Source of the DNA: Streptomyces hygroscopicus subsp. hygroscopicus
GTDB lineage: Bacteria; Actinomycetota; Actinomycetes; Streptomycetales; Streptomycetaceae
DNA: 64,000 nt
Assembly (NCBI RefSeq): GCF_030269125.1
Contig: NZ_BSSM01000001.1
Span: 248,001-312,000, forward strand
Direction: 5' to 3'
Shown here: positions 1 to 64,000 of the stretch, piece after piece
Position numbering within the stretch: the first letter of the stretch is position 1
Layout of the letters: each line of letters begins with the position of its first letter
The notes under the pieces: model-generated
What the model was told of the DNA's origin: nothing
The model's input: the letters and a program-made list of their open reading frames with translations, nothing else
Database searches by the model: none
Program-made: the position numbers and the translations under genes

Positions 1-879
1 GGGCCCTCCCGCATGCCCCGGATCGACGCACTGGTGCGGCAGGTGGTGGACGGCCTGGTCACCGACGACGTCCTCGACCGGCCGCTGGACTTCATCGAGG
101 TGGCCAAGCGGCTGCCGAACCACGTGGTGTGCGCCCTGATGGATCTGCCCCGGTCGGACTGGGACTGGATCGGCGCGGTCACCACCGAGGCGTTCGACGA
201 CGCGTCGGGCCGACACGCCAACGGCGAGATCTTCCTCTACTTCGCCGATCTGCTCGCGGCGCGGCGGGCGCGACCGGGTGACGACTTCGTCAGCTGGGTC
301 GCGGCCCACGGCAGGGTGGACGCCGACGGCGGCCGGCCGCTGACCGACGAGGAGATCATCTTCAACTGCAACGGGGTGCTGTCCGGCGCCAACGAGACCA
401 CCCGCTACGTCGCGGCCGGCGCGCTGCTCGCCTTCGCGCGGTTCCCCGAGCAGTGGGAGCGGCTGCGCGCCCTCGGCACCGCCGGGGTGGCCGCGGCGGT
501 CGAGGAGGCGCTGCGCTGGACCTCGCCGGGCGTGCACGCGATGCGCACCGTCCTGCGCCCGGCGGAGATCGCCGGGCAGCGGCTGCGGCCCGGCGAGCGG
601 GTCACGCTCTGGAACGCGTCCGCCAACCGGGACGAGGAGGTCTTCGACGAGCCGGACCGGTTCCTCGTCGACCGGAATCCCAACCGGCACCTGGCGTTCG
701 GCCATGGCAGACACCTGTGCCTGGGCGCGCGCATGGCGCGCTGCGAGCTGGGCGCCCTGTTCGGCCGCCTGGCCGAACGCGTCGAGAGGGTGGAACTCCT
801 CGGCACGCCCTCGTTCACGCCGTCCAACTTCACCTGGGGAGTCAGCGCCCTCCCGCTCCGGCTCCACGGGCGTGCGTAA
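1..879 (+). CDS. Cytochrome P450, 5' end outside window
   Basis: This bacterial class I P450 monooxygenase is open through the first base of the window, so its N-terminal third is missing and the Met at position 13 is internal. Visible landmarks are the I-helix oxygen-activation motif GANETTR, ExxR in EEALRWTSP, and the haem-ligand loop FGHGRHLCLG with the axial Cys. The stop TAA (877-879) lies inside the first half-site of the regulatory repeat that precedes the halogenase. Same-strand position directly before halogenase, flavin reductase and NRPS1 suggests that it oxidises the aromatic starter or a carrier-bound amino acid of this pathway. That role is inference. An indole or side-chain hydroxylation would fit the hydroxyindole starters known from JBIR-34/35. 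Confidence 0.93.
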   Translation, partial: GPSRMPRIDALVRQVVDGLVTDDVLDRPLDFIEVAKRLPNHVVCALMDLPRSDWDWIGAVTTEAFDDASGRHANGEIFLYFADLLAARRARPGDDFVSWVAAHGRVDADGGRPLTDEEIIFNCNGVLSGANETTRYVAAGALLAFARFPEQWERLRALGTAGVAAAVEEALRWTSPGVHAMRTVLRPAEIAGQRLRPGERVTLWNASANRDEEVFDEPDRFLVDRNPNRHLAFGHGRHLCLGARMARCELGALFGRLAERVERVELLGTPSFTPSNFTWGVSALPLRLHGRA

Positions 880-907
880 CCAGCGGGTAATCGCCGCCGC
901 CGAAGAT
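876..907 (+). promoter_or_regulatory. Direct-repeat activator site and -10 box, halogenase operon
   Basis: GTAAC (876-880) and GTAAT (887-891) start exactly 11 bp apart in the direction of transcription, and a -10-like GAAGAT (902-907) follows after 10 bp. The same arrangement occurs at 14866, 14882, 24251 and 30210. Heptamer-like direct repeats at 11-bp spacing close to the -10 are the known layout of SARP activator sites; assignment to a SARP is inference. The site makes the halogenase operon independent of the upstream P450 transcript. Confidence 0.6.
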
Positions 908-939
908 GCGGCGACGACAACCATCTGATGGAGGTCACC

Positions 940-2574
940 ATGGGGGAGCCCGTTCGCAACATCGTCATCATCGGCGGCGGCACCGCCGGCTGGATGGCCG
1001 CGTCCTATCTCGGCAAGGCACTGTCCGGCCAGGCCGCCATCAGCGTCGTCGAGGCACCGGCGATTCCACGGATCGGCGTGGGTGAGGCCACCGTGCCCAA
1101 CCTCCAGCGGGTGTTCTTCGACTACCTCGGCCTGCGGGAGGAGGAGTGGATGAGCAAGTGCAACGCCGGTTTCAAGATGGCCGTCAAGTTCATCAACTGG
1201 CGTACTCCGGGGCCCGGTTCACCGACCAGCCGGCACGACGGCGCCAGATCGGACCACTTCTACCATCCGTTCGGCCTGCTGCCGTCCCCCGACGGCGTGC
1301 CGCTGTCGCACTACTGGACGCGCAAGCACCTGGCCGACGAGACCAGCGAGCCGTTCGACTACGCGAGCTTCGTCGAACCGCCGTTGATGGACGCGAAGCG
1401 GTCGCCCCGGTTCCTCGACGGGACCCGCGCGACGAACTACGCCTGGCACTTCGACGCCGCCCTCGTGGCCGGGTTCCTGCGGGACTTCGCCACCGCCAAG
1501 CACGGTGTGCTGCACATCGAGGGCACCGTCTCGGACGTCCGTGTCGATGCGCGCGGCCACATCGAGTCGGTCACGCTGGAATCGGGCCGGGTCGTCGAGG
1601 GCGACCTCTTCGTCGACTGCAGCGGCCTGCGCGGTCTGCTGATCAACAAGACGCTCGGCGAGCCCTTCATCGACATGAACGACCACCTGCTGAACAACAG
1701 CGCGGTCGCCACCCAGGTCCCGCATGACGACGAGGCGAACGGGATCGAGCCCTACACCTCGTCGATCGCGATGCCCGCCGGGTGGACGTGGCGGATCCCG
1801 ATGCCGGGCCGGTTCGGCACCGGCTACGTGTACTGCGACGCGTTCGCGAGCAAGGACGAGGCCACCCGCGACTTCTGCCGGCTGTGGGGGCTGGACCCCG
1901 AGAAGACCCCGCTCAACCACATCAAGTTCCGGGTCGGCCGCAACCGCCGTGCCTGGGTGGGCAACTGCGTCAGCATCGGGCTCTCCTCGTGCTTCGTCGA
2001 GCCGCTGGAGTCGACCGGCATCTACTTCATCACCGCCTCGCTGTACCAGCTGGTCCGGCACTTCCCGGAACGCGACGTCGACCCGGTGCTGCGGGACCGG
2101 TTCAACCGCGAGATCGTCGACATGTTCGACGACACCCGGGACTTCCTCCAGGCGCACTACTCGCTCTCCCCGCGCACCGACACGCCGTTCTGGCGGGCCA
2201 CCAAGGACCTCACCCTGGCCGACCAGATCAAGGAGAAGATCGAGATGTTCCGCTCCGGAGTGCCGATCAATCCGCCGGCGACCGACGAGGGCACCTACTA
2301 CGGCAACTTCGAGGCGGAGTTCCGCAACTTCTGGACGAACGGCAGCTACTACTCGGTCTTCGCGGGGCTCGGCGTCCGGCCGCGGACCTCGCTGCCGATC
2401 CTCTCCTACCGGCCCGACTCGGTGGCCGCGGCGGAACAGACCTTCGCCGACGTCAAGGCGCGCCAGCGCCGGCTGGTGTCCGAACTGCCCTCCACCTACG
2501 AGTACCTGCGCCGGCTGCACCGCGACGAATCGCCGCGGCCGGCCACCGCTCGGGCCCCGCGGCGGACGACATGA
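940..2574 (+). CDS. FAD-dependent tryptophan-type halogenase
   Basis: 544 aa enzyme of the PrnA/RebH family, which uses FADH2, O2 and chloride to make a lysine-bound hypohalite that chlorinates an indole ring. The sequence shows the FAD loop GGGTAGWM (residues 12-19), the catalytic Lys79 in GFKM, at the same number as in PrnA and RebH, the family motif WTWRIP (near 283) and the active-site Glu in PLESTG. Start: ATG 940 was chosen over ATG 928 because GGAGG (930-934) sits 5 nt upstream of 940 and overlaps the earlier codon. The stop overlaps the flavin reductase start (ATGA). Substrate may be tryptophan or a simpler indole; regiochemistry cannot be read from sequence. Likely supplies the chlorine of the aromatic starter unit. 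Confidence 0.95.
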   Translation: MGEPVRNIVIIGGGTAGWMAASYLGKALSGQAAISVVEAPAIPRIGVGEATVPNLQRVFFDYLGLREEEWMSKCNAGFKMAVKFINWRTPGPGSPTSRHDGARSDHFYHPFGLLPSPDGVPLSHYWTRKHLADETSEPFDYASFVEPPLMDAKRSPRFLDGTRATNYAWHFDAALVAGFLRDFATAKHGVLHIEGTVSDVRVDARGHIESVTLESGRVVEGDLFVDCSGLRGLLINKTLGEPFIDMNDHLLNNSAVATQVPHDDEANGIEPYTSSIAMPAGWTWRIPMPGRFGTGYVYCDAFASKDEATRDFCRLWGLDPEKTPLNHIKFRVGRNRRAWVGNCVSIGLSSCFVEPLESTGIYFITASLYQLVRHFPERDVDPVLRDRFNREIVDMFDDTRDFLQAHYSLSPRTDTPFWRATKDLTLADQIKEKIEMFRSGVPINPPATDEGTYYGNFEAEFRNFWTNGSYYSVFAGLGVRPRTSLPILSYRPDSVAAAEQTFADVKARQRRLVSELPSTYEYLRRLHRDESPRPATARAPRRTT

Positions 2575-3104
2575 CCGACACATCGGCCATGGACGTCACG
2601 TCGGAGCGGGCGTTCCGCCGGGTCATGGGCTCGCTCGCGACCGGCGTCACCGTGGTCACCGCACCCGGGGGCGACGGCCCCCGGGGCATGACCTGTTCCT
2701 CGCTGACCAGCGTGTGCCTGCGGCCGGCGACGCTCGCGGTGTGCCTGCGCACCGCAAGTTCGACGCTCACCGCCGCCCTGCGGCACGGGAGGTTCGCGGT
2801 GAACCTGCTGCACGGGGGCGCCGAACGCACGGCCCGGGTGTTCTCGACCGACGTCCCCGACCGGTTCGCCCTGGTCGGCTGGAAGCTGTCCGGGACGGGC
2901 CTGCCGCTGCTGACCGAGGACGCCTGCGCCTACGCGGAGTGCGCGGTGGTCCGCGCGGTCGAGATCGGCGACCACACGATGGTCTTCGGCGCGGTCGACG
3001 ACTCCGGCGTGCTGCCCGGGACGCCGCTCGTCTACGCGCGCCGGACCTACCGTTCCTGGGACGCCCTTCCCCCTTCCCACGACCGCCCGGAAGGCGACCG
3101 ATGA
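2571..3104 (+). CDS. NAD(P)H:flavin reductase partner of the halogenase
   Basis: 177 aa FMN-binding split-barrel flavin reductase of the PrnF/HpaC type. It reduces free flavin with NAD(P)H and feeds it by diffusion to the halogenase. The N-terminal flavin-binding pattern (FRRVMGSLATGVTVVT, then CSSLTSVCLRPATLAVCL) and a central FAVNLL strand are typical. The start ATG overlaps the halogenase stop, and its own stop overlaps the NRPS1 start (ATGA at 3101), so the three genes are translationally coupled. Confidence 0.92.
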   Translation: MTDTSAMDVTSERAFRRVMGSLATGVTVVTAPGGDGPRGMTCSSLTSVCLRPATLAVCLRTASSTLTAALRHGRFAVNLLHGGAERTARVFSTDVPDRFALVGWKLSGTGLPLLTEDACAYAECAVVRAVEIGDHTMVFGAVDDSGVLPGTPLVYARRTYRSWDALPPSHDRPEGDR

Positions 3105-6100
3105 TGCCCACCCCTTCCGTAGCACCGCCGCCGGCCCTGCTCGCGGACCGGCCGGCCGGCCCCCACGACCTTCGGGAAGCGCACCGCCCCTGGCACGTCG
3201 CACGGGTCGGCGGCAGCCTCGGCCGCGACCACCGGTGGTGGTCCGGTGTGTGGGCCGCCCTCCTCGCCCGGCACGGCGGACACGACCGGGTGTGGCTGGC
3301 CGGCACCGGCGGCTGGTACGAGGTGCCGGTGGCCCAGGACGCGCCGGTCGGCACCCTGGTCTCCGCCACGGCGGACGCGCTCGACGGGCCGTCGTTCCGG
3401 CCGTCCCGCCAGCCGTCCGCGCCGGTACCGGTGACCGCGGGCGGCACCGGGGAGCACCGCGGTGCCGGCGACATCGCGGTCGAGCTGGCCGACGGCGTCG
3501 TCAGCCTGGCCGGCGACGCGCGGCTGTGGGAACCGGCGACGCTGGAGCGGCTGGCCGGGCAGCTGCGGCTGCTCGGCGAACGGGCGGCCGCCGCCCCGGA
3601 CACACCGTTGACGGCCGTCGACCTGCTGACCGCCGCGGACCGGCGGCTCGTCACCGAGGAGTGGAACCGCACCGCCGCCGACTGGCCGTCCACCGGATAC
3701 CTCGACCTGTTCGCGGCGCAGGTGCGCGCCCGTCCGGACGCCCCGGCGGTGGAGCACGGCGACCTCGTCGTCTCCTTCGCCGAACTGGACCGGAAGGGCG
3801 ACCGGATCGCCGCCGCACTGCGACGGGCCGGGGTCGCGCCCGGGGACCGCGTCGGACTGTTCTGCCCGCGCGGCGCCGACTACGTGCTCGCCGTCTTCGG
3901 CATCCTGAAGGCCGGCGCGGCGATCGTGCCGCTCGACCCGGTCAACCCCGACGCGCGGATCGCCTTCATGCTCCGGGACAGCGCCGCCACCGCGGTCCTG
4001 ACCGGCGGCGGGCTGGGTGAGCGGCGCCCGGACGGCCCCCCGGTCCTCGACATCGCGGCCGCCGCGGCCGTGCCCGCCGGGCCCCAGGCCGCCGCCGTGG
4101 ACCCGGATCCGGTCAGCCACCTCATCTACACCTCGGGGTCGACCGGGGAACCGAAGGCGGTCCTCGAACGGCTGCACGCGATCGAGAACCTGGTGCACTG
4201 GACCGGTCGTGCCTACGGGGTACGGCCCGGCGACCGGGCCTCCTGGCTGTCCGCGCCCGGGTTCGGGGTGCAGATCATGGAGTGGATGCCGTATCTCGCG
4301 CTCGGGGCCACCGTCTGCGTCCCCGCGGCGCGGCACGCGCTGTCCCCGGCGCAGCTGCGGGACTGGCTGGTCGCGCACCGGATCACCCACACGATGCTGG
4401 TGGCCGCGCTCGCGGAACCGGCCTGGGCGCTGGACTGGCCCGCCGACGCCGCGCTGCGCGTCATGGTCACCACCGCGGAGCGGGTGCACAGTTGGCCGCC
4501 CGTGGACACCCCGTTCCGCGTCGTCATGACGTACGGCACCAGCGAAAGCACCAACGCGCTGACCTGCCTGGACCTGGGCGCCGGTATCGACCTGACCAGC
4601 CAGGCGACCCCGGCGCACATCAAGACGGCGCATCCGGTGCCCGCGGGCCGCCCGATCGCCAACGTACGCGCCTACGTGCTCGACGAGCACGACCGTCCGG
4701 TGCCGCCGGGTCTGACCGGCCGGCTGCTGATCGGCGGGGCGGGGCTGTCCGCCGGGTACCACAACCGGCCCGAGCTGACCGAGAGGCTGTTCCGCCCCGA
4801 CCCGGTGACCGGGACCGGGCTCGTCTACGACACCGGTGATCTCGCCCGGTACCGGTCGGACGGAGCGATAGAGATCCTCGGCAGGAGCGACGCCCAGGTG
4901 AAGATCCGGGGCTTCCGGGTCGAACTGGGCGAGGTGGAGACCGCGTTGATCGGCTGCCCCGAGGTGGCCGAGGCGGTGGTCACCACCGTCGGGACGGGCC
5001 GGGGCGGCCGGCAGCTGGCCGCCTACGTCACCGCGGCCGAGGGCGCCGGGCTGGACGGCGCCGCGCTGAAGGCCCGGCTCGGTGAGCGGCTGCCCTACTA
5101 CATGGTTCCGGCGACGGTGACGCCGCTGCCGCGGATCCCCCGGCTGCCGAACGGCAAGACGGACCTGCGCGCGCTGCCCGCGCCGGATCCGGCGGGGCGT
5201 GGCGACGACGACTTCGTGCCCGCCCGGACCGAGACCGAGGCCGCCATGGCCCGGCTGTGGAGCGAGATCTTCGACGGCCGGACGATCTCGATGACCGACA
5301 ACTTCTTCCATCTCGGCGGCCACTCGCTGCTGGCCTTCCGGCTCATCGACGAACTGCGCGGCCGGTTCGACGTCGAGCTGTCGATGACGGAGCTGTACGC
5401 GAACCCGACCGCCGCCGAACTGTCCACGGCCGTCGAGGCGGGCAGGGCGGGCTCGGCCGCCTACGCGGGTCTGCCGCCGATCGAGCCGGACCCGGCCGCG
5501 CGCTTCGATCCCTTCCCGCTCAACGACGGCCAGCAGGCGATGTGGATCGGCCGCGGCGGCATGGTCGAGCTGGGGAACGTCGGCTGCCACGGATACTTCG
5601 AGTGGGAGTCGGACGACCTCGACCTCGACGCGTTCGAGCGGGCCTGGCAGGCGCTGGTGGAGCGCCACGACGCGCTGCGCACCATCGTGCTGGCCGACGG
5701 CACCCAGCGGGTGCTCGCGCAGGTGCCCGACTTCGTGATCAGGCGCCACGACCTGCGCGGGGCGGCGGACCCCGAGCGCGGACTCCTCGCGCTGCGCGAC
5801 CGGTTGTCGCACGCCGTCCTCGACGCGGCCCGGTGGCCGCTGTTCGATCTCAGGCTGACCCTGCTGCCCGGCGGCAGGACCCGCATCCACCTGGTGCTCG
5901 ACTTCCTGGTGGCCGACGCCTGGAGCTACTTCCAGGTGATCGTTCCCGAGCTGGGCGAGCTGTACGCGGGCCGGGGCCGGGAGCTCGAACCACTGCGGCT
6001 GACGTTCCGCGACTACGCGCTCGGCCTCGCCGCGAACCTCGAGGAGAGCGACGTCTACCGGCGCTCGCGGTGGTACTGGCTCGACCGGCTCGCATCGCTG

Positions 6101-7582
6101 CCCGGCGCCCCGCGGCTGCCCGAAAGGCCGGCGTCCCAGCCCGCGGTGGAGGCCAGGATCGAACGGCACAGCGGTGTCCTCGGCGCCGAGGACTGGGCGG
6201 CGATCAGCGCCCTGGCCGGCGAGCACGGCGTGACCGGCTCCGGCGTGCTCGCCGCCGCCTACGCCGAGGTGCTCCGGTCCTGGTCCGCCGACCCGTCGTT
6301 CTGTCTGAACTTCCCGCTGTTCAGCCGGCTGCCCCTGCACCCGCAGATCACCAAGGTCGTCGGTCACACGACGACGACACTGCTCCTGGAGGCCACCGGG
6401 GCCGGAGAGACGTTCGCGGACCGCGCCCAGGCGCTCCAGCGGCGGCTCTGGTCCGATCTCGAACACCGCCATTTCACCGGCATCCAGGTCCTGCGCGCCC
6501 TGACCCGCCTGCGCGGGACACTGGTGCCCGCGATGCCGGTGGTGATGACCAGCCTGGTCGGCTACCCGCCGGACCAGCGGGAGACCTCGTTCGGCTCGGC
6601 GGTGTACGGGATCTCCCAGACCCCCCAGGTGAGCCTGGACTTCCAGGTCTTCGAGACCGACGGCGGGGGCCTGCGGTTCAACTGGGACTACGTCCGGGCC
6701 GTCTACCCCGACGGGCTGACCGACGAGATGTTCGCCGCCTTCCTCGACCTGCTGGGCCGGCTCGCCACGCCCGACGGCTGGCGCACCGGCGACTTCGGCT
6801 ACGGCGTCGCCCGGCACGCGGCCGGTGCCGCCGAGGCGGGCAAGGAGGTGCGCGCGAAGCGCACCGGGACGGCCTGGGAACAGTACTGGGCGTCGGTGGC
6901 CGCCACAGGCCGCGGCGGAGACGTGCTGTGGGACGCCGACGACGCCGAGGAGATGCGACGGCTCCTCGACGCCGCGGCGCGGCACCTGGACCCGGCGCTG
7001 CCGGTCGTGGACCTGGGCTGCGGCAACGGCCGGTACGCCAGGGCCCTTGCCACCCGGTTCGGCACCGTCGTCGGGGTCGACGTGTCGCCCACCGCGATCG
7101 CGAAGGCCCGCGCGGAGAGTGCCGGGCTCGACCGGCTGTCCTTCGACGTCCTCGACCCGGGCGACCTGGACGCCGTCGAGGCGCTGGTGAAACGGACCGG
7201 TCCGGCCAACGTCTTCGTCCGCGCCGTCCTGCACGTCCTCGACGAGGAGGAACGCGCCGCGATGGCCGCCGCGATGGACGTGCTCACGGCCGGCCGGGCG
7301 GGTGTGCTCCTGATCGAGCCGGACTACGCGGCGAGTTCGTTCGGCTACCTCGGCCACGTGGGCGGCGCCCGCGGCCGGGCCGCCCACCTGGTCCGGCCGC
7401 TCGAAGCCGCGGGGGTACGCCACTCGACCCGCTTCGGCCCGGCGGACCTGGACCGCCACTTCCCCGGCGACCGATGGCGGCGGCTGTCCACCGGTTCCGC
7501 GGAGATGAGCGCCGTCGACCCCGAGTCCGACCGCAGGTCGATCCGCGTCCCCGGCTACTTCGCCGCGCTCCGCCCTCGCTGA
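3101..7582 (+). CDS. NRPS1: C remnant-A-PCP-Cy-methyltransferase
   Basis: 1493 aa. Residues 1-190 resemble the tail of a condensation domain without HHxxxDG. The A domain (about 195-690) has YTSGSTGEPKA, but its A4 core reads FGVQIMEW where amino-acid-activating domains have FDxSxxE, so the Asp that pairs with the alpha-amino group is Gly; the A5 core is also odd (YGTSEST). This points to an aryl or other non-amino acid, plausibly a chloro-indolecarboxylate. PCP: GGHSLLAF (Ser near 742). A heterocyclisation domain follows (about 804-1230) with the Cy signature DFLVADAWS, DxxxxD at 934-939. A class I SAM methyltransferase ends the protein (DLGCGNGRYAR near 1302). There is no A domain after the Cy, so Cy must work with NRPS2, whose own N-terminal Cy is a close paralogue. 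A perfect hairpin follows the stop. Confidence 0.9.
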   Translation: MMPTPSVAPPPALLADRPAGPHDLREAHRPWHVARVGGSLGRDHRWWSGVWAALLARHGGHDRVWLAGTGGWYEVPVAQDAPVGTLVSATADALDGPSFRPSRQPSAPVPVTAGGTGEHRGAGDIAVELADGVVSLAGDARLWEPATLERLAGQLRLLGERAAAAPDTPLTAVDLLTAADRRLVTEEWNRTAADWPSTGYLDLFAAQVRARPDAPAVEHGDLVVSFAELDRKGDRIAAALRRAGVAPGDRVGLFCPRGADYVLAVFGILKAGAAIVPLDPVNPDARIAFMLRDSAATAVLTGGGLGERRPDGPPVLDIAAAAAVPAGPQAAAVDPDPVSHLIYTSGSTGEPKAVLERLHAIENLVHWTGRAYGVRPGDRASWLSAPGFGVQIMEWMPYLALGATVCVPAARHALSPAQLRDWLVAHRITHTMLVAALAEPAWALDWPADAALRVMVTTAERVHSWPPVDTPFRVVMTYGTSESTNALTCLDLGAGIDLTSQATPAHIKTAHPVPAGRPIANVRAYVLDEHDRPVPPGLTGRLLIGGAGLSAGYHNRPELTERLFRPDPVTGTGLVYDTGDLARYRSDGAIEILGRSDAQVKIRGFRVELGEVETALIGCPEVAEAVVTTVGTGRGGRQLAAYVTAAEGAGLDGAALKARLGERLPYYMVPATVTPLPRIPRLPNGKTDLRALPAPDPAGRGDDDFVPARTETEAAMARLWSEIFDGRTISMTDNFFHLGGHSLLAFRLIDELRGRFDVELSMTELYANPTAAELSTAVEAGRAGSAAYAGLPPIEPDPAARFDPFPLNDGQQAMWIGRGGMVELGNVGCHGYFEWESDDLDLDAFERAWQALVERHDALRTIVLADGTQRVLAQVPDFVIRRHDLRGAADPERGLLALRDRLSHAVLDAARWPLFDLRLTLLPGGRTRIHLVLDFLVADAWSYFQVIVPELGELYAGRGRELEPLRLTFRDYALGLAANLEESDVYRRSRWYWLDRLASLPGAPRLPERPASQPAVEARIERHSGVLGAEDWAAISALAGEHGVTGSGVLAAAYAEVLRSWSADPSFCLNFPLFSRLPLHPQITKVVGHTTTTLLLEATGAGETFADRAQALQRRLWSDLEHRHFTGIQVLRALTRLRGTLVPAMPVVMTSLVGYPPDQRETSFGSAVYGISQTPQVSLDFQVFETDGGGLRFNWDYVRAVYPDGLTDEMFAAFLDLLGRLATPDGWRTGDFGYGVARHAAGAAEAGKEVRAKRTGTAWEQYWASVAATGRGGDVLWDADDAEEMRRLLDAAARHLDPALPVVDLGCGNGRYARALATRFGTVVGVDVSPTAIAKARAESAGLDRLSFDVLDPGDLDAVEALVKRTGPANVFVRAVLHVLDEEERAAMAAAMDVLTAGRAGVLLIEPDYAASSFGYLGHVGGARGRAAHLVRPLEAAGVRHSTRFGPADLDRHFPGDRWRRLSTGSAEMSAVDPESDRRSIRVPGYFAALRPR

Positions 7583-7590
7583 ACGGACCC

Positions 7591-7631
7591 GGCCGGGGTC
7601 GCTCCTGTGATAGACACGAGCGACCCCGGCC
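7591..7631 (+). terminator. Intrinsic terminator hairpin after NRPS1
   Basis: Arms GGCCGGGGTCGCTC (7591-7604) and GAGCGACCCCGGCC (7618-7631) form a perfect 14-bp stem with a 13-nt loop, 9 nt after the NRPS1 stop. No U-tract follows, as is usual for Streptomyces terminators. Confidence 0.75.
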
Positions 7632-7682
7632 GATCGGCGACGCACGGAATTCACCGGCTCCGGTAGGAAAGCAGGACGGACC

Positions 7683-8345
7683 ATGGGCTTCACCGGCATC
7701 CCGGACGACGCGTTCGACTTCTTCCGTGAACTCGGCCTGGACAACTCGAAGTCGTTCTGGCGGCGGCACCGCGACCGCCACGAGCGGGTGGTCCGCGGGC
7801 CGATGGCGGACCTGGTCGCGGAACTCGCCCCGGAGTTCGGCGAGTTGCGGATGCTACGGCCCCAGCGGGACACCCGGGCGTCGCACGACAAGTCGCCGTA
7901 CAAGACCTACCAGGGCGCGCTGGTGGACCTCGAACCGGGCCTCGGTTTCTGGCTCCACCTCGACGCCTCCGGCCTGCACGCCACCGGCCGGTACTACTCA
8001 CGCGCCCCTCAGGAGACGGCCGCGTACCGCTCGGTGGTGGCCGAGGACCGCGGCGGGGAACTCCAGTCGCTCGTGGACGGGCTGGAGACGCTGGGGTACA
8101 CCGTCGGCGGCGCCACGCTGCAGACCCGGCCGCGCGGCATCCGGGCCGACCACCCGCGCGTGGCGCTGCTGCGCCACCGGACGCTGGACATCGGCCGCAG
8201 CTGCGACCGGACCGCCGCCGGCCTTCCGTCGGCGGCCGAGTGGGTGGCCCTGACCTGGCGGGAACTGCGCCCGACGCTGGACTGGCTGTCCGTCCACGTC
8301 TGCCCGGTGGCCCGCGCGTTGCGCCGGTCGGAAACGGCGCGGTGA
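7683..8345 (+). CDS. DUF2461 family protein
   Basis: 220 aa cytosolic protein of unknown function of the DUF2461/TIGR02453 family. The family core DKSPYKTYQGALVDLE with preceding FWRRHRDRHE and RDTRASH is present, as is the Gly/Tyr-rich central part (GLHATGRYYS). It begins 100 bp after the NRPS1 terminator, with a purine-rich tract (GGAAAGCAGGA) before ATG, and ends convergent to the antiporter. No signal peptide or membrane helix. Nothing in the sequence ties it to the surrounding biosynthetic genes; it may be a bystander. Confidence 0.75.
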   Translation: MGFTGIPDDAFDFFRELGLDNSKSFWRRHRDRHERVVRGPMADLVAELAPEFGELRMLRPQRDTRASHDKSPYKTYQGALVDLEPGLGFWLHLDASGLHATGRYYSRAPQETAAYRSVVAEDRGGELQSLVDGLETLGYTVGGATLQTRPRGIRADHPRVALLRHRTLDIGRSCDRTAAGLPSAAEWVALTWRELRPTLDWLSVHVCPVARALRRSETAR

Positions 8346-8393
8346 CGACGGGCGCGGCCCGGGACGCCCGGCTGCGGGGCGCCGGTCCGCCGG

Positions 8394-9665
8394 TCAGGTC
8401 CCGTTGAGACCGGCGGACGGCACCGCCTCGCCGGGGGCGGAGGCCGGGTGGCGGGGCACGGCGAGGAGCTTCAGCAGGGGGCTGGTCACCGCCGTCGTGA
8501 CCAGGGCCATCAGCACCAGGACGGTGAAGAGCCGGCCATGGATGATCCCGGCGCTCAACCCGACGTCGAGGGCGATGAGTTCGGTGAGCCCGCGGGTGTT
8601 GAGCAGCGCCGCGACGGTCGCCGACTGGCGCATGTCCAGGCCGTTCAGCCGGCTCGCCAGATAGCCGGGCACGAGTTTGCCCGCGAACGAGATCAGCAGG
8701 ATCAGGCAGAGCGCGAGCACACTGCTCCGGCCGATCGCGCCGATGTCCAGGGAAAGCCCGGTCACCACGAAGAACAGCGGCAACAGCAGGTCGGCGGTGC
8801 CCTCCATCGCGCGCAGCACGTCGGCGTCCGGCGCGCCGTCGCGGCGCGGCATGAGCAGCCCGGCCAGGAAACCGCCGAAGACCGCGTGCAGACCCAGTTC
8901 CGAGGTGGCCCAGGCGCAGCCCGTCGCGAGGACGATCGCCATGGGCAGCTGATGGGTGAACAGGCTGCCGGGCCGGTGGATCCACCAGTGCAGCAGCGGA
9001 CGGACGACCAGCGCGCCGCCCAGCGCGAGAGCGGCCGTCAGGGGGACGGTCAGTGAAGCCGGCAGGCCGTGCGGCCGACCCGGCATCGCCGTGGCCAGTA
9101 CGGTCCAGGCCGCCACGTCCATGAGACCGGCCGCGGACACCGCGACCAGGCCGGGGCGCGTGCCGGCGATCCCGAACTGCCGGACGATGGCCGCGAGTAC
9201 GGGCAACGCCGTGATCGAGACGGTGACGGCGATGAACACCACGAAGGGGCGTGCGCCGACGCCGTGTTCGCCGACCGAGGTGAAGACGGAGGGCAGGAGC
9301 AGGACCGTGGCCGCGCCCAGGCCCATCGGGACGAACAGGGCCGCGGCCGCCACCGACAGCGTCGTCCTGCCGCTGTCGCGCAGCAGCCGGAGGTTGAGCT
9401 CGTAGCCGACCACGAACATGAAGGTGACGATGGCGACCTGGGAGAGCACGCCGAGGTACGGCAGGACCTGCGGCGGGAACAGCCTGCCCGTCGGGTCCCC
9501 CGGGAGCCGGCCCAGCAGGGTCGGGCCGAGCGCCACCCCGGTCAGGATCTGTCCGATCACCGCGGGCTGGCCGAGGCGTGTGGCCAGCCCGCCGAGCAGC
9601 GATGAGACGAGCAGGATGACGGCGATGTCGCCCATGACGTAGGTGGTGACGGCCGCCACGCTCAC
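8394..9665 (-). CDS. Cation/proton antiporter (CPA2, KefB/NapA-like)
   Basis: 423 aa integral membrane protein with about 12 hydrophobic segments, of the monovalent cation:proton antiporter-2 family. A GHGVGAR loop, VSITALPVLAAIV and the C-terminal LLNTRGLTELI (family signature for the exchanger core) are visible. GTG at 9665 was chosen as start because it overlaps the NRPS2 stop (GTGA), indicating translational coupling; the reading frame continues further upstream inside NRPS2 but without membrane character. Coupling to NRPS2 suggests co-expression with the peptide pathway, perhaps for pH or cation balance or product export. That role is inference. Confidence 0.85.
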   Translation of the reverse strand: MSVAAVTTYVMGDIAVILLVSSLLGGLATRLGQPAVIGQILTGVALGPTLLGRLPGDPTGRLFPPQVLPYLGVLSQVAIVTFMFVVGYELNLRLLRDSGRTTLSVAAAALFVPMGLGAATVLLLPSVFTSVGEHGVGARPFVVFIAVTVSITALPVLAAIVRQFGIAGTRPGLVAVSAAGLMDVAAWTVLATAMPGRPHGLPASLTVPLTAALALGGALVVRPLLHWWIHRPGSLFTHQLPMAIVLATGCAWATSELGLHAVFGGFLAGLLMPRRDGAPDADVLRAMEGTADLLLPLFFVVTGLSLDIGAIGRSSVLALCLILLISFAGKLVPGYLASRLNGLDMRQSATVAALLNTRGLTELIALDVGLSAGIIHGRLFTVLVLMALVTTAVTSPLLKLLAVPRHPASAPGEAVPSAGLNGT

Positions 9666-12600
9666 GGTCGGCCTCCGCGGTCGTCCGCGTACCCGGGGAC
9701 CGGGTGCTCGGCGCAGATGCGGCGGACCTCGGCCCGGATCTTGTCGGCCACCGCCGGGTGCACGCCACCGGTGGTGCGCAGTTCGCCGACCACGTCCGCG
9801 ATCAGGTCCGCGCACAGGGCGGCCGTCTCGGGCGGGACGGCCCGTGCCGCCAGCGTGTTGGTGCCGATCCTGATCCCTCCGGTCACCCGCGGCGGCGTGT
9901 CGTCGCCCGGCACCCGGTTCCGGTTGACCAGGATCCCGCAGTCCTCCAGGGCCTCCTCGGCGGCGGCGCCGGTCAGTCCGTCGTCCCGCAGGTCGGCGAG
10001 GACCATGTGGGTGTCGGTGCCGCCCGTGACCACCCGCAGGCCGCGGCTCCTCAGCCGGTCGCCGATGGCGGCGGCGTCGTCGAGGACCAGTTCCATCAGG
10101 GTGCGGAACCCGGGCTGGGCGGCCGCGTGCAGGGCCCGCGCCTTGGCCGCCACGTTGCCGAGATCGGGCGTGCCCTGCACGAGCGGGAACACCGCGCGGT
10201 CGACCAGTTTCCGCAGGGGCACCCGGCCGTCCGGTCCGGGCGCGTCCGCGTCCCGGCCGAGCAGGATCATGCCGCCCCGGGGACCGTAGAGCTGCTTGTA
10301 GGTGCTGGTGGTGGTCAGATGCGCGTGGTCGATCGGGCTCGGGTGCAGCCCGGTGGCCACCAGACCGGAGATGTGCGAGATGTCGGCGATCAGGTACGCG
10401 CCCACGGTGTCGGCGATCTCCCTGAACCGTGCGAAGTCGATCCGCCGGGGGTAGGCGCTGGCGCCGCAGATGACGACCTTCGGCCGGTGCTCGGCGGCGA
10501 GCGCGGCGATCTGCTCGTAGTCCAGCAGGTCGTCGTCGCCCGTGCGGTAGCGGACGGAGCGGAAGTAGCGCCCGGTGACCGAGGCGGCCGAGCCGTGGGA
10601 GAGGTGCCCGCCGCAGTCCAGGTCGAGTCCGAGGATGGTGTCGCCCGGCTCCAGCAGCCCCATGAGCACCGCGAGGTTGGCCGAGGAGCCCGAGTGCGGC
10701 TGGACGTTCGCGGCCCGCGCCCGGAAGAGCGCGCAGGCCCGGCTGGTCGCGAGGCGCTCGACCCGGTCGGCGATCTCCGCGCCCGCGTGGTGGCGGCGGC
10801 CCGGGTACCCCTCCATGGTCAGGTTGGCCAGCGAGGAACCCGCACAGGCCAGTACCGAGGGCGGCGCCACGCTGGAGGAGGCGACCAGCACCAGGGTGTC
10901 CTGCTGCCGGATGTGCTCGCGGTCGAGCAGGTCCGCCAGATCCGGGTCGTCCTCGGCGAGCGCGCTTCGTGCCCGCCGGGCGACGGCGGCCGGCTCCTCA
11001 CCCGGCGCCTCTTCGACAAGCACGCTCGCGAGCGCCTCCCCGACGGCCCCCGGCCCCTCGCCCACGCCATCCTCAGCAAGCCCCCTCGGAAGCGCCTCCC
11101 CAGCGGCCCCCGGCCCCACACCCACGCCGTCCTCGGGCAACGCCCGCGGAAGCAACCGCTCGACGACAGCCGACCCCCCACCCGGAGCATCCTCCGCGAG
11201 CACGCTCGGAAGCGCCTCCCCAGCGGCCCCCGGCCCCACACCCACGCCGTCCTCAGGCAACGCCCGCGGAAGCAACCGCTCGACGACAGCCGACCCCACA
11301 CCCGAAGCATCCTCCGCGAGCACGCTCGGAAGCGCCTCCCCAGCGGCCCCCGGCACATCCGCCCGCTCCTCGTGCGGCTCAAAGGCCCGCTCCTCGCCCA
11401 ATCTCCCAGCCCGCTCCTCGCCCGGCCCCTCAGCCCGCGCCCCAGCCCGCTCCTCGCCCGGCCCCTCAGCCCGCGCCCCGGCCCGCTCCTCGGCCGACTC
11501 CTCGTGCGGTTTCCCGTCCGGCTCCTCCAGCGTGTGGAGCAGCTGGGCGACCCGCAGCGCCTGTGGTCCGGCGACCGGGTCGGCGGCGATCACCGACGCG
11601 AGGTCGGAGACCACCGGATGGGCGAACACCGTGCGGACGGGCACGGGGGCGCCCAGCAACTCCTGGAGCCTCGCGGCCAGTCGGGTGCCGCTCAGCGAGT
11701 CGCCGCCCAGCCGGAAGAAGTTGCCCGCCGTGGCGACCTCGTCGAGTCCGAGGATCTCCCCCACACAGGCCGCGACCAGCTCCGCCAGCAACCCGGCGTC
11801 CGTCCGCGGCTCGGGTTCGGCCGGCTTGTCCGGGGTGGCCGCGAGCGTCGCGAGCGCCAGGCGGTCGACCTTGCCGTTGGCGGTGAGCGGCAGCTCGGGG
11901 AGCAGCCTGATCGCCGAGGGCACCATGGCGGCGGGCAGTTCCTCGGCCAGGTGCTCGCGCAGCGCCTCGGCGCTCGGGCTCGCGTTCGTCTCCGGCACCA
12001 CGAACGCGTGCAGCCGGACCACGCCCGCGCCGCTGCGCGGCGCCGTCACGACCGCGGTCCGCACCCCCTCGACACGGTTCAGCACGGCCTCGATCTCGCC
12101 GAGTTCGATCCGCTGCCCGGCGACCTTGACCTGGAAGTCCTCCCGGCCGAGGATCTCGATGTCCCCGGTCGGCAGCAGTCGGCCGAAGTCGCCGGTCAGA
12201 TAGGCGCGTTCGCCGGTCGTCGGCAGGGTGACGAACTTGGCCCGGGTGCGCTCGGGGTCGCCGAGGTAGCCGATGGCCAGGCCCAGCGGGCTCGCCACGG
12301 CCATCTCACCGCGCGCCCAGGTCGGGCGCGGCCGCAGGTCCCGGTCCACTATGTAGTAGCGCTGGTTGGCGATCGGCTTTCCGTACGGGATGCTCGTCCA
12401 GTGCGGATCCACCGCGCCGATCGGATGGAAGAGCGACCAGCAGATGGTCTCGGTGGGGCCGCCCGATCCGACCACCCGCAGTCCGGGCGCCTGGGTGCGG
12501 GCCCGCTCGGGCAGGTTCAGCGGAATCCAGTCACCGGACAGCACGGCCAGCCGGAGCGTGCCGAGCGTCCGGTCGGCACGCGTCTCCGCCTCGCCGACCA

Positions 12601-14812
12601 GCAGTTCCATCAACACCGGTACGGAGTTCCAGATCGTCACCCGCTCGTCACGCACCAGGTCGACCCAGACGTCCGGTTCGGCGCGCCGGAACGGCGGCGG
12701 GAGGACGACCGCGGCACCGCAGCCCAGCGGGCCGAAGACGTCGTAGATCGACGCGTCGAAGTGCAGCCCGGAGATCGCCAGGAGGCGGTCGGCCGCGGTG
12801 ACCTCGAACCGTGCGCGCACGTCCCGCACCAGGTTGCTCACGCCACGGTGCCCGACCAGCACGCCCTTCGGCTCCCCCGTGGATCCCGAGGTGTAGATGA
12901 CGTACGCCGGGTCGTCGGGTCCCTGGAGGGCGGTGAGCGGTGCGTTGGACGCGGTCCCGAAGTCGGTGTCGGCGCACAGCACGGCCAGGGCGGCCGGCAG
13001 GTCGAGCGAACGGGCCAGGCGGGACTGGGTGAGGACGACGCGCGCCCCGGCCGACTCCAGCAGCCGGGCGATCCGTGCCCGCGGTGCCGCCGCGTCGAGC
13101 GGCAGGTAGGCGCCGCCGGCGGCCAGGACGCCGTAGACCGCGGCGTACTGCTCCCAGCCCTTCTCCATCACCACGCCGACCATGTCCCCGGGCCGTACGC
13201 CCAGCTCGCGCAGCCGGTTCCCGATGCGGTACGCGTGGTCGGCCAGCTCCTCGTAGGTCAGCCGCCGGTCGGGCGCCACGACGGCCTCGGCGTCGGGCGT
13301 CCGCCGCGCCTGGGCGAAGAACCGCTCCTGCAGAAGCACGGCGGGCACCGGCTCGGCCGTGTCGTTGACCTCGTTCCAGACCGCCCGGTCGCGCCTGCTG
13401 CGCATGTCGACGTGCGGGGCCTCCCAGACGCCGTGCCCGACCTCGTCCGCGAGCATCCGCCCGACCAGGTCCCGGAACGCCTCGAACGCGTCCTCGACGA
13501 CGCCGGGCGCGAAGGTGCCGGACCGGTGGTCCCACACCAGCCGGAGTTCCCCGTCCTCCTCGCGGATCTGGAAGTCCAGCGACACCTGCGGGGTCTGCGT
13601 GATCGAGTGCACCTCCGTGCCGAACTCGGTGATCGACCGTGCGGCCGGCAGCCCGAGCAGGCTGGTCACCACGACCGGCATGGACGCGGCCGCGAGTCCG
13701 CGGCGCCGGGCCAGCTCGCGCAGTACGTCCACGCCGTTCACGCATCCGTGCCGGATGTCGGCGCGCAGCCGACCGGCCAGGCCGGCGATCCGCTCGGCCA
13801 CGGTCCGCCCCACCGGGCGGGCCTCCAGCAGGATCGCGTTGGTGTAGTCCCCGATCACGTCCTCGATGCCGGGCACGTCGAACCGCTGGAAGATCGGCAC
13901 GTTCAGGGTGAACGCCGGATCGGAGCTCCAGTTGCGGAGCACCTCGGCGAACGCGCCGACGAGCAGTTCGGTCGCGGTGAGGTCGTACCCGAGGGCCCGC
14001 CGGCGCAGCACCGCGAACTCCTCGGCGGGATAGCGGACCGCGCACCGCTCGAACCGGCCCGGTCCCTCCGCGGTGTACCGCGCCGCGGGCAGGTCGGGCG
14101 CGGGCGGCAGCGCCTCGACGCGCTCCTGCCAGTAGCTCCAGTCGGCCCGCCACCGCTCTCCCCCGCGCACGTCCTCCTCCAGCCACCTGGCGAAGTCCCG
14201 GAACGCGAGCCGCTGTGGTGCCAACTCCGCGTCGGGGTCCTCGTACAGCGCGACCAGGTCGGGAAAGAGATTGAGGAACAGGCAGCTCGCGTCCATGAGT
14301 TGGAGGTCGATGCCGAGTCGCACCCGGACCCGGTCGGACAGCAGCACCACGCGGAGGTCGAACATCGGCCAGGTCGCGGGGTCGAGCATCCGATGGCCCT
14401 CCTCGGCGCGGTCCTGCGCCAGCCGCCGCACGGCGTCCGGATCGTCGCGCAGGTCGTCGACCGCGATCGGTACCGGCCCCGGCCGTTCGAGCACGGACTG
14501 GGTGCCGTCCGGTCCGACCACGGTGCGCAGCCCGGGATGGTGTTCGACCAGCCGCTCCCAGACGCGGCGGTACCGGTCCAGGTCCAGTTCGTCGCGCTCC
14601 CACTCGAAGTACCCGTAGCATCCGACGTTGCCCAGCTCGACGGCGTCCGCCCGGCCGACCCACAGCGCCTGCTGGGTGGGAGTCAGCGGGAACGGCTCAC
14701 CGGCGGCGTCCGGATCGGGCACCAGCGGCGGCAGCCCGGCCGTCCCGCCGCCGGCCGCGGCGCTGCCGTCCGGCATGCGGATCGTGCTGTCCCCCGGGAC
14801 AGTGATCGTCAT
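9662..14812 (-). CDS. NRPS2: Cy-A-PCP fused to serine hydroxymethyltransferase
   Basis: 1716 aa. The Cy domain (about 40-465) has the signature DLQLMDAS (DxxxxD at 169-174). The A domain (about 490-985) has YTSGSTGEPKG, a normal Asp core FDASIYD, and the NSVPxLM/LSGDWIPL style of siderophore-type Cy-A modules. PCP: LGGDSLSG near 1038. A repetitive Ala/Gly/Glu/Pro linker (about 1075-1285) joins a full-length PLP-dependent SHMT (about 1290-1716) with EGYPG, NVQPHSGSSANLAV and Schiff-base Lys1506 in TTTSTYKQLYGPRGG. In ordinary SHMT the residue before the Lys is His and the YYGG motif follows EGYPG; here they are Tyr and HHAG, so altered substrate use is likely. In JBIR-34/35 biosynthesis a free SHMT homologue (FmoH) makes alpha-methyl-L-serine from D-alanine, and the Cy-A-PCP enzyme FmoA3 turns it into 4-methyloxazoline. 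This protein would join both jobs. RBS GAGGAG before ATG. Confidence 0.9.
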   Translation of the reverse strand: MTITVPGDSTIRMPDGSAAAGGGTAGLPPLVPDPDAAGEPFPLTPTQQALWVGRADAVELGNVGCYGYFEWERDELDLDRYRRVWERLVEHHPGLRTVVGPDGTQSVLERPGPVPIAVDDLRDDPDAVRRLAQDRAEEGHRMLDPATWPMFDLRVVLLSDRVRVRLGIDLQLMDASCLFLNLFPDLVALYEDPDAELAPQRLAFRDFARWLEEDVRGGERWRADWSYWQERVEALPPAPDLPAARYTAEGPGRFERCAVRYPAEEFAVLRRRALGYDLTATELLVGAFAEVLRNWSSDPAFTLNVPIFQRFDVPGIEDVIGDYTNAILLEARPVGRTVAERIAGLAGRLRADIRHGCVNGVDVLRELARRRGLAAASMPVVVTSLLGLPAARSITEFGTEVHSITQTPQVSLDFQIREEDGELRLVWDHRSGTFAPGVVEDAFEAFRDLVGRMLADEVGHGVWEAPHVDMRSRRDRAVWNEVNDTAEPVPAVLLQERFFAQARRTPDAEAVVAPDRRLTYEELADHAYRIGNRLRELGVRPGDMVGVVMEKGWEQYAAVYGVLAAGGAYLPLDAAAPRARIARLLESAGARVVLTQSRLARSLDLPAALAVLCADTDFGTASNAPLTALQGPDDPAYVIYTSGSTGEPKGVLVGHRGVSNLVRDVRARFEVTAADRLLAISGLHFDASIYDVFGPLGCGAAVVLPPPFRRAEPDVWVDLVRDERVTIWNSVPVLMELLVGEAETRADRTLGTLRLAVLSGDWIPLNLPERARTQAPGLRVVGSGGPTETICWSLFHPIGAVDPHWTSIPYGKPIANQRYYIVDRDLRPRPTWARGEMAVASPLGLAIGYLGDPERTRAKFVTLPTTGERAYLTGDFGRLLPTGDIEILGREDFQVKVAGQRIELGEIEAVLNRVEGVRTAVVTAPRSGAGVVRLHAFVVPETNASPSAEALREHLAEELPAAMVPSAIRLLPELPLTANGKVDRLALATLAATPDKPAEPEPRTDAGLLAELVAACVGEILGLDEVATAGNFFRLGGDSLSGTRLAARLQELLGAPVPVRTVFAHPVVSDLASVIAADPVAGPQALRVAQLLHTLEEPDGKPHEESAEERAGARAEGPGEERAGARAEGPGEERAGRLGEERAFEPHEERADVPGAAGEALPSVLAEDASGVGSAVVERLLPRALPEDGVGVGPGAAGEALPSVLAEDAPGGGSAVVERLLPRALPEDGVGVGPGAAGEALPRGLAEDGVGEGPGAVGEALASVLVEEAPGEEPAAVARRARSALAEDDPDLADLLDREHIRQQDTLVLVASSSVAPPSVLACAGSSLANLTMEGYPGRRHHAGAEIADRVERLATSRACALFRARAANVQPHSGSSANLAVLMGLLEPGDTILGLDLDCGGHLSHGSAASVTGRYFRSVRYRTGDDDLLDYEQIAALAAEHRPKVVICGASAYPRRIDFARFREIADTVGAYLIADISHISGLVATGLHPSPIDHAHLTTTSTYKQLYGPRGGMILLGRDADAPGPDGRVPLRKLVDRAVFPLVQGTPDLGNVAAKARALHAAAQPGFRTLMELVLDDAAAIGDRLRSRGLRVVTGGTDTHMVLADLRDDGLTGAAAEEALEDCGILVNRNRVPGDDTPPRVTGGIRIGTNTLAARAVPPETAALCADLIADVVGELRTTGGVHPAVADKIRAEVRRICAEHPVPGYADDRGGRP
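11088..11355 (-). repeat. 120-bp tandem repeats encoding the PCP-SHMT linker
   Basis: Two near-identical 120-bp units (11088-11207, 11208-11327) and a 28-bp partial third encode a 40-residue Ala/Gly/Glu/Pro repeat. Each unit is itself two diverged 60-bp halves, and weaker copies extend upstream to about 11040. The repeats are in frame and form a flexible interdomain tether. No spacers, so not a CRISPR. Confidence 0.9.
11412..11493 (-). repeat. 36-bp tandem repeats in the same linker
   Basis: Two 36-bp units (11412-11447, 11448-11483) and part of a third encode GPGEERAGARAE dodecapeptides next to the NRPS2 PCP. They are in frame, acidic/basic and low-complexity, and form part of the linker to the SHMT domain. 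Confidence 0.85.
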
Positions 14813-14850
14813 CGCGACTCCTCGAACGTGACGGCGGACGACAAGGTCCG

Positions 14851-14881
14851 ACTGTAGGAATCGCAGTTACCCCGGGGTTAC
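14851..14881 (-). promoter_or_regulatory. Direct-repeat activator site and -10 box, NRPS2
   Basis: On the minus strand GTAAC (14881-14877) and GTAAC (14870-14866) are spaced 11 bp, followed 9 bp later by TACAGT (14856-14851), a good TANNNT -10. The first repeat is 65-70 bp before the NRPS2 start. This is the most regular of the five copies. Confidence 0.65.
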
Positions 14882-14913
14882 GTCACCGGCTGATAACCGG
14901 CGCGGCCGATGCT
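14882..14913 (+). promoter_or_regulatory. Degenerate activator site for ALDH
   Basis: GTCAC (14882-14886) and ATAAC (14893-14897) start 11 bp apart on the plus strand, directly abutting the NRPS2 site, with GATGCT (14908-14913) after 10 bp. This is a weaker, oppositely oriented copy. If used, transcription would start near the ALDH ATG (14920), giving a leaderless mRNA, which agrees with the lack of a ribosome binding site there. Confidence 0.4.
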
Positions 14914-14919
14914 GCGCCC

Positions 14920-16413
14920 ATGAAGACCATGAGCGCCGCGATTCCCGCGGCGGCCCGCCGTTCACGCTCGGTCCAGTGGATCGACGGCGACTGGCGCCCC
15001 GCGCAGTCCGACTCCGCCCTCCCGGTCGTGGATCCGGCGACCGGTCTCACCCTCGCGGAGGTGCCCGCCGGCGGGCGGGCCGATGTGAACGCCGCCGTCG
15101 CCGCCGCCGTCCGGGCGTTCCCCGCCTGGTCGGCGACACCGCTCGGGGAACGCCTGCGGTACCTCGACCGGCTCGCCGAACTGCTCGACCAGCACGCCGA
15201 CACCGTGGCCGGTGTGCTGACCGCGGAGACCGGGATGCCGGTGGCCCTGGCTCGGAACGCCCAGGTCTCCTTCGGCGTGGGTGCCCTCCGCTCGTGCGTG
15301 GAGGCGGCCCGGGAGCATGCCTGGGAGCAGCGGATCGGCAACTCGCTGGTGCGCTCCGAGGGCGCCGGGGCGGTGGGCTGCATCACCCCGTGGAACGCGC
15401 CGCTGGCGTTGAATCTGCAGAAGGTCCCGGCCGCGCTGGCGGCCGGCTGCACCGTGGTGCTCAAGCCGAGCGAACTGGCGCCGCTGAGCAGCTACTTGCT
15501 GGCCGAGCTGATCGCGCGGACCGACCTGCCCCCCGGTGTGTTCAACCTGGTGTGCGGGACCGGTCCGCAGGCCGGGGAGGCGCTGGCCGCCCACCCGGAG
15601 ATCGCCGTCGTCTCGCTGACCGGTTCGCTCCGCGCCGGACGGCGGGTCTCCGAGCTGGCCGCGCCCCGGGCCGCGCGGGTCAACCTCGAACTGGGCGGCA
15701 AGAGCGCCTCGATCGTGCTGCCCGACGCCGACCTGGGCGCCGCGGTGGCCGCGACCGTGCACCAGGCGAACTTCAACACCGGTCAGGTGTGTTTCGCCTG
15801 GAGTCGCCTCCTGGTCCCGGCCGACCGGTACGACGAGGCCGTGGCGGTCGCGGCCGGGACGGCCGGGGCCCTGCGCGTCGGCGACCCCTGGGACCCGGCC
15901 ACCCAGGTCGGACCGCTGATCCACCGCGCCTCGGCCGAGCGGGTGCGCGGCATCCTGGACGACGCGATCGACGGCGGCGCGACCCTGGTCACCGGTGGCG
16001 AGGTCCCGCCCGGGGCCGCCGGCGGCGGTTATCTGACCCCCGCGGTGCTCGCCGGCCTGCCACCGCGGGCGCGGGCGGTCGTCGAGGAGGTCTTCGGCCC
16101 GGTCGTCGTGGTGCTGCCGTACGCGGACGAGGACGACGCGGTCCGGATCGCCAACAACACCGACTACGGCCTGTCCGGCGCGGTGTGGTCCGACAGCGTC
16201 GAGCACGCCACCGTGATCGCGTCGCGGCTGCGCACCGGCCGGGTGGACGTCAACGGCGCCCCGTTCAACATGCGTGCGCCGTTCGGCGGTTACAGGAGTT
16301 CCGGCAACGGCCGTGAACTGGGCGCCTGGGGTCTGGCCGCCTTCTGCGAGACCAAGGCGATCCAGTTCCCCTCCGCCGAGGAGGGGCTCAGGCTCGGCTC
16401 CGCGGCGGGCTGA
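14920..16413 (+). CDS. Aldehyde dehydrogenase (NAD(P)+-dependent)
   Basis: 497 aa member of the ALDH superfamily, oxidising an aldehyde to a carboxylic acid. Visible: substrate/cofactor motif TPWNAPLALNLQKVPAALAAG, general base Glu in ELGGKS, catalytic Cys in NTGQVC, and EEVFGPVV near the C terminus. Length is normal. It is transcribed divergently from NRPS2 through a 107-bp region holding two activator-type repeats. In this cluster it could oxidise an indole-3-carbaldehyde to the acid loaded by NRPS1; that substrate is inference from context. Start ATG 14920 has no clear ribosome binding site; ATG 14929 in the same frame is an alternative. Confidence 0.93.
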   Translation: MKTMSAAIPAAARRSRSVQWIDGDWRPAQSDSALPVVDPATGLTLAEVPAGGRADVNAAVAAAVRAFPAWSATPLGERLRYLDRLAELLDQHADTVAGVLTAETGMPVALARNAQVSFGVGALRSCVEAAREHAWEQRIGNSLVRSEGAGAVGCITPWNAPLALNLQKVPAALAAGCTVVLKPSELAPLSSYLLAELIARTDLPPGVFNLVCGTGPQAGEALAAHPEIAVVSLTGSLRAGRRVSELAAPRAARVNLELGGKSASIVLPDADLGAAVAATVHQANFNTGQVCFAWSRLLVPADRYDEAVAVAAGTAGALRVGDPWDPATQVGPLIHRASAERVRGILDDAIDGGATLVTGGEVPPGAAGGGYLTPAVLAGLPPRARAVVEEVFGPVVVVLPYADEDDAVRIANNTDYGLSGAVWSDSVEHATVIASRLRTGRVDVNGAPFNMRAPFGGYRSSGNGRELGAWGLAAFCETKAIQFPSAEEGLRLGSAAG

Positions 16414-16432
16414 GCGCCCGGCCGGGTGGCCG

Positions 16433-17173
16433 TCAGAACCCGGCCAGGAGTTCCGCCAGCTCCTTGGGCCGCGACAGCATCGGCCAGTGCCCGGTCGGCA
16501 GCCCGGTCATGGTCCACTCCGGGCCGGCCAGCATCGAGAAGGCCGGGACGCCCGCCGCCACCAGGGCCCGCACCTGCTCGACGGGGAAGGTGCAGGCGAT
16601 CAGGGTGCGGGGGGTGTCCGGGATCTCGGCGGGCCTGCGCGCGGGGCCCAGCACCATCGCGGCGGGCTGCGCGGAGGCGCGCTCGCGCATCAGCGCCAGG
16701 TCCCGCGCCGAGAGATCGGCCAGGGCGGCCCGGTCCTGCTGCGGGTCGTCCTCGGCGAACGACGGGGCCGGCAGCAGCCATCCCCGCCCCTCCGTCTCGA
16801 TCTGCCGCCGCTGCCACGCCTGCACCTCGGGCGGCAGGAACTCGATCTGCGCCATGCCGTCCGGGAACGGGGCCGTGTCGACGTACACGATCCGCCGCAG
16901 CCGCTCCGGCACCTGGTCGGCGGCCGCCGTACCCGCGATGGTCGCGCCGCTGTGCAGCACCAGCACCACGTCGTCGAGGTCGCCGATCGTGCCCACGATG
17001 TCGGCGACATGGGTGCCGACGCCGACGTCGGGTGTCGCCTCGCCGGCCCGCTCGCCCTGCCCGGTCAGCGACACCACCCTGACCTGGTGCCCGGCGTCGC
17101 CGAGCAGCCTGCCGACCTCCTCCCAGACCCACGGTCCGAAGAAGAACCCCGGGACCAGCACGTACGTCGACAT
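16433..17173 (-). CDS. Alpha/beta hydrolase
   Basis: 246 aa alpha/beta-hydrolase fold protein of the esterase/hydroxynitrile-lyase-like group. The oxyanion strand YVLVPGFFFGPWVW, the nucleophile elbow VLHSGATIAG (Ser in HSG) and the C-terminal catalytic His in GHWPM are present. Start ATG 17173 has AAGGAG 8 nt upstream; the frame remains open upstream but the added residues look non-coding. It lies convergent to ALDH and divergent from the WYL regulator (97 bp apart), an arrangement typical of a regulator with its target. Neither gene has the GTAAC repeat, so they may be a private module inserted between cluster operons. Confidence 0.85.
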   Translation of the reverse strand: MSTYVLVPGFFFGPWVWEEVGRLLGDAGHQVRVVSLTGQGERAGEATPDVGVGTHVADIVGTIGDLDDVVLVLHSGATIAGTAAADQVPERLRRIVYVDTAPFPDGMAQIEFLPPEVQAWQRRQIETEGRGWLLPAPSFAEDDPQQDRAALADLSARDLALMRERASAQPAAMVLGPARRPAEIPDTPRTLIACTFPVEQVRALVAAGVPAFSMLAGPEWTMTGLPTGHWPMLSRPKELAELLAGF

Positions 17174-17270
17174 CTGCGTTCTCCTTGCTCTCCCACGCTT
17201 TCTGACGCCCCGAAGGTAGACTTGAATCAGGGCGAAACCGGTCCGGATAGGTCTGCGGGAGCGGAAAGCT

Positions 17271-18242
17271 GTGCCAAAGGAGCGACCCACGACGCGCGTC
17301 CTGGCGATGCTGGAGCTGCTCCAGGACCGGCCCGGCATCAACGGCCGGGACCTGGCGCAGCGGCTCGGCGTGGACGAGCGGACCGTGCGCCGCTACGCCG
17401 CCCACCTCACCGAACTGGGCATCCCGGTCACCGCCGAGCGCGGACGCTACGGCGGCTACCGGCTGCCGCCCACCTTCCGGCTGCCGCCGCTCACCCTCAC
17501 CGACGACGAAGCCGGCACGGTCATCCTGGGGCTGCTGGCCAACCATCCGGACGGTCCGCCGGCAGGCTCCACCGAGAGTGCCCTCGCCAAGATCAACCGG
17601 GTGCTGCCCCCCGCTGTCGCGGACCGGGTCGCCGCCCTCCGCGGCACGCTCGTCTTCGGCCACCACGCCGATCCCGGCACCGCCCCCGACCCCCGGATCG
17701 CCCTGGACCTCGCCGCCGCGGCGCGTGATCGCCGCCGGGTCGGCATCACGTACCGCTCGTGGCGGGGCGAGACCTCAGAACGCGAACTCGCCCCCTACGG
17801 GCTGGTGTTCCACTCGGGCCGCTGGTACGTGACCGGGCTGGACTCGCGCCGTGCCGCGATCCGGGTGTTCCGCATCGACCGCATCCGTGCCCTCCGGCCC
17901 GCCGAGGGCGCGCGAGCCGCACCGCCGCCGCCCGGATTCGACCCGGCCGCGCAGGTCACCGCGTCCCTCGGCGAGGTCTCCGGCAGACACCGGGTCGAAG
18001 TGCTCCTGCACACCACCCTCGAACAGGCCGCCCGCCGTGTGCCGCCGGCCGCGGCGGCCCTCACCCAGACCCCCGAGGGGGTTGTGCTGGTCACGCGCGC
18101 CGAGCGGCTCGACACCATGGCCGGCTACCTGGCAGGGCTCGGCTGTCCCCTCACGGTCCGCCGGCCGGCCGGGCTCCGCGACGCCCTCGCGCGGCTGTCC
18201 GACCAGCTCGCCGCCTACGCCGCCCGCACGCGCGAACCCTGA
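17271..18242 (+). CDS. HTH-WYL domain transcriptional regulator (YafY-like)
   Basis: 323 aa. The N-terminal DeoR-type winged helix (about 4-60: LAMLELLQDRPG, then DERTVRRYAAHL as recognition helix, YGGYRL) is followed by a WYL ligand-binding domain (ERELAPYGLVFHSGRWYV, near residue 175) and a C-terminal WCX-like extension. It starts with GTG. WYL regulators bind small ligands or nucleic acid and usually control a neighbouring gene; the divergent hydrolase is the obvious target. The gene is convergent with NRPS3, with 12 bp between the stops. Confidence 0.9.
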   Translation: MPKERPTTRVLAMLELLQDRPGINGRDLAQRLGVDERTVRRYAAHLTELGIPVTAERGRYGGYRLPPTFRLPPLTLTDDEAGTVILGLLANHPDGPPAGSTESALAKINRVLPPAVADRVAALRGTLVFGHHADPGTAPDPRIALDLAAAARDRRRVGITYRSWRGETSERELAPYGLVFHSGRWYVTGLDSRRAAIRVFRIDRIRALRPAEGARAAPPPPGFDPAAQVTASLGEVSGRHRVEVLLHTTLEQAARRVPPAAAALTQTPEGVVLVTRAERLDTMAGYLAGLGCPLTVRRPAGLRDALARLSDQLAAYAARTREP

Positions 18243-18254
18243 GGCCCTGGGGGG

Positions 18255-21200
18255 TCAGCGTTTGACGGCCGTGATCAGGGTGTGCTCCATCGGCAGCCCC
18301 CCGACGGCGTCGATCCGGTCGAATCCGGCCTTGCGCAGCATGCGTTCGTAGTCGGCGACCGGGTAGGCCATCCCCTCGCCCGTGGCGATCACGTTCAGGA
18401 ACAGGGACAGCGAGGTGGCGATGACCCCGCCCGCCTCGTCCGGGGCCGTGTTGCACGAATAGACCAGTACGCGGCCGCCGGGGCCGAGCGCGTCGTGGGC
18501 CTTGGCGAGCAGTGTCTCCACGCGCCGGGCGTCGAAGACGTCGAGCACGCTGCTGAACAGGATGGCGTCCATGCCGGGCGGGAACGGGTCGACGAACATG
18601 TCGCCCGGCTGGAAACGCACCCTGCCCTCCACGCCGGGTGGGAGTCCGCGCGCGGCCAGTTCCGTCACCGAGGGCAGGTCGAACACGGTGACCGTGATGC
18701 CCGGGTGGTGCCCGGCGATCGCGGCCGCCTTGGCACCGCTGCCCCCACCGACGTCGAGCAGGTGCCCGATGCCCTGGAGGTCCGCGGTGCGCAGCAGGCC
18801 GGGCATCTCCTGGTGGGCGAAAGCGGCGATCGACTGGTGCAGGATCGCCTCGGTCTCCGGGTCCGCGCCGAGCCGTTCGTAGACCGACCCGCCCTCGCCC
18901 GCGTGCACTTTCAGCCCGTCGTTGGTGCCCGACCGCAGCGCCTGGGTCGTATGGGCCATGCCGGCGTAGTCGGTGCGGTGGCGGGAGAGGAAGATGTTGC
19001 GCCAGCTTTCCGGGCCTCGCGGCGCGAGCAGCCGCTCCGCGATCGGCGCGTTCCGGTACCGCCCGTCGGTTCTGACGAGGAGGTCGATCGCGGACAGCGA
19101 GGCGAGCAGGACGCGCATCTTGTGCGGGGCGATGCCCGCCTGGTCCGCGAGTTCGTCGAGGGTGGCCCCGGGGTGCGCGGACAGGTGCCCGAACACGTCC
19201 AGCTCCAGGCCCGCGACGACGGCGTTGAACAGCGTGTGGCCGTGGGCGACGAGCAGGAACCGCTGGTATGCCTCGTCCTCGGAAGCGATCGCCATCGTGG
19301 TGTCCCTCTCCTGGCTCGGTTCGGACTGTTCGAGTTCGTCCAGCAGCGTCGCCACCTCCTCGTCGCTCATCGCGTCGACCTGGCGTTCGAGTTCGTCGGT
19401 GGTGTCCGCCTCGTCGATCAGCGCGGCCAGCGCTTCGACGGTCGGGGCGGCGAGGAAGGCGCCGAGGCCGATCGCGGCGCCGCGCTCGGTCACGACCCGG
19501 TGCAGCATCGTGACCGCGAGCAGGGAGTGTCCGCCGGCGCCGAAGAAGTCCTCGTGGACCGCGACCCGCTCGCGGTCCAGCAGTTCGGCCCAGAGCGCCG
19601 CCAGCCACCGCTGGGTCGGGGTGACCGGCTCGCCCCCGGCGTCCTCGGCGAGCCCGGTGTCCGCCAGGTCCCGCTCCGCCAGCGCGCGCCGGTCCACCTT
19701 GCCGCTGGCATTGTGCGGGAACTCCGGCACGGCGACGATCCGCGCCGGGACCATGTACGCGGGCAGCCAGGCGCGCACCGCGTCCTTCAGTTCGGACTCG
19801 CCGGCCGTCACGCCCTCCGCGAGCCGGACGAACGCCACGATCCGCAGGTCGCCGTCGCCGAACTCCCTGCCGAGGGCCACGGCCTCCCGCACCCGGTCGT
19901 CGCGCTCCAGCGCCGCCGCCGTCTCGTCCGGCTCGACCCGGTGTCCGCGGATCTTCAGCTGGTGGTCCCGGCGCCCGTGGCAGGTGAGCGAGCCGTCGGC
20001 GTGGCGGCGGAAGAGATCGCCGGTGCGGTACAGCCGCTCGCCGGTCACCGGATGCCGCACGAAACGCTCGGCGGTCAGCTCCGGCGCGCCGACGTAGCCG
20101 CGGGCGAGGCCGACGCCGCCGATGAACAGCTCCCCCAGCACACCGGGCGGCACCGGGCGCAGCTCGTCGTCCAGGACGTGCACGGTCGTCCCGGCGATCG
20201 GCGGACCGATCAGCGGCACCGCGCCGCCGTCCAGTCGCTGGGCCAGCGAGTAGACCGTCGTCTCCGCGGGACCGTACAGGTTCCAGACACGGCCGACGGC
20301 GGCGCGGAGTTCGTCGGCGAGTTCGGGGGGCAGTGCCTCTCCCCCGGAGAGCGCGGAACGCAGCCCGGACAGGTCGGCGCCGGCGTCGAGCAGCATCCGC
20401 CAGGTGGACGGCGTGCCGTGCTGCACCGTCACTCCCCGGAGGAGGGCCGCCAGCCGGTGCGGGTCCCGCGCGTCCGCACGCCGGCAGACGGTCACCGTCG
20501 CGCCGACGGCCGGCGGCAGGAACAGTTCGATGACCGAGCCGTCGAACGGGAGGCTGGCCAGGGCGAGGGTCACGTCGTCCGCGCCCATGACATCGAGACC
20601 GGCCATCGCGGCGAGGAAGTTCCCCAGACTGCGGTGCGTGACCGCGACGCCCTTCGGACGCCCCGTGGAGCCGGAGGTGTACATGATGTACGCGAGCCGG
20701 TCCGGGTCCTCGGACGCCCGGAACCGGGAGGGCGTACGGCGGGGCAGCTCGCGGACGTCCAGCGCCGGGGGCGCCTGATCGCCGAGGTCCGGCAGTTCGG
20801 CGCCCGCGGTCAGCATCAGCCGCGCGCCGCTGTCACCCAGCAGGTACGCCAGCCGCTCCGGCGGATACTCCAGTTCCAGCGGCAGGTACACGCCGCCGGC
20901 CTTCCAGACGCCGAGCACGGCCGGCAGCAACTCGATCGACCGGCCGGTGCCGACGGCCACCACGGGCTCGGTGCCGGTCACCCGCTCGCGGACCGCCGCC
21001 GCGATGGCGTCCGAGGCCGCTTCGAGCTCCGCGAAGCTGAGTACGGCGCCGTCGCAGCGCACCGCGGGCGCGTGCGGCCGCACCGCGACCTGCCGGGTGA
21101 ACAGCTCGCCGAACGTGACCGTGATCGCCGGCCGGGCCGGCACGGCGGCCGTCCGCAGCGCCGCGAGCCGCGCGGTCCGGGGCTCCAGCGTGTACCGCCC

Positions 21201-22661
21201 GACGGGCAGGTCGGGCTCCGCCGCGACGCCGGCCAACAGGGTGGCGTACTGGTCGAGCAACCGCTCGGCCGTCGGTCCGTCGTAGAGGTCGGTGTTGTAG
21301 TCGAGCCGTCCGCCGAGGCCGTCGCCGGACTGTTCCACGGTGAGTTCGAGGTCCAGCCGTGCGGTGTTGTTGCAGAACGCGACCGGGCACAGGGTCAGTT
21401 CGGGGGTGACCGGTACCTCCGCGTCTCCGAGCGGCAGGCTGCCCATGCTGAACAGCACCTGGTAGAGCGGGTTCCGGCTGGTGTCACGAGCGCCACCGAG
21501 CCGTTGGACGAGCGATCCGAACGGCAGGTCCTGGTCGTCGAGTCCGGCCAGGATGGCGCCCTGGACCCGGTCGACGAGCTCGCCGAACCGCGGCCCGCCG
21601 GTGGCGTCGATCCGCATCGGCAGGGTGTTGGCGAACGGGCCGATCAGCCCCTCGGTGCCCGGCAGCACCCGCCCGGACACCACCACCCCGAGGACCGCGT
21701 CGTCCAGGCCGCTGTACCGGGCGACGAGCACGTGCAGGGCCGCCAGCATGACCGGGAACAGCGTGACGCCGCGCTGCCTGGCCAGGTCGCGCAGTTCCGC
21801 GGCGACCGACGAGGGCAGCCGGAACGGAAGGCTGCGGCCGTTGAAGGTCTGCACCGGGGGGCGTTCGTGATCGGCGGGGACGAACGCGGCCGGGGCGCCG
21901 GCCAGCCGGGCCCGGCATGCCTCGATGCGGTCGTCGGCCTCGTCGAGGCGACGCCACTGCCAGGCGGCGAAGTCCGCGAACCGCACGGCCGGCGGCGGCA
22001 GTTCGGGGCGGCCGCCGGCCAGCCGGGCCCGATAGGCCGCGCCGAGTTCCTCGATGAGCACACCGACCGACCAGCCGTCGGCGGCGATGTGGTGCACGAT
22101 CCACAGCAGCAGGTGGTCGTGCGGCGCGAGCGGGATCAGCTCGCTGCGGACCACCGGACCGTTCTCCAGGTCGAACCGCAGGCGGGCGCGCTCCTCGGCG
22201 TAGGCGAACGCCGCCCGTTCCCGGTCGGCCTCCGTCGTGCCCCGCACCGGCACGACGGTCAGTTCGGGCGGCGGCCCGGGGACGGCCGTCGCGGTGCCGT
22301 CCACGAACCGGAAGCGGCAGGCGAGCACGTCGTGCCGATCGGTGACGTCCCGAAGGGCCCGCCGCAGCGCGGGCACCGACAGCGGACCGGTCAGCCGGAG
22401 CGCGAAGGGCACCACGTACGGGGCACCGTCACCGGACCACAGCCGGTCGAGGAACAGCTGATGGGCCTGGCCCGGACCGGCGGGCCGGGCCGCCGGCTCG
22501 GGCGGGTCCTGGCCCGGCCCGGCGGGCTCGGCCGCAGGCTCGGGGCCCCCGGTCGTGGGCTCGGGGCCCGTGGCGGCGGGGCCGTCGGCCCGCGCGCGTC
22601 CGAGGAACGCCGCGCGCTCGTCGGCCGTCATCCCGGCGAGCCGGTGGAGTGCGTTTCGCAT
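18255..22661 (-). CDS. NRPS3: C-A-PCP-O-methyltransferase
   Basis: 1468 aa elongation module. A Pro/Ala/Gly-rich N-terminal stretch (about 25-65) precedes a condensation domain with intact HHIAADG (near 189). The A domain (about 520-1000) has YTSGSTGRPKG (near 661) and FDGSVIE with the amino-binding Asp, so it loads an amino acid of unknown identity. PCP: GGHSLLA near 1044. From about residue 1123 the protein is a complete winged-helix/Rossmann O-methyltransferase of the acetylserotonin-OMT/TcmN type (LLDVGGGSG near 1299). An internal ATG at 19295 with AGGAGAG 10 nt upstream sits exactly at the start of this domain and could give a free methyltransferase. Start ATG 22661 is preceded by GAGAGGAG. 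Last gene of the NRPS4-exporter-NRPS3 operon. Confidence 0.9.
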   Translation of the reverse strand: MRNALHRLAGMTADERAAFLGRARADGPAATGPEPTTGGPEPAAEPAGPGQDPPEPAARPAGPGQAHQLFLDRLWSGDGAPYVVPFALRLTGPLSVPALRRALRDVTDRHDVLACRFRFVDGTATAVPGPPPELTVVPVRGTTEADRERAAFAYAEERARLRFDLENGPVVRSELIPLAPHDHLLLWIVHHIAADGWSVGVLIEELGAAYRARLAGGRPELPPPAVRFADFAAWQWRRLDEADDRIEACRARLAGAPAAFVPADHERPPVQTFNGRSLPFRLPSSVAAELRDLARQRGVTLFPVMLAALHVLVARYSGLDDAVLGVVVSGRVLPGTEGLIGPFANTLPMRIDATGGPRFGELVDRVQGAILAGLDDQDLPFGSLVQRLGGARDTSRNPLYQVLFSMGSLPLGDAEVPVTPELTLCPVAFCNNTARLDLELTVEQSGDGLGGRLDYNTDLYDGPTAERLLDQYATLLAGVAAEPDLPVGRYTLEPRTARLAALRTAAVPARPAITVTFGELFTRQVAVRPHAPAVRCDGAVLSFAELEAASDAIAAAVRERVTGTEPVVAVGTGRSIELLPAVLGVWKAGGVYLPLELEYPPERLAYLLGDSGARLMLTAGAELPDLGDQAPPALDVRELPRRTPSRFRASEDPDRLAYIMYTSGSTGRPKGVAVTHRSLGNFLAAMAGLDVMGADDVTLALASLPFDGSVIELFLPPAVGATVTVCRRADARDPHRLAALLRGVTVQHGTPSTWRMLLDAGADLSGLRSALSGGEALPPELADELRAAVGRVWNLYGPAETTVYSLAQRLDGGAVPLIGPPIAGTTVHVLDDELRPVPPGVLGELFIGGVGLARGYVGAPELTAERFVRHPVTGERLYRTGDLFRRHADGSLTCHGRRDHQLKIRGHRVEPDETAAALERDDRVREAVALGREFGDGDLRIVAFVRLAEGVTAGESELKDAVRAWLPAYMVPARIVAVPEFPHNASGKVDRRALAERDLADTGLAEDAGGEPVTPTQRWLAALWAELLDRERVAVHEDFFGAGGHSLLAVTMLHRVVTERGAAIGLGAFLAAPTVEALAALIDEADTTDELERQVDAMSDEEVATLLDELEQSEPSQERDTTMAIASEDEAYQRFLLVAHGHTLFNAVVAGLELDVFGHLSAHPGATLDELADQAGIAPHKMRVLLASLSAIDLLVRTDGRYRNAPIAERLLAPRGPESWRNIFLSRHRTDYAGMAHTTQALRSGTNDGLKVHAGEGGSVYERLGADPETEAILHQSIAAFAHQEMPGLLRTADLQGIGHLLDVGGGSGAKAAAIAGHHPGITVTVFDLPSVTELAARGLPPGVEGRVRFQPGDMFVDPFPPGMDAILFSSVLDVFDARRVETLLAKAHDALGPGGRVLVYSCNTAPDEAGGVIATSLSLFLNVIATGEGMAYPVADYERMLRKAGFDRIDAVGGLPMEHTLITAVKR

Positions 22662-22706
22662 GGCCTGACTCCTCTCGTCGGGTGCTGCGCGCGGCGCGCC
22701 GAGGAG

Positions 22707-24179
22707 CTAGGCGGTGGCCGGCAGCGCGTCGGTTCCGTCGGCTCCGTCGGCTCCGGCCACGGGCTTGATCGTGCGGTTGGTGATCGCGTAGCAGACGATC
22801 GCGCCCACCGCCAGCACCGCGCCTGCGATCACGAAGGAGAGTGACCGGCCCTGCTCGGCCGCCTTCGCGGCGCTCGTGCCCGAGCCGAGGAGCGCGTGCT
22901 CGTGGCTCAGTCCGATCGTCACGATCACCGACAGGCCCAAGGACTGGCTGATCTGCTGCAACGACGTCAGCACGCCCGAGCCCAGGCCCGCGTTCTGCGG
23001 AGAGACGCCGTCGAGCGCGGACAGCTGGAGCGCGGGGGCCGCGAGACCGGACCCGAACGCGGCGAGCGCCATCCCCGGCAGCAGCCCGGTGACGAAACCG
23101 CCGCCCCCGCCGAGCAGGCTGAAGAGGAAGATCCCGACCCCGATGACGAACAGCCCCGCCGACAGCAGCACCCGCGAGCCGACCACCGGCATCAGCTTGG
23201 TGGAGATCACCAGGCCGGGGATGAACAGCACGGTGTACGGCAGCCAGGCCAGGCCGCTCTCAAGCGGCGAGTAGTGCACGGTCTGCTGCATGTAGAGCAC
23301 CACGAGGAAGAACATCGCCGAGGTGGAGACCGCCATGAACACCTGCCCCGCGTACCCGGTCAACCGGGTGCGGCTGGTGAAGAACCGCAGCGGGATGAGC
23401 GGCGTCGCACTGCGCAGTTGCAGGAGCGCGAACACGGCGATGGCGAGGACGCCGCCGACCAGGGGACCGAGCACCGTGAGCCCGCTCCAGGGGTGGGTGA
23501 TGCCGCTGAGCAGGCCGTGCACCACCGCGACCATGCCGCCGGTCAGCAGCACGGCGCCGGGCCAGCTGGTCCGGCCCGCGCCGGTCTCCTTGCTCTCCGG
23601 CACCAGCCTGAGGGTCATCACCAGCGAGATCACGCACGGCGGGACACCGATGTAGAAGATCCAGTGCCAGCCGGCCAGGTCGGTGAGGACGCCGGACAGC
23701 AGCACGCCCGACGCGGCGCCGAGGCCGGCCAGCCCGCCCCAGATGCCCAGCGCCTTGGTCCGCTCGCGCTCGTCGGTGAACAGCAGCGCCACCATGGACA
23801 GGGCGGCGGGGGCCGCGAGCGCCTCACCGACGCCCTGCGCGAACCGGCTCCCGATGAGCATGGCCGACGAGGTGGACAGGGCGGCCGTGAGCGACGCCAC
23901 GGCCAGCAGCGCCGCACCCGCGGTGAACACGCGGCGGCGTCCGACGAGGTCGCCGAGCCGGCCGCCGAGCAGCAGCAGACCGCCCGCGGCGATCAGGTAG
24001 GCGTTGACCACCCAGGTCAGTTCGGACCGGCTCAGCCCCAGGTCGTGCTGGATCGAGGGCAGCGCGACGTTCACGTTCGTCGCGTCGAGAAAGATGATGA
24101 ACTGGACGAGGGCCAGTCCGATCAGCGCCTTCCAGCGAAGCGGGTTCGGTGCTGGTAAGGCCTCGGTGTCGCCAGCCAT
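22707..24179 (-). CDS. DHA2-family MFS drug exporter (EmrB/QacA type)
   Basis: 490 aa, 14 predicted membrane segments, proton-driven multidrug efflux of the DHA2 family. Visible motifs are LDATNVNVALPSI (motif D1), GGRLGDLVGRRRVF (motif A) and the antiporter motif C-like GIWGGLAGLGAASGVLLSG. It is the likely exporter and self-resistance pump for the NRPS product, placed between NRPS4 and NRPS3. ATG 24179 was chosen because AGGAG lies 5 nt upstream; an in-frame GTG at 24215 has no ribosome binding site and would leave only about 13 nt of leader after the candidate promoter. Confidence 0.92.
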   Translation of the reverse strand: MAGDTEALPAPNPLRWKALIGLALVQFIIFLDATNVNVALPSIQHDLGLSRSELTWVVNAYLIAAGGLLLLGGRLGDLVGRRRVFTAGAALLAVASLTAALSTSSAMLIGSRFAQGVGEALAAPAALSMVALLFTDERERTKALGIWGGLAGLGAASGVLLSGVLTDLAGWHWIFYIGVPPCVISLVMTLRLVPESKETGAGRTSWPGAVLLTGGMVAVVHGLLSGITHPWSGLTVLGPLVGGVLAIAVFALLQLRSATPLIPLRFFTSRTRLTGYAGQVFMAVSTSAMFFLVVLYMQQTVHYSPLESGLAWLPYTVLFIPGLVISTKLMPVVGSRVLLSAGLFVIGVGIFLFSLLGGGGGFVTGLLPGMALAAFGSGLAAPALQLSALDGVSPQNAGLGSGVLTSLQQISQSLGLSVIVTIGLSHEHALLGSGTSAAKAAEQGRSLSFVIAGAVLAVGAIVCYAITNRTIKPVAGADGADGTDALPATA

Positions 24180-24234
24180 CGGCACTCCTGGTTCGTCGCG
24201 CACGGTCAAGGTCACGGTCGGTGGGACGCGCGGT

Positions 24235-24266
24235 ACGGTACGAGCGAGCGGTTATCGGCCGGTTAC
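24235..24266 (-). promoter_or_regulatory. Direct-repeat activator site and -10 box, exporter
   Basis: On the minus strand GTAAC (24266-24262) and ATAAC (24255-24251) are 11 bp apart, followed after 10 bp by TACCGT (24240-24235). The first half-site contains the NRPS4 stop codon. It implies an internal promoter for exporter and NRPS3 in addition to read-through from NRPS4. Confidence 0.55.
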
Positions 24267-27200
24267 GCTGATCGAGATCGCAGACGGTCGGCCAGGCCCC
24301 GCAGCGTGCCCAACCGGTATACGTCGCCGACGGCCGGCCCCGCCAGACCCCGGGCGCGCAGCTCCGCGACGAACCTGCTGACGACCACCGAATTGCCGCC
24401 CGCGTCGAAGACGTTGTCGTCGCCGCGGATGCGCAGCCCCGTGAGCTGCTCCCAGATCTCGGTCAGTTGGTCCTCGGTCGGTACCGGGAGGAGGGGTGCG
24501 GCGGGGGCCGCGGATCGCGCCGGGACGGCGGAAGTCGCCGGGGCAGCGGGAGCCGCCGGGACGGCGGAAGCCGCGGGGATGCCGGAAGCCGCGGGGATGC
24601 CGGAAGCCGCGGGGACACCGGAAGCCGCGGGGACACCGGACCCCGCCGCAACGCCTGACGCGGGGTCAGGACCGGGCCGCGGCAGCCGTGCCCGGTCGAG
24701 CTTGCCGTTCGCCGTCAGCGGCAAGGCGTCGAGCGCGGTGATCGTGGCCGGAACCATGTACTCGGGCAGCAGCGCTCGTACCCGGTGCCGGATCGTCGGC
24801 GGGTCCACTCCCGCGGGCGTCACATAGGCGTCGAGTCGGGCGGCGTCCGGTGTACCGCCGACCACCACCGCCGCGGCGGTGACGCCGTCCGCGGCGAGCA
24901 GCGCGGCCCGCACCTCGCCGAGTTCGATCCGGTAGCCGCGGAGCTTGACCTGATCGTCCAGCCGGCCCAGGTGCTCGACCGTCCCGTCGGGGAGCATCCG
25001 GCCGCGGTCCCCGCTGCGGTACACCCGCGTGCCGTCCTCGTCCACGCCGAAGCGTTCGGCGGTCAGGTCGTCCAGGCCGAGATAGCCGAGCGCCACCCCC
25101 ACCCCGCCCACGTGGATCTCCCCCGGCACCCCGGGCGGAAGGAGCCGGCCGGCCCGGTCCCGGATGGACAGCGACTCCCCGGGCAGCGGCACGCCCACCG
25201 AACGCGACGCCGTCTCGGCCATCCGCGGCGTCACCGTGGTCCAGGTGCTGTGCACCGTGGTCTCGGTGATGCCGTAGAGGTTGACGAGGCGGCACAGGTG
25301 CGGCGGATGACGCCGGAACCAGGGCAGGAGCGCCCGGGTGTCGAGCGGTTCCCCGCCGAACGTGACCAGGCGCACCGCCAGTACGGACGACGCGTCGCGG
25401 TCGGCTTCGGCCAGCATGCCGAAGGCGGTGGGCGTCTGGTTCAGGATCGTCACCCGCTCCTCGGCGAGCAGCCGGTGCAGCTCCTCCGGGACGCGGGTCA
25501 CCCGCCGCGGCACCACGACGAGCCGGCCCCCCGTGGTCAGCGCGCCCCAGATCTCCCACACGGACATGTCGAACGCGACCGAGTGGAAGAACGCCCAGAC
25601 GTCACGGTCGGCGAACGCGAACTCGGTGCCGGTGCCCGCGATCAGCGCGGTGACGCTGCGGTGGGCGACCACGACCGGCTTCGGCGTTCCGGTCGAACCC
25701 GAGGTGCAGATGACGTACGCCGCGTCGCCCGCGTCACCGGTGCGGGCCGGCGGTGTCGGCGGCTGCCGTTCGGCGAGGCCGGCGAGCGAGGCGGGCGACA
25801 CGCTCCGCCAGGTGCCGGCCGGGAAGTCCGCCGACGCCGTCACCACGAGCCGGGGGGTGCCGGCGCGGGCCGTCCGCGCCAGCCGCTGCGGCGGGTTGTC
25901 CGGCTCCATGGGCAGGTACGCCGCTCCCGCGCGCAGCACCCCGAGCAGCACCACCACCAGCTCCCAGCCCCGGGCCATGCAGACGCCGACGCGGTCGCCG
26001 TGCTCGACGCCGAGTTCCCGCAGCGCTCGGGCGACCCGGTTCGCGGCCTGGTCCAGGCTGCCGTAACTGAGCCTGCTGTTGCGGTCGGTGATCGCCGTGG
26101 CGTCCGGCCGCTCGGCGGCGCGGGCGGCGACGAGGTCGTCGATCCTCCTGCGTTCGGCGGGCGGTTCGCCCCCGTCGCCCAGTCGCCTGACCCGTGATCT
26201 GCCGGCGGCGTCCAGCAGTTCGAGGCCGGCCAGATCACCCTTCCCCGCGGCCAGTTGTCCGGCGACGTGGACGACGGCGCTCCCGAACCGGTCACCGGCC
26301 TGCCGGCCGATCGGTCCGCCGCCGACGGCCGTGGTGAGGCCGGTGCCCACGGCCAGGGTGAGCGGGAACTCGGTGTCCCCCGCCTCGTGGAACCGGACCT
26401 CCACGGCCGGGGCGCCGTCGCCCAGCATGCTCGCGAGGACGGGACCGAATCGTGGCCACGTCCCTTCGAGCGCCTCCTCCGCGACGGCGAGCAGCGCGGC
26501 GACCGGGGTCTCCGGGTCGGTCGGGAAGGCGACCAGGGCCGGGCGCCGTGCCGCCGCGCTCTCGCGCAGGGCCAGTACGGTGACCGGCAGGCCGTGGTAC
26601 CTGCCGAGGACGACCGCGGCCGCCGCGAGCACGCGGTGCCGGGGCACCGGCCCCAGGTCGTGCGTGCTTCGGGATGCCGGTTCGGCGGGCTCCGGGAGCC
26701 CCCAGTCGGGCGCCGGGTACTGCGCGGCGAGCAGCGTGCCGACGCGGTCCTCGGCGCCGTCGGCCAGCCACTCGATCAGCTCCAGGACCGGACCGGAGTC
26801 GTCCGCCAGGTACATGTGGCCACCGGCGACCTCGGCGTACCGCAGCGGACGGGTCGTCGCTTCCTGCCAGCGGGCCGAGTCGGCGGCGCTCACCAGGGCG
26901 TCGGCCGCTCCGCGCAGCACGGTGACCGGCACGTCGAGAGGGGTCACCGAGGTCCGCCGGTAGTTCTCGTACATCTCCTGGTCGGCCCGGAGCACCGGCA
27001 GCAGCAGTGCGGCCATCTCGGGGTCGGCCAGCGCGGGATGAGCGTAACCGGCCAGTTCCTCCAGCCGCGCCAGGAACTCCCGGTCCGGCAGCCCGGTGGT
27101 GCGGCGGTGCCGGGGCACGGTGGGGCCGGGCGTGCCACTGATGATCAGATGCCGGAGCCGCACGCCGTGTTCGAGGAGCAGTCCGGCCAGCTCGAAGGCG

Positions 27201-30160
27201 ACGGTGCCGCCCAGGCAGTGGCCGACCAGCACGGCCTCGTCCCGGCCGTCGAGGGCCGAGAGGACCCGGGGCAACAGGTCGGCGGCCGCCGCGGCCACCG
27301 TGCGGTGCGGCGGCTCGCCGAACCGCTTGTCGTGCCCGGCCAGGTCGGGCGCGATGATCTCGACGTCGCCGCGGACCTGCCAGGGACGGAAGAACGACGC
27401 GCCGGCGCCGGTGTGCGGAAGACAGACGACCGGCAGCCGGACCGCCGGGGCCGCGGCGACCGTCGCGCCGATGACACGCGCCAGCTCCGCGGCGTGGTCC
27501 CGGGCGAAGTAGTGACCGCCGCCCGCCACGAGTTCGAGCCGCACGGTCTCGGCGAACACCGACCAGCCGCGGTAGCCGTGTTCCGGATCCGGGGTGACGG
27601 GATCGGCGGTTCCCAGCACACAGTGCAGCGGGGCGCGCAGCCGCGCTCCCGGTGACTTGTGCGCCGCGGCCTGGAACCGTGTCGCGCCCGCCATGTCGTG
27701 CCGTACCGCGGCGAGCACCTGATGGCGATCGGCCTCGTCGAGTGGGCCGTCGAAGCCGCCGATGGCCTTGATGTAGGCGTAGAACTCGTCGCCCGAGCTG
27801 CCGGTGACGCGGGCCAGGTTCGCCTCGGCGTCCGGGTCGGTCAGGCTGGCACCGACATGGACGGCGCGCAGGTCGGCACCCCGGGCCTCCAGTTCGCGGG
27901 CCACCGCCACCGCGAGGGACGCGCCCGCGCAGTGCCCGTAGACCATGACGGCTCCGGACACGCGCTCCCGGACCTCGTCGGCCAGTCGCGAGACCGCCTC
28001 GTCGAACTCCAGGAACTCGCCGTCGTCGCCCTCGTGTCCGGGCAGGCTCGCCGCCCACAGCCGGAACCGCGGCGGCAGGGCGTCCGCGAGCGGCTGGTAG
28101 GCGGTCGCGGCCCCGCCCGCGTAGGGGATCGCGATGACGGTGGTGTCGGCCGCGGAGTCGTCGCCGGTGAGCGGCCAGAGCAACCGGTCGGCCGACGGCC
28201 GCGCCCCGTCGGCCAGGTAGGCGGCGAGCGCGGCGGCGGTCCGGTGGCGGAACAGCTCGGCGAGCGGCACGCCGCCCCCGAGCAGCCGGCGCACCTTGAG
28301 CGCGGCGAAGGAGTTGCCGCCCAGGTCGAAGAAGTCGCTGTGCGGATGCACCTCGTCCGCGCCCAGCACCTCCCGCCAGGCGTGCCGGACCCGCTCCAGC
28401 ATCTCCGGCGCGGTGTCCCCGACGGCCTCGGCGGCGGGTCCCGGGTCCTCGACGGCCTCCGGCTCGGGCACCGTGCCTTCGGCGGTCTCCCCCTCGCGCG
28501 CGGTCCCCGCGACGGCCTCCCCCTCCCGCGCGGCACCGCCGACGACGCCCCCGGGAGCCGGGTCGGCCTCCTCGACACCCCCCGAAGCCGGAGCGCTCCC
28601 CTCGACCACATCCGAAGCCAGAGCGGCCCCCTCGACCGCACCCCGAGCCGGAGCGGTCTTCTCGCCGGCCTCGGGAGCCGGGGCGGCGACCGTCACGGCC
28701 GTGCTCACCCGGGCCGGGGGGCGCGGCGGCTCGGGCAGCAGGAGGTCCCCGATCCCGCGGTCGGGGCGGGCCGCCACCGCGTCGGCCACCAGCGCGTACA
28801 TCGCGGCGAGCCGCTCGGCGGTCGCCGGATCGAACAGGTCCCGGGCGTAGACGAGATCCAGCACGAGCGCTCCGGCGTCGGCGCGCACCATGAAGTTGAG
28901 GTCGAACTTGGCGGCCCTCAGCTCCGGGACGAGGCCCTTGACGGTCAGTCCGTCGTAGGCGGGCAGTCGTTGGTACGCGGTGGACCCGCCGTCACTCTCC
29001 TCGAGCTGGACGTGCACCCGGATCAGCGGCGTCCGGGTGCCGGACCGCTCCGTGCGCAGGGCGTCGACGAGCAGTCCGAAGGGCAGCGCGCTGCCCTCGT
29101 AGTCGGCGATCAGGTCACGCCGTGTGCGCGCGAGCACCTGCCGGAACGTCGGGTTTCCCGAGAGGTCCGCACGGACCGGGAACGCGTTGGTGAACAGCCC
29201 GATCAGATGGCGCAGTTCGGGTTGCTGGCGCTGGGCGACGGTGGAGCCGAACAGGAGGTCGCGCCGCCCGGTGCAGCGGGCGAGCAGAACGGCGAGCAGC
29301 GCGGCGACGGTCATGAACCGGGACGCGCCCTCCGCTCGGGCGATCCGGTCGAGACGGTCCACGGTGGGTTCGGGAATCGTCGCCCGGCACAGGTCGCCCT
29401 CGGCCGTTCGTGCCGGATCGTCGGGACGGTCGGTCGGCAGCGTCATCTCCGCGCCGTCGAGCCGGGTACGCCAGTAGCCGGTCAGCCGCTCCCGTTCCGC
29501 CGCGTCGAGCCGGTCCCGTTGCCAGCACGCGAAGTCCGCGTACTGGACGGGGAGCGGGGGGAGCGCCGAAGGAACCCCGCGCACCGCCGCGTTGTAGCCG
29601 TCCGCGAGTTCGGCGTGCAGGAGCGGGACCGACCAGCCGTCGCAGGCGATGTGGTGCACGGTGAGCAGGAGCAGGTGGTCCCGCGGGGCGAGCCGGAGGA
29701 GTTCCGCGCGCAGGACGGGGCCGGTACCGAGGTCGAAGCGGGCCGTCTGCGCCGCGGCGAGCCGCCGGGGGACCTCCTCGGCGGCCGAGCCGGTGAGGTC
29801 GAGGACCGGCAGCGGCACCGGGGCGGGCGCGCCGACGACTTGGTACAGCACGCCGTCGTGCTCGGTGAACGTGGTGCGCAGCGCCTCGTGCCGCTCGACG
29901 ACCCGGGTCAGCGCGCCACGCAGGGCGCCGGTGTCGAGGGGGCCGCGGAGCGAGACCGGAAGCGGCACATTGTACGCGGACGAGCCCTGTTCGAGCTCGG
30001 TGACCATCCACAGCCCGGCCTGCGCGTACGAGGCGGGCACGACCGGGCCGGCCGGGCTCCGCCGAAGGATGCCGGACCGGTTCGACCGGCGCTGGGCGAG
30101 CGCCTTCAGCAGCCGCGCGCGTTCGGGTGAGCGTGCCGGCGGGGGAGGGACGATCGTCAC
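24263..30160 (-). CDS. NRPS4: C-PCP-TE-TE-A-PCP with Cys thioesterases
   Basis: 1965 aa, GTG start with AGGAG 7 nt upstream. Order: condensation domain (HHIACDG near 172), Ala/Gly/Glu linker (about 480-580), PCP1 (LGGNSFAA, Ser near 616), two thioesterase domains (about 660-895 and 905-1130), a degenerate C-domain tail (about 1170-1320), an A domain (about 1330-1850; CTSGSTGTPKP, FDMSVWE with intact Asp), an Ala/Pro repeat linker and PCP2 (AGGNSVVV near 1924). Both TEs have Cys in the nucleophile elbow instead of Ser: Cys744 in GHCAGAS and Cys982 in GHCLGG, with partner Asp (GTADPV; GAADAL) and His (GGGHYF; AGGHMY) present. No A domain sits between C and PCP1, so the C-terminal A domain probably loads PCP1 in trans or passes cargo through PCP2. 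Likely the release enzyme of the pathway. Confidence 0.88.
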   Translation of the reverse strand: MTIVPPPPARSPERARLLKALAQRRSNRSGILRRSPAGPVVPASYAQAGLWMVTELEQGSSAYNVPLPVSLRGPLDTGALRGALTRVVERHEALRTTFTEHDGVLYQVVGAPAPVPLPVLDLTGSAAEEVPRRLAAAQTARFDLGTGPVLRAELLRLAPRDHLLLLTVHHIACDGWSVPLLHAELADGYNAAVRGVPSALPPLPVQYADFACWQRDRLDAAERERLTGYWRTRLDGAEMTLPTDRPDDPARTAEGDLCRATIPEPTVDRLDRIARAEGASRFMTVAALLAVLLARCTGRRDLLFGSTVAQRQQPELRHLIGLFTNAFPVRADLSGNPTFRQVLARTRRDLIADYEGSALPFGLLVDALRTERSGTRTPLIRVHVQLEESDGGSTAYQRLPAYDGLTVKGLVPELRAAKFDLNFMVRADAGALVLDLVYARDLFDPATAERLAAMYALVADAVAARPDRGIGDLLLPEPPRPPARVSTAVTVAAPAPEAGEKTAPARGAVEGAALASDVVEGSAPASGGVEEADPAPGGVVGGAAREGEAVAGTAREGETAEGTVPEPEAVEDPGPAAEAVGDTAPEMLERVRHAWREVLGADEVHPHSDFFDLGGNSFAALKVRRLLGGGVPLAELFRHRTAAALAAYLADGARPSADRLLWPLTGDDSAADTTVIAIPYAGGAATAYQPLADALPPRFRLWAASLPGHEGDDGEFLEFDEAVSRLADEVRERVSGAVMVYGHCAGASLAVAVARELEARGADLRAVHVGASLTDPDAEANLARVTGSSGDEFYAYIKAIGGFDGPLDEADRHQVLAAVRHDMAGATRFQAAAHKSPGARLRAPLHCVLGTADPVTPDPEHGYRGWSVFAETVRLELVAGGGHYFARDHAAELARVIGATVAAAPAVRLPVVCLPHTGAGASFFRPWQVRGDVEIIAPDLAGHDKRFGEPPHRTVAAAAADLLPRVLSALDGRDEAVLVGHCLGGTVAFELAGLLLEHGVRLRHLIISGTPGPTVPRHRRTTGLPDREFLARLEELAGYAHPALADPEMAALLLPVLRADQEMYENYRRTSVTPLDVPVTVLRGAADALVSAADSARWQEATTRPLRYAEVAGGHMYLADDSGPVLELIEWLADGAEDRVGTLLAAQYPAPDWGLPEPAEPASRSTHDLGPVPRHRVLAAAAVVLGRYHGLPVTVLALRESAAARRPALVAFPTDPETPVAALLAVAEEALEGTWPRFGPVLASMLGDGAPAVEVRFHEAGDTEFPLTLAVGTGLTTAVGGGPIGRQAGDRFGSAVVHVAGQLAAGKGDLAGLELLDAAGRSRVRRLGDGGEPPAERRRIDDLVAARAAERPDATAITDRNSRLSYGSLDQAANRVARALRELGVEHGDRVGVCMARGWELVVVLLGVLRAGAAYLPMEPDNPPQRLARTARAGTPRLVVTASADFPAGTWRSVSPASLAGLAERQPPTPPARTGDAGDAAYVICTSGSTGTPKPVVVAHRSVTALIAGTGTEFAFADRDVWAFFHSVAFDMSVWEIWGALTTGGRLVVVPRRVTRVPEELHRLLAEERVTILNQTPTAFGMLAEADRDASSVLAVRLVTFGGEPLDTRALLPWFRRHPPHLCRLVNLYGITETTVHSTWTTVTPRMAETASRSVGVPLPGESLSIRDRAGRLLPPGVPGEIHVGGVGVALGYLGLDDLTAERFGVDEDGTRVYRSGDRGRMLPDGTVEHLGRLDDQVKLRGYRIELGEVRAALLAADGVTAAAVVVGGTPDAARLDAYVTPAGVDPPTIRHRVRALLPEYMVPATITALDALPLTANGKLDRARLPRPGPDPASGVAAGSGVPAASGVPAASGIPAASGIPAASAVPAAPAAPATSAVPARSAAPAAPLLPVPTEDQLTEIWEQLTGLRIRGDDNVFDAGGNSVVVSRFVAELRARGLAGPAVGDVYRLGTLRGLADRLRSRSA
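24565..24636 (-). repeat. 18-bp tandem repeats in NRPS4 linker
   Basis: Four 18-bp units (24565-24582, 24583-24600, 24601-24618, 24619-24636), identical except for the last few bases, encode PAASG(V/I) hexapeptides between the A domain and the terminal PCP. Degenerate copies flank them. In-frame flexible linker. Confidence 0.9.
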
Positions 30161-30193
30161 CTGTTCTCCTTAGCCCAGGGCGAGTCTCCCGAG

Positions 30194-30225
30194 ACCGTAG
30201 GCAGGCGCGGTTAGCCGGGGGTTAT
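30194..30225 (-). promoter_or_regulatory. Direct-repeat activator site and -10 box, NRPS4 operon
   Basis: On the minus strand ATAAC (30225-30221) and CTAAC (30214-30210) are 11 bp apart, followed after 10 bp by TACGGT (30199-30194). The NRPS4 GTG start is 34 nt further. The upstream half-site includes the stop codon of the glycosylase-like gene. Confidence 0.6.
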
Positions 30226-31298
30226 GCGGCGAGGAACCGGGCGATGTCGCGGAGTTCCGCGTCGAGGGCCGCCTGGCCGGCACCGGCCGGGCCGCCGTCG
30301 AACGGCTCCAGGGCGACGGCACGTGTCCGGTCCCGGCGCCAGACCCCGCGGACCAGGCCGTCCACGACGACGGTGGGGCTGATCTGACCGCCGCCCGGCC
30401 AGACCCTGCGCTCGTGCTCGGGCTCGACGGACAGCCGGCGGTCCGCGAATCCCACCAGGTAGTTGTCGTAGGCCGGCAGCAACCGGACGTCGCCCACCGG
30501 CTCCGGGCCCGGCGGAGCGTCGGCCGGCAGCGCGTGGTCGTCCAGGTCGCCGACGCGGCACGGTTCGATCAGACCGGCCCCGAGCAGGTCCCGCCACGCG
30601 GGGCGGGCAGCGGGCAGCCCGAGCCCGGACCAGGTGGCGAAGTCGGCCACGGTCGCCGGTCCGTGGGCCGCCAGATAGCGGTGCAGCAGCTCTTTGACCG
30701 CGTCAGGGCCGGAGGGTCCGGCAGAGGCGGGCAGCCAGTCCTTCGCGAGGACGTAGGTGGCGGAGCCGTCCTCCCGGACCGGACCGAAGCAGACGGTACC
30801 GAGGAGGGCGGACCGGCGGACGAGGTGGAACGGGACCTGCCCGGAGGCGTCGAGGCCCGCGTCGGTCATCCGCACCGCGAGTTCGTCCCGGGTCAGCGGG
30901 CCGTCGGCGAGCGCCTCGGCGATCACCCGCTCCCCCCGCCCCAGCTCGGCGGGTCCGAGCCCCAGCTCCCGGTAGCGGCGCTCGCCTCGGCGCAGCAGTC
31001 GGGGAGCGAGCAGTTCGCGGAGCCAGCCCGCGTCACGGGCCGGGACCAGGTACAGCGTGCCGCGCATGAACCAGCCCCGGACCAGAGTGCGCTCGGCGCC
31101 GAGCGCCCGGTACACGTCCGCCTCGGTCAGCCCGGAGCCGCGCGCCCTGACCCCGAGCGCGGCCGCCCTCAGATCCTGCGCCTGCACGGCCAGACACCGC
31201 TCCAGGACAGCGGCCACGGACGCCGCGCGCCACGCGCCACCCACGCCCTGCGACCACGCCCGGAGCAGTCTGGCCCCACCCGGTCCCAGCTCCCGCAC
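30222..31298 (-). CDS. AlkZ/YcaQ-like winged-helix DNA glycosylase (HTH_42)
   Basis: 358 aa protein of the winged helix DNA-binding (HTH_42, DUF1006) family that includes AlkZ of the azinomycin producer and E. coli YcaQ/AlkX, which excise alkylated or cross-linked bases. The family's catalytic QxQ-type motif is visible as AVQAQDLRAA near residue 37, and the C-terminal VDGLVRGVWRR strand-turn is typical. GTG start with AGGGGG upstream. It is on the same strand as, and 61 bp before, NRPS4, with its stop inside the NRPS4 promoter repeat. Paralogues are common in Streptomyces, so it may be housekeeping; a self-resistance role would imply a DNA-reactive product. Confidence 0.82.
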   Translation of the reverse strand: MRELGPGGARLLRAWSQGVGGAWRAASVAAVLERCLAVQAQDLRAAALGVRARGSGLTEADVYRALGAERTLVRGWFMRGTLYLVPARDAGWLRELLAPRLLRRGERRYRELGLGPAELGRGERVIAEALADGPLTRDELAVRMTDAGLDASGQVPFHLVRRSALLGTVCFGPVREDGSATYVLAKDWLPASAGPSGPDAVKELLHRYLAAHGPATVADFATWSGLGLPAARPAWRDLLGAGLIEPCRVGDLDDHALPADAPPGPEPVGDVRLLPAYDNYLVGFADRRLSVEPEHERRVWPGGGQISPTVVVDGLVRGVWRRDRTRAVALEPFDGGPAGAGQAALDAELRDIARFLAA

Positions 31299-31410
31299 GT
31301 ACGCCCCCTGACATCACTCGTCGCTACCGACGGTTCCCGAACCGTAGCCGATGGCCGTCCGCCCGGCCATCGACCGGCCTCGGCCCGACTCCCCCACCCG
31401 ACGCGGAGCG

Positions 31411-31427
31411 ACTCTCATCGTGAGAGT
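31411..31427. promoter_or_regulatory. Perfect 7-bp inverted repeat upstream of hydrolase promoter
   Basis: ACTCTCA-TCG-TGAGAGT is a perfect inverted repeat with the same half-site bases as the operators at 31463 and 32844 but in outward orientation and with 3-bp spacing. It lies just before the -35 box and may be an accessory TetR site. Confidence 0.4.
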
Positions 31428-31431
31428 TCAC

Positions 31432-31478
31432 TTGCATCAGGCTTGCGACCGGCCTATATTCATGAGAGTCAGTTCTCA
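31432..31478 (+). promoter_or_regulatory. Promoter with TetR-type operator, hydrolase gene
   Basis: -35 TTGCAT (31432-31437), 17-bp spacer, -10 TATATT (31455-31460), then the inverted repeat TGAGA-N6-TCTCA (31463-31478) across the expected transcription start. The same operator and a closely similar promoter precede the cupin gene at 32844-32891 on the other strand, so both should be repressed by the TetR protein encoded at 32942. Confidence 0.7.
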
Positions 31479-31492
31479 CGAAGGGCGCGGCC

Positions 31493-32320
31493 ATGACCTC
31501 CTCTGTTCCCACCGGCGACACCCGGACCGTCGACCTCCCCGGTGGCCTGTCCGTGACCATCGAAGAGCGCGGAAGCGGTTCCGGGGGCAGGGCCTTCCTG
31601 CTGCTGCACGGCGGCGCGGGCCCCCGGACGATGGCCGGTCCGGCGACCGCGCTGGCCGAGCAGGCGTACACCGTCGTCCCGACCCACCCGGGTTTCCAGG
31701 GGACACCTCGCCCGGAGTGGTGCGACACACCGGCCGACCTCGCCGTCGCCTACCTGGACCTGCTCGACGCCCTCGGCCTCGGCGACGTCATGGTGATCGG
31801 CAGCTCGCTCGGCGGCTGGGTCGCCTCCGAGATGGCCTTGCGCGACACCAAGGCCCGCATAGGAAGCCTCACTCTGCTCAACGCGGTGGGCATCCACGCG
31901 GCGCGGACGAAGGACGCGGTCGTCGACACCCGCGCCCTGGCACCGGCCGAGATCGCCGAGCTGTCGTTCGCCGATCCGGCCTTCCGCCCGGACTTCTCCT
32001 CCTTCAGCGACGAGCAGCGGGCGCAGGGGGCCGCCAACCAGCGGGCTCTGGCGCTCTACGGGGGTGAGAGGTTCTCGCACGACCCGAAGCTGCGCGGTCG
32101 CCTGCACCGCGTCGGCGTGCCGGTCCTGGTCGTCTGGGGCGAACAGGACGGCATCGCCTCCACGGCCTACGGCCGCGACTACGCCGGCTCCTTCCCCGAC
32201 GGCCGCTTCGTGGCCATCCCCGAGGCCGGGCACTTCCCGCACATCGAGCAGCCGGCGCGCACTCTCGGTGCCATCGGCGACTTCGCCGACACCATGGTGA
32301 AGCCGTCGGCCGCGGCCTGA
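31493..32320 (+). CDS. Alpha/beta hydrolase, TetR-regulated
   Basis: 275 aa alpha/beta hydrolase. Oxyanion HGGAG, nucleophile Ser in GSSLGGW, acid in WGEQDGI and catalytic His in EAGHFPH make a complete triad. The substrate is unknown; proteins of this kind are esterases, lactonases or C-C hydrolases. Its promoter carries the operator found upstream of the cupin gene, and a TetR gene lies 620 bp downstream, so it probably belongs to a small inducible detoxification or catabolic unit together with the cupin. The gene is convergent with the cupin. Confidence 0.88.
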   Translation: MTSSVPTGDTRTVDLPGGLSVTIEERGSGSGGRAFLLLHGGAGPRTMAGPATALAEQAYTVVPTHPGFQGTPRPEWCDTPADLAVAYLDLLDALGLGDVMVIGSSLGGWVASEMALRDTKARIGSLTLLNAVGIHAARTKDAVVDTRALAPAEIAELSFADPAFRPDFSSFSDEQRAQGAANQRALALYGGERFSHDPKLRGRLHRVGVPVLVVWGEQDGIASTAYGRDYAGSFPDGRFVAIPEAGHFPHIEQPARTLGAIGDFADTMVKPSAAA

Positions 32321-32369
32321 ACCCGACGTCGCCGCCGGACCCCCGGGACCGCCCGCGACGGCCTGCGGC

Positions 32370-32828
32370 TCAGTCGTACTCCGTGGCGGGCGCGGTCGCG
32401 TAACGGGCCATGACCCGCACGGCGGCCGGGCCTGTCAGGCCCCCGTCCCGCGCCGCCGCGTCGCGCAGGTCCCGGAAGTACTGCACATACAGGTCGGGCG
32501 TGAAGGTGTTGATCATCACCAGCGGCTCCCCGCCGGGGTTGGCGAAGGTGTGCGGCACGCCCGGCGGGACCATCACCAGCGTTCCGGCGGGCGCCTCGTG
32601 CTCGTCGTGTCCCACGGTGAACCGGGCCGTGCCGGAGACCACGTAGAAGCCCTCGTCGTGTTCGGCGTGACGGTGCTGGGGCGGGCCGGCGCTGTGCGGG
32701 GCGAGAGTGATCTCGCCGATCCCGAGACGGTGCGCGGTCGTGCCGCCGTCCTCCAGGATGCGCATCCTGGCGGGCCCAAGCTCGATCACCTCACCGCCGC
32801 CGGGAGGGACGATCGCGACGCTGTTCAT
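32370..32828 (-). CDS. Single-domain cupin protein
   Basis: 152 aa. A cupin_2 beta-barrel with metal ligands visible as QHRHAEHDEGFYVVSG (motif 1) and PPGVPHTFANPG (motif 2). May be a dioxygenase, isomerase or ligand-binding protein; function not assignable. ATG 32828 was chosen for AGGAG 7 nt upstream; the reading frame extends upstream through the operator and promoter, which rules out the longer form. Confidence 0.88.
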   Translation of the reverse strand: MNSVAIVPPGGGEVIELGPARMRILEDGGTTAHRLGIGEITLAPHSAGPPQHRHAEHDEGFYVVSGTARFTVGHDEHEAPAGTLVMVPPGVPHTFANPGGEPLVMINTFTPDLYVQYFRDLRDAAARDGGLTGPAAVRVMARYATAPATEYD

Positions 32829-32843
32829 GGCCGGACTCCTTCG

Positions 32844-32891
32844 TGAGAATCGACTCTCATGGAAATAGGCTGGTCGCATCGTATGATGCAA
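32844..32891 (-). promoter_or_regulatory. Promoter with TetR-type operator, cupin gene
   Basis: Reading on the minus strand: TTGCAT (32891-32886), 18-bp spacer, TATTTC (32867-32862), then TGAGA-N6-TCTCA (32859-32844). Much of the promoter (CTTGCATCA, GCGACC, CCATGAGAGTC-like block) matches the hydrolase promoter, so the two look like duplicates. The TetR gene starts 50 bp away on the other strand and may be autoregulated from here. Confidence 0.65.
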
Positions 32892-32941
32892 GTCTTCCGC
32901 ACAGGAAAGAGCCTGCCCGCCGCGGACCGAAAGGTGGATCC

Positions 32942-33577
32942 ATGTCCCCGCCGACCTCGCCGGCCTCCGGCATGACCGGCCGCGCGAACCAGAAGCTGCG
33001 GACGCGTCGGGCGATCGTCCAGGCCGCGGCCGAACTGAGCCGCACCGGACGCGAAGTGACGATGAGCGAGATCGCCGTGGCGGCCCTCGTGTCCGAGGCC
33101 ACGGCCTACCGCTACTTCCCCGACCTCGTCAGCCTCCTCCAGGAGGCCATGGCGGGCCAGCTCCCCGACCCGCACGAGGCGCTCGCCGGGGTCGAGCACT
33201 CCACCGATCCGGTGGAACGCGTCGCCGCGGCGACCGAGTTCCTGATGCGCCACGTGCTGGCCCGGCAGGGCGTGGTCCGCGCCATGATCGCCGGAACCAT
33301 CGCCCGGCCCGATCGGTCCGCGCGTCCCGGTCTGCGCTTCGGGCTGATCGACCACGCCCTGGCCCCGGCGGTGGCGGCGGCGACCGATCCCCCCGCCCTG
33401 GAGCAGCTCAGACGCGGCCTTGCCGTGGTGGTCAGCGCCGAGGCGCTCTTCAACCTCACCGACCTGTACGGCCTGGACCCCGAGGACGCCATCGCCAGCG
33501 TCGTGTCGACCGCCACGGCCCTCACCCGCGCATCCCTGCACCCGGACACGAAGCCGGCCGCTGACGCCCGGGCATGA
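32942..33577 (+). CDS. TetR/AcrR-family repressor
   Basis: 211 aa. N-terminal TetR helix-turn-helix at about residues 18-65 (RTRRAIVQAAAELS, then VSEATAYRYFPDLVSLL), and a variable all-helical ligand-binding C-terminal part. Start ATG 32942 preceded by AAGGTGG. It is divergent from the cupin and the only regulator in this three-gene unit, so it is the best candidate for binding TGAGA-N6-TCTCA at both target promoters. The inducer is unknown. Confidence 0.92.
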   Translation: MSPPTSPASGMTGRANQKLRTRRAIVQAAAELSRTGREVTMSEIAVAALVSEATAYRYFPDLVSLLQEAMAGQLPDPHEALAGVEHSTDPVERVAAATEFLMRHVLARQGVVRAMIAGTIARPDRSARPGLRFGLIDHALAPAVAAATDPPALEQLRRGLAVVVSAEALFNLTDLYGLDPEDAIASVVSTATALTRASLHPDTKPAADARA

Positions 33578-33674
33578 GCCGGCCCGGTGACGCGGACGTG
33601 GCTCCACCGGGCCGGTCAGGCTCCGCCGGGGGGTGGCCGGAGTACCCCCTTCCTGCCCGAGACCCACACGCGGG

Positions 33675-33716
33675 GTGGGCCGGTTCCCGCGGCTCGCACC
33701 GCCGGAACCGGCCCAC
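33675..33716. terminator. Bidirectional terminator between TetR and GH92 genes
   Basis: GTGGGCCGGTTCC (33675-33687) and GGAACCGGCCCAC (33704-33716) form a perfect 13-bp stem with a 16-nt loop, in the 161-bp gap between two convergent genes. Confidence 0.75.
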
Positions 33717-33738
33717 CGTCGTCAGCGTCCGCCGGCTC

Positions 33739-36700
33739 TCACCGGCCGAAGCCGTAGGCGAAGAGGTGGGCGCTGCCCGTCGAGCCCGTCACCGGCAGGG
33801 TGATCGACGCCACCTGCCTGGACGCGTCGAGCGGGACCTTCGTGGCGAAGACGTAGGTCTTCACGCCGTCCCTGCCGCCGCTGCCGGTGTTCCGGTAGCC
33901 CGTCGTGACCGCCGTGGTGTCCCCCGCCATCGGCTTGCTCGAACCGGCGTTGAGCGTCCAGTCCGAGAAGCCGACCGTCGCCTTGGACGTGGTGCCGTCG
34001 GTGTAGGTGACGGTCACCGTGCCCGAGACCCCGCTGCCGTCGGCCGGCGCGTTGGTCGCCGTGCCCAGCAGGCCCAGCGACGCTCCCGACGCACCGGCCG
34101 CCATGGGGATGGTCTGGCCGGCCATCTCCAGGTTGTCCAGCCGACCGGACGCCACCGTCGGCCAGGTGTAGGAGACGCCGTCGACCGTGACGGTGGAGCC
34201 GCTCGTGACCCCGGCCGCCGACAGCGCGTTTTGCGAGAACGCCCAGCCGCCGCTGTCGAAGCCGCCCGAGAAGGTCGCACCGTCGGGATAGACGCCCTCG
34301 TTGGTGTCGTACGGCCACAGCTCGCCGGCCTTGGCCACCGCGACCCGCAGGGCCGCCCCGTTCAGCGCCGCCCCGGTGCTGTGGTCGGTCAACGCGAAGG
34401 TGACGGGGAACGTCCCTTCGCTCGCGCCCGCCGTCACATGGACCTTCGCCTCGGCGCTGCCCGAGGCGGGCACCGTCAGCGAGCCGGACGCCGGGTCGAG
34501 CGTGACGCCCGATGACGCCGTCGCCTTCCAGTCGACGGTGGCGTCCTTGCCGCCGAGGTTGGTGAGGTCGAGCGTGCCGTCACCGGAAGTACCGGGCTGA
34601 AGCACCAGGCCGTCGCTGGACGGGCCGGCCGCGGCCAGGACGCGGTCCCCTCCCGTGGTGTCCGACGGCGGCGCCGCCGACGGGCCGGAGGCCCAGGACT
34701 TGTCCGGCTGTGTGCCGAGGGTGAAGTCCAGGGTGCCCGCGTCCTTGAACTGCCCGTACGTCAGCCAGGAGGTGTTCCACTCCTTGCCCTTGACGTCGAG
34801 GGACTGCACGTACGGGGCGTCGGGCGCCGCCTGCGGTGCGTTGATCCGCACCGTCCTGCCGCCGGCGAGCGCCACCTTCGCCACAGGGAATGCCGGGCTG
34901 CCGAGCACCAGGGTGTCCGTGCCCGGGGTCTCGGGGTACATGCCCAGTTCGGACCAGACGTACCAGGAGCTCATCGCACCCAGGTCGTCGTTGCCGAACG
35001 AGCCGACCGGGGCGTTGAAGTACAGATTCCGCTGGGCCGCGCGCACGGCCTCCTGCGTCTTCCACGGCTGACCCGTGTAGTCGTACTCCCAGGGGATCTC
35101 CACGCTGGGCTCGTTGCTCAGGTTGGCATCGGTGTTGCCGGGATCGGTGATGTTGTCGAGCAGACCGTCCAGGAAGGACGAGTACGCCTTGTCACCCCCG
35201 CGTGCCTGGATGAGCTGCCGCAGGTTGAACGGGACCATCGGGGTGTACTGGGCCGACGTGCCCTCGACGAAGCCGTTGGAGGTACCCGGGGTGAATCCGC
35301 CCGCGAACCGGCCGTCCTTGTCCTTCGCCTGCATGTATCCGGTCTGCGGGTTGAGGACGTTCATCCAGTCCTGGGCGCGGGTGGCGAACTTCCGGTGGAT
35401 GTCGTTCCTGCCCAGCGACTTGGCGAAGGCGGCGAGGGCGTAGTCGGCGGAGTCGTACTCCAACTGCGTGGAGACCGGGCCGTAGAAGTTGCAGCACCCG
35501 TAGTCGTTCTCGTCCAGCGGGAGGTAGCCCTTCGCGTCCCGCACCGATTCGCCGGGGCGGTCGTTGTTCGGGACGGTGGCCTCGTGCTGCAGGGCGGCGA
35601 GGGCCTTGCCCGTGTCGAAGCCACGGGCACCGAAGGCGTACGCGTCCGCGATGATGCCGGCTGCCGGGTCGCCGACCATGACGTAGCTTTCGCCGTTGTT
35701 GGAGGCCCACTTGGGAAGCAGGCCCGTCTGGTCGTAGCCGTTGAGCATCGAGGTGACGACGTCGTCGGCGACCTTGGGTTCGACCATCGCCATCAACTGG
35801 GTCTGGGAGCGGTAGGTGTCCCAGCCCGAGTAGTTGGCGTACTGGGCCCGCTGGCCCTTGGCCAGCTTGTGGATCTGGTTGTCCATGCCCATGTACCGGC
35901 CGTCGTCGTCCGAGAAGACGTTCGGGTGCAGCAGCGCGTGGTAGAGCGCCGTGTAGAACTGCACCCGCTGGTCCCGGGTGCCGCCCCCGATCCGGAGCTT
36001 GTCCAGCACCGCGTTCCAGGCGTCGTGGTTGGCCCGCTCCACCGCGTCGAGGTTCCAGCCCTTGATCTCGGTGGTGAGGTTGTCCGCCGCGGCGGCGTCG
36101 CTGGTGTACGAGATGCCGACCTTCGCTCTCACCGTGGGGGCGGAGGACGTGTCGAAGGTCAGGTACATCCCGTTCGCACCCGTCGTGGGCGGCTGGGTGG
36201 CCTTGCCCGTGGCCGGCGTCGAGGGCGTGGCGCCGGCGCTCGGGGCCGGGGACGGGACCCCGGAGGGCCGTCCGACGCTGTCGTGCACGGTCGGGGACGG
36301 GGCCTCGGGAACGGTGAAGTGCTCCTCCTTCAACCGCTTCGACGGGCGTGTCCGCAGATCCTGCCGGGCCTTGCCCGCCTTCAGCGACGTCGCGTCGGGG
36401 GTGATGGTGCTGCCGATCCAGGTCCCGCTGCTGGTGAACGGCCGGTCGAACCTGATGTCGAAGTGCAGGGTGTAGCGGTTGTGGGCACCGCAGAAGTGAC
36501 CGCTGTCGACGGAGCCGCGGATCTCCTTCCTGTTCACCACCTGGACGCGGGTCCCGTCCACCTGGGTGGCACCCCCGCTGAGCTTGAACAGCAGGTTCGC
36601 CCGGCTGCCCGCCGGGAAGGTGAAGGAGCCCAGGCCGGCGCGGGTGGTGTCGGTCAGCCGGGTCGTGACACCGCTCGCGTCGGTGACCTCGTAGAACCCG

Positions 36701-37152
36701 ATGCCGGTCTGCTCGTCGGCGTGGCGGAAGCCCGCGGACGCGTCGCCGAGCTTGCCCGAGAGCGTGCCGGTCACCGGAAGAACGGGCAGGTCGCCCGCGA
36801 CGCCGCAGCCGGGTCCGGAGACATGGGTGAGGCTGAAGCCCGAGATCTTGTCGTCGTTGTACTCGTAGCCGCCGCCCGAGGGCCGGTCGGGCGTGGTGTC
36901 CGGGCCCCACTGCACCATCCCGGCCGGCATGTCGGGGCCGGGGAACGTGTCCACCTCTCCGGAGGTGCCGATCAGGGGGTTGACGAGGGACGCGGGATCT
37001 TTCACCAGGGCCGGTGGCGCGGCACTCGCGGCATGGGCGTCCCCGATCGCCGGGAGCGGGAATGCCGCGATCCCCAGGACGGAGATCACGGCGAGGCGTT
37101 GGCGAAGTCTTCCTCGGTTACGTGGCGCGGCTGAACGTCGGGATCGGACCAT
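33739..37152 (-). CDS. Secreted glycoside hydrolase family 92 alpha-mannosidase
   Basis: 1137 aa with a Sec-type signal peptide (Arg-rich start, LAVISVLGIAAFPLPAI, then AHAASA). GH92 enzymes are calcium-dependent exo-alpha-mannosidases. The N-terminal sandwich begins VNPLIGTSGEVDTFPG, and the (alpha/alpha)6 catalytic domain includes the family motifs WDTYRSQTQLM, EYDYTGQPWKTQ and FGNDDLGAMSSWYVWSELGMYP. After about residue 900 come an NEW3-type beta domain (LTNLGGKDATVDW, GSAEAKVHVTAGASEG) and a further carbohydrate-binding-like domain. ATG 37152 is preceded by GGAGG. It probably trims mannose from fungal or yeast mannans or glycoproteins outside the cell. Confidence 0.92.
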   Translation of the reverse strand: MVRSRRSAAPRNRGRLRQRLAVISVLGIAAFPLPAIGDAHAASAAPPALVKDPASLVNPLIGTSGEVDTFPGPDMPAGMVQWGPDTTPDRPSGGGYEYNDDKISGFSLTHVSGPGCGVAGDLPVLPVTGTLSGKLGDASAGFRHADEQTGIGFYEVTDASGVTTRLTDTTRAGLGSFTFPAGSRANLLFKLSGGATQVDGTRVQVVNRKEIRGSVDSGHFCGAHNRYTLHFDIRFDRPFTSSGTWIGSTITPDATSLKAGKARQDLRTRPSKRLKEEHFTVPEAPSPTVHDSVGRPSGVPSPAPSAGATPSTPATGKATQPPTTGANGMYLTFDTSSAPTVRAKVGISYTSDAAAADNLTTEIKGWNLDAVERANHDAWNAVLDKLRIGGGTRDQRVQFYTALYHALLHPNVFSDDDGRYMGMDNQIHKLAKGQRAQYANYSGWDTYRSQTQLMAMVEPKVADDVVTSMLNGYDQTGLLPKWASNNGESYVMVGDPAAGIIADAYAFGARGFDTGKALAALQHEATVPNNDRPGESVRDAKGYLPLDENDYGCCNFYGPVSTQLEYDSADYALAAFAKSLGRNDIHRKFATRAQDWMNVLNPQTGYMQAKDKDGRFAGGFTPGTSNGFVEGTSAQYTPMVPFNLRQLIQARGGDKAYSSFLDGLLDNITDPGNTDANLSNEPSVEIPWEYDYTGQPWKTQEAVRAAQRNLYFNAPVGSFGNDDLGAMSSWYVWSELGMYPETPGTDTLVLGSPAFPVAKVALAGGRTVRINAPQAAPDAPYVQSLDVKGKEWNTSWLTYGQFKDAGTLDFTLGTQPDKSWASGPSAAPPSDTTGGDRVLAAAGPSSDGLVLQPGTSGDGTLDLTNLGGKDATVDWKATASSGVTLDPASGSLTVPASGSAEAKVHVTAGASEGTFPVTFALTDHSTGAALNGAALRVAVAKAGELWPYDTNEGVYPDGATFSGGFDSGGWAFSQNALSAAGVTSGSTVTVDGVSYTWPTVASGRLDNLEMAGQTIPMAAGASGASLGLLGTATNAPADGSGVSGTVTVTYTDGTTSKATVGFSDWTLNAGSSKPMAGDTTAVTTGYRNTGSGGRDGVKTYVFATKVPLDASRQVASITLPVTGSTGSAHLFAYGFGR

Positions 37153-37252
37153 CGGTTGCCTCCGCAGCGTTTCGTGCTTCGCACAGGTGCTGGTGTGCCG
37201 AAGGGCAGGGACGTCGGTGAGGGGCCGCGGTGCCGGGCGCGGCCATGCGGCC

Positions 37253-37316
37253 TGACAACGTTGCCATTCACACGTGACGAGTGAACCCGTGGGCTTACGA
37301 CCTGTCAACGATGCCA
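37253..37316. promoter_or_regulatory. Pair of LacI-like operator half-palindromes upstream of GH92
   Basis: TGACAACGTTGCCA (37253-37266) and TGTCAACGATGCCA (37303-37316) are 50 bp apart in the 384-bp region between the divergent GH92 and P450 genes. The CAACGTTG core is typical of LacI-family sites controlling actinomycete glycosidase genes. A direct test is lacking and no LacI gene is in the window. Apart from this the region shows no gene. Confidence 0.45.
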
Positions 37317-37536
37317 ACGGCGGTTTCTGGGAGCGACGTTCGCAGTGCGCCCTCCGGCACCTCGATCGCCGCCTCCGCTCCACCACCGCGGGCACCCGGG
37401 CTCGCCGGATGCGCCGGCCGTGCCGGATGCCGGTTCCAGGATCCTTCCGACTTTGGTGGCGGAGGGGGGCCGCTTCGGCTGATCATTATTCAACTACCGT
37501 GTGGCGCAAGCCAGTCACTGACCTTGAGGGAGCCCC

Positions 37537-38760
37537 ATGCCCACCGCGCAGGTGCCCGACATCCTCTCGCCCGAATTCGCCGCGGACCCCTACTCGGCGT
37601 ACCGTCTGATGCACGATGCCGCGCCCCTCATCTGGCATGAGGCGACGCAGAGTTACATCGTCTCGCGCTACGAGGACGTCGAGCACGTCTTCAAGGACAA
37701 GAACGGCGAGTTCACCACCGACAACTACGACTGGCAGATCGAGCCCGTGCACGGCAAGACGATCCTCCAGCTCAGCGGCCGTGAGCACGCCGTGCGCCGC
37801 GCCCTCGTCGCTCCCGCCTTCCGCGGCGCCGACCTCCAGGAGAAGTTCCTCCCCGTCATCGAGCGCAACTCGCGCGAACTGATCGACACCTTCCGGAACT
37901 CCGGCTCCGCCGACCTGGTCAACGACTACGCCACCCGCTTCCCGGTCAACGTGATCGCCGACATGCTGGGGCTCGACAAGGCGGACCACGCGCGCTTCCA
38001 CCGTTGGTACACGTCCGTCATCGCCTTCCTCGGCAACCTCTCGGGCGACCCGGAGGTGGCCGCGGCGGGCGAGCGGACCCGGGCCGAGTTCGCCGAGTAC
38101 ATGCTGCCGATCATCCGGGAGCGCCGCGAAAGCCTGGGCGACGACCTGCTGTCCACGCTGTGCACCGCCGAGGTCGACGGGGTGCGGATGAGCGACGAGG
38201 ACATCAAGGCGTTCTGCAGCCTGTTGCTCGCCGCCGGCGGCGAGACCACCGACAAGGCGATCGCCAGCATCTTCGCGAACCTGCTCCGCCACCCCGACCA
38301 GCTCGCCGCCGTCCGCGCCGACCGCGACCTGATCCCGCGGGCCTTCGCCGAGACCCTGCGGTACACCCCGCCCGTCCACATGATCATGCGGCAGTCGGCG
38401 ACCGAGGTGAAGCTCAGCGGCGGCACCATCCCCGCCGGCGTCACCGTCACCTGCCTGATAGGCGCCGCCAACCGGGACGGGAGCCGCTACCGCGAGCCCG
38501 ACCGCTTCGACATCTTCCGTGACGACCTGACCGCGACGACCGCCTTCTCCGCCGCCGCCGACCACCTCGCCTTCGCGCTCGGCCGGCACTTCTGCGTCGG
38601 CGCCCTGCTCGCCAAGGCGGAGGTCGAGATCGGCGTCGGCCAACTGCTGGACGCCATGCCCGACATGCGCCTCGCCGACGGCTTCGACCCGGTGGAGGAG
38701 GGGGTCTTCACCCGCGGACCGCAGCGCCTGCCGGTGCGGTTCACGCCCGTGACGGCCTGA
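37537..38760 (+). CDS. Cytochrome P450, stand-alone
   Basis: 407 aa complete class I P450. Visible: I-helix AAGGETTD, ExxR in ETLRYTPP, and haem loop FALGRHFCVGA. GAGGGA lies 5 nt before ATG. No ferredoxin or reductase gene is nearby. It is convergent with the conservon operon, which ends with its own P450; conservons often travel with two P450 genes, but here the strand is opposite, so a functional link is only possible. Substrate unknown. Confidence 0.93.
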   Translation: MPTAQVPDILSPEFAADPYSAYRLMHDAAPLIWHEATQSYIVSRYEDVEHVFKDKNGEFTTDNYDWQIEPVHGKTILQLSGREHAVRRALVAPAFRGADLQEKFLPVIERNSRELIDTFRNSGSADLVNDYATRFPVNVIADMLGLDKADHARFHRWYTSVIAFLGNLSGDPEVAAAGERTRAEFAEYMLPIIRERRESLGDDLLSTLCTAEVDGVRMSDEDIKAFCSLLLAAGGETTDKAIASIFANLLRHPDQLAAVRADRDLIPRAFAETLRYTPPVHMIMRQSATEVKLSGGTIPAGVTVTCLIGAANRDGSRYREPDRFDIFRDDLTATTAFSAAADHLAFALGRHFCVGALLAKAEVEIGVGQLLDAMPDMRLADGFDPVEEGVFTRGPQRLPVRFTPVTA

Positions 38761-38780
38761 CCCGCGCCACCGCCGAGGTG

Positions 38781-38803
38781 ATGGGCCCCGTCCAGGGGCC
38801 CAT
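38781..38803. terminator. Bidirectional terminator between P450 genes
   Basis: ATGGGCCCC (38781-38789) and GGGGCCCAT (38795-38803) form a 9-bp stem with a 5-nt loop in the 110-bp gap between convergent genes. Confidence 0.65.
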
Positions 38804-38870
38804 GTGCCCGCGCCGCCGTACCACCGAGTCGGTCGGGGCGCCTGCCCTACCTGATCACCACGCGCCCGCC

Positions 38871-40127
38871 CTACTGCACCACCGGCGTGAACCGCACCGG
38901 CAGCGCCGTCAGACCCCGCATCCAGACCGACGGACGCCAGGTCAGCGTCTCCGGCTCGACCGACAGCACCAGGTCGGGCAGCCGCTCCAGCAGCGTCTCC
39001 ACCGCCGTCCGCGCCATCACGTCCGCCAGCAGCGGTGCCGGATAGGGGCAGCGGTGCTCGCCGTTGCTGAACGAGAGGTGCGCGGAGTTCTCCGCGCCCA
39101 CGTGCGAGTCGGGCCAGATCTGCGGGTCGGTGTTGGCCGCGGCCAGTCCCAGCACCAGACAGTCGCCCGCGCGGATCTGCCGCCCGCCCAGCTGGGTGTC
39201 CCTGACGGCCCAGCGCCCGATGAAGTTCTGCGTCGGCGTGTCCAGCCACAGCGCCTCGTTGAGCGCCTCGCCCACACTGAGCCTGCCGCCCGACACGTTC
39301 ACCGCGAACCGCTCGTCCGTCAGCAGCAGCCGCAGCGTGTTGCAGATCCAGTTCGCGGTCGGCTGCTGCGCCGCGGCGATCACCGAGATCAGGTCCTGGA
39401 CGATCTCCTCGTCCGTCAGCCCCGCCGGATGCAGCAGCATGCGCGAGGTGACGTCCGGACCGGGGCTTTCCCGCTTGTCCTTCACCAGTTGCCGCAGCCG
39501 CTCGCCCACGCGCCCGTAGGCGGCCACCGGGTCGTCGCCCTCCGCGGCGTCGAGCGAGATCCGCAGGTCCTCGACGAGTTGCCGGGTGTCCTCGCCGGAG
39601 GTCGGCATCCCGCACATCTGCACCACGGCACGCATCGGCAGGGCGTGCGCGTATCCGGTCATCAGCTCGGCCTGGCCGCTGCCCGCGAAGGCGGCGATGA
39701 GCCGGTCGGCGATCAGCTGGCAGTTGTGCGCCAGTTCGAACTGGTCGACGCCTTCCAGCGCCTGGGTGATCACCCCGGCCCGCCGCCGGTGCTCGTCGCC
39801 CTCGGTGAACAGCACCGACGGCTGGTACCCGACGTACGGCAGCAGCGGCCAGTCCGCCGGGATGTTCTCCCACTGGTTCCAGCGCCGGGAGTCCCGCGCG
39901 AACAGCTCGTCGTGGCTGGTCACGTACGTGACTTCGGAGTAGCCGAGGACCAGCCAGGCCGGGATGTCCCCGTCGAGCAGCACCGGCGCGACCGCGCCGT
40001 GCTCGCTGCGCAGCGCGCGGTACATCTGCGAGGGCGTCTGCTGGTACTCCAGTCCCGTCAGGCGCACCGCGTCGGTGTGGGCGGGGCAGCCCGGCGGAGC
40101 CTGTCGCGCGGAAGAGGGGTCGGTCAC
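38871..40127 (-). CDS. Conservon P450 (CYP157-like) lacking ExxR
   Basis: 418 aa P450, last gene of the conservon. The haem loop FSNGEHRCPYPA keeps the Cys ligand, but the K-helix ExxR is replaced by EALW (in LNEALWLDTP) and the I-helix acid-alcohol pair is replaced (AAQQPTANW). Loss of ExxR is a recorded feature of the CYP157 family found in Streptomyces conservons; assignment to that family rests on this and on context. GTG start overlaps the cvnD stop (GTGA). Confidence 0.88.
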   Translation of the reverse strand: MTDPSSARQAPPGCPAHTDAVRLTGLEYQQTPSQMYRALRSEHGAVAPVLLDGDIPAWLVLGYSEVTYVTSHDELFARDSRRWNQWENIPADWPLLPYVGYQPSVLFTEGDEHRRRAGVITQALEGVDQFELAHNCQLIADRLIAAFAGSGQAELMTGYAHALPMRAVVQMCGMPTSGEDTRQLVEDLRISLDAAEGDDPVAAYGRVGERLRQLVKDKRESPGPDVTSRMLLHPAGLTDEEIVQDLISVIAAAQQPTANWICNTLRLLLTDERFAVNVSGGRLSVGEALNEALWLDTPTQNFIGRWAVRDTQLGGRQIRAGDCLVLGLAAANTDPQIWPDSHVGAENSAHLSFSNGEHRCPYPAPLLADVMARTAVETLLERLPDLVLSVEPETLTWRPSVWMRGLTALPVRFTPVVQ

Positions 40128-40741
40128 GGTGTCGCCTCCTGGGCCATCGCCAGTTCGTACAGGTGGTCCACGAGGGTGATCAGCACGTCCTTGCCGGACT
40201 GCCGGACCCGCGCGTCGCAGTCGACCATCGGCACCCGCTCGGACAGCGCGAGCGCCTGGCGGATCTCCTCCAGGGAGTACCGGTGGGCGTCGTCGTCGAA
40301 CCGGTTGACGGCCACCACGAACGGCGTCTTGTGGTGCTCCAGCCGGTCTATCGCGTACCAGGAGTCGTTCATCCGCCGTGTGTCCACGAGCACCACGGCA
40401 CCCAGCGTTCCGGAGAACAGCCTGTCCCACAGGAACCAGAAGCGCTCCTGGCCCGGCGCTCCGAACAGGTACAGCACCATGCGCTCGTTGAGGCTGATCC
40501 GCCCGAAGTCGAACGCCACCGTCGTGGTCGTCTTCGTCGCGACCGCACTGGTCTCGTCGAGGCCGATCCCGGCCTGCGTCATCACCTCCTCGGTGTTCAG
40601 CGGCCGGATCTCGCTCACCGAGCGGACCAGGGTCGTCTTGCCGACACCGAAACCGCCCACGATGACGATCTTCAGTCCGGTCTCCGCCGCATCGGCCAGT
40701 GGCGTGCGACGGGAGGGAAGCTCAGAGGTTGCGGAGCCCAT
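40124..40741 (-). CDS. cvnD: Conservon GTP-binding protein CvnD
   Basis: 205 aa small GTPase of the MglA-like/Cvn type. P-loop GGFGVGKTTLV (near 29-39), a switch region with TTTTVAFDFG, G3-like FGAPGQERF and the base-recognition motif NRFDD are present. In conservons it forms a membrane-associated complex with CvnA-C, likened to a eukaryotic G-protein module, which affects development and antibiotic production. AAGGAGG sits 6 nt before ATG. The start overlaps the cvnC end by 20 bp. Confidence 0.93.
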   Translation of the reverse strand: MGSATSELPSRRTPLADAAETGLKIVIVGGFGVGKTTLVRSVSEIRPLNTEEVMTQAGIGLDETSAVATKTTTTVAFDFGRISLNERMVLYLFGAPGQERFWFLWDRLFSGTLGAVVLVDTRRMNDSWYAIDRLEHHKTPFVVAVNRFDDDAHRYSLEEIRQALALSERVPMVDCDARVRQSGKDVLITLVDHLYELAMAQEATP

Positions 40742-41078
40742 GGAGCACCTCCTTGAGAAGGGCGGAGTCGGGAAGCGAGGCGACGGACCGCGCCGCGCGC
40801 GGCCGGCGGGCGGTGATGCGGCCGGTGTCGAGCAGGTCCCCGAGCAGGATCCGCACCACCGTGATGGGCAGTTTCAGCTCCGCGGCGATCTCGACGACGG
40901 CCGCGGGGTGTTGGCACAGCTCCAGGATCCGGGCGTGCTCCGACTGCATCCCCGCCGTGGGCCGGCACTCACTGACGATCAGGGTGACCAGGTCGAAGGA
41001 GTCGTCGGCACGGCTGCGGCCGGCCGTGACCGTGTAGAGCCGGTCGGGGTCACCGGTGTCCACGGGCTTGCGCATCAC
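40722..41078 (-). CDS. cvnC: Conservon protein CvnC (DUF742)
   Basis: 118 aa DUF742 protein: a winged-helix-like fold with PAAVVEIAAELKLPITVVRILLGDLLDTGRI. GTG 41078 and ATG 41075 are both possible starts; both overlap the cvnB stop (41077-41075), so coupling holds either way. A proposed adaptor in the conservon complex. Confidence 0.9.
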   Translation of the reverse strand: MMRKPVDTGDPDRLYTVTAGRSRADDSFDLVTLIVSECRPTAGMQSEHARILELCQHPAAVVEIAAELKLPITVVRILLGDLLDTGRITARRPRAARSVASLPDSALLKEVLHGLRNL

Positions 41079-41533
41079 GACGCGGCACTCCCGGGAAAGG
41101 GCTCTCGGGGCTCGGCGCGCAGGTGCTCGCCTATCTGTTCCACCAGCTCCGTCATCTGATGGCCCACCACACCGGGGTCGGCGTCCTCCTCGGCGAGGAC
41201 GGCCAGGTGCGCCCCCTCGCCGGCCTCGACGATGAAGAGCAGGCCGCCGTGGAACTCGGTCATGGACTGCCGGACGCCGCCGGTGCCGTCGCCGAACTCC
41301 ACGGACGCGCCCTGGGACAGGGCCTGGATGCCGGAGCAGATCGCCGCCAGCTGGTCGGCCTGGTCGAGCGTCAGGTGTTCGGTCCAGCAGAGCTTGAGGC
41401 CGTCCCGGGACAGTGCCAGGGCGTGCCGGGTGCCGGGAGTACGCTCCAGGAGATTCTGGAGGAGCCAGGTGAGGCTGTTGTCGGTGGTCTGCATGATGGG
41501 TGATGGGACGGTGTTACCCGGCTGACCGGTCAC
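41075..41533 (-). CDS. cvnB: Conservon roadblock/LC7 protein CvnB
   Basis: About 152 aa roadblock/LC7-domain protein (LTWLLQNLLERTPGTRHALALSRDGL, then LAAICSGIQAL). Roadblock proteins act as regulators of small GTPases, here CvnD. GTG 41533 was chosen for GGAGG about 11 nt upstream; ATG 41494 gives the more usual N terminus but has no visible ribosome binding site, so the start is uncertain. Confidence 0.9.
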   Translation of the reverse strand: MTGQPGNTVPSPIMQTTDNSLTWLLQNLLERTPGTRHALALSRDGLKLCWTEHLTLDQADQLAAICSGIQALSQGASVEFGDGTGGVRQSMTEFHGGLLFIVEAGEGAHLAVLAEEDADPGVVGHQMTELVEQIGEHLRAEPREPFPGSAAS

Positions 41534-41615
41534 CGGCCCGTTCCTCCAATCTCATGAACTCGGGCGGGAAGCGGGCGCCGGCGCCCTGGGCGCCGTACGG
41601 ACAGGGGGTCGGCGG

Positions 41616-43406
41616 CTACGGGGCGGACGGCGGCTCGGACTCGGTCCCGGCCTCCGGGCCGGCGGTGCCGCTCGCGGACCGGCGCCCGCGGTGGAAGGCG
41701 CCGAACCGGGTGCCGGCGTCGCGTGCCGGGCGCTGCTCCGGGCGTTCCGCGTCCGCCGTCTCGGACGCGGTCCCGGACACCGCGTGGGACGCCGACCGGC
41801 GCTGCTCACGCTCCCGCTCCGCCTCGGCCATGGTGCGACCGGGCGCGCGTACGGGCAGGCCGTTCGGCGTGGAGCCGGTGGCGCGCGCGGGCTGTCCCTG
41901 CGCGGGCGGCTCCGGCCGGACGGCGGGCCGCTCCGGGACAGCCGGGCGCGAGGCGGGCTCGGGTACCGGGGCCGGGGCGGGCGAGGCGGCGGGGACGGGG
42001 CCCGGCGTGGGCACGATCCCCGCGGCGGCGCGGCCGACGGCTTCGGACGACACCGCCTCGCGCCGCTGGGCGACCAGCTGCGGGGGCAACAGGACGACGA
42101 CGCCGGTGCCGCCGCGCGACGAGGGGCGGTAGTTGACGCTGATGCCGTACTTCATCGCGAGCCTCCCGACCACGGCGAGGCCGAGGCGGGTGCCCTGGAG
42201 CGAGGCGAGGTCGGTCATGCGGCCGGACACCGCCTCCTCGGCGCGGCGCATGGCCGCGTCGGCCATCTTGAGGCCACTGTCCTCGATGGTGACGACCAGT
42301 CCCGCGCTGCGGTCCTCGACATAGACGTGCACCTCGTCGATGGGCGGCGAGAAGTTCGCCGCGTTGTCCATCAGTTCGGCGAGGAGATGCATCACGCCCT
42401 CGGCGGCGAAGCCGGAGATCGCGGCGGTGGTGGAGCAGTGCAGACGCACCCGCTGGTAGGCGGCGATGCGGCCGACGGCGCCGCGCAGGATGCTCTCCAT
42501 CACGATCGGCTTGTTCCAGGCGCGGCTGGACCGGCCGCCCATGAGCAGCGCGAGCCGGTCGGTCATCAGGCCGAGCTGCGAGGTGCTGTGGTCCAGCTTC
42601 AGCAGGTCGCCGAAGACCTCCTCGCCGTGTCGTTCCTGCATGTCACGCAGGTCGGCGAGCATACTGACGGACTTGGCCTGGACGCGGCTGAGCGCCTTGG
42701 CGGAGGCGGCCTGTGCGGCGGCGGCGCGCCGCTCGCTGCGGGCGAGTTCGCGAACGTACGACTCGGTCGCGGCGCGGACCATGGGCAGCCGCGACAGGTC
42801 GAGTTCGGCGAGCACCGTGTCGGCGGAGCGGCCCTCGCGCAGCCCTGCGACGGCGGCGGGCAGGGTCTCCCGCGTCACCCGCTCCAGCTCGGCGACCGCC
42901 TCGGTCAACTCGTCATGGGCGCGTCGGCGCTCGCCGTCCAGGACGGCGGCGTGCCGCACGCATTCCTCGACGGCGGCGGCGAAGGCGTACGCGATCCGGC
43001 CCAGCTGCGGGTCGGACGGCTGGGGGACGCTGCCCAGCGCGTCGACCGCGCTCATCCCGGCCCGCAGGCGTTCGGTCACGGCGGGCAGCGTCATGTTGCC
43101 CAGGTGCGCGAGCTCCGCCGACAGCTGCGCCGCCTGCGCCTTGAGGCGCCCGGTCTCGGAGGTCTGCGCGGCGGCCGCGCACCGGGCCTGCCGGACGAGC
43201 CGGTGGCCGACGAGGACGGCCACGGCCACGCACCCCCAGGCGACCGCCACCACGGTCAGCGCCCAGGCGCGGGCGCCGGACGGCGCCAGGGCGACAGCCA
43301 CGCCGCCGGCCGCGGCGCCCACCACCAGCACGACCAGGGGCATGGTCGGCGAGGTGCGCGGCGGCTTCGCCGGCCGTTGCTGACTGAGTGGTGCAGGCAG
43401 TGACAT
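41616..43406 (-). CDS. cvnA: Conservon sensor-kinase-like ATPase CvnA
   Basis: 596 aa membrane protein. An N-terminal hydrophobic pair (about 22-65), a coiled-coil/nitrate-sensor-like middle rich in Ala and Glu, a HATPase_c domain with N-box LAELMDNAANFSPP and G-box-like SLQGTRLGLAVVGRLA, and a Pro-rich disordered tail (from about 450). There is no obvious phospho-acceptor His box, as is usual for CvnA. First gene of a five-gene operon (cvnA-B-C-D-P450). Confidence 0.92.
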   Translation of the reverse strand: MSLPAPLSQQRPAKPPRTSPTMPLVVLVVGAAAGGVAVALAPSGARAWALTVVAVAWGCVAVAVLVGHRLVRQARCAAAAQTSETGRLKAQAAQLSAELAHLGNMTLPAVTERLRAGMSAVDALGSVPQPSDPQLGRIAYAFAAAVEECVRHAAVLDGERRRAHDELTEAVAELERVTRETLPAAVAGLREGRSADTVLAELDLSRLPMVRAATESYVRELARSERRAAAAQAASAKALSRVQAKSVSMLADLRDMQERHGEEVFGDLLKLDHSTSQLGLMTDRLALLMGGRSSRAWNKPIVMESILRGAVGRIAAYQRVRLHCSTTAAISGFAAEGVMHLLAELMDNAANFSPPIDEVHVYVEDRSAGLVVTIEDSGLKMADAAMRRAEEAVSGRMTDLASLQGTRLGLAVVGRLAMKYGISVNYRPSSRGGTGVVVLLPPQLVAQRREAVSSEAVGRAAAGIVPTPGPVPAASPAPAPVPEPASRPAVPERPAVRPEPPAQGQPARATGSTPNGLPVRAPGRTMAEAEREREQRRSASHAVSGTASETADAERPEQRPARDAGTRFGAFHRGRRSASGTAGPEAGTESEPPSAP

Positions 43407-44102
43407 TCTGCGGTCCCTCGGTCCATGAGATCAGGAGAAACGGGCAGCCGGCTCACGGCAGCCGCGGGTCGGAAAGGGGGCGCGCCAAGAGGACGACGAT
43501 CTTCCGACCGGGTACCTGCTCATGCTAGCCACACTGGCGCGCGAGAAGATCTGACTGGCTGCGCAGTCAGCCGGTGAGCCGAGTTCGTCGTGAACCAGCC
43601 GCTCCAACTTCCTTCCGTGATAGAGGAGATGACGGGCCCATCGACCTCTTGACACACGGCGTCGGAGATACGAACACCACTGACGCCATGTCAGAACCGC
43701 AACAAATGGACCTCATCCAGACGCCGACCCCAAACAGCCGTAGCCACTTTCCAGCCAACTGTTCGAACCGCCGCGATCGCACCGGCCCGGTCCCGCCGCG
43801 GCCCCGGGGCTCGGCGATCGGCGAGACCGCGCGCGGCCGAGGGCATGGGCAGGACCACCCGCGCCGACGGCTCCGCCAGCGGAACCACGACTCGATCCTC
43901 GCGATCGGGGCTTCGCCGGGCCGGACGGCCCCGCCGTGCGGTGCCGGAACCGCCCCGCCACCGGAGCCATGACCACCTGGCCTTGAGCCGGACCCGTTCC
44001 CGTGCGCCCGGGTGTGAACGGCGTGACGCGTGGGAAATGTTGGCGCGACACGCGGACGACGAACACGACCACGTCCGTGTCGGCGTGAAGAGGGGGGATG
44101 GG
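43407..44102. other. Divergent intergenic region, no supportable gene
   Basis: About 700 bp between cvnA and the exporter of the PKS/NRPS operon. Open frames here have no codon bias or recognisable motif. A small hairpin, CTGACTG/CAGTCAG (43551-43570), and a TTGACA (43649-43654) without a convincing -10 are visible. Promoters of both flanking operons must lie here. Confidence 0.6.
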
Positions 44103-45383
44103 ATGCGGTACTTCCGGCTGCTGGTCGCGGGCAACGCGATATCCGCCTACGGCAGTTATCTGAACATGGTGGCGCTGAACGTGTTCGTCTACGACGTGAC
44201 GCACAGCGCCCTGGCGGCCGGGGTGTTCATGGCCGTCCGGCTGGTGTCCGGAGTGGCCTCCGGATTCGTGAGCGGACGCCTGGTGTCGTCGTTCGACCGC
44301 AAGCGGCTGATGGTCGGCGCCGACGTCTGCCAGGGCGCCGCCCTGCTGGTGCTGCTGCTGGCTCCGGACGGCGCCCGGGTCGCCCTGCTGTACGGGCTCG
44401 CCCTCGTCACCGGTTGCTGCTCGACGCTGTCCCAGGTCGCGCTGCGCAGCAGCGTGCCGGAGATCGTCGGCGCGGAGCACCGGACCCGGGCCAACGGACT
44501 GCTGGTCACCGGCCGCTCGATCGCCATGATCGCCGGCTTCGCCTCGGCCGGTGTGGTGGTCGCCGGACTCGGCTACACCTTCGCGTTCACCCTGGACGCC
44601 CTGACGTTCGCGGTCTCGGCGACCGTCCTCCTCCTGCTCCCGATCCGTACCCGGGCGGCCTCCTCCGGTCCGGCGGGCGGGGAGAGCCCCGAGGGCGGCG
44701 CGGAGCCGGCCGGCGGCGGGACACGGCTGCTGGTGAGGGCGGTCGGTCCGGTGCTCCTGGCGATGATCGCGGTGCGCGCGGTGGACGGGCTGGGCTCCTC
44801 CTCGCACAACGTCGCCCTGCCGGTGTACTCGAGCATGCTCGACCCGGCGCATCCGGCCACCTTCGTCAGCCAGTTCTGGGCGACCTGGGCGATCGGCAAC
44901 CTCGTCACCCAGCAGGTGCTGACGGTGCTCACCCGCCGCTCCGGGTGGACGCCCGGGGAGCGCGCCTTCGCGCTGGGTGCCTGTGTGATGTCGGCCTGCT
45001 TCATCCTGGTGTTCTGCTCGCTGCCCACCCTCGCGGCCATCGCGGTCGCGCTGGTCGCCGGGGGCGCGGACGGGTTCACCGAGGTGGTGTACGTCTCCCG
45101 GCTGCAGACGGCGCCCGACGAGCAGCGCGGGCGCCTGTTCGGGCTCTCGGCCTCGGCCGAGAACGGCGGCTTCGGCCTGGGCATGCTGGTCAGCGGCGCC
45201 CTGATGGAGTCGTTCACCCCGCTGACGGTGGTGGCCTGGCTGCACGGAGTCGCCATCGTGCTCTGCCTCGCCCTGCTGCTCTGGCTGGTCGTCCGCGGTC
45301 GGCGGCAGGTCCCGCGGGAACTCCCGGCGGACGGAACCGAGCGGTTGCCGAGGACCGCCGCGCCGGAGGGGTCCGGCCGATGA
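44103..45383 (+). CDS. MFS exporter of the PKS/NRPS operon
   Basis: 426 aa, about 12 membrane segments, of the enterobactin-exporter-like/MFS_3 group (YFRLLVAGNAISAYGSYLNMVALNVFVYD at the N terminus, SGRLVSSFDRKRLM motif A). AGGGGGG precedes ATG 44103; upstream in-frame sequence lacks coding character. The stop overlaps the PKS start (ATGA), so export is translationally coupled to synthesis. It likely exports the peptide product. Confidence 0.9.
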   Translation: MRYFRLLVAGNAISAYGSYLNMVALNVFVYDVTHSALAAGVFMAVRLVSGVASGFVSGRLVSSFDRKRLMVGADVCQGAALLVLLLAPDGARVALLYGLALVTGCCSTLSQVALRSSVPEIVGAEHRTRANGLLVTGRSIAMIAGFASAGVVVAGLGYTFAFTLDALTFAVSATVLLLLPIRTRAASSGPAGGESPEGGAEPAGGGTRLLVRAVGPVLLAMIAVRAVDGLGSSSHNVALPVYSSMLDPAHPATFVSQFWATWAIGNLVTQQVLTVLTRRSGWTPGERAFALGACVMSACFILVFCSLPTLAAIAVALVAGGADGFTEVVYVSRLQTAPDEQRGRLFGLSASAENGGFGLGMLVSGALMESFTPLTVVAWLHGVAIVLCLALLLWLVVRGRRQVPRELPADGTERLPRTAAPEGSGR

Positions 45384-48300
45384 GCGGATCCCCCGACCCC
45401 CGCATGGCGGTCATCGGCATGGCCTTCCGGCTCCCCGGGGCGGACACGCCCGAGCAGTTGTGGCGGATCGTCCGCGACGGCGAGATCCGCATCACGCACT
45501 TCGGCCGGGAGGAGCTCGCGGCCGCCGGCGTGCCGCCCGAGCTGTACACGCGCGACGACTTCGTCGGCGCCTCGGCGATCCTCGACGACATCGCGGGGTT
45601 CGACGCCCGGCACTTCGGGATGAGCGCCCGGGAGGCCGAACTCACCGACCCGCAGCACCGGTTGTTCCTGGAGTGCGCGCAGCACGCACTGGAGGACGCC
45701 GGTTATCCCGGCGAACGGGACGGCACCCGGATCGGCGTGTTCGCCAGTACCGGCTACCACCTGTACTCCATGCAGAACTACCTGCTCAACAACGTCCTTC
45801 CGGACCGGGAGATGACCGACTGGCTGTCCCGGATGCAGGTCATGGTCGGCAACTACGCCGACTTCACCGCCACCCGGACCTCCTACCGGCTGGGCCTGAC
45901 CGGCCCGTCCGTCAACGTCCAGACGGGCTGCTCCAGTGCCCTGGTCGGCGTGCAACTCGCCGCCCAGTCGCTGCTGTCCGGGGACTGCGACGTCGCGCTG
46001 GCCGGCGCCACCGCGATCCACCTGCCGCAGGTCCTCGGCTACCACTACGTCAAGGGTTCGATCCTCTCCAAGTCGGGGCGGTTGCGGGCCTTCGACGCCG
46101 CCGCGGACGGCACCGTCGGAGGCACCGGTGTGGTGGCCGTGGTGCTCAAGCGGCTCGAACGGGCACTGGCGGACGGCGACACCGTCCACGGGGTCGTCCG
46201 AGGCTGGGGCATCAGCAACGACGGCTCGCGGAAGCGGGCGTACACCGCCCCCAGCGCCGAGGGGCAGCGCGAGGCGATCCGCCAGGCCCTCGCACGGGCC
46301 GGGGTCGGCGCGGACACCATCGGTTACCTGGAGACCCACGGCACCGGCACGCTCAAGGGCGACCCGATCGAGTTCGAGGGCGCGACCGCCGCCTTCCGGG
46401 AGGACACCGAACGCATCGGCTACTGCGCGCTCGGCGCCGTGAAGGCCAACATCGGGCACCTCGACGTCGCGGCGGGGCTCGCCGGACTGGTCAAGACCCT
46501 CCTGGTGCTGCGGCACGGTGTGATCCCCCCGGTGGCCGGGTTCAGCGAGCCCAACCCGCTGCTCGCCCTGGACGGCAGCCCGTTCCGCATCCCGCGTGAG
46601 GCCACGCCGTGGCGCCAGGGCGCCACCCCGCGCCGCGCGGGTCTCACCTCGCTCGGGGTGGGCGGAACCAACGTGCACCTGGTCCTGGAGGAACCACCGG
46701 AACCCGCGCCCCGCACCGCGCGCCACGCGGCCCCGGACGTGCTGCTGGTGTCCGGGAGCTCGGCCGAGGCCCTGGCCGCCAATGCCCGCGCGCTGCGCGA
46801 CCGGCTCCGGGAACGCCCCGCCCTGCCGACCGCCGACCTGGTGACCACCGCCGCGTTGGGCCGTACCCACGGACGGCACCGCGCCGCCGTACGCGGCGAC
46901 CGGGCGGGCGCGCTGGCCGAGGCCCTGGACGCCTGGCTGGAGGGCGCGGGCACCTCGGCGGCCGGTCACGCCACGACCGCGGCGGTGCCTCGCGAGGGCG
47001 CGCCCCGGGTGGTGTTCCAGTTCACCGGCCAGGGTTCCCCGTACCCGGGGATGGCGGCCGCCCTCCACGACCGGTTCCCCGTGGTGCGGGAGGTGCTGGA
47101 GGTCTGCGACCGCGCCCACCGGGAGGAGACCGGGGACCCGTTGCTGCCCGTGCTCCTGGAGGACGGGGCAGGCGTCCGGGAGGCGTTGCGGCGGACCGAT
47201 CTCGCGCAGCCCGCGCTCTTCGCGCTGCAGTGCGCGCTGGTGCGGCTCTGGCACGAGGCGGGCGTGGTGCCCGACGCCGTGACCGGTCACAGTGTCGGCG
47301 AGTACGCCGCCCTGCACGCGGCGGGGGCGCTGTCGCTCGCCGACGGCCTGAGGCTGGTCACCGCTCGCGGCCGGTTGATGCAGCGGTCGTGCGCCTCCGG
47401 TGCGATGGTGGCCGCGGCGCTCGACCGCCACTCCGCGCTCGCCCTCGCCGCGGCCGTTCCGGGAGCGGAGGCGGCCGTGACCAACGGCGCGCGGGCACAG
47501 GTACTCGCCGGGCCCGTCGCCGTGGTGGAACGTTTGTGCTCGCTGCTGGAGGCGCAGGGCACCCCGCACGAGCGGCTGCCGGTGGACCGCGCCTTCCACA
47601 CCGAGCAGATGCGGCCGATGCTGGAGGCGTTCCGGGCCGTGCTGGACGAGGTGCCGTTCGCGCCGACGCGTCTGACGTTCGTCAGCGCCCTCGACGGCAT
47701 CGCCCGTCCCGCCGGCTGGGTCCCCGACACCGGCCATCAGGTGCGGCACACCAGGGAACCGGTGCGCTTCGACAAGGCGTTGCGCGCCGTCGGCGAGCGG
47801 TCGCCGGACATCCTGCTGGAGATCGGGCCGCACACCACACTCAGCTCCCTGGCCCGGCGCGCCCTGCCCGACGTGCGCACGGTCGCGTCACTGCGCCGGG
47901 GCGCCGGCCTCGGCGCGCTGTGGGGCGCGGCGGCGGAACTGCACTGCGCGGGTGCGGACGTCCGCTGGGAGCTGTTCCTCGACGGCTGTGGCGGACGGAG
48001 GATCCCCCTGCCCGGCTACCGGTTCCAGCACCGGAACCACTGGACGGGGCCCCGACCCGGGGTCCCGCAGGACGCAACGACCACAGGAAAGGAGTGCCCC
48101 GTGGCAGCGGAGCAGGTGGAGCGTGAGGCACTGGTGGAGCGGATACTCGGCGCCATCGTGGAGTCGACCTCCCGGAATTTCGGTGAGGACCCCTCCGCGG
48201 TGGCAGCCGACACGACCTTCTTCGATCTCGGGGCCGACTCGCTGCAGATGATCAACGTGCTGCGCGAGTTGGAGAAGGAGTTCGAGGTCAAGGTCACCAT

Positions 48301-48727
48301 GCGGGAACTGTTCGAGGAGACGGGCACCCCGCGACTGCTGGCCCGGCTCATCGCCGAGCGGGTGCCGGCGGGGATGCTGACGGCCGCGGCGCCGGCCCCG
48401 GCTGAGGGCCTCGCCCCGGCGGACGCCCCGGCCCCGTACGCGCCACCCGCCCCCGCCCCGGTCGCCGCCCCCGCCCCGGTCGTACCGCCCGTCACGGCAC
48501 CGGCCGCGGTCGCCCCGGCCACGGCCGTGGCCGCCCCTCCGGTCGCTCAGGACGTGGCCCCCGCTCCGGTCGCCGGGGATTTCGTGACCCGCGGCGAGCT
48601 GGAGGAACTCGCCCGCCGGGTGGGCCAGTTGTCGCAGATACAGCTCCAGATGATGTCCCAGCTGTCCCAGCTGCTCGCTCTGCAGACCGCCGCGGTGACG
48701 GGGCGGCCGACCGAGGTGGCCCGGTGA
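45380..48727 (+). CDS. Type I PKS: KS-AT-ACP with docking helix
   Basis: 1115 aa. Ketosynthase (1-430) with active Cys184 in TGCSSAL, His in THGTGT and His in NIGHLD. Acyltransferase (about 545-850) with Ser638 in GHSVGEYA and RAFHT, of malonyl-CoA type rather than the methylmalonyl YASH type. ACP (about 920-990) with Ser near 954 in LGADSLQM. Then an Ala/Pro linker and a C-terminal amphipathic helix (about 1070-1105; RVGQLSQIQLQMMSQLSQLL) likely to dock with the next protein. There is no KR, DH or loading domain, so it makes one beta-ketoacyl-ACP from a CoA-type starter and leaves the keto group for the aminotransferase downstream. Confidence 0.93.
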   Translation: MSGSPDPRMAVIGMAFRLPGADTPEQLWRIVRDGEIRITHFGREELAAAGVPPELYTRDDFVGASAILDDIAGFDARHFGMSAREAELTDPQHRLFLECAQHALEDAGYPGERDGTRIGVFASTGYHLYSMQNYLLNNVLPDREMTDWLSRMQVMVGNYADFTATRTSYRLGLTGPSVNVQTGCSSALVGVQLAAQSLLSGDCDVALAGATAIHLPQVLGYHYVKGSILSKSGRLRAFDAAADGTVGGTGVVAVVLKRLERALADGDTVHGVVRGWGISNDGSRKRAYTAPSAEGQREAIRQALARAGVGADTIGYLETHGTGTLKGDPIEFEGATAAFREDTERIGYCALGAVKANIGHLDVAAGLAGLVKTLLVLRHGVIPPVAGFSEPNPLLALDGSPFRIPREATPWRQGATPRRAGLTSLGVGGTNVHLVLEEPPEPAPRTARHAAPDVLLVSGSSAEALAANARALRDRLRERPALPTADLVTTAALGRTHGRHRAAVRGDRAGALAEALDAWLEGAGTSAAGHATTAAVPREGAPRVVFQFTGQGSPYPGMAAALHDRFPVVREVLEVCDRAHREETGDPLLPVLLEDGAGVREALRRTDLAQPALFALQCALVRLWHEAGVVPDAVTGHSVGEYAALHAAGALSLADGLRLVTARGRLMQRSCASGAMVAAALDRHSALALAAAVPGAEAAVTNGARAQVLAGPVAVVERLCSLLEAQGTPHERLPVDRAFHTEQMRPMLEAFRAVLDEVPFAPTRLTFVSALDGIARPAGWVPDTGHQVRHTREPVRFDKALRAVGERSPDILLEIGPHTTLSSLARRALPDVRTVASLRRGAGLGALWGAAAELHCAGADVRWELFLDGCGGRRIPLPGYRFQHRNHWTGPRPGVPQDATTTGKECPVAAEQVEREALVERILGAIVESTSRNFGEDPSAVAADTTFFDLGADSLQMINVLRELEKEFEVKVTMRELFEETGTPRLLARLIAERVPAGMLTAAAPAPAEGLAPADAPAPYAPPAPAPVAAPAPVVPPVTAPAAVAPATAVAAPPVAQDVAPAPVAGDFVTRGELEELARRVGQLSQIQLQMMSQLSQLLALQTAAVTGRPTEVAR

Positions 48728-51700
48728 GCGATCTCGACGGACTGACCGCTTCCCTGGACCGCGACCTGGCGGCCATGACCGACCTGGCGGGGCGCATCGC
48801 CGGCCAACTGGGCACGCCCGCGTCCGCGCCCGCGGCCCCGGAGGCGCCGTCCACCCCACCCGCCGAGGTGCACGGCCCCCGGGTGACCGTCGCCCCCGGC
48901 TCCGGCATGGTGCGGGACGCCTCGCCCCGGTCGCAGCGCGCCCATCTGGACGACCTGGTACGCCGCTTCACGGCGAAGACCCCGACCTCCAAGAGCATCG
49001 CCGCCCGTCACCGCCGTGTCCTGGCCGACAGCCGCGCGGTCGTCGGCTTCCGCCGGGCAACCAAGGAGATGCTCTACCCCCTGGCGGGCAGCAGCGCGAG
49101 CGGATCGCGGCTGGAGGACGTCGACGGCAACTCCTACGTCGACATCACCATGGGCTTCGGCGTCCTGCTCTTCGGCCACGAGCCCGACTTCGTCCGCGAG
49201 GCGGTCCGCGAGCACCTGGCACGCGGCATCCGGCTCGGGCCCCGCAGCACCGAGACCGGCGAGGCCGCGGAACTGCTGGCCGAGATGACCGGCATGGAGC
49301 GGGTCGCCTTCGCCAACTCGGGGACGGAGGCCAACGCCGCCGCCATCCGGCTGGCCCGCGCCGCCACCGGCCGGGACCGCGTCGTCACCTTCAAGGGCGC
49401 CTACCACGGGCACGCCGACAACGTGCTGGGCCGCCCGTCCGGCGAGGGCACCGTCCCCGTCTCCCGGGGCATCCCGCAGAGCGCCGTGGCGGACCTCACC
49501 GTGCTCACCTACGGCAGCGAGGAGGCGCTGGAGGCGATCGAACGGGACGCCTCCCGGATCGCCGCGGTCGTCGTCGAGCCGGTGCAGAGCCGCCACCCGG
49601 CCCTCCAACCGGTGGAGTTCGTCCGCCGGCTCCGGGAACTGACCAGCCGGCACGGGATCGTGCTGCTCTTCGACGAGATGCTCACCGGATTCCGGCCCGC
49701 GCCGCGCGGCGCGCAGGAACTCTACGGAGTCGTCCCCGACCTGGCGACCTACGGAAAGCTGATCGGGGGCGGCTTCCCGATCGGCGCCATCGCGGGCCGC
49801 GCCGACATCCTGGACGGTGTCGACGGCGGCTACTGGGAGTACGGTGACGACAGCACACCCCCGGCCGACACCACCTTCTTCGGCGGCACCTACCTCCAGC
49901 ACCCCGTCTCGATGACCGCCGCGCGGGCCGTCCTGGGGCACCTCAAGGAGCACAGCCCCACTCTGCAGGAACGGCTCAACGCCCGGACCGCCGCCCTCGG
50001 CACGGAACTCAACGCCTTCTTCGAAGAGGAGGAGTTCCCGCTGCGGGTACGGTGGTTCGGCTCGCAGTTCCGCTTCGAGCACCGCGCGGACATGGAGTTG
50101 CTGTACCACCACCTGCTGCTGCGCGGGGTGTACGTCTGGGAATGGCGCAACTTCTTCCTGTCCACGGCCCACACGGACGAGGACGTTGCCTTCGTCGCCG
50201 ACGCGGTCCGCGACTCCCTGCGCGAGCTGAGAGCGGCGGGCTTCTTCCCCACCGGCCGCCCCACCGCCGCCGGACCGGCTCACCGCGCCACCGCGTCGGT
50301 GCCCGGCACCGCCTCCGCGCCGACGGCCCACCGAAGCTCCGCCACGCCCCCCGCCGCCGACCCCGCCCCGGCGCCGGCTCCGGCGCCCGCCACGCCGCCG
50401 GCTCCCGCGCCGGCACCGCACTCCGAGCCCCCCTCGACCGCCGCGCCCGTCCCGGCCTTGGCCGCACCGCGATCCGGCTCGGGAACCGGGGCGGAGACGG
50501 CGTCCGCACCCTCCCGTCGCGGAAAAGTCCGGCGCACCACACCGGACTTCAGCCTCTACTTCTTCGGCGACTACCCCCGGTCAGGCGACGACGACCGCGA
50601 AGGACGCTACGAACTGCTCGTCGAGGCCGCCCGGTTCGCGGACGAGCACGGCTTCCACGCGCTCTGGATGCCCGAACGCCACTTCAACTCCTTCGGCGGG
50701 CTGTTCCCGAACCCCGCCGTGCTCGCCGCGGCCCTGTCCCGCGAGACGCGGCGGGTCCGCCTCAACGCCGGCTCCGTGGTGCTGCCGCTGCACGACCCGA
50801 TCCGGGTCGCCGAGGAATGGTCGATGGTCGACAACCTCTCCGGCGGCCGCGTCGGCCTCGGCGTGGCGAGCGGCTGGAACGCCAACGACTTCGTGTTCTT
50901 TCCCGAACGGTTCGGCCGCCACAAGGAGGAGATGTACCGGCAGGTGGACGAGGTGCGCCGGTTCTGGCGCGGCGAGCCCCTGCTGCGCACCACCGGGGAC
51001 GGCGACCGCGAGGTCCGGCTCTTCCCCCGCCCGGTGCAGGACGCCCCGCCCATGTACACCGCCGTGGTCGGCAACCCGGCCTCCTACGAGCAGGCGGCCC
51101 GCCACGACCTCGGCATCGTCACCAACCTGATGACCCAGAGCGTCGAGCAGCTCGCGGAGAACATCGCCCGCTACCGCGACGCCCGCGAGCAGCACGGCCT
51201 CGACCCCGACGCCGGGCGGGTCGCAGTCCTTCTCCACACCTACCTCGGGGAGTCCCACGACACCGCCCGCGCCGAGGCGTTCGAGCCGATGGCCCGTTAC
51301 ATGCGGGCGTCCTTGTCGCTGTTCAACGGAGTGACCAACAGCCTCGGGCACCAGGTCGACCTGTCCACCTTCAGCGACGCCGACCTCGACACCCTCTTCC
51401 GCCAGGCCTACGGGCGCTACTGCGACCAGAGGTCGCTGATCGGCACGGCGGAGAGCGTGCAGCCCGTGGTGGACGCGGTCGCCGCGGCGGGCGCCGACGA
51501 GATCGTGGCGCTGGTGGACTTCGGCGTCCCGTCCGGCCTGCTGCGGTCCGGGCTGCCGCACCTCGACGCCCTTCGTCGCCGCACCCGGCAGCGGGCCGCG
51601 AGCACCGAGGCGCCCCTGTCCCCCGGTCAGGAACGGATCTGGTTCCACGAGAACCTGCTGCCCGGCCGCACCGCGTACAACGAGGTGAAGGCCGTCCGCC

Positions 51701-54700
51701 TCGACGGCCCCCTCGACACGGCAGCCCTGCGCGAGGCGCTGCGCGCGCTCGTCGCCCGGCACGCGAGCCTGCGCACCGTCTTCGGCGAGTTCGGCGGGGA
51801 ACCCCGTCAGGTGGTCCGCGAGGCGGGCGAGTTGGACTTCGCGGTCGTGGACGGCGGCGACGACGGGGACGCCGCCGTCGCGCGCGTCCTGGCGGAGGAG
51901 AGCGCACGCCGCCACGACCTCGCCGAGGGGCCGCTGTTCGTCACGCGCCTGGTGCGTACCGGCCCGGATCGGCACGTCCTCGTCCTCTCGTTCCACCACC
52001 TGGTGGTGGACGCCGCGTCGGCGACCGTGCTCAGCGGCGATCTCTCCGCCCTGTACAAGGCCGCTCGTGACCGCACGGAGGCCGAACTCGCGCCCCTGAC
52101 CTGGAGTTACGCCGAACACGCGGCTGACCGCCGGGCCGCCGGGGACGGCCCCTCGGCCGCCGCCGACCTCGCTCACTGGCGGAACGTCCTGGGCGGTCCG
52201 CTGCCGGTGCTGGAGCTGCCCACGGACCGTCCACGCCCGCCGGTGATGACCTCCAACGGCCGCGCCGTCTTCCGGACCCTGGACGCCGGGCTGTCCCGGA
52301 GGCTGCGGGAGCTGAGCCGCGCCAACCGGAGCACCCTGTTCATGACCCTCCTCGCCGGGTACGCCGCGATGCTGCACCGGGTCACCGGGCAGGAGGACAT
52401 CGTCGTGGGCACACCGGTCTCGGACCGGCCGGAGCACGCGGAGGGACTGGTCGGGTTCTTCGTCAACACCCTCGCCCTGCGTTTCGACCTCTCCGGCGAC
52501 CCGTCCTTCCGCACTCTGCTGCGGCGGGTCAGGTCCGTGGCCCTCGACGCCTACGACCACGCGGGGGTCCCCTTCGAGACGGTGGTGCGGGAACTGTCCC
52601 CCGAGCGCCGGACCGACCGGACCCCGGTGTTCCAGGTGCTCGCCGAATTCCAGCCGGCCGAGCCCTTCCGCTTCGATCTCCCCGGGATCGCGGCCACCCC
52701 GCTGGACACCGGCCCCGACAAGGCGCTGACCGACCTCACCGTCTACTTCACCGACCAGCCGCAGGGCATCCGCTGCCACCTCGAGTACAACAGCGACCTG
52801 TTCGACCCGGAGACCGTCGACGGCTTCTTCACGGTCCTCGACGACCTGCTCACCGCGGCGGTCGACGCCCCGGACACCCCGCTCTCCGCGGCAGTCCCGA
52901 CGGCGGCGGACGGCGACCCGGTACCGGAGAGCTGGGAGCACGGGCCGGAGCGTCCGGTGGACGCCACCACCCTCCACGCGTGGGTGGCGCGGCGGGCCGA
53001 GGAACGGCCCGACGCGCCGGCGGTCCTCGACCGCGGCTCGGTGCTGACCTATCGCGAGCTGGACGAGCGCGCGCGCCGTCTCGCGGCCGCGCTCCGGGAG
53101 CAGGACGCCCTCGCGGACGACCCGGCCGCGGTGGTCGCCGTCAGGCTGCCCCGTTCCGCGGACCTGGTCGTCGCCGCGCTGGCCGTGCTGAGGACGGGCC
53201 GCGCCTACGTGCCGCTCGACCCGTCCCTGGGCGCGGCGCGGGCGGCCCAGGTGATCGCCGAGTGCGGGGCTCGGGCGGTGGTGTGCCGGCCGGAGGCCGC
53301 GGCCGAACTCGGTCTGCCCACCACGGTCGCCGTCGTACCGCCCGACGCGGGCCCCACGGGACCCGTCGACGCCACCGTGTCCGCCGTCCCGCAGGCCCCG
53401 GACGGCGCCTCCCCCTGCTGCGTCCTGTACACCTCCGGCAGTACCGGCGTGCCCAAGGGGGTGGTGCTCACCCACCAGGGCCTCGTCGACCTCTGCCAGT
53501 GGCACCACCGGCGGTTCGGCCTCCGGGAGACCGACCGCTCGGCACTGGTCTCCAGCCAGAGCTTCGACGGCTCGCTGCTCGAGCTGTGGCCCGCGCTGAC
53601 GGCCGGGGCGTCCGTCGCCGTGGCCGACGACGAGGTCCGTCGCGACCCGCGCGACCTGGCGCGCTGGTACGCCGCCCGACGTGTCACCGTCTCCTTCCTC
53701 CCCACCGCGCTCGGTGAGCAGGTGCTGCGCCTGCCCGCCGAGGACCAGCCGCCGCTGCGGGTCCTCATGCTGGGCGGTGAGGCGTTGCGCGCCCGGCCGC
53801 GCCCGGAGGCGGCCTACGAGACGGTGAACATCTACGGACCCACCGAGACGACCGTGCTGTGCACCAGCGACACGGTCACCCCGGACGGCGAGGGCCCCAT
53901 CCCGATCGGCCGGCCGATCGACAACGTGCGCCTGCGGGTGGTGGACGACGCGGACAAGCCGGTGCCGGTCGGCGCGGTCGGTGAACTGCTGGTGGGCGGA
54001 CCGGGGCTGGCACTCGGCTACCGCGGGCTTCCCGTCCTGACGGCGGAGCGCTTCACGGCCGACCCCGTCGGCGGGGACCCGGCGGGCGACCGCTTCTACC
54101 GCACGGGTGACCTGGTGCGGTGGACGCCCCTGGGGCGGCTGGAGTTCGTGGGGCGCCGCGACGACCAGGTCAAGATCCGCGGTTTCCGGGTCGAGCCGGA
54201 GGAGGCCGCCCGCGCGCTGAACGAGCTGACCGGTGTGGCCCGCGCCGTGGTCCTCGGGCTGCGGCGGGACAACGGTGAGGCGTATCTCGCGGCGTACGTG
54301 GAACCGGACCGCGCGCTCGGAGACGACCGTGCGGAGCGGGAGGCGTTCGCCGGACGCCTGACGGCGGAGCTGGCGGCACGTCTGCCGGACCACCTGGTTC
54401 CGCGCGCCTGGCGGATCGTCCCGGTGCTCCCGCTGACCGGGACCGGCAAGCTGGACCGCGACGCCCTTCCCGCGCCCGACCTGATCACCCCTGCCGCCCG
54501 GCCCGCGAGTCCCGCGGAGCCCGTGAAGGCCACCGAGCCGGTGAACGCCGTCGAGAACGGAACGACCGGGTGCCACGGCGAGCACGGCACCACGCAGAGC
54601 GCACGCCCGTCCGGCACGGGCAAACGCGGCCGGATCGAGCGGCGGCTGTGGGATTTGTGGGCCCAGGAGTTCGGTCTCGCACCCGAACAGCTCGGTACCG

Positions 54701-56157
54701 ACGCCCATTTCTTCGACCTCGGCGGCCACTCGCTCAGCGCCATGCGGCTGGTCAACCGGGTCCGCGAGGAGTGGGGCGACGACTACCCGATGGCCCTCTT
54801 CTACCAGGAGCCCACCCTCGGCGCGATGGCGGCCCGCCTCGCCGGCAGCGGTGCCGCCCCCGCCCTGCGGGAGGGCCCGGCCACCGAGACGCAGGCCCGG
54901 TTCGCCGAACTGCACGCCGTCCACGACCGGCCCCAGGTGTTCAACGTCGGCCTGCGCGTCACCCTCCGGGGGCCGCTCGACGAGGACGCCCTGCGCCGCG
55001 CCCTGGACGGGCTGGTGGAGCGTCACGAGGCGTTGCGCACCCGGCTGGTGCGCGACGGGGACGGCGCCTGGCGGCAGGAGGTGCTCGCCCCGCGTCCGGT
55101 GGACTTCCCGGTGGAGGACCTGACCGGCCTGTCCGGTCCGGACCGCGAGGCCGCGCTGGGCCGGGCGGCCGAGCGGGCCGCCGAGACGCCGCTGGACCCG
55201 TCCACCGGTGAGGTGCTGTCCGCGAGGCTGGTGCGCACCGGGGAACAGGAGCGGACGCTGCTGCTGGTGCTGCACCACTGCGCCTGCGACGGGTGGTCGG
55301 TGAGTCTGCTGCTGCGCGAACTCGCCGTCTTCTACCGGGCCTTCGTGGACGGCACGGACCACGGGCTGCCGCCGGCCCCCCAGCAGATCGAACACGCCCA
55401 CCGCGAGGCCGAACGGGACGCCGCCACCTTCGGGCGCCGTCTCGATTACTGGCTGCGGGAGTTGGAGGGGGCCGACTTCTCGGCGACCGTGCCACCGGAC
55501 CGGCGGCGCCCCGAGGCCCTGAGCGGGCGGGGCGGCGTGGTGACGTTCACGGTGCCGGCCGAGGTGCGGGCCGACGTGCAGCGGCTGGCCGCGCGGCGCG
55601 GCACGACCCCGTTCGCGGTGACGGCGGCCGCCCTGGGCCGCACGATCGCCGGGGAGACCGGCGCCGCCGACGTCCTGCTGAACGTCTCCTACGCCAACCG
55701 GCAGAGCAGTGCCGACGAGGCACTGGTGGCCTGCACGGTCACCGGGTTCACCCTCCGGGTGAGGAACGCGGCCGCCGGCCCCTTCGCCGACCTGGTGGAC
55801 CGGGTGTCCCTCACGGCGCTGCGGGGCATGGACCACGCCTTGCCGGCCCGCCGCGTCGCGCCCGCGATGCGCGAGCGCACCGGGGCGGAGATGCCCGCCA
55901 TGCTGCCCCTCGGGTTCGCCTACCAGAGCTCGCTGGACACCGGACTGGCCCTGCCCGGGATCACCGCGTCCGTGGAGGACCTGGCACCGGCCGCGGCCCG
56001 TTCCGAGCTCATCGTCGTCCTCATCCCGACGGGGGATGTGCTGGAGGGGGCCGTGGAGTACTCCTCGGATCTCTGGAACCGGGAGACGATCGAGTCCTGG
56101 ACCGACCAGTACATCGGGGTCCTGCGCAAGGCGGTGAGGGAGGCACTGGACGGCTGA
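48724..56157 (+). CDS. Aminotransferase-LLM-C-A-PCP-C hybrid NRPS
   Basis: 2477 aa, GTG start overlapping the PKS stop. A short N-terminal docking helix (1-35); class III PLP aminotransferase (about 80-515), glutamate-semialdehyde aminomutase-like, with Lys345 in YGKLIGGG; Ala/Pro linker; luciferase-like flavin monooxygenase (about 603-950; WMPERHFNSFGGLFPNP, VASGWNANDFVF); condensation domain (from about 963, HHLVVDA near 1090); A domain (YTSGSTGVPKG near 1568, FDGSLLE with Asp); PCP (LGGHSLSA near 2001); and a terminal condensation domain (about 2045-2477) with intact HHCACDG. Aminotransferase plus LLM after KS-AT-ACP makes alpha-hydroxy-beta-amino acids in microginin and puwainaphycin synthesis. 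The C-A-PCP part adds one amino acid; the last C domain has no partner in the operon and may release the product with an amine or amino acid. Confidence 0.92.
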   Translation: MSDLDGLTASLDRDLAAMTDLAGRIAGQLGTPASAPAAPEAPSTPPAEVHGPRVTVAPGSGMVRDASPRSQRAHLDDLVRRFTAKTPTSKSIAARHRRVLADSRAVVGFRRATKEMLYPLAGSSASGSRLEDVDGNSYVDITMGFGVLLFGHEPDFVREAVREHLARGIRLGPRSTETGEAAELLAEMTGMERVAFANSGTEANAAAIRLARAATGRDRVVTFKGAYHGHADNVLGRPSGEGTVPVSRGIPQSAVADLTVLTYGSEEALEAIERDASRIAAVVVEPVQSRHPALQPVEFVRRLRELTSRHGIVLLFDEMLTGFRPAPRGAQELYGVVPDLATYGKLIGGGFPIGAIAGRADILDGVDGGYWEYGDDSTPPADTTFFGGTYLQHPVSMTAARAVLGHLKEHSPTLQERLNARTAALGTELNAFFEEEEFPLRVRWFGSQFRFEHRADMELLYHHLLLRGVYVWEWRNFFLSTAHTDEDVAFVADAVRDSLRELRAAGFFPTGRPTAAGPAHRATASVPGTASAPTAHRSSATPPAADPAPAPAPAPATPPAPAPAPHSEPPSTAAPVPALAAPRSGSGTGAETASAPSRRGKVRRTTPDFSLYFFGDYPRSGDDDREGRYELLVEAARFADEHGFHALWMPERHFNSFGGLFPNPAVLAAALSRETRRVRLNAGSVVLPLHDPIRVAEEWSMVDNLSGGRVGLGVASGWNANDFVFFPERFGRHKEEMYRQVDEVRRFWRGEPLLRTTGDGDREVRLFPRPVQDAPPMYTAVVGNPASYEQAARHDLGIVTNLMTQSVEQLAENIARYRDAREQHGLDPDAGRVAVLLHTYLGESHDTARAEAFEPMARYMRASLSLFNGVTNSLGHQVDLSTFSDADLDTLFRQAYGRYCDQRSLIGTAESVQPVVDAVAAAGADEIVALVDFGVPSGLLRSGLPHLDALRRRTRQRAASTEAPLSPGQERIWFHENLLPGRTAYNEVKAVRLDGPLDTAALREALRALVARHASLRTVFGEFGGEPRQVVREAGELDFAVVDGGDDGDAAVARVLAEESARRHDLAEGPLFVTRLVRTGPDRHVLVLSFHHLVVDAASATVLSGDLSALYKAARDRTEAELAPLTWSYAEHAADRRAAGDGPSAAADLAHWRNVLGGPLPVLELPTDRPRPPVMTSNGRAVFRTLDAGLSRRLRELSRANRSTLFMTLLAGYAAMLHRVTGQEDIVVGTPVSDRPEHAEGLVGFFVNTLALRFDLSGDPSFRTLLRRVRSVALDAYDHAGVPFETVVRELSPERRTDRTPVFQVLAEFQPAEPFRFDLPGIAATPLDTGPDKALTDLTVYFTDQPQGIRCHLEYNSDLFDPETVDGFFTVLDDLLTAAVDAPDTPLSAAVPTAADGDPVPESWEHGPERPVDATTLHAWVARRAEERPDAPAVLDRGSVLTYRELDERARRLAAALREQDALADDPAAVVAVRLPRSADLVVAALAVLRTGRAYVPLDPSLGAARAAQVIAECGARAVVCRPEAAAELGLPTTVAVVPPDAGPTGPVDATVSAVPQAPDGASPCCVLYTSGSTGVPKGVVLTHQGLVDLCQWHHRRFGLRETDRSALVSSQSFDGSLLELWPALTAGASVAVADDEVRRDPRDLARWYAARRVTVSFLPTALGEQVLRLPAEDQPPLRVLMLGGEALRARPRPEAAYETVNIYGPTETTVLCTSDTVTPDGEGPIPIGRPIDNVRLRVVDDADKPVPVGAVGELLVGGPGLALGYRGLPVLTAERFTADPVGGDPAGDRFYRTGDLVRWTPLGRLEFVGRRDDQVKIRGFRVEPEEAARALNELTGVARAVVLGLRRDNGEAYLAAYVEPDRALGDDRAEREAFAGRLTAELAARLPDHLVPRAWRIVPVLPLTGTGKLDRDALPAPDLITPAARPASPAEPVKATEPVNAVENGTTGCHGEHGTTQSARPSGTGKRGRIERRLWDLWAQEFGLAPEQLGTDAHFFDLGGHSLSAMRLVNRVREEWGDDYPMALFYQEPTLGAMAARLAGSGAAPALREGPATETQARFAELHAVHDRPQVFNVGLRVTLRGPLDEDALRRALDGLVERHEALRTRLVRDGDGAWRQEVLAPRPVDFPVEDLTGLSGPDREAALGRAAERAAETPLDPSTGEVLSARLVRTGEQERTLLLVLHHCACDGWSVSLLLRELAVFYRAFVDGTDHGLPPAPQQIEHAHREAERDAATFGRRLDYWLRELEGADFSATVPPDRRRPEALSGRGGVVTFTVPAEVRADVQRLAARRGTTPFAVTAAALGRTIAGETGAADVLLNVSYANRQSSADEALVACTVTGFTLRVRNAAAGPFADLVDRVSLTALRGMDHALPARRVAPAMRERTGAEMPAMLPLGFAYQSSLDTGLALPGITASVEDLAPAAARSELIVVLIPTGDVLEGAVEYSSDLWNRETIESWTDQYIGVLRKAVREALDG

Positions 56158-56179
56158 CGCCGCGCGGGGTCGGCTACGT

Positions 56180-56213
56180 GGGGTGAGTTCCGCGCCGGCG
56201 CGGAACTCACCCC
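56180..56213 (+). terminator. Terminator hairpin 1 after PKS/NRPS operon
   Basis: GGGGTGAGTTCCGCG (56180-56194) and CGCGGAACTCACCCC (56199-56213) form a perfect 15-bp stem with loop CCGG, 23 nt after the last stop codon. Confidence 0.85.
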
Positions 56214-56260
56214 CCGCGCGCAACGGGCCGCCCCGGCGTCGTCGCCGACGACGCACACGA

Positions 56261-56296
56261 GACGAGGACCCCGACCGTCGGGTCGGGGTCCTCGTC
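56261..56296 (+). terminator. Terminator hairpin 2 after PKS/NRPS operon
   Basis: GACGAGGACCCCGACC (56261-56276) and GGTCGGGGTCCTCGTC (56281-56296) form a perfect 16-bp stem with loop GTCG. It is 48 bp after the first hairpin; the pair marks a firm transcript boundary. Confidence 0.85.
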
Positions 56297-56628
56297 AGCG
56301 TATCGTCGGTGGTTGTGTCCGAGGGGGGAGTCACCGGATCACGGCAACCGTCCTGTACCACGTGGCCCATGCCGACGGAACCCTCGACGACCTGATCCGG
56401 TTGCTACTGCATCCGATCCCCAGGGGGACCGCGTGCCCGGCACAACGAGCTCCCGGATCGTCATGCACATGAGGTGTTCGAGGGGCTGCGCGATCGGATC
56501 GGATGACGCCTGGGCCGGGTAACCGGAGTGGCTCCCAAGCATGTGCGTAAACTCAGTCAAAGAACGCGCCCTCAATGCAGGTGATCACGGATCCATGGGC
56601 GCTAGGCTGCCGAGCTCCGGAGGAAATC
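56297..56628 (+). other. Intergenic region with possible gene relic
   Basis: No complete gene. The frame ending in TGA at 56504-56506 reads ARHNELPDRHAHEVFEGL before its end, which looks protein-like, but no start or upstream coding sequence supports it; it may be the tail of a decayed gene. The 3' part must hold the methylase promoter; no clear box was found. Overall base composition here is less extreme than in the flanking biosynthetic cluster. Confidence 0.3.
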
Positions 56629-58659
56629 ATGTCCGCAACCGCAGGGCCACCCCCGGTTGTTGTCGTCACCCTTGCGGAGATCGCCCGCATCGCGGGAGTC
56701 GGACGCGCCGCCGTCAGCAACTGGCGTCGACGGTACGACAGCTTCCCCTCTCCTGTCGGCGGCACCGACACAAGTCCGCAGTTCTCCCTTCCCCAAGTCG
56801 AGGAGTGGCTCAGGCGGGAGAACAAACTCAAGACGGCGCCGAACCCGCTCGACCGGCTCTGGCCGGAATACGAGTCCCTGGGGGACCGAGAAACGACAGG
56901 CCTGCTGGTGGCCCAGGTGGGACTCCGGCAGAGCGGTGTCACGACAGGCGAGCCGGCGGCGGGGCCGCTCCTTGATCAGCGTCAGAACCGCCTCTTGGAG
57001 CGCACTCTCGAACTGGCTGATCCGGACGAGGAGCAAAGGCCCTTCGACTTCCTTCTGGAGCGGTGGCTCCGTACGCACGTACGGCAGATCACGACGACTC
57101 CCGTGCAGCTGGCTGGGCTCATGGCGCAAGCCGCAGCCATGAACCACCCAGGCCCTGTACGGACCGTGCTGGATCCGGCCTGCGGGGCGGGGACGTTGCT
57201 CGTCGCAGCCGGCCGGCAGTGGGGTGCTGACCGTGCTGCGGGATTGCGTTTCCTGGGCCAGGACAGCGACGCGGTTCTGGTGGAGCTGGCCAAGGCGCGC
57301 CTCGCGGTCGGCGGGTTCACCGAGCGTGACCTGTCCAACGTATCGTTGGCAGCGGGTGACACGCTGCGGGCCGATGCCCATTCCGGAGCGCAGGTCGACG
57401 TGCTTCTTTCCGACCCACCGTCGAACGAGCGTGACTGGGGCCACGCGGAACTCGCCACAGACCCGCGCTGGGTCTATGGGCAGCCTCCGCGCACCGAGCC
57501 GGAACTCGCCTGGGTTCAGCATGCCGCGGCAGCTCTGGCTCCTGGCGGCGTCGCGGTTCTCATGCTGCCGCCCGCTGTGGCGGCGCGCCGCGCGGGCCGC
57601 CGGATCCGGGCCGGTCTCCTGCGGTCCGGCGTGCTCCGGACCGTGATCGCCCTGCCTCCCGGTGCCGCCCCGCCCTATGGTGTCGGACTGCATCTGTGGA
57701 TCCTGTGCGCGGACGGTGCTCTCGGCCGGGGCGGAGCGGACGGCGCAGAGCTCACCTTCGTGGACACCACACACGCTGCTCGTCCCGTGACCGCCGACAG
57801 GGGCGGCGTTGACTGGTCCGCCGTGACGGAGCAGATAGTGGGGGTCCTCGGCGGCACAAGCACGCTGGGCAGCGTCTCGGTGCCCGTGGTCGACCTGCTG
57901 GACGACCAGGTGGACCTCACGCCTGCACGGCGTGTTCCGAGGACGCGGGCCGCCACCATCGTCGACATCAGGCGCCTCTGGACGCGGTTCGACGCGCACA
58001 TGAGGGAACTGCGCGATGCCACCGACGCCCTGTCCGCACTCGTACCCGCGGACGGCGGCGAGACGGTTCCGCTCATCAGCGTCGGCGAGCTCGAACAAGC
58101 CGGAGCCCTGGAGATCCGGACCGGGCAGGGCTTGCCCGAGTCACTGGTGCGCCGCGGGGAACGCCAGGAGGACGAGGCGCGCGTCCTCACGGGTGCTCCG
58201 CTGTCCGGGCAGGCGCAACTGTGGCTTCCGGCGGCGGTGGTCGCGGCGGGCGAGCGGGATGGATCGCTCACGGTCACAGCGTCCCAGGACGTCATCGTCT
58301 CAGTGCTGGCCCGGGCCTTCGACGTACGGGTGGACACCGACGCCCCGTCCGTCCTGGGGCCCCAGCTCGCGGCGCTCAGGGCCAATCCCGCGGTCCTCGA
58401 CCCATGGTTCCTGTCCGGCTGCTTGCGTGCCCCGGCCAATGTGCACAGGGCCGGCACGCACGCGTCCACCACGTCACGCATCGACGTACGGCGTCTGCAC
58501 ATTCCAAGGCTCTCACTGGAGGAACAGCGGCGGTACGGGGAGATCCACCGGAAGATCACCGCCTTCGAACGCGAGATGACCGATATGAAGAGCGTGGGCG
58601 GCGAGTTGAGCCGGGCGCTGGGGGACTTGCTTGCCGCTGGGCATCTTCCCCGGAGCTAG
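56629..58659 (+). CDS. HTH-containing N6-adenine DNA methylase (HsdM/S-like)
   Basis: 676 aa. An N-terminal MerR/AlpA-like helix-turn-helix (about 11-62: TLAEIARIAGVGRAAVSNWRR, then FSLPQVEEWL); a gamma-class N6-adenine methyltransferase core (about 185-400) with SAM motif VLDPACGAGTLLV; catalytic motif IV reads SDPPS instead of the usual NPPY/F; and a C-terminal part resembling a specificity subunit (LHIPRLSLEEQRRYGEIHRKI plus a terminal helix). GGAGG lies 6 nt before ATG 56629; an earlier ATG at 56575 lacks this. Methyltransferase, recognition and HTH functions in one chain suggest a single-protein modification component of a defence locus. Motif IV should be checked for activity. Confidence 0.85.
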   Translation: MSATAGPPPVVVVTLAEIARIAGVGRAAVSNWRRRYDSFPSPVGGTDTSPQFSLPQVEEWLRRENKLKTAPNPLDRLWPEYESLGDRETTGLLVAQVGLRQSGVTTGEPAAGPLLDQRQNRLLERTLELADPDEEQRPFDFLLERWLRTHVRQITTTPVQLAGLMAQAAAMNHPGPVRTVLDPACGAGTLLVAAGRQWGADRAAGLRFLGQDSDAVLVELAKARLAVGGFTERDLSNVSLAAGDTLRADAHSGAQVDVLLSDPPSNERDWGHAELATDPRWVYGQPPRTEPELAWVQHAAAALAPGGVAVLMLPPAVAARRAGRRIRAGLLRSGVLRTVIALPPGAAPPYGVGLHLWILCADGALGRGGADGAELTFVDTTHAARPVTADRGGVDWSAVTEQIVGVLGGTSTLGSVSVPVVDLLDDQVDLTPARRVPRTRAATIVDIRRLWTRFDAHMRELRDATDALSALVPADGGETVPLISVGELEQAGALEIRTGQGLPESLVRRGERQEDEARVLTGAPLSGQAQLWLPAAVVAAGERDGSLTVTASQDVIVSVLARAFDVRVDTDAPSVLGPQLAALRANPAVLDPWFLSGCLRAPANVHRAGTHASTTSRIDVRRLHIPRLSLEEQRRYGEIHRKITAFEREMTDMKSVGGELSRALGDLLAAGHLPRS

Positions 58660-58664
58660 TCCGG

Positions 58665-60152
58665 CTACAGCTCGGAAAGCCGGACGAGGAGGTCCGTCAC
58701 CTCCGCTTGGTAACCGGATTCCGCCAGCTCGAAGGCGACCTCGCGACAGCGGCTCGTCAGCCGGCCGGAATCCGGTACGGCGACGAGCGGCAGGCTGTGC
58801 ACCACTGCGCGCCAGCCGCTGAACGCCCCGGCGAAGTCCCCCTCGGGCATCAGGCACTCGGCGATCCCGAGGCGGGCCTCCAGCACGAAAGGATCCGAGG
58901 GGTCTCCGTTCCCGGCCACGTGCTGGTACTGCTCCTTCGCCTCACCCGTACGACCATCCAGTCGAGCGGCATCGGCACACACCAGCCGCCCCTGCAGGAC
59001 GATCGGCTCGCGGGCCCCCCAGTCCGCCACCGCCTTGGGCAGCAGGTCGTTGAGCTCGGCACAGCGGGCACCAGGACCGTCGGCGAGCAGTTCCGCCCGG
59101 GCCTGGGCGATCCGTCCCGCGAACTGGTTGCGCCCCAGCCACCCGCCACGACGGCGGAGCGGACGCCGCGCTACGGCACGGGGTGTGGGTCGCGCATCCG
59201 GCGGGCCGGCCACCGCACTCTCCCGCAGGCGATAGCGTGCGGTCGGGTCCGGAGCCAGTTCCGGATCCGGGGCCGGGTCGCCTGGCTTCGGCAGGAAGTC
59301 ACGCAGGACGTCCAGCACCTCGTCGATGGTGTCGGGACGGTCCGCCGGGGCCTTGGCGAGGAGGTCCCAGACCAGGTCGTCCAGTTCCTCGGGAATGCCG
59401 ACGTTGATGCTCCGCAGGCGCGGCGGCAGGTCCTCGAGGTGCTGGGTGCTCTTGTTCCGATCCGGCTTGTCCTCGAATGGCCTTTCACCGGCGAGGAGTT
59501 CAAAGAGCACGCAGCCGAACGCGTAGAGGTCCACCGAGGCGGAGATGTCCTGCTGGCCCCGCAACTGCTCCGGGGCCATGTACCCGGCACTGCCCGGAGT
59601 TTCACCCAGCGCGGTGTAGCGGGTTGCGTCGGGGTCGGTGAGGTGAGCGATGCCGAAGTCCAGCAGCTTCACCGCTCCGTCCGCGAAGGCGATGACCACG
59701 TTGCCCGGTTTCAGGTCGCGGTGCACCACGCCGTTCTCGTGCGCGTGCCCCAGGGCTTCGGCGACCTGGACGGCGACAGCGACAGCGGCGTCGAACGGGA
59801 ACGGCCGGCGCGTGTCCAGGAATTCGCGCAGGCTGATCCCCTGGACGTACTCCATGACGAGGTAGGGCTCCTCGCCCAGGTAGCCGCGGTGCAACAGACG
59901 CGGGATCCCGGGGTGCTTCAGCACCTCGAGGATCGCGCCCTCGCGTTCGAACCGTTTGAGCAGCTCGACCCGGTGTCGCGCGCGCTCCGCAGGAGTGAAT
60001 CGGCCCTGCGTGTAAGCGTCGAGCCGCAGCACCTTGACGGCGACCGACTGCCCGGTCACCAGATCGGTGGCCGTCCAGATGGTGCCCATGCCGCCTTGGT
60101 CGAGCGCTTCCTCGACTCGGTAGCGGCCGTCGAGGACTTCCCCGGCTTCCAC
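58665..60152 (-). CDS. Soluble Hanks-type Ser/Thr protein kinase
   Basis: 495 aa, GTG start. Kinase domain at about 10-285: Gly-rich DQGGMGTIW, Lys in AVKVL, catalytic HRDLKPGNV, DFGIAHL and APEQLRG. After a Pro-rich linker the C-terminal 170 residues are helical and TPR-like (LLADGPGARCAELNDLL, EAKEQYQHVAG, AECLMPEGDFAGAFSGW). It lacks a membrane helix and PASTA repeats, unlike growth-control PknB. It is convergent with the methylase (5 bp apart) and divergent from the nuclease gene. Kinases of this build are common in phage-defence loci such as Pgl/BREX; a defence role here is inference. Confidence 0.9.
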   Translation of the reverse strand: MEAGEVLDGRYRVEEALDQGGMGTIWTATDLVTGQSVAVKVLRLDAYTQGRFTPAERARHRVELLKRFEREGAILEVLKHPGIPRLLHRGYLGEEPYLVMEYVQGISLREFLDTRRPFPFDAAVAVAVQVAEALGHAHENGVVHRDLKPGNVVIAFADGAVKLLDFGIAHLTDPDATRYTALGETPGSAGYMAPEQLRGQQDISASVDLYAFGCVLFELLAGERPFEDKPDRNKSTQHLEDLPPRLRSINVGIPEELDDLVWDLLAKAPADRPDTIDEVLDVLRDFLPKPGDPAPDPELAPDPTARYRLRESAVAGPPDARPTPRAVARRPLRRRGGWLGRNQFAGRIAQARAELLADGPGARCAELNDLLPKAVADWGAREPIVLQGRLVCADAARLDGRTGEAKEQYQHVAGNGDPSDPFVLEARLGIAECLMPEGDFAGAFSGWRAVVHSLPLVAVPDSGRLTSRCREVAFELAESGYQAEVTDLLVRLSEL

Positions 60153-60302
60153 GCCTCACCCCCGGCTTTTCATGACACGGTGTCAGCCACACTGTAGCGG
60201 TTCACGGATCACATGGAGCGAATCGCTTGACTTAGTTCACAGGAATACGCTTCCCTGGGTGTGTTGGCGCTCTCGTACCACCACACCCGTAAGGGGTGCA
60301 TC

Positions 60303-61946
60303 GTGCCGCTCCACCTGCCTCCGCCCGGAACGAACGGAGACATCCGACTCATCCGCACCTCGCTGCCACTGCTGCGCGAGGACCCTCAGGACTGCCCGCG
60401 CGGCAACGCCCTGCGCGCCAGGGCGTTGCTCGCCCAGGTTCCGCCGCGCCGACGGGGGAAGCCCGTCGAGGACTTCGCCCTCGGTCCGGTCATGAGCGTC
60501 CTGGACGCGGTCGAGCACGAGGGAGAGGACGCCGACAGCGCCTTGACGCGGCTTCTGAAGCATCAGAAGTACCACGCCGGGCACGTAAGTTGGACAGAAT
60601 CAGCCGTTCGGTCCTACCTGCTGGCGCGCGCGGAGCGCGAAGCGCAGCGGCGCGCGCTCGGGCGTCCGCCGACCCTGCCGGTCCGCGCCCAGTGGACAGC
60701 CATCACCGAGAGCGAGGTACCGGACGCCCGCGGGGCGATCCGCTACGAGCGCACGGCGTGGGGACGACGGTACGCGTCCGCCGACGGGTCGGAGCGCGAG
60801 ATGTGGCTGATGTCCGTGAATTCCGTCAAGGGGGACCGGCCGCCCGCCGAGATCGCGGAGGCGGCGGCCGTGGCAGCGACGGGCATCCCCTCCCGGTCGG
60901 CCTTCCGGGACATCTTCCGTCCCGCCGCCGGCAGCACCGTGCGCCCGAGGCGGGTCCGGATCATCGGCATCGGCTGCGGCAGCGGCGATCACGACGTGCT
61001 GGCCGACTGGGGTGCCGACGAGGCCGAGCGGCGGTTCACCGAGGACGCCAAGCCCGTGCTGCGCCGGGTGATCGAGGACGACCGGCTCAATCCCGGTTCC
61101 AGCTGCACGCGCTGCGAAGGTCTGGCTGCCTGCGAGCAGCCGCCCCGGGCCCCCGGCGTTCTCGGAGTCCCCGGGCCGCGCCGCCCCCGCGCCCGCCGCT
61201 CCGTGTCCGCGAGCGACCTGCGCGTCCATGCGTCCTGTCCGGCGCAGTTCCACCTCACCCGCGTACTGCACCTGAAGTCCGGGGACCCGGAGAGCGAGCC
61301 GATCCGCAGGGGACGCGCGGTCGACGAGTGGCTCAACATCCGTCACGAGAACGGATGCTGCCGCACGGCCCCCCTCCCGGACGCCCTTCCCGGCCTCTCC
61401 CCCGCCGAACTGCCGACCGCCCTCGCCCTACTCGCCGAGCACCAGCGGGCCTGCCCTCTCGACGGCCTGCTGTCCGACCAGGCCGTACGGGTGCAGCCGC
61501 GCCTGACTGCGTACGACCCCGAACTGGACGTCGTCCTGATCGCCGACCCCGACCTCCTCTACACCCGCTCCGGAGGCTGGATCTGGCACGAGACGAAGAC
61601 GGCTGCAAAGCCTCCCTGGCAGGGGCGCGCGTTGATGGAGACGTACCCGCAGCTCGCCTTCGCGGTGCTGATGATGTCCGCCGGAGTACCCGGTGGTGAT
61701 CCGCGCCGGTCGCTGATCGAGCTGGAGGTGCTGTACCTGGACGCGAAGGGCACCGGGAAGTCGCGCTGCGAGGAGATCGATCCCGGTGATCCGGACACCC
61801 TGGCCGAAGCACGCCGCATCATCGCCGGGCTCGCCGGCCCCTGGGCGGTGGACGAGACCTACGCGCCGACGCCCGGCGGTCACTGCGGCGGCTGCGACAT
61901 GATCACCCACTGTGCGGCCGGCCGCGCGCGTCTGGAGGCACGGTGA
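60303..61946 (+). CDS. RecB-family PD-(D/E)XK nuclease with Cys clusters
   Basis: 547 aa. The C-terminal half matches Cas4/AddB-type nucleases: SASDLRVHASCPAQFHLTRV entry helix, RRGRAVDEWL, acidic LIADPDLLY and HETKTA (the D and ExK of the active site), then CGGCDMITHC, which with the Cys of CPAQF could ligate an iron-sulphur cluster. The N-terminal half ends in a second CTRCEGLAAC cluster, suggesting an old duplication. GTG 60303 was chosen for AAGGGG 6 nt upstream. The stop overlaps the next start (4 bp), so it is coupled to the endonuclease-like gene. Likely DNA-processing effector of the island. Confidence 0.8.
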   Translation: MPLHLPPPGTNGDIRLIRTSLPLLREDPQDCPRGNALRARALLAQVPPRRRGKPVEDFALGPVMSVLDAVEHEGEDADSALTRLLKHQKYHAGHVSWTESAVRSYLLARAEREAQRRALGRPPTLPVRAQWTAITESEVPDARGAIRYERTAWGRRYASADGSEREMWLMSVNSVKGDRPPAEIAEAAAVAATGIPSRSAFRDIFRPAAGSTVRPRRVRIIGIGCGSGDHDVLADWGADEAERRFTEDAKPVLRRVIEDDRLNPGSSCTRCEGLAACEQPPRAPGVLGVPGPRRPRARRSVSASDLRVHASCPAQFHLTRVLHLKSGDPESEPIRRGRAVDEWLNIRHENGCCRTAPLPDALPGLSPAELPTALALLAEHQRACPLDGLLSDQAVRVQPRLTAYDPELDVVLIADPDLLYTRSGGWIWHETKTAAKPPWQGRALMETYPQLAFAVLMMSAGVPGGDPRRSLIELEVLYLDAKGTGKSRCEEIDPGDPDTLAEARRIIAGLAGPWAVDETYAPTPGGHCGGCDMITHCAAGRARLEAR

Positions 61947-63118
61947 CCGCGACGACCGGCAACGAAATACCGCCGCGCGACACTGACTGGTTCGCCCATC
62001 GCGGCATTCCTCTCATGCGGACGCTGGCCACCGCTCTCACTGTGCTCGACGCGGCCACCGGCCCTGACGCCTTCGCCCTGCCCTACCCGCCCGAGGTGCA
62101 GCGCGCCCTCGACCGGACGGTGCTGGCCTGCTTGGAGCGCGGGGCCGAACCTCCGGTGAGCCTTCCGGACCTGCTGTCGTGGTGCCGCGAGCGGCCGGTG
62201 GCCGACTGGCCGGTGGACCTGCCGGCCGAGGCGGCCGGACCGGACGATCTGCTGCTCGACCCGAACTCCTCACGCCCGACCGAGCTGTGCTACGAGTGGG
62301 CGGAGCAGTTCTCCGACAGCGCGCTGGTTCTCTACGACCGTGAGATCGTCCGCGCCGCGCTGCGGTTGTGCCGCGAGTACGGCGAGGAGGACGCGTACAC
62401 CGAGTTCCGGCGGCTCCTGGTCACCCGGCCCGTCCTCACCTCGGCCGAGGAGTGGGCCGTGTCGTTGGACCATGTGCTCGACCCGGTGAAGGAGCTCCTG
62501 AGCCGCATCTACCGCCCTGTCCCGGACAGCTATCTGCGCGGTGACGTCTACGCGACCTGCGGCCGGTGTCTCACCCTGCTGACGCCGCTGCCCGACGGCG
62601 GCTGGTGGTGCGAGCGGGACCGCTGCCGCCGCCGGGGTCGTCCGCCGGTGGGGCGCCGCATCCCGCAGGAGGAGGCCGGTGAACTGCTCCAGCTGGCAAG
62701 GCCGTTGCGTCAGTTCGTCACCGGTCCGGGGCGGGCGGAGATACAGCTGGAAGGGCGGCTCACCGGGCTCGGGCTGAAGGTCCGGATGTGGCCGGCATAC
62801 GACGCCTACGACATGCACGTCACCTTCCCCGACGGCTGGGTCTGGGCGGTGGACGTGAAGGACTGGGCTCATCCGGCGTTCCTGGGGCGGGCCGCCCGTC
62901 CGGTGCCGCAGGAACCCCGGTACGACGAGGCGTTCTGGGTGGTGCCGCAGGACCGCGTCGACGACCGGCCGGGCTACATCGCCACGTACGAGCGCAACCG
63001 CCCAGCAGCCGCGCGCCGTGTTCCGTTGCTCACCGACACTCACCTGCTCGCCCGCGCCGAGGACCGGCTCGCGCGGGTCGGCGGAGCCACGCGTAAGGAG
63101 GAGACCGGCGATGCGTGA
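61943..63118 (+). CDS. Restriction-endonuclease-like protein (pPIWI_RE_Y-type)
   Basis: 391 aa, GTG start overlapping the nuclease stop. A helical N-terminal part (1-190), a zinc-ribbon-like segment (CGRCLTLL, then WWCERDRC, near 203-228) and a C-terminal PD-(D/E)XK fold: EIQLEGRLTGLGL, YDMHVTFPDGWVWAVDVKDW with Asp and DxK spacing. This layout resembles the REase that accompanies prokaryotic PIWI-RE (pPIWI-RE) genes. Family assignment is from memory of the architecture and context. It overlaps the helicase gene by 8 bp. Confidence 0.6.
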   Translation: MTATTGNEIPPRDTDWFAHRGIPLMRTLATALTVLDAATGPDAFALPYPPEVQRALDRTVLACLERGAEPPVSLPDLLSWCRERPVADWPVDLPAEAAGPDDLLLDPNSSRPTELCYEWAEQFSDSALVLYDREIVRAALRLCREYGEEDAYTEFRRLLVTRPVLTSAEEWAVSLDHVLDPVKELLSRIYRPVPDSYLRGDVYATCGRCLTLLTPLPDGGWWCERDRCRRRGRPPVGRRIPQEEAGELLQLARPLRQFVTGPGRAEIQLEGRLTGLGLKVRMWPAYDAYDMHVTFPDGWVWAVDVKDWAHPAFLGRAARPVPQEPRYDEAFWVVPQDRVDDRPGYIATYERNRPAAARRVPLLTDTHLLARAEDRLARVGGATRKEETGDA

Positions 63119-64000
63119 CCGCGACAGTTGGCACCACCCAGTCAGCCGGGAGGTCGCCCGCTTGTGGGACGAGGTTCCCGACGAACTCGGCGATGTGAAG
63201 CCCGGCCTGCTGTGCCAGGCGGAACTGGCCCTGCGGATCCTGGAGCGCATCGCGCCGGACGAGCCCGCCCGCGGTGCCTACGTCCTGCTCGGCGGTTACG
63301 AGTTCGCCGCCGCCCGGGGATACGTGTCCTGTCCCGAGCACGAGGTCATGCTTAGCGCGGGCCGTCATCTGCTGTGGCACCTGCGCCGCGGCCGCGCCTG
63401 GGAGCGCACGCTGGAGACCTACCGGGCCCTGCCGGACCGGCTGCGGGCCTATGAGGTCCTCGCGCTCGACCGGCCGGCGCGACGACGCGAGCCGACCGTC
63501 GCCTCGGACCGATTCGCTGTGTACGACGTCGCCCTCGCCGCCCTGCCCCCGTTGGCCCGCAAGGAGCTGCCCCTGGCCCCGGCGGGGCGCGCCACCTTCG
63601 TCGACCGGCGCCGGCCCGCCTCCGTGACGCTGCCCGAGGAACTACGTCCCGACCCGGTTCCCGGTCATGATCCGGAGGCGGGGCGGCCGGGGAACGGTGA
63701 GCCGCTCGCGGTCAGCCGGGCCGACCTCGTCGAGACCGCCCACTGGATGGACGCGACGGAGCGGGAGAACGAGGTCGAGAACCCGGGTCACTGGGAGGAC
63801 CGCCTCACCGAGCTGCACATCTTCCCGCGTGATGCGGACAGGCTGGGCTTTTCACAGGAAGGCGATCTCCACCTGGACGGGCTGCTACACCTGGCCGGCA
63901 TGGTTGGTGCGGGCAAGTCGACCTTGATGACGCTGATCGCAGTCTGGGGAGCCCGCCGGACTCCGGCGCTGCGCACCACGCTCGTCGTGGGCGACGTGGC
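63111..64000 (+). CDS. Helicase-type P-loop protein (pPIWI_RE_Z-like), truncated
   Basis: 296 codons visible; the gene runs off the right edge. The N-terminal 150 residues are helical with Arg-rich blocks (SAGRHLLWHLRRGRAWERTL), like the Z domain before the helicase in pPIWI-RE three-gene islands. A Walker A motif, GMVGAGKST, begins near residue 265, followed by hydrophobic TTLVVGDV. It begins within the endonuclease-like gene (8-bp overlap; AAGGAGGAG 9 nt before ATG 63111). The PIWI/RNase-H gene, if present, would lie downstream outside the window. Confidence 0.65.
   Translation, partial: MRDRDSWHHPVSREVARLWDEVPDELGDVKPGLLCQAELALRILERIAPDEPARGAYVLLGGYEFAAARGYVSCPEHEVMLSAGRHLLWHLRRGRAWERTLETYRALPDRLRAYEVLALDRPARRREPTVASDRFAVYDVALAALPPLARKELPLAPAGRATFVDRRRPASVTLPEELRPDPVPGHDPEAGRPGNGEPLAVSRADLVETAHWMDATERENEVENPGHWEDRLTELHIFPRDADRLGFSQEGDLHLDGLLHLAGMVGAGKSTLMTLIAVWGARRTPALRTTLVVGDV

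What the first reader, a model, noticed from the sequence alone, without database searches (positions are those of the whole stretch)
24263..30160. C-PCP-TE-TE-A-PCP synthetase with two Cys-nucleophile thioesterases
Tandem TEs occur in the middle of the protein rather than at the end, both with GHCxG elbows (Cys744, Cys982) and complete Asp/His partners, followed by an A domain and a terminal PCP. Cys-TEs are known from strained-ring release, as in obafluorin beta-lactone formation. The preceding module lacks its own A domain, so loading must be in trans from the downstream A domain.
Basis: partly seen in the sequence, partly recalled or inferred. Interest (0 to 1): 0.75.

Follow-up and report, generated by a model that had tools for sequence, protein, structure and literature searches.

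The report
Self-loading NRPS with two cysteine thioesterases
A peptide-making enzyme of a Streptomyces gene cluster seems to carry, in one chain, a part that loads an amino acid, a thioesterase-like part that probably carries it to another site, and a second thioesterase that may release the product as a reactive small ring.

Summary

The cluster is JBIR-34/35 (fmo)-like: an FmoA3 homologue fused to an SHMT, a halogenase, an AlkZ-like glycosylase.

The two TEs differ in origin. TE1 groups with the beta-lactone-forming ObiF1 TE. TE2 belongs to a mostly stand-alone type II TE family (66 of 69 distinct fetched relatives have Ser) whose genes often sit beside X-A(Thr-like)-PCP genes and A-less C-PCP modules.

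Best reading: A loads Thr (or Ser) on PCP2, TE2 carries it to PCP1 as stand-alone LgnA does, C condenses, TE1 releases, probably as a beta-lactone. The shuttle is well supported by analogy, the lactone is plausible; neither is shown. The layout may already be drawn in the fmo paper, which I could not read. New variant of a known kind.

The parts
24263..30160 (-). whole synthetase, C-PCP1-TE1-TE2-X-A-PCP2, 1965 aa
28733..30040 (-). condensation domain, residues 41-476, HHxxxDG intact
28205..28408 (-). PCP1 (acceptor carrier; its module has no A domain), Ser617
27452..28159 (-). TE1, ObiF1-like Cys thioesterase, residues 668-903, Cys744/Asp853/His883
26756..27445 (-). TE2, type II-like thioesterase, proposed aminoacyl shuttle, residues 906-1135, Cys982/Asp1087/His1115
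26156..26743 (-). X: reduced condensation-like piece, residues 1140-1335, with a PxWGL motif also found in separate X-A-PCP proteins
24671..26143 (-). adenylation domain, residues 1340-1830, motif-read code DMWNVFLVHK (Thr-like)
24266..24490 (-). PCP2 (proposed donor carrier), Ser1924
30222..31298 (-). AlkZ-like DNA glycosylase, beside the synthetase in all three clusters compared
22707..24215 (-). MFS transporter
18255..22661 (-). NRPS C-A-PCP with a C-terminal O-methyltransferase domain
14920..16413 (+). aldehyde dehydrogenase of the cluster
9662..14812 (-). FmoA3-like Cy-A-PCP fused to a serine hydroxymethyltransferase
1724..7582 (+). NRPS A-PCP-Cy-methyltransferase; the ORF start overlaps the halogenase, so the true start is later
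928..2574 (+). tryptophan halogenase family protein
1..879 (+). cytochrome P450, cut by the window edge

Best explanation
A terminal NRPS module that carries its own amino-acid supply. The A domain activates L-Thr (or a close beta-hydroxy amino acid such as Ser) and loads PCP2 next to it. TE2 takes the aminoacyl group onto Cys982 and passes it to PCP1, which has no A domain. The C domain joins it to the upstream peptide (halogenated indole-methyloxazoline-X). TE1 takes the peptide onto Cys744 and releases it by attack of the residue's beta-hydroxyl, giving an N-acyl-amino beta-lactone that may later open to the acid. Shown by sequence: the domains, intact triads, A-less module, family placement. 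Inferred: substrate, upstream peptide, shuttle, lactone. My separate odds: shuttle 0.7, lactone 0.5.
For: Shuttle: of 71 TE2-like rows of at least 40% identity (69 distinct), 43 (41 distinct) lie within 8 kb of an A domain at least 50% identical to this A. An A-less C-PCP module is seen in 21 of 38 regions with that cassette against 3 of 28 without (Fisher p 2.3e-4; relatives are not independent). Five genomes have [A-PCP-C-PCP-TE1][TE2][X-A-PCP] as adjacent same-strand genes. Frankia has [C-PCP-TE1-TE2] overlapping [X-A-PCP]. LgnA, a type II TE, moves Thr from an A-PCP protein to an A-less C-PCP (PMC8748450). Ser of PCP2 is kept in S. malaysiense. Substrate: the code of this A and of the cassette A domains reads D(F/M/L)W(N/S)..(M/L)VH, Thr-like as I recall such codes. 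Lactone: ObiF1 is the best solved relative of TE1 (5.8e-44; next 3.6e-23), tops the fold search of the TE1-TE2 model, falls on TE1's side of the tree and shares its triad places. 25 of 29 related Cys TEs with an A domain in their own module have Ser-, Thr- or alpha-methylserine-like codes; 12 of 12 Ser-type relatives have DIWQ-type codes. Tambromycin C equals tambromycin A plus pantetheine less water, as a thiol-opened lactone, or a thioester carried off the enzyme, would.
Against: No activity is shown for either TE. LgnA uses Ser and stands alone; here the nucleophile is Cys and the domain is fused. I had no LgnA, SyrC or CmaE sequence to compare. Tambromycin A fits the free acid (my formula, fitted to the reported m/z). 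ObiF1 Arg1190, whose loss cuts its output about tenfold, is Ser788 here. The TE1s of the five unfused genomes do not group with this TE1, and the tree tool flags ObiF1 as a long row of unsure place. The Cys/Ser split in the TE1 clade may be one event, so its tie to codes is not independent evidence; 4 of 29 Cys TEs have other codes. JBIR-34 is reported to hold Ala and Ser, not Thr. 17 of 38 cassette regions showed no A-less module.
Confidence: 0.45

Rival explanations
1. The shuttle works as above, but TE1 simply hydrolyses the peptide to the linear acid.
For: Tambromycin A, from a related cluster type, fits the free acid (my formula); Arg1190 of ObiF1 is not kept.
Against: In ObiF1 the Cys gives the lactone and Cys-to-Ser gives the acid only (PMC6668435 passages); this clade keeps Cys with mostly beta-hydroxy terminal codes.
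Confidence: 0.3
2. TE2 is an ordinary editing thioesterase that became fused; the A domain loads PCP1 directly.
For: TE2's nearest solved relatives are type II TEs such as RifR; use of another module's A domain by an A-less module is reported for capreomycin (PMC12400406, abstract in the listing).
Against: Then PCP2 would be needless, yet the domain is kept in all three clusters and its Ser in the two Streptomyces; the family tracks with A-less modules.
Confidence: 0.15
3. TE1 and TE2 are a tandem release pair and X-A-PCP2 is an ordinary further or starter module.
For: Tandem release TEs are known in lipopeptide synthetases (recalled), and a tri-TE architecture is reported for enduracidin (PMC13320435, abstract in the listing).
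Against: X is far shorter than a C domain; TE2 does not group with TE1; Frankia and five other genomes have X-A-PCP as a separate gene.
Confidence: 0.07

Closest known systems
LgnA/LgnB/LgnD of legonindolizidine (PMC8748450)
   Same: type II TE, donor A-PCP, A-less C-PCP acceptor, Thr as cargo (here predicted)
   Different: there a Ser nucleophile and three separate proteins; here Cys and one chain; sequences not compared
ObiF/ObiF1 of obafluorin (PMC6668435)
   Same: GHCAG, Asp in the later of the two known places, mid-protein TE followed by an A domain in P. fluorescens ObiF
   Different: ObiF has its own A in the module and an MbtH-like part, and no second TE; Arg1190 is Ser788 here
JBIR-34/35 (fmo) and tambromycin clusters
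   Same: FmoA3-like Cy-A-PCP, alpha-methylserine-type SHMT, AlkZ-like gene; chlorinated indole and methyloxazoline products
   Different: ten tambromycin-like genomes (by gene content) have a plain C-A-PCP-TE1; here the SHMT is fused to the NRPS; I have not seen the fmo terminal module
SyrC and CmaE aminoacyltransferases
   Same: move aminoacyl groups between carriers (CmaE: PMC8748450 introduction); Cys nucleophile (recalled)
   Different: stand-alone; sequences not compared here

Membership tests
LgnA-type aminoacyl-shuttling TEII | type II TE family | tested here: met
   RifR best, 3e-32; groups with RifR apart from TE1 and ObiF1
LgnA-type aminoacyl-shuttling TEII | GHSxG with Ser nucleophile | tested here: not met
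   GHCLG, Cys982
LgnA-type aminoacyl-shuttling TEII | stand-alone protein | tested here: not met
   fused in one 1965-aa ORF
LgnA-type aminoacyl-shuttling TEII | donor A-PCP and A-less C-PCP acceptor present | tested here: met
LgnA-type aminoacyl-shuttling TEII | falls in the LgnA clade | not tested
   LgnA's sequence was not at hand
LgnA-type aminoacyl-shuttling TEII | transfers the aminoacyl group | not testable with these tools
   needs purified protein
ObiF1-type beta-lactone TE | Cys nucleophile with Asp1254/His1284-like partners | tested here: met
   Cys744/Asp853/His883 align
ObiF1-type beta-lactone TE | sequence kinship with the ObiF1 TE | tested here: met
   39% identity, 5.8e-44; on one side of a starred branch with it, inner order unresolved and ObiF1 flagged as a long row
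ObiF1-type beta-lactone TE | Arg1190 equivalent | tested here: not met
   Ser788; in ObiF1 its loss slows but does not stop the enzyme, so I do not take it as defining
ObiF1-type beta-lactone TE | makes a beta-lactone | not testable with these tools
   needs assay
fmo (JBIR-34/35)-type cluster | FmoA3 homologue | tested here: met
   2059 bits over residues 1-1115 to the chain of 6LTA-6LTD; 6LTD is named FmoA3
fmo (JBIR-34/35)-type cluster | SHMT, halogenase, AlkZ-like gene | tested here: met
   AlkZ-like gene in those clusters per PMC9040887
fmo (JBIR-34/35)-type cluster | product JBIR-34/35 | not testable with these tools
   no metabolite data

The most novel reading that the evidence does not exclude
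A one-chain self-loading module: a type II thioesterase turned into a built-in Cys aminoacyl shuttle, paired with a beta-lactone-forming Cys TE; and the JBIR-34/tambromycin family is made as reactive beta-lactones of which the reported compounds are opened forms, which would explain the AlkZ-like repair gene in these clusters.
Probability: 0.3. Interest if true: 0.8.

Novelty: new variant of a known kind. Interest (0 to 1): 0.6.

Why it matters
If true, a between-protein shuttle step known from stand-alone LgnA has been built into one polypeptide, giving a compact system for studying and engineering carrier-to-carrier transfer. It would also give a testable answer to why JBIR-34/35 and tambromycin clusters, with products said to have no known function (PMC9040887 passage), carry an AlkZ-type DNA repair gene: a beta-lactone is a reactive electrophile.

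Tried and rejected
Assembly chimera: rejected. A dead TE: not supported by sequence. Two TEs by recent duplication: rejected, TE1 and TE2 lie on opposite sides of a strongly supported branch. A stepwise fusion series (five unfused genomes, then Frankia, then Streptomyces): attractive, but the TE1s of the five do not group with this TE1, so I claim only the same gene order. Cys in TE2 unique to this cluster: rejected; the own genome's stand-alone TE beside an X-A-PCP gene, about 34 kb upstream of the window edge, has GHCFG (37% identity, so below the cut). NCBIfam gave no specific family for either TE.

Limits. Gene calls in fetched regions come from a simple GC-by-codon script, so starts are rough. 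A-domain codes were read by motif or alignment, not by a trained predictor; the meanings of the codes (Ser, Thr, other) are recalled. The regions fetched are the stronger hits, not all of them; those searches scored at most 10 and 4 candidates per genome. In one search two of the 71 rows are repeats (L061 of L024, L076 of L057). In one search the codes shown for L024, L121, L128, L132, L148 and L166 belong to the upstream module; I left these six out of the 29, and also the repeats L182, L181, L184, L183, L076 and L061. L170, a Cys member in the tree, was missed by gene calling and is in no count. The tree used 95 of 149 rows found, TE2 rows being sampled. The script's motif reader gave a wrong letter or none for L139 and 14 TE1s; for these I used and the sequences printed. 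The three regions without cassette but with an A-less module (L037, L122, L141) may have a cassette beyond the fetched ends. I did not count how many X-A-PCP proteins lack the PxWG motif (one search lists only those with it).

Literature. Muliandi 2014 (fmo) and Goering 2016 (tambromycin) are not held, so the domain layout may be in print there. Searches for the layout as text gave no relevant paper; tambromycin with beta-lactone gave one screening review (listing only).
Full report
What is there. The ORF 24263-30160 (-) codes for 1965 aa with the order C (41-476), PCP1 (589-649), TE1 (~668-903), TE2 (~906-1135), X (~1140-1335), A (1346-1820) and PCP2 (~1891-1965). Cys744 and Cys982 sit in GHCAG and GHCLG, with Asp853/His883 and Asp1087/His1115 as partners. 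A 486-residue model of TE1-TE2 has mean pLDDT 88 and pTM 0.61.

It is real and under selection. Streptomyces malaysiense MUSC 136 (L076; the unnamed G385, regions L057/L058, has a contig of the same length and is taken as the same) has the same protein at 80% identity in a colinear cluster. Between the two, dN/dS is 0.25 for C, 0.30 for TE1, 0.26 for TE2, 0.38 for A, 0.40 for PCP2 and 0.80 for X, and all 12 active residues checked are identical. The fused TE1-TE2 is rare: among 392 sampled genomes of the genus only the own genome and G385 match over the whole TE1-TE2 stretch in one long open frame; three more match over most of it, G005 and G269 with a stop inside and G276 as a 528-aa frame of its own (E 1e-40 cut, four candidates scored per genome). 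Among 394 sampled genomes of the class two match at E 1e-60 or better, the own genome and G598. Among 35 genomes of G598's family, three match at 1e-45; G598 covers both TEs in one open frame, G460 covers residues 72-475 with a stop inside, G142 only TE2. G598 is probably the Frankia named next.

The Frankia canadensis locus (L077) is the key comparison. The same cluster is present, but the protein is split: a 1086-aa C-PCP-TE1-TE2, whose stop overlaps, by my reading of the printed DNA (ATGA), the start of an X-A-PCP gene (its A and PCP confirmed by Pfam). TE1 and TE2 there are 62% and 60% identical to the window's, and the SHMT is a separate gene.

The cluster. Residues 1-1115 of the product of 9662-14812 match FmoA3 of JBIR-34/35 biosynthesis (chain of PDB 6LTA-6LTD, 2059 bits, name). 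In the window this Cy-A-PCP is fused to a serine hydroxymethyltransferase, which the 1153-aa FmoA3 chain lacks. A halogenase, P450, A-PCP-Cy-MT, aldehyde dehydrogenase, C-A-PCP-OMT, MFS transporter and AlkZ-like glycosylase complete it. Passages of PMC9040887 say that the JBIR-34/35 and tambromycin clusters carry AlkZ-like genes and that the function of their products is unknown. Ten further genus genomes have FmoA3-like Cy domains at 49-52% identity. In the three that I looked at over 40 kb, the gene content resembles this cluster; in all ten the TE1-like domain ends a plain C-A-PCP-TE1 protein, cut by the region's end in one.

TE1 and TE2 are different families. TE1: best solved relative ObiF1 (5.8e-44; next BorB 3.6e-23; SulM TE 8.1e-18, BorB named); 89 of 229 aligned residues identical; ObiF1 also tops the fold search of the pair. 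TE2: best is RifR (3e-32). In a tree of 95 of 149 rows, the two lie on opposite sides of a branch with SH-aLRT 100, TE1 with ObiF1 and TE2 with RifR (quick method, no bootstrap; ObiF1 flagged as a long row).

What TE2 does. Among 71 TE2-like rows of at least 40% identity in the fetched regions, 67 have Ser and 4 have Cys. Without two repeats these are 69: 66 Ser and 3 Cys, the three being the window, S. malaysiense and Frankia. 43 of the 71 rows (41 of 69) lie within 8 kb of an A domain at least 50% identical to this one. Those A domains read D(F/M/L)W(N/S)..(M/L)VH, like Thr codes (43 rows, repeats included). An A-less C-PCP module is seen in 21 of 38 regions with the cassette and 3 of 28 without (Fisher p 2.3e-4); related genomes are not independent. 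In five genomes the order is [A-PCP-C-PCP-TE1][TE2][X-A-PCP], adjacent and on one strand, the unfused counterpart of this protein, though their TE1s group elsewhere and their TE2s have Ser. Nineteen distinct X-A-PCP proteins hold a PxWG(L/R)-type motif like that of X (20 rows, two being one gene); those without it were not counted, and the own genome's second X-A-PCP lacks it.

The precedent is LgnA (PMC8748450; abstract, introduction, two results sections and discussion read): a type II TE with Ser77-Asp184-His212 that becomes loaded with Thr and passes it from the A-PCP of LgnB to the A-less C1-PCP1 of LgnD. The present protein has donor, shuttle and acceptor in one chain. TE2 is not filed as an LgnA-type member, since its nucleophile is Cys and it is not stand-alone; I propose that it works like LgnA.

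What TE1 does. The ObiF1 TE (PMC6668435, passages) makes a beta-lactone from a beta-hydroxy residue; its Cys-to-Ser form gives the acid; thiols trap the lactone as a thioester. SulM and ObiF1 share the later Asp place (PMC11298585, passages), as does TE1: Asp853 aligns with Asp1254, and the other place holds Ala771. In related proteins with an A domain in the TE's own module, 25 of 29 Cys-type TEs have Ser-like (13), alpha-methylserine-like (10) or Thr-like (2) codes and 4 have others; all 12 Ser-type TEs have DIWQ-type codes. The ten alpha-methylserine-like ones are close relatives of one another, and that reading rests on a code like that of the FmoA3-like A domain and on tambromycin: PMC8466323 (passages) gives m/z 536.1907 for A and formulae for B and C. 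C24H30ClN5O7 for A is my own fit to the m/z; A less B is then one alpha-methylserine residue, and C equals A plus pantetheine less water. A lactone opened by pantetheine fits, but so does a thioester carried off the enzyme, so this is only suggestive. Against the lactone: Arg1190 of ObiF1 is Ser788 here, and tambromycin A fits the acid.

Verdict. The new point is that TE2 is most likely an in-built aminoacyl shuttle. This makes the protein a new variant of known parts rather than a new kind. I could not exclude that the layout is drawn in the fmo paper, which is not held.

Noticed in passing
L021:3361-6417 (own genome, C1:211361-214417): A second, stand-alone Cys TE (GHCFG) directly followed by an X-A-PCP gene with a Thr-like code, about 34 kb upstream of the window edge, beside an S9 peptidase gene.
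   Followed up: partly
window 9662-14812: Serine hydroxymethyltransferase fused to the C-terminus of an FmoA3-like Cy-A-PCP; a separate gene in Frankia (L077) and in the three tambromycin-like clusters looked at.
   Followed up: partly
L039:7755-13976 and L040:7678-13233: C-A-PCP-TE (Cys) proteins with an MFS transporter domain fused at the C-terminus and Ser-like codes.
   Followed up: partly
L059:11181-12674: A 497-aa stand-alone tandem TE-TE protein near an X-A-PCP gene.
   Followed up: no
L026:14785-19176, L060:10986-15523, L066:5491-9995: Stand-alone TE2-like gene, SDR gene (mycofactocin-coupled type in L060 and L066) and X-A-PCP gene in a row, a recurring cassette.
   Followed up: partly
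window 44030-56157: A KS-AT-ACP protein followed by a protein with aminotransferase, luciferase-like monooxygenase, C-A-PCP and another C domain: a PKS-NRPS pair, perhaps a separate cluster.
   Followed up: no
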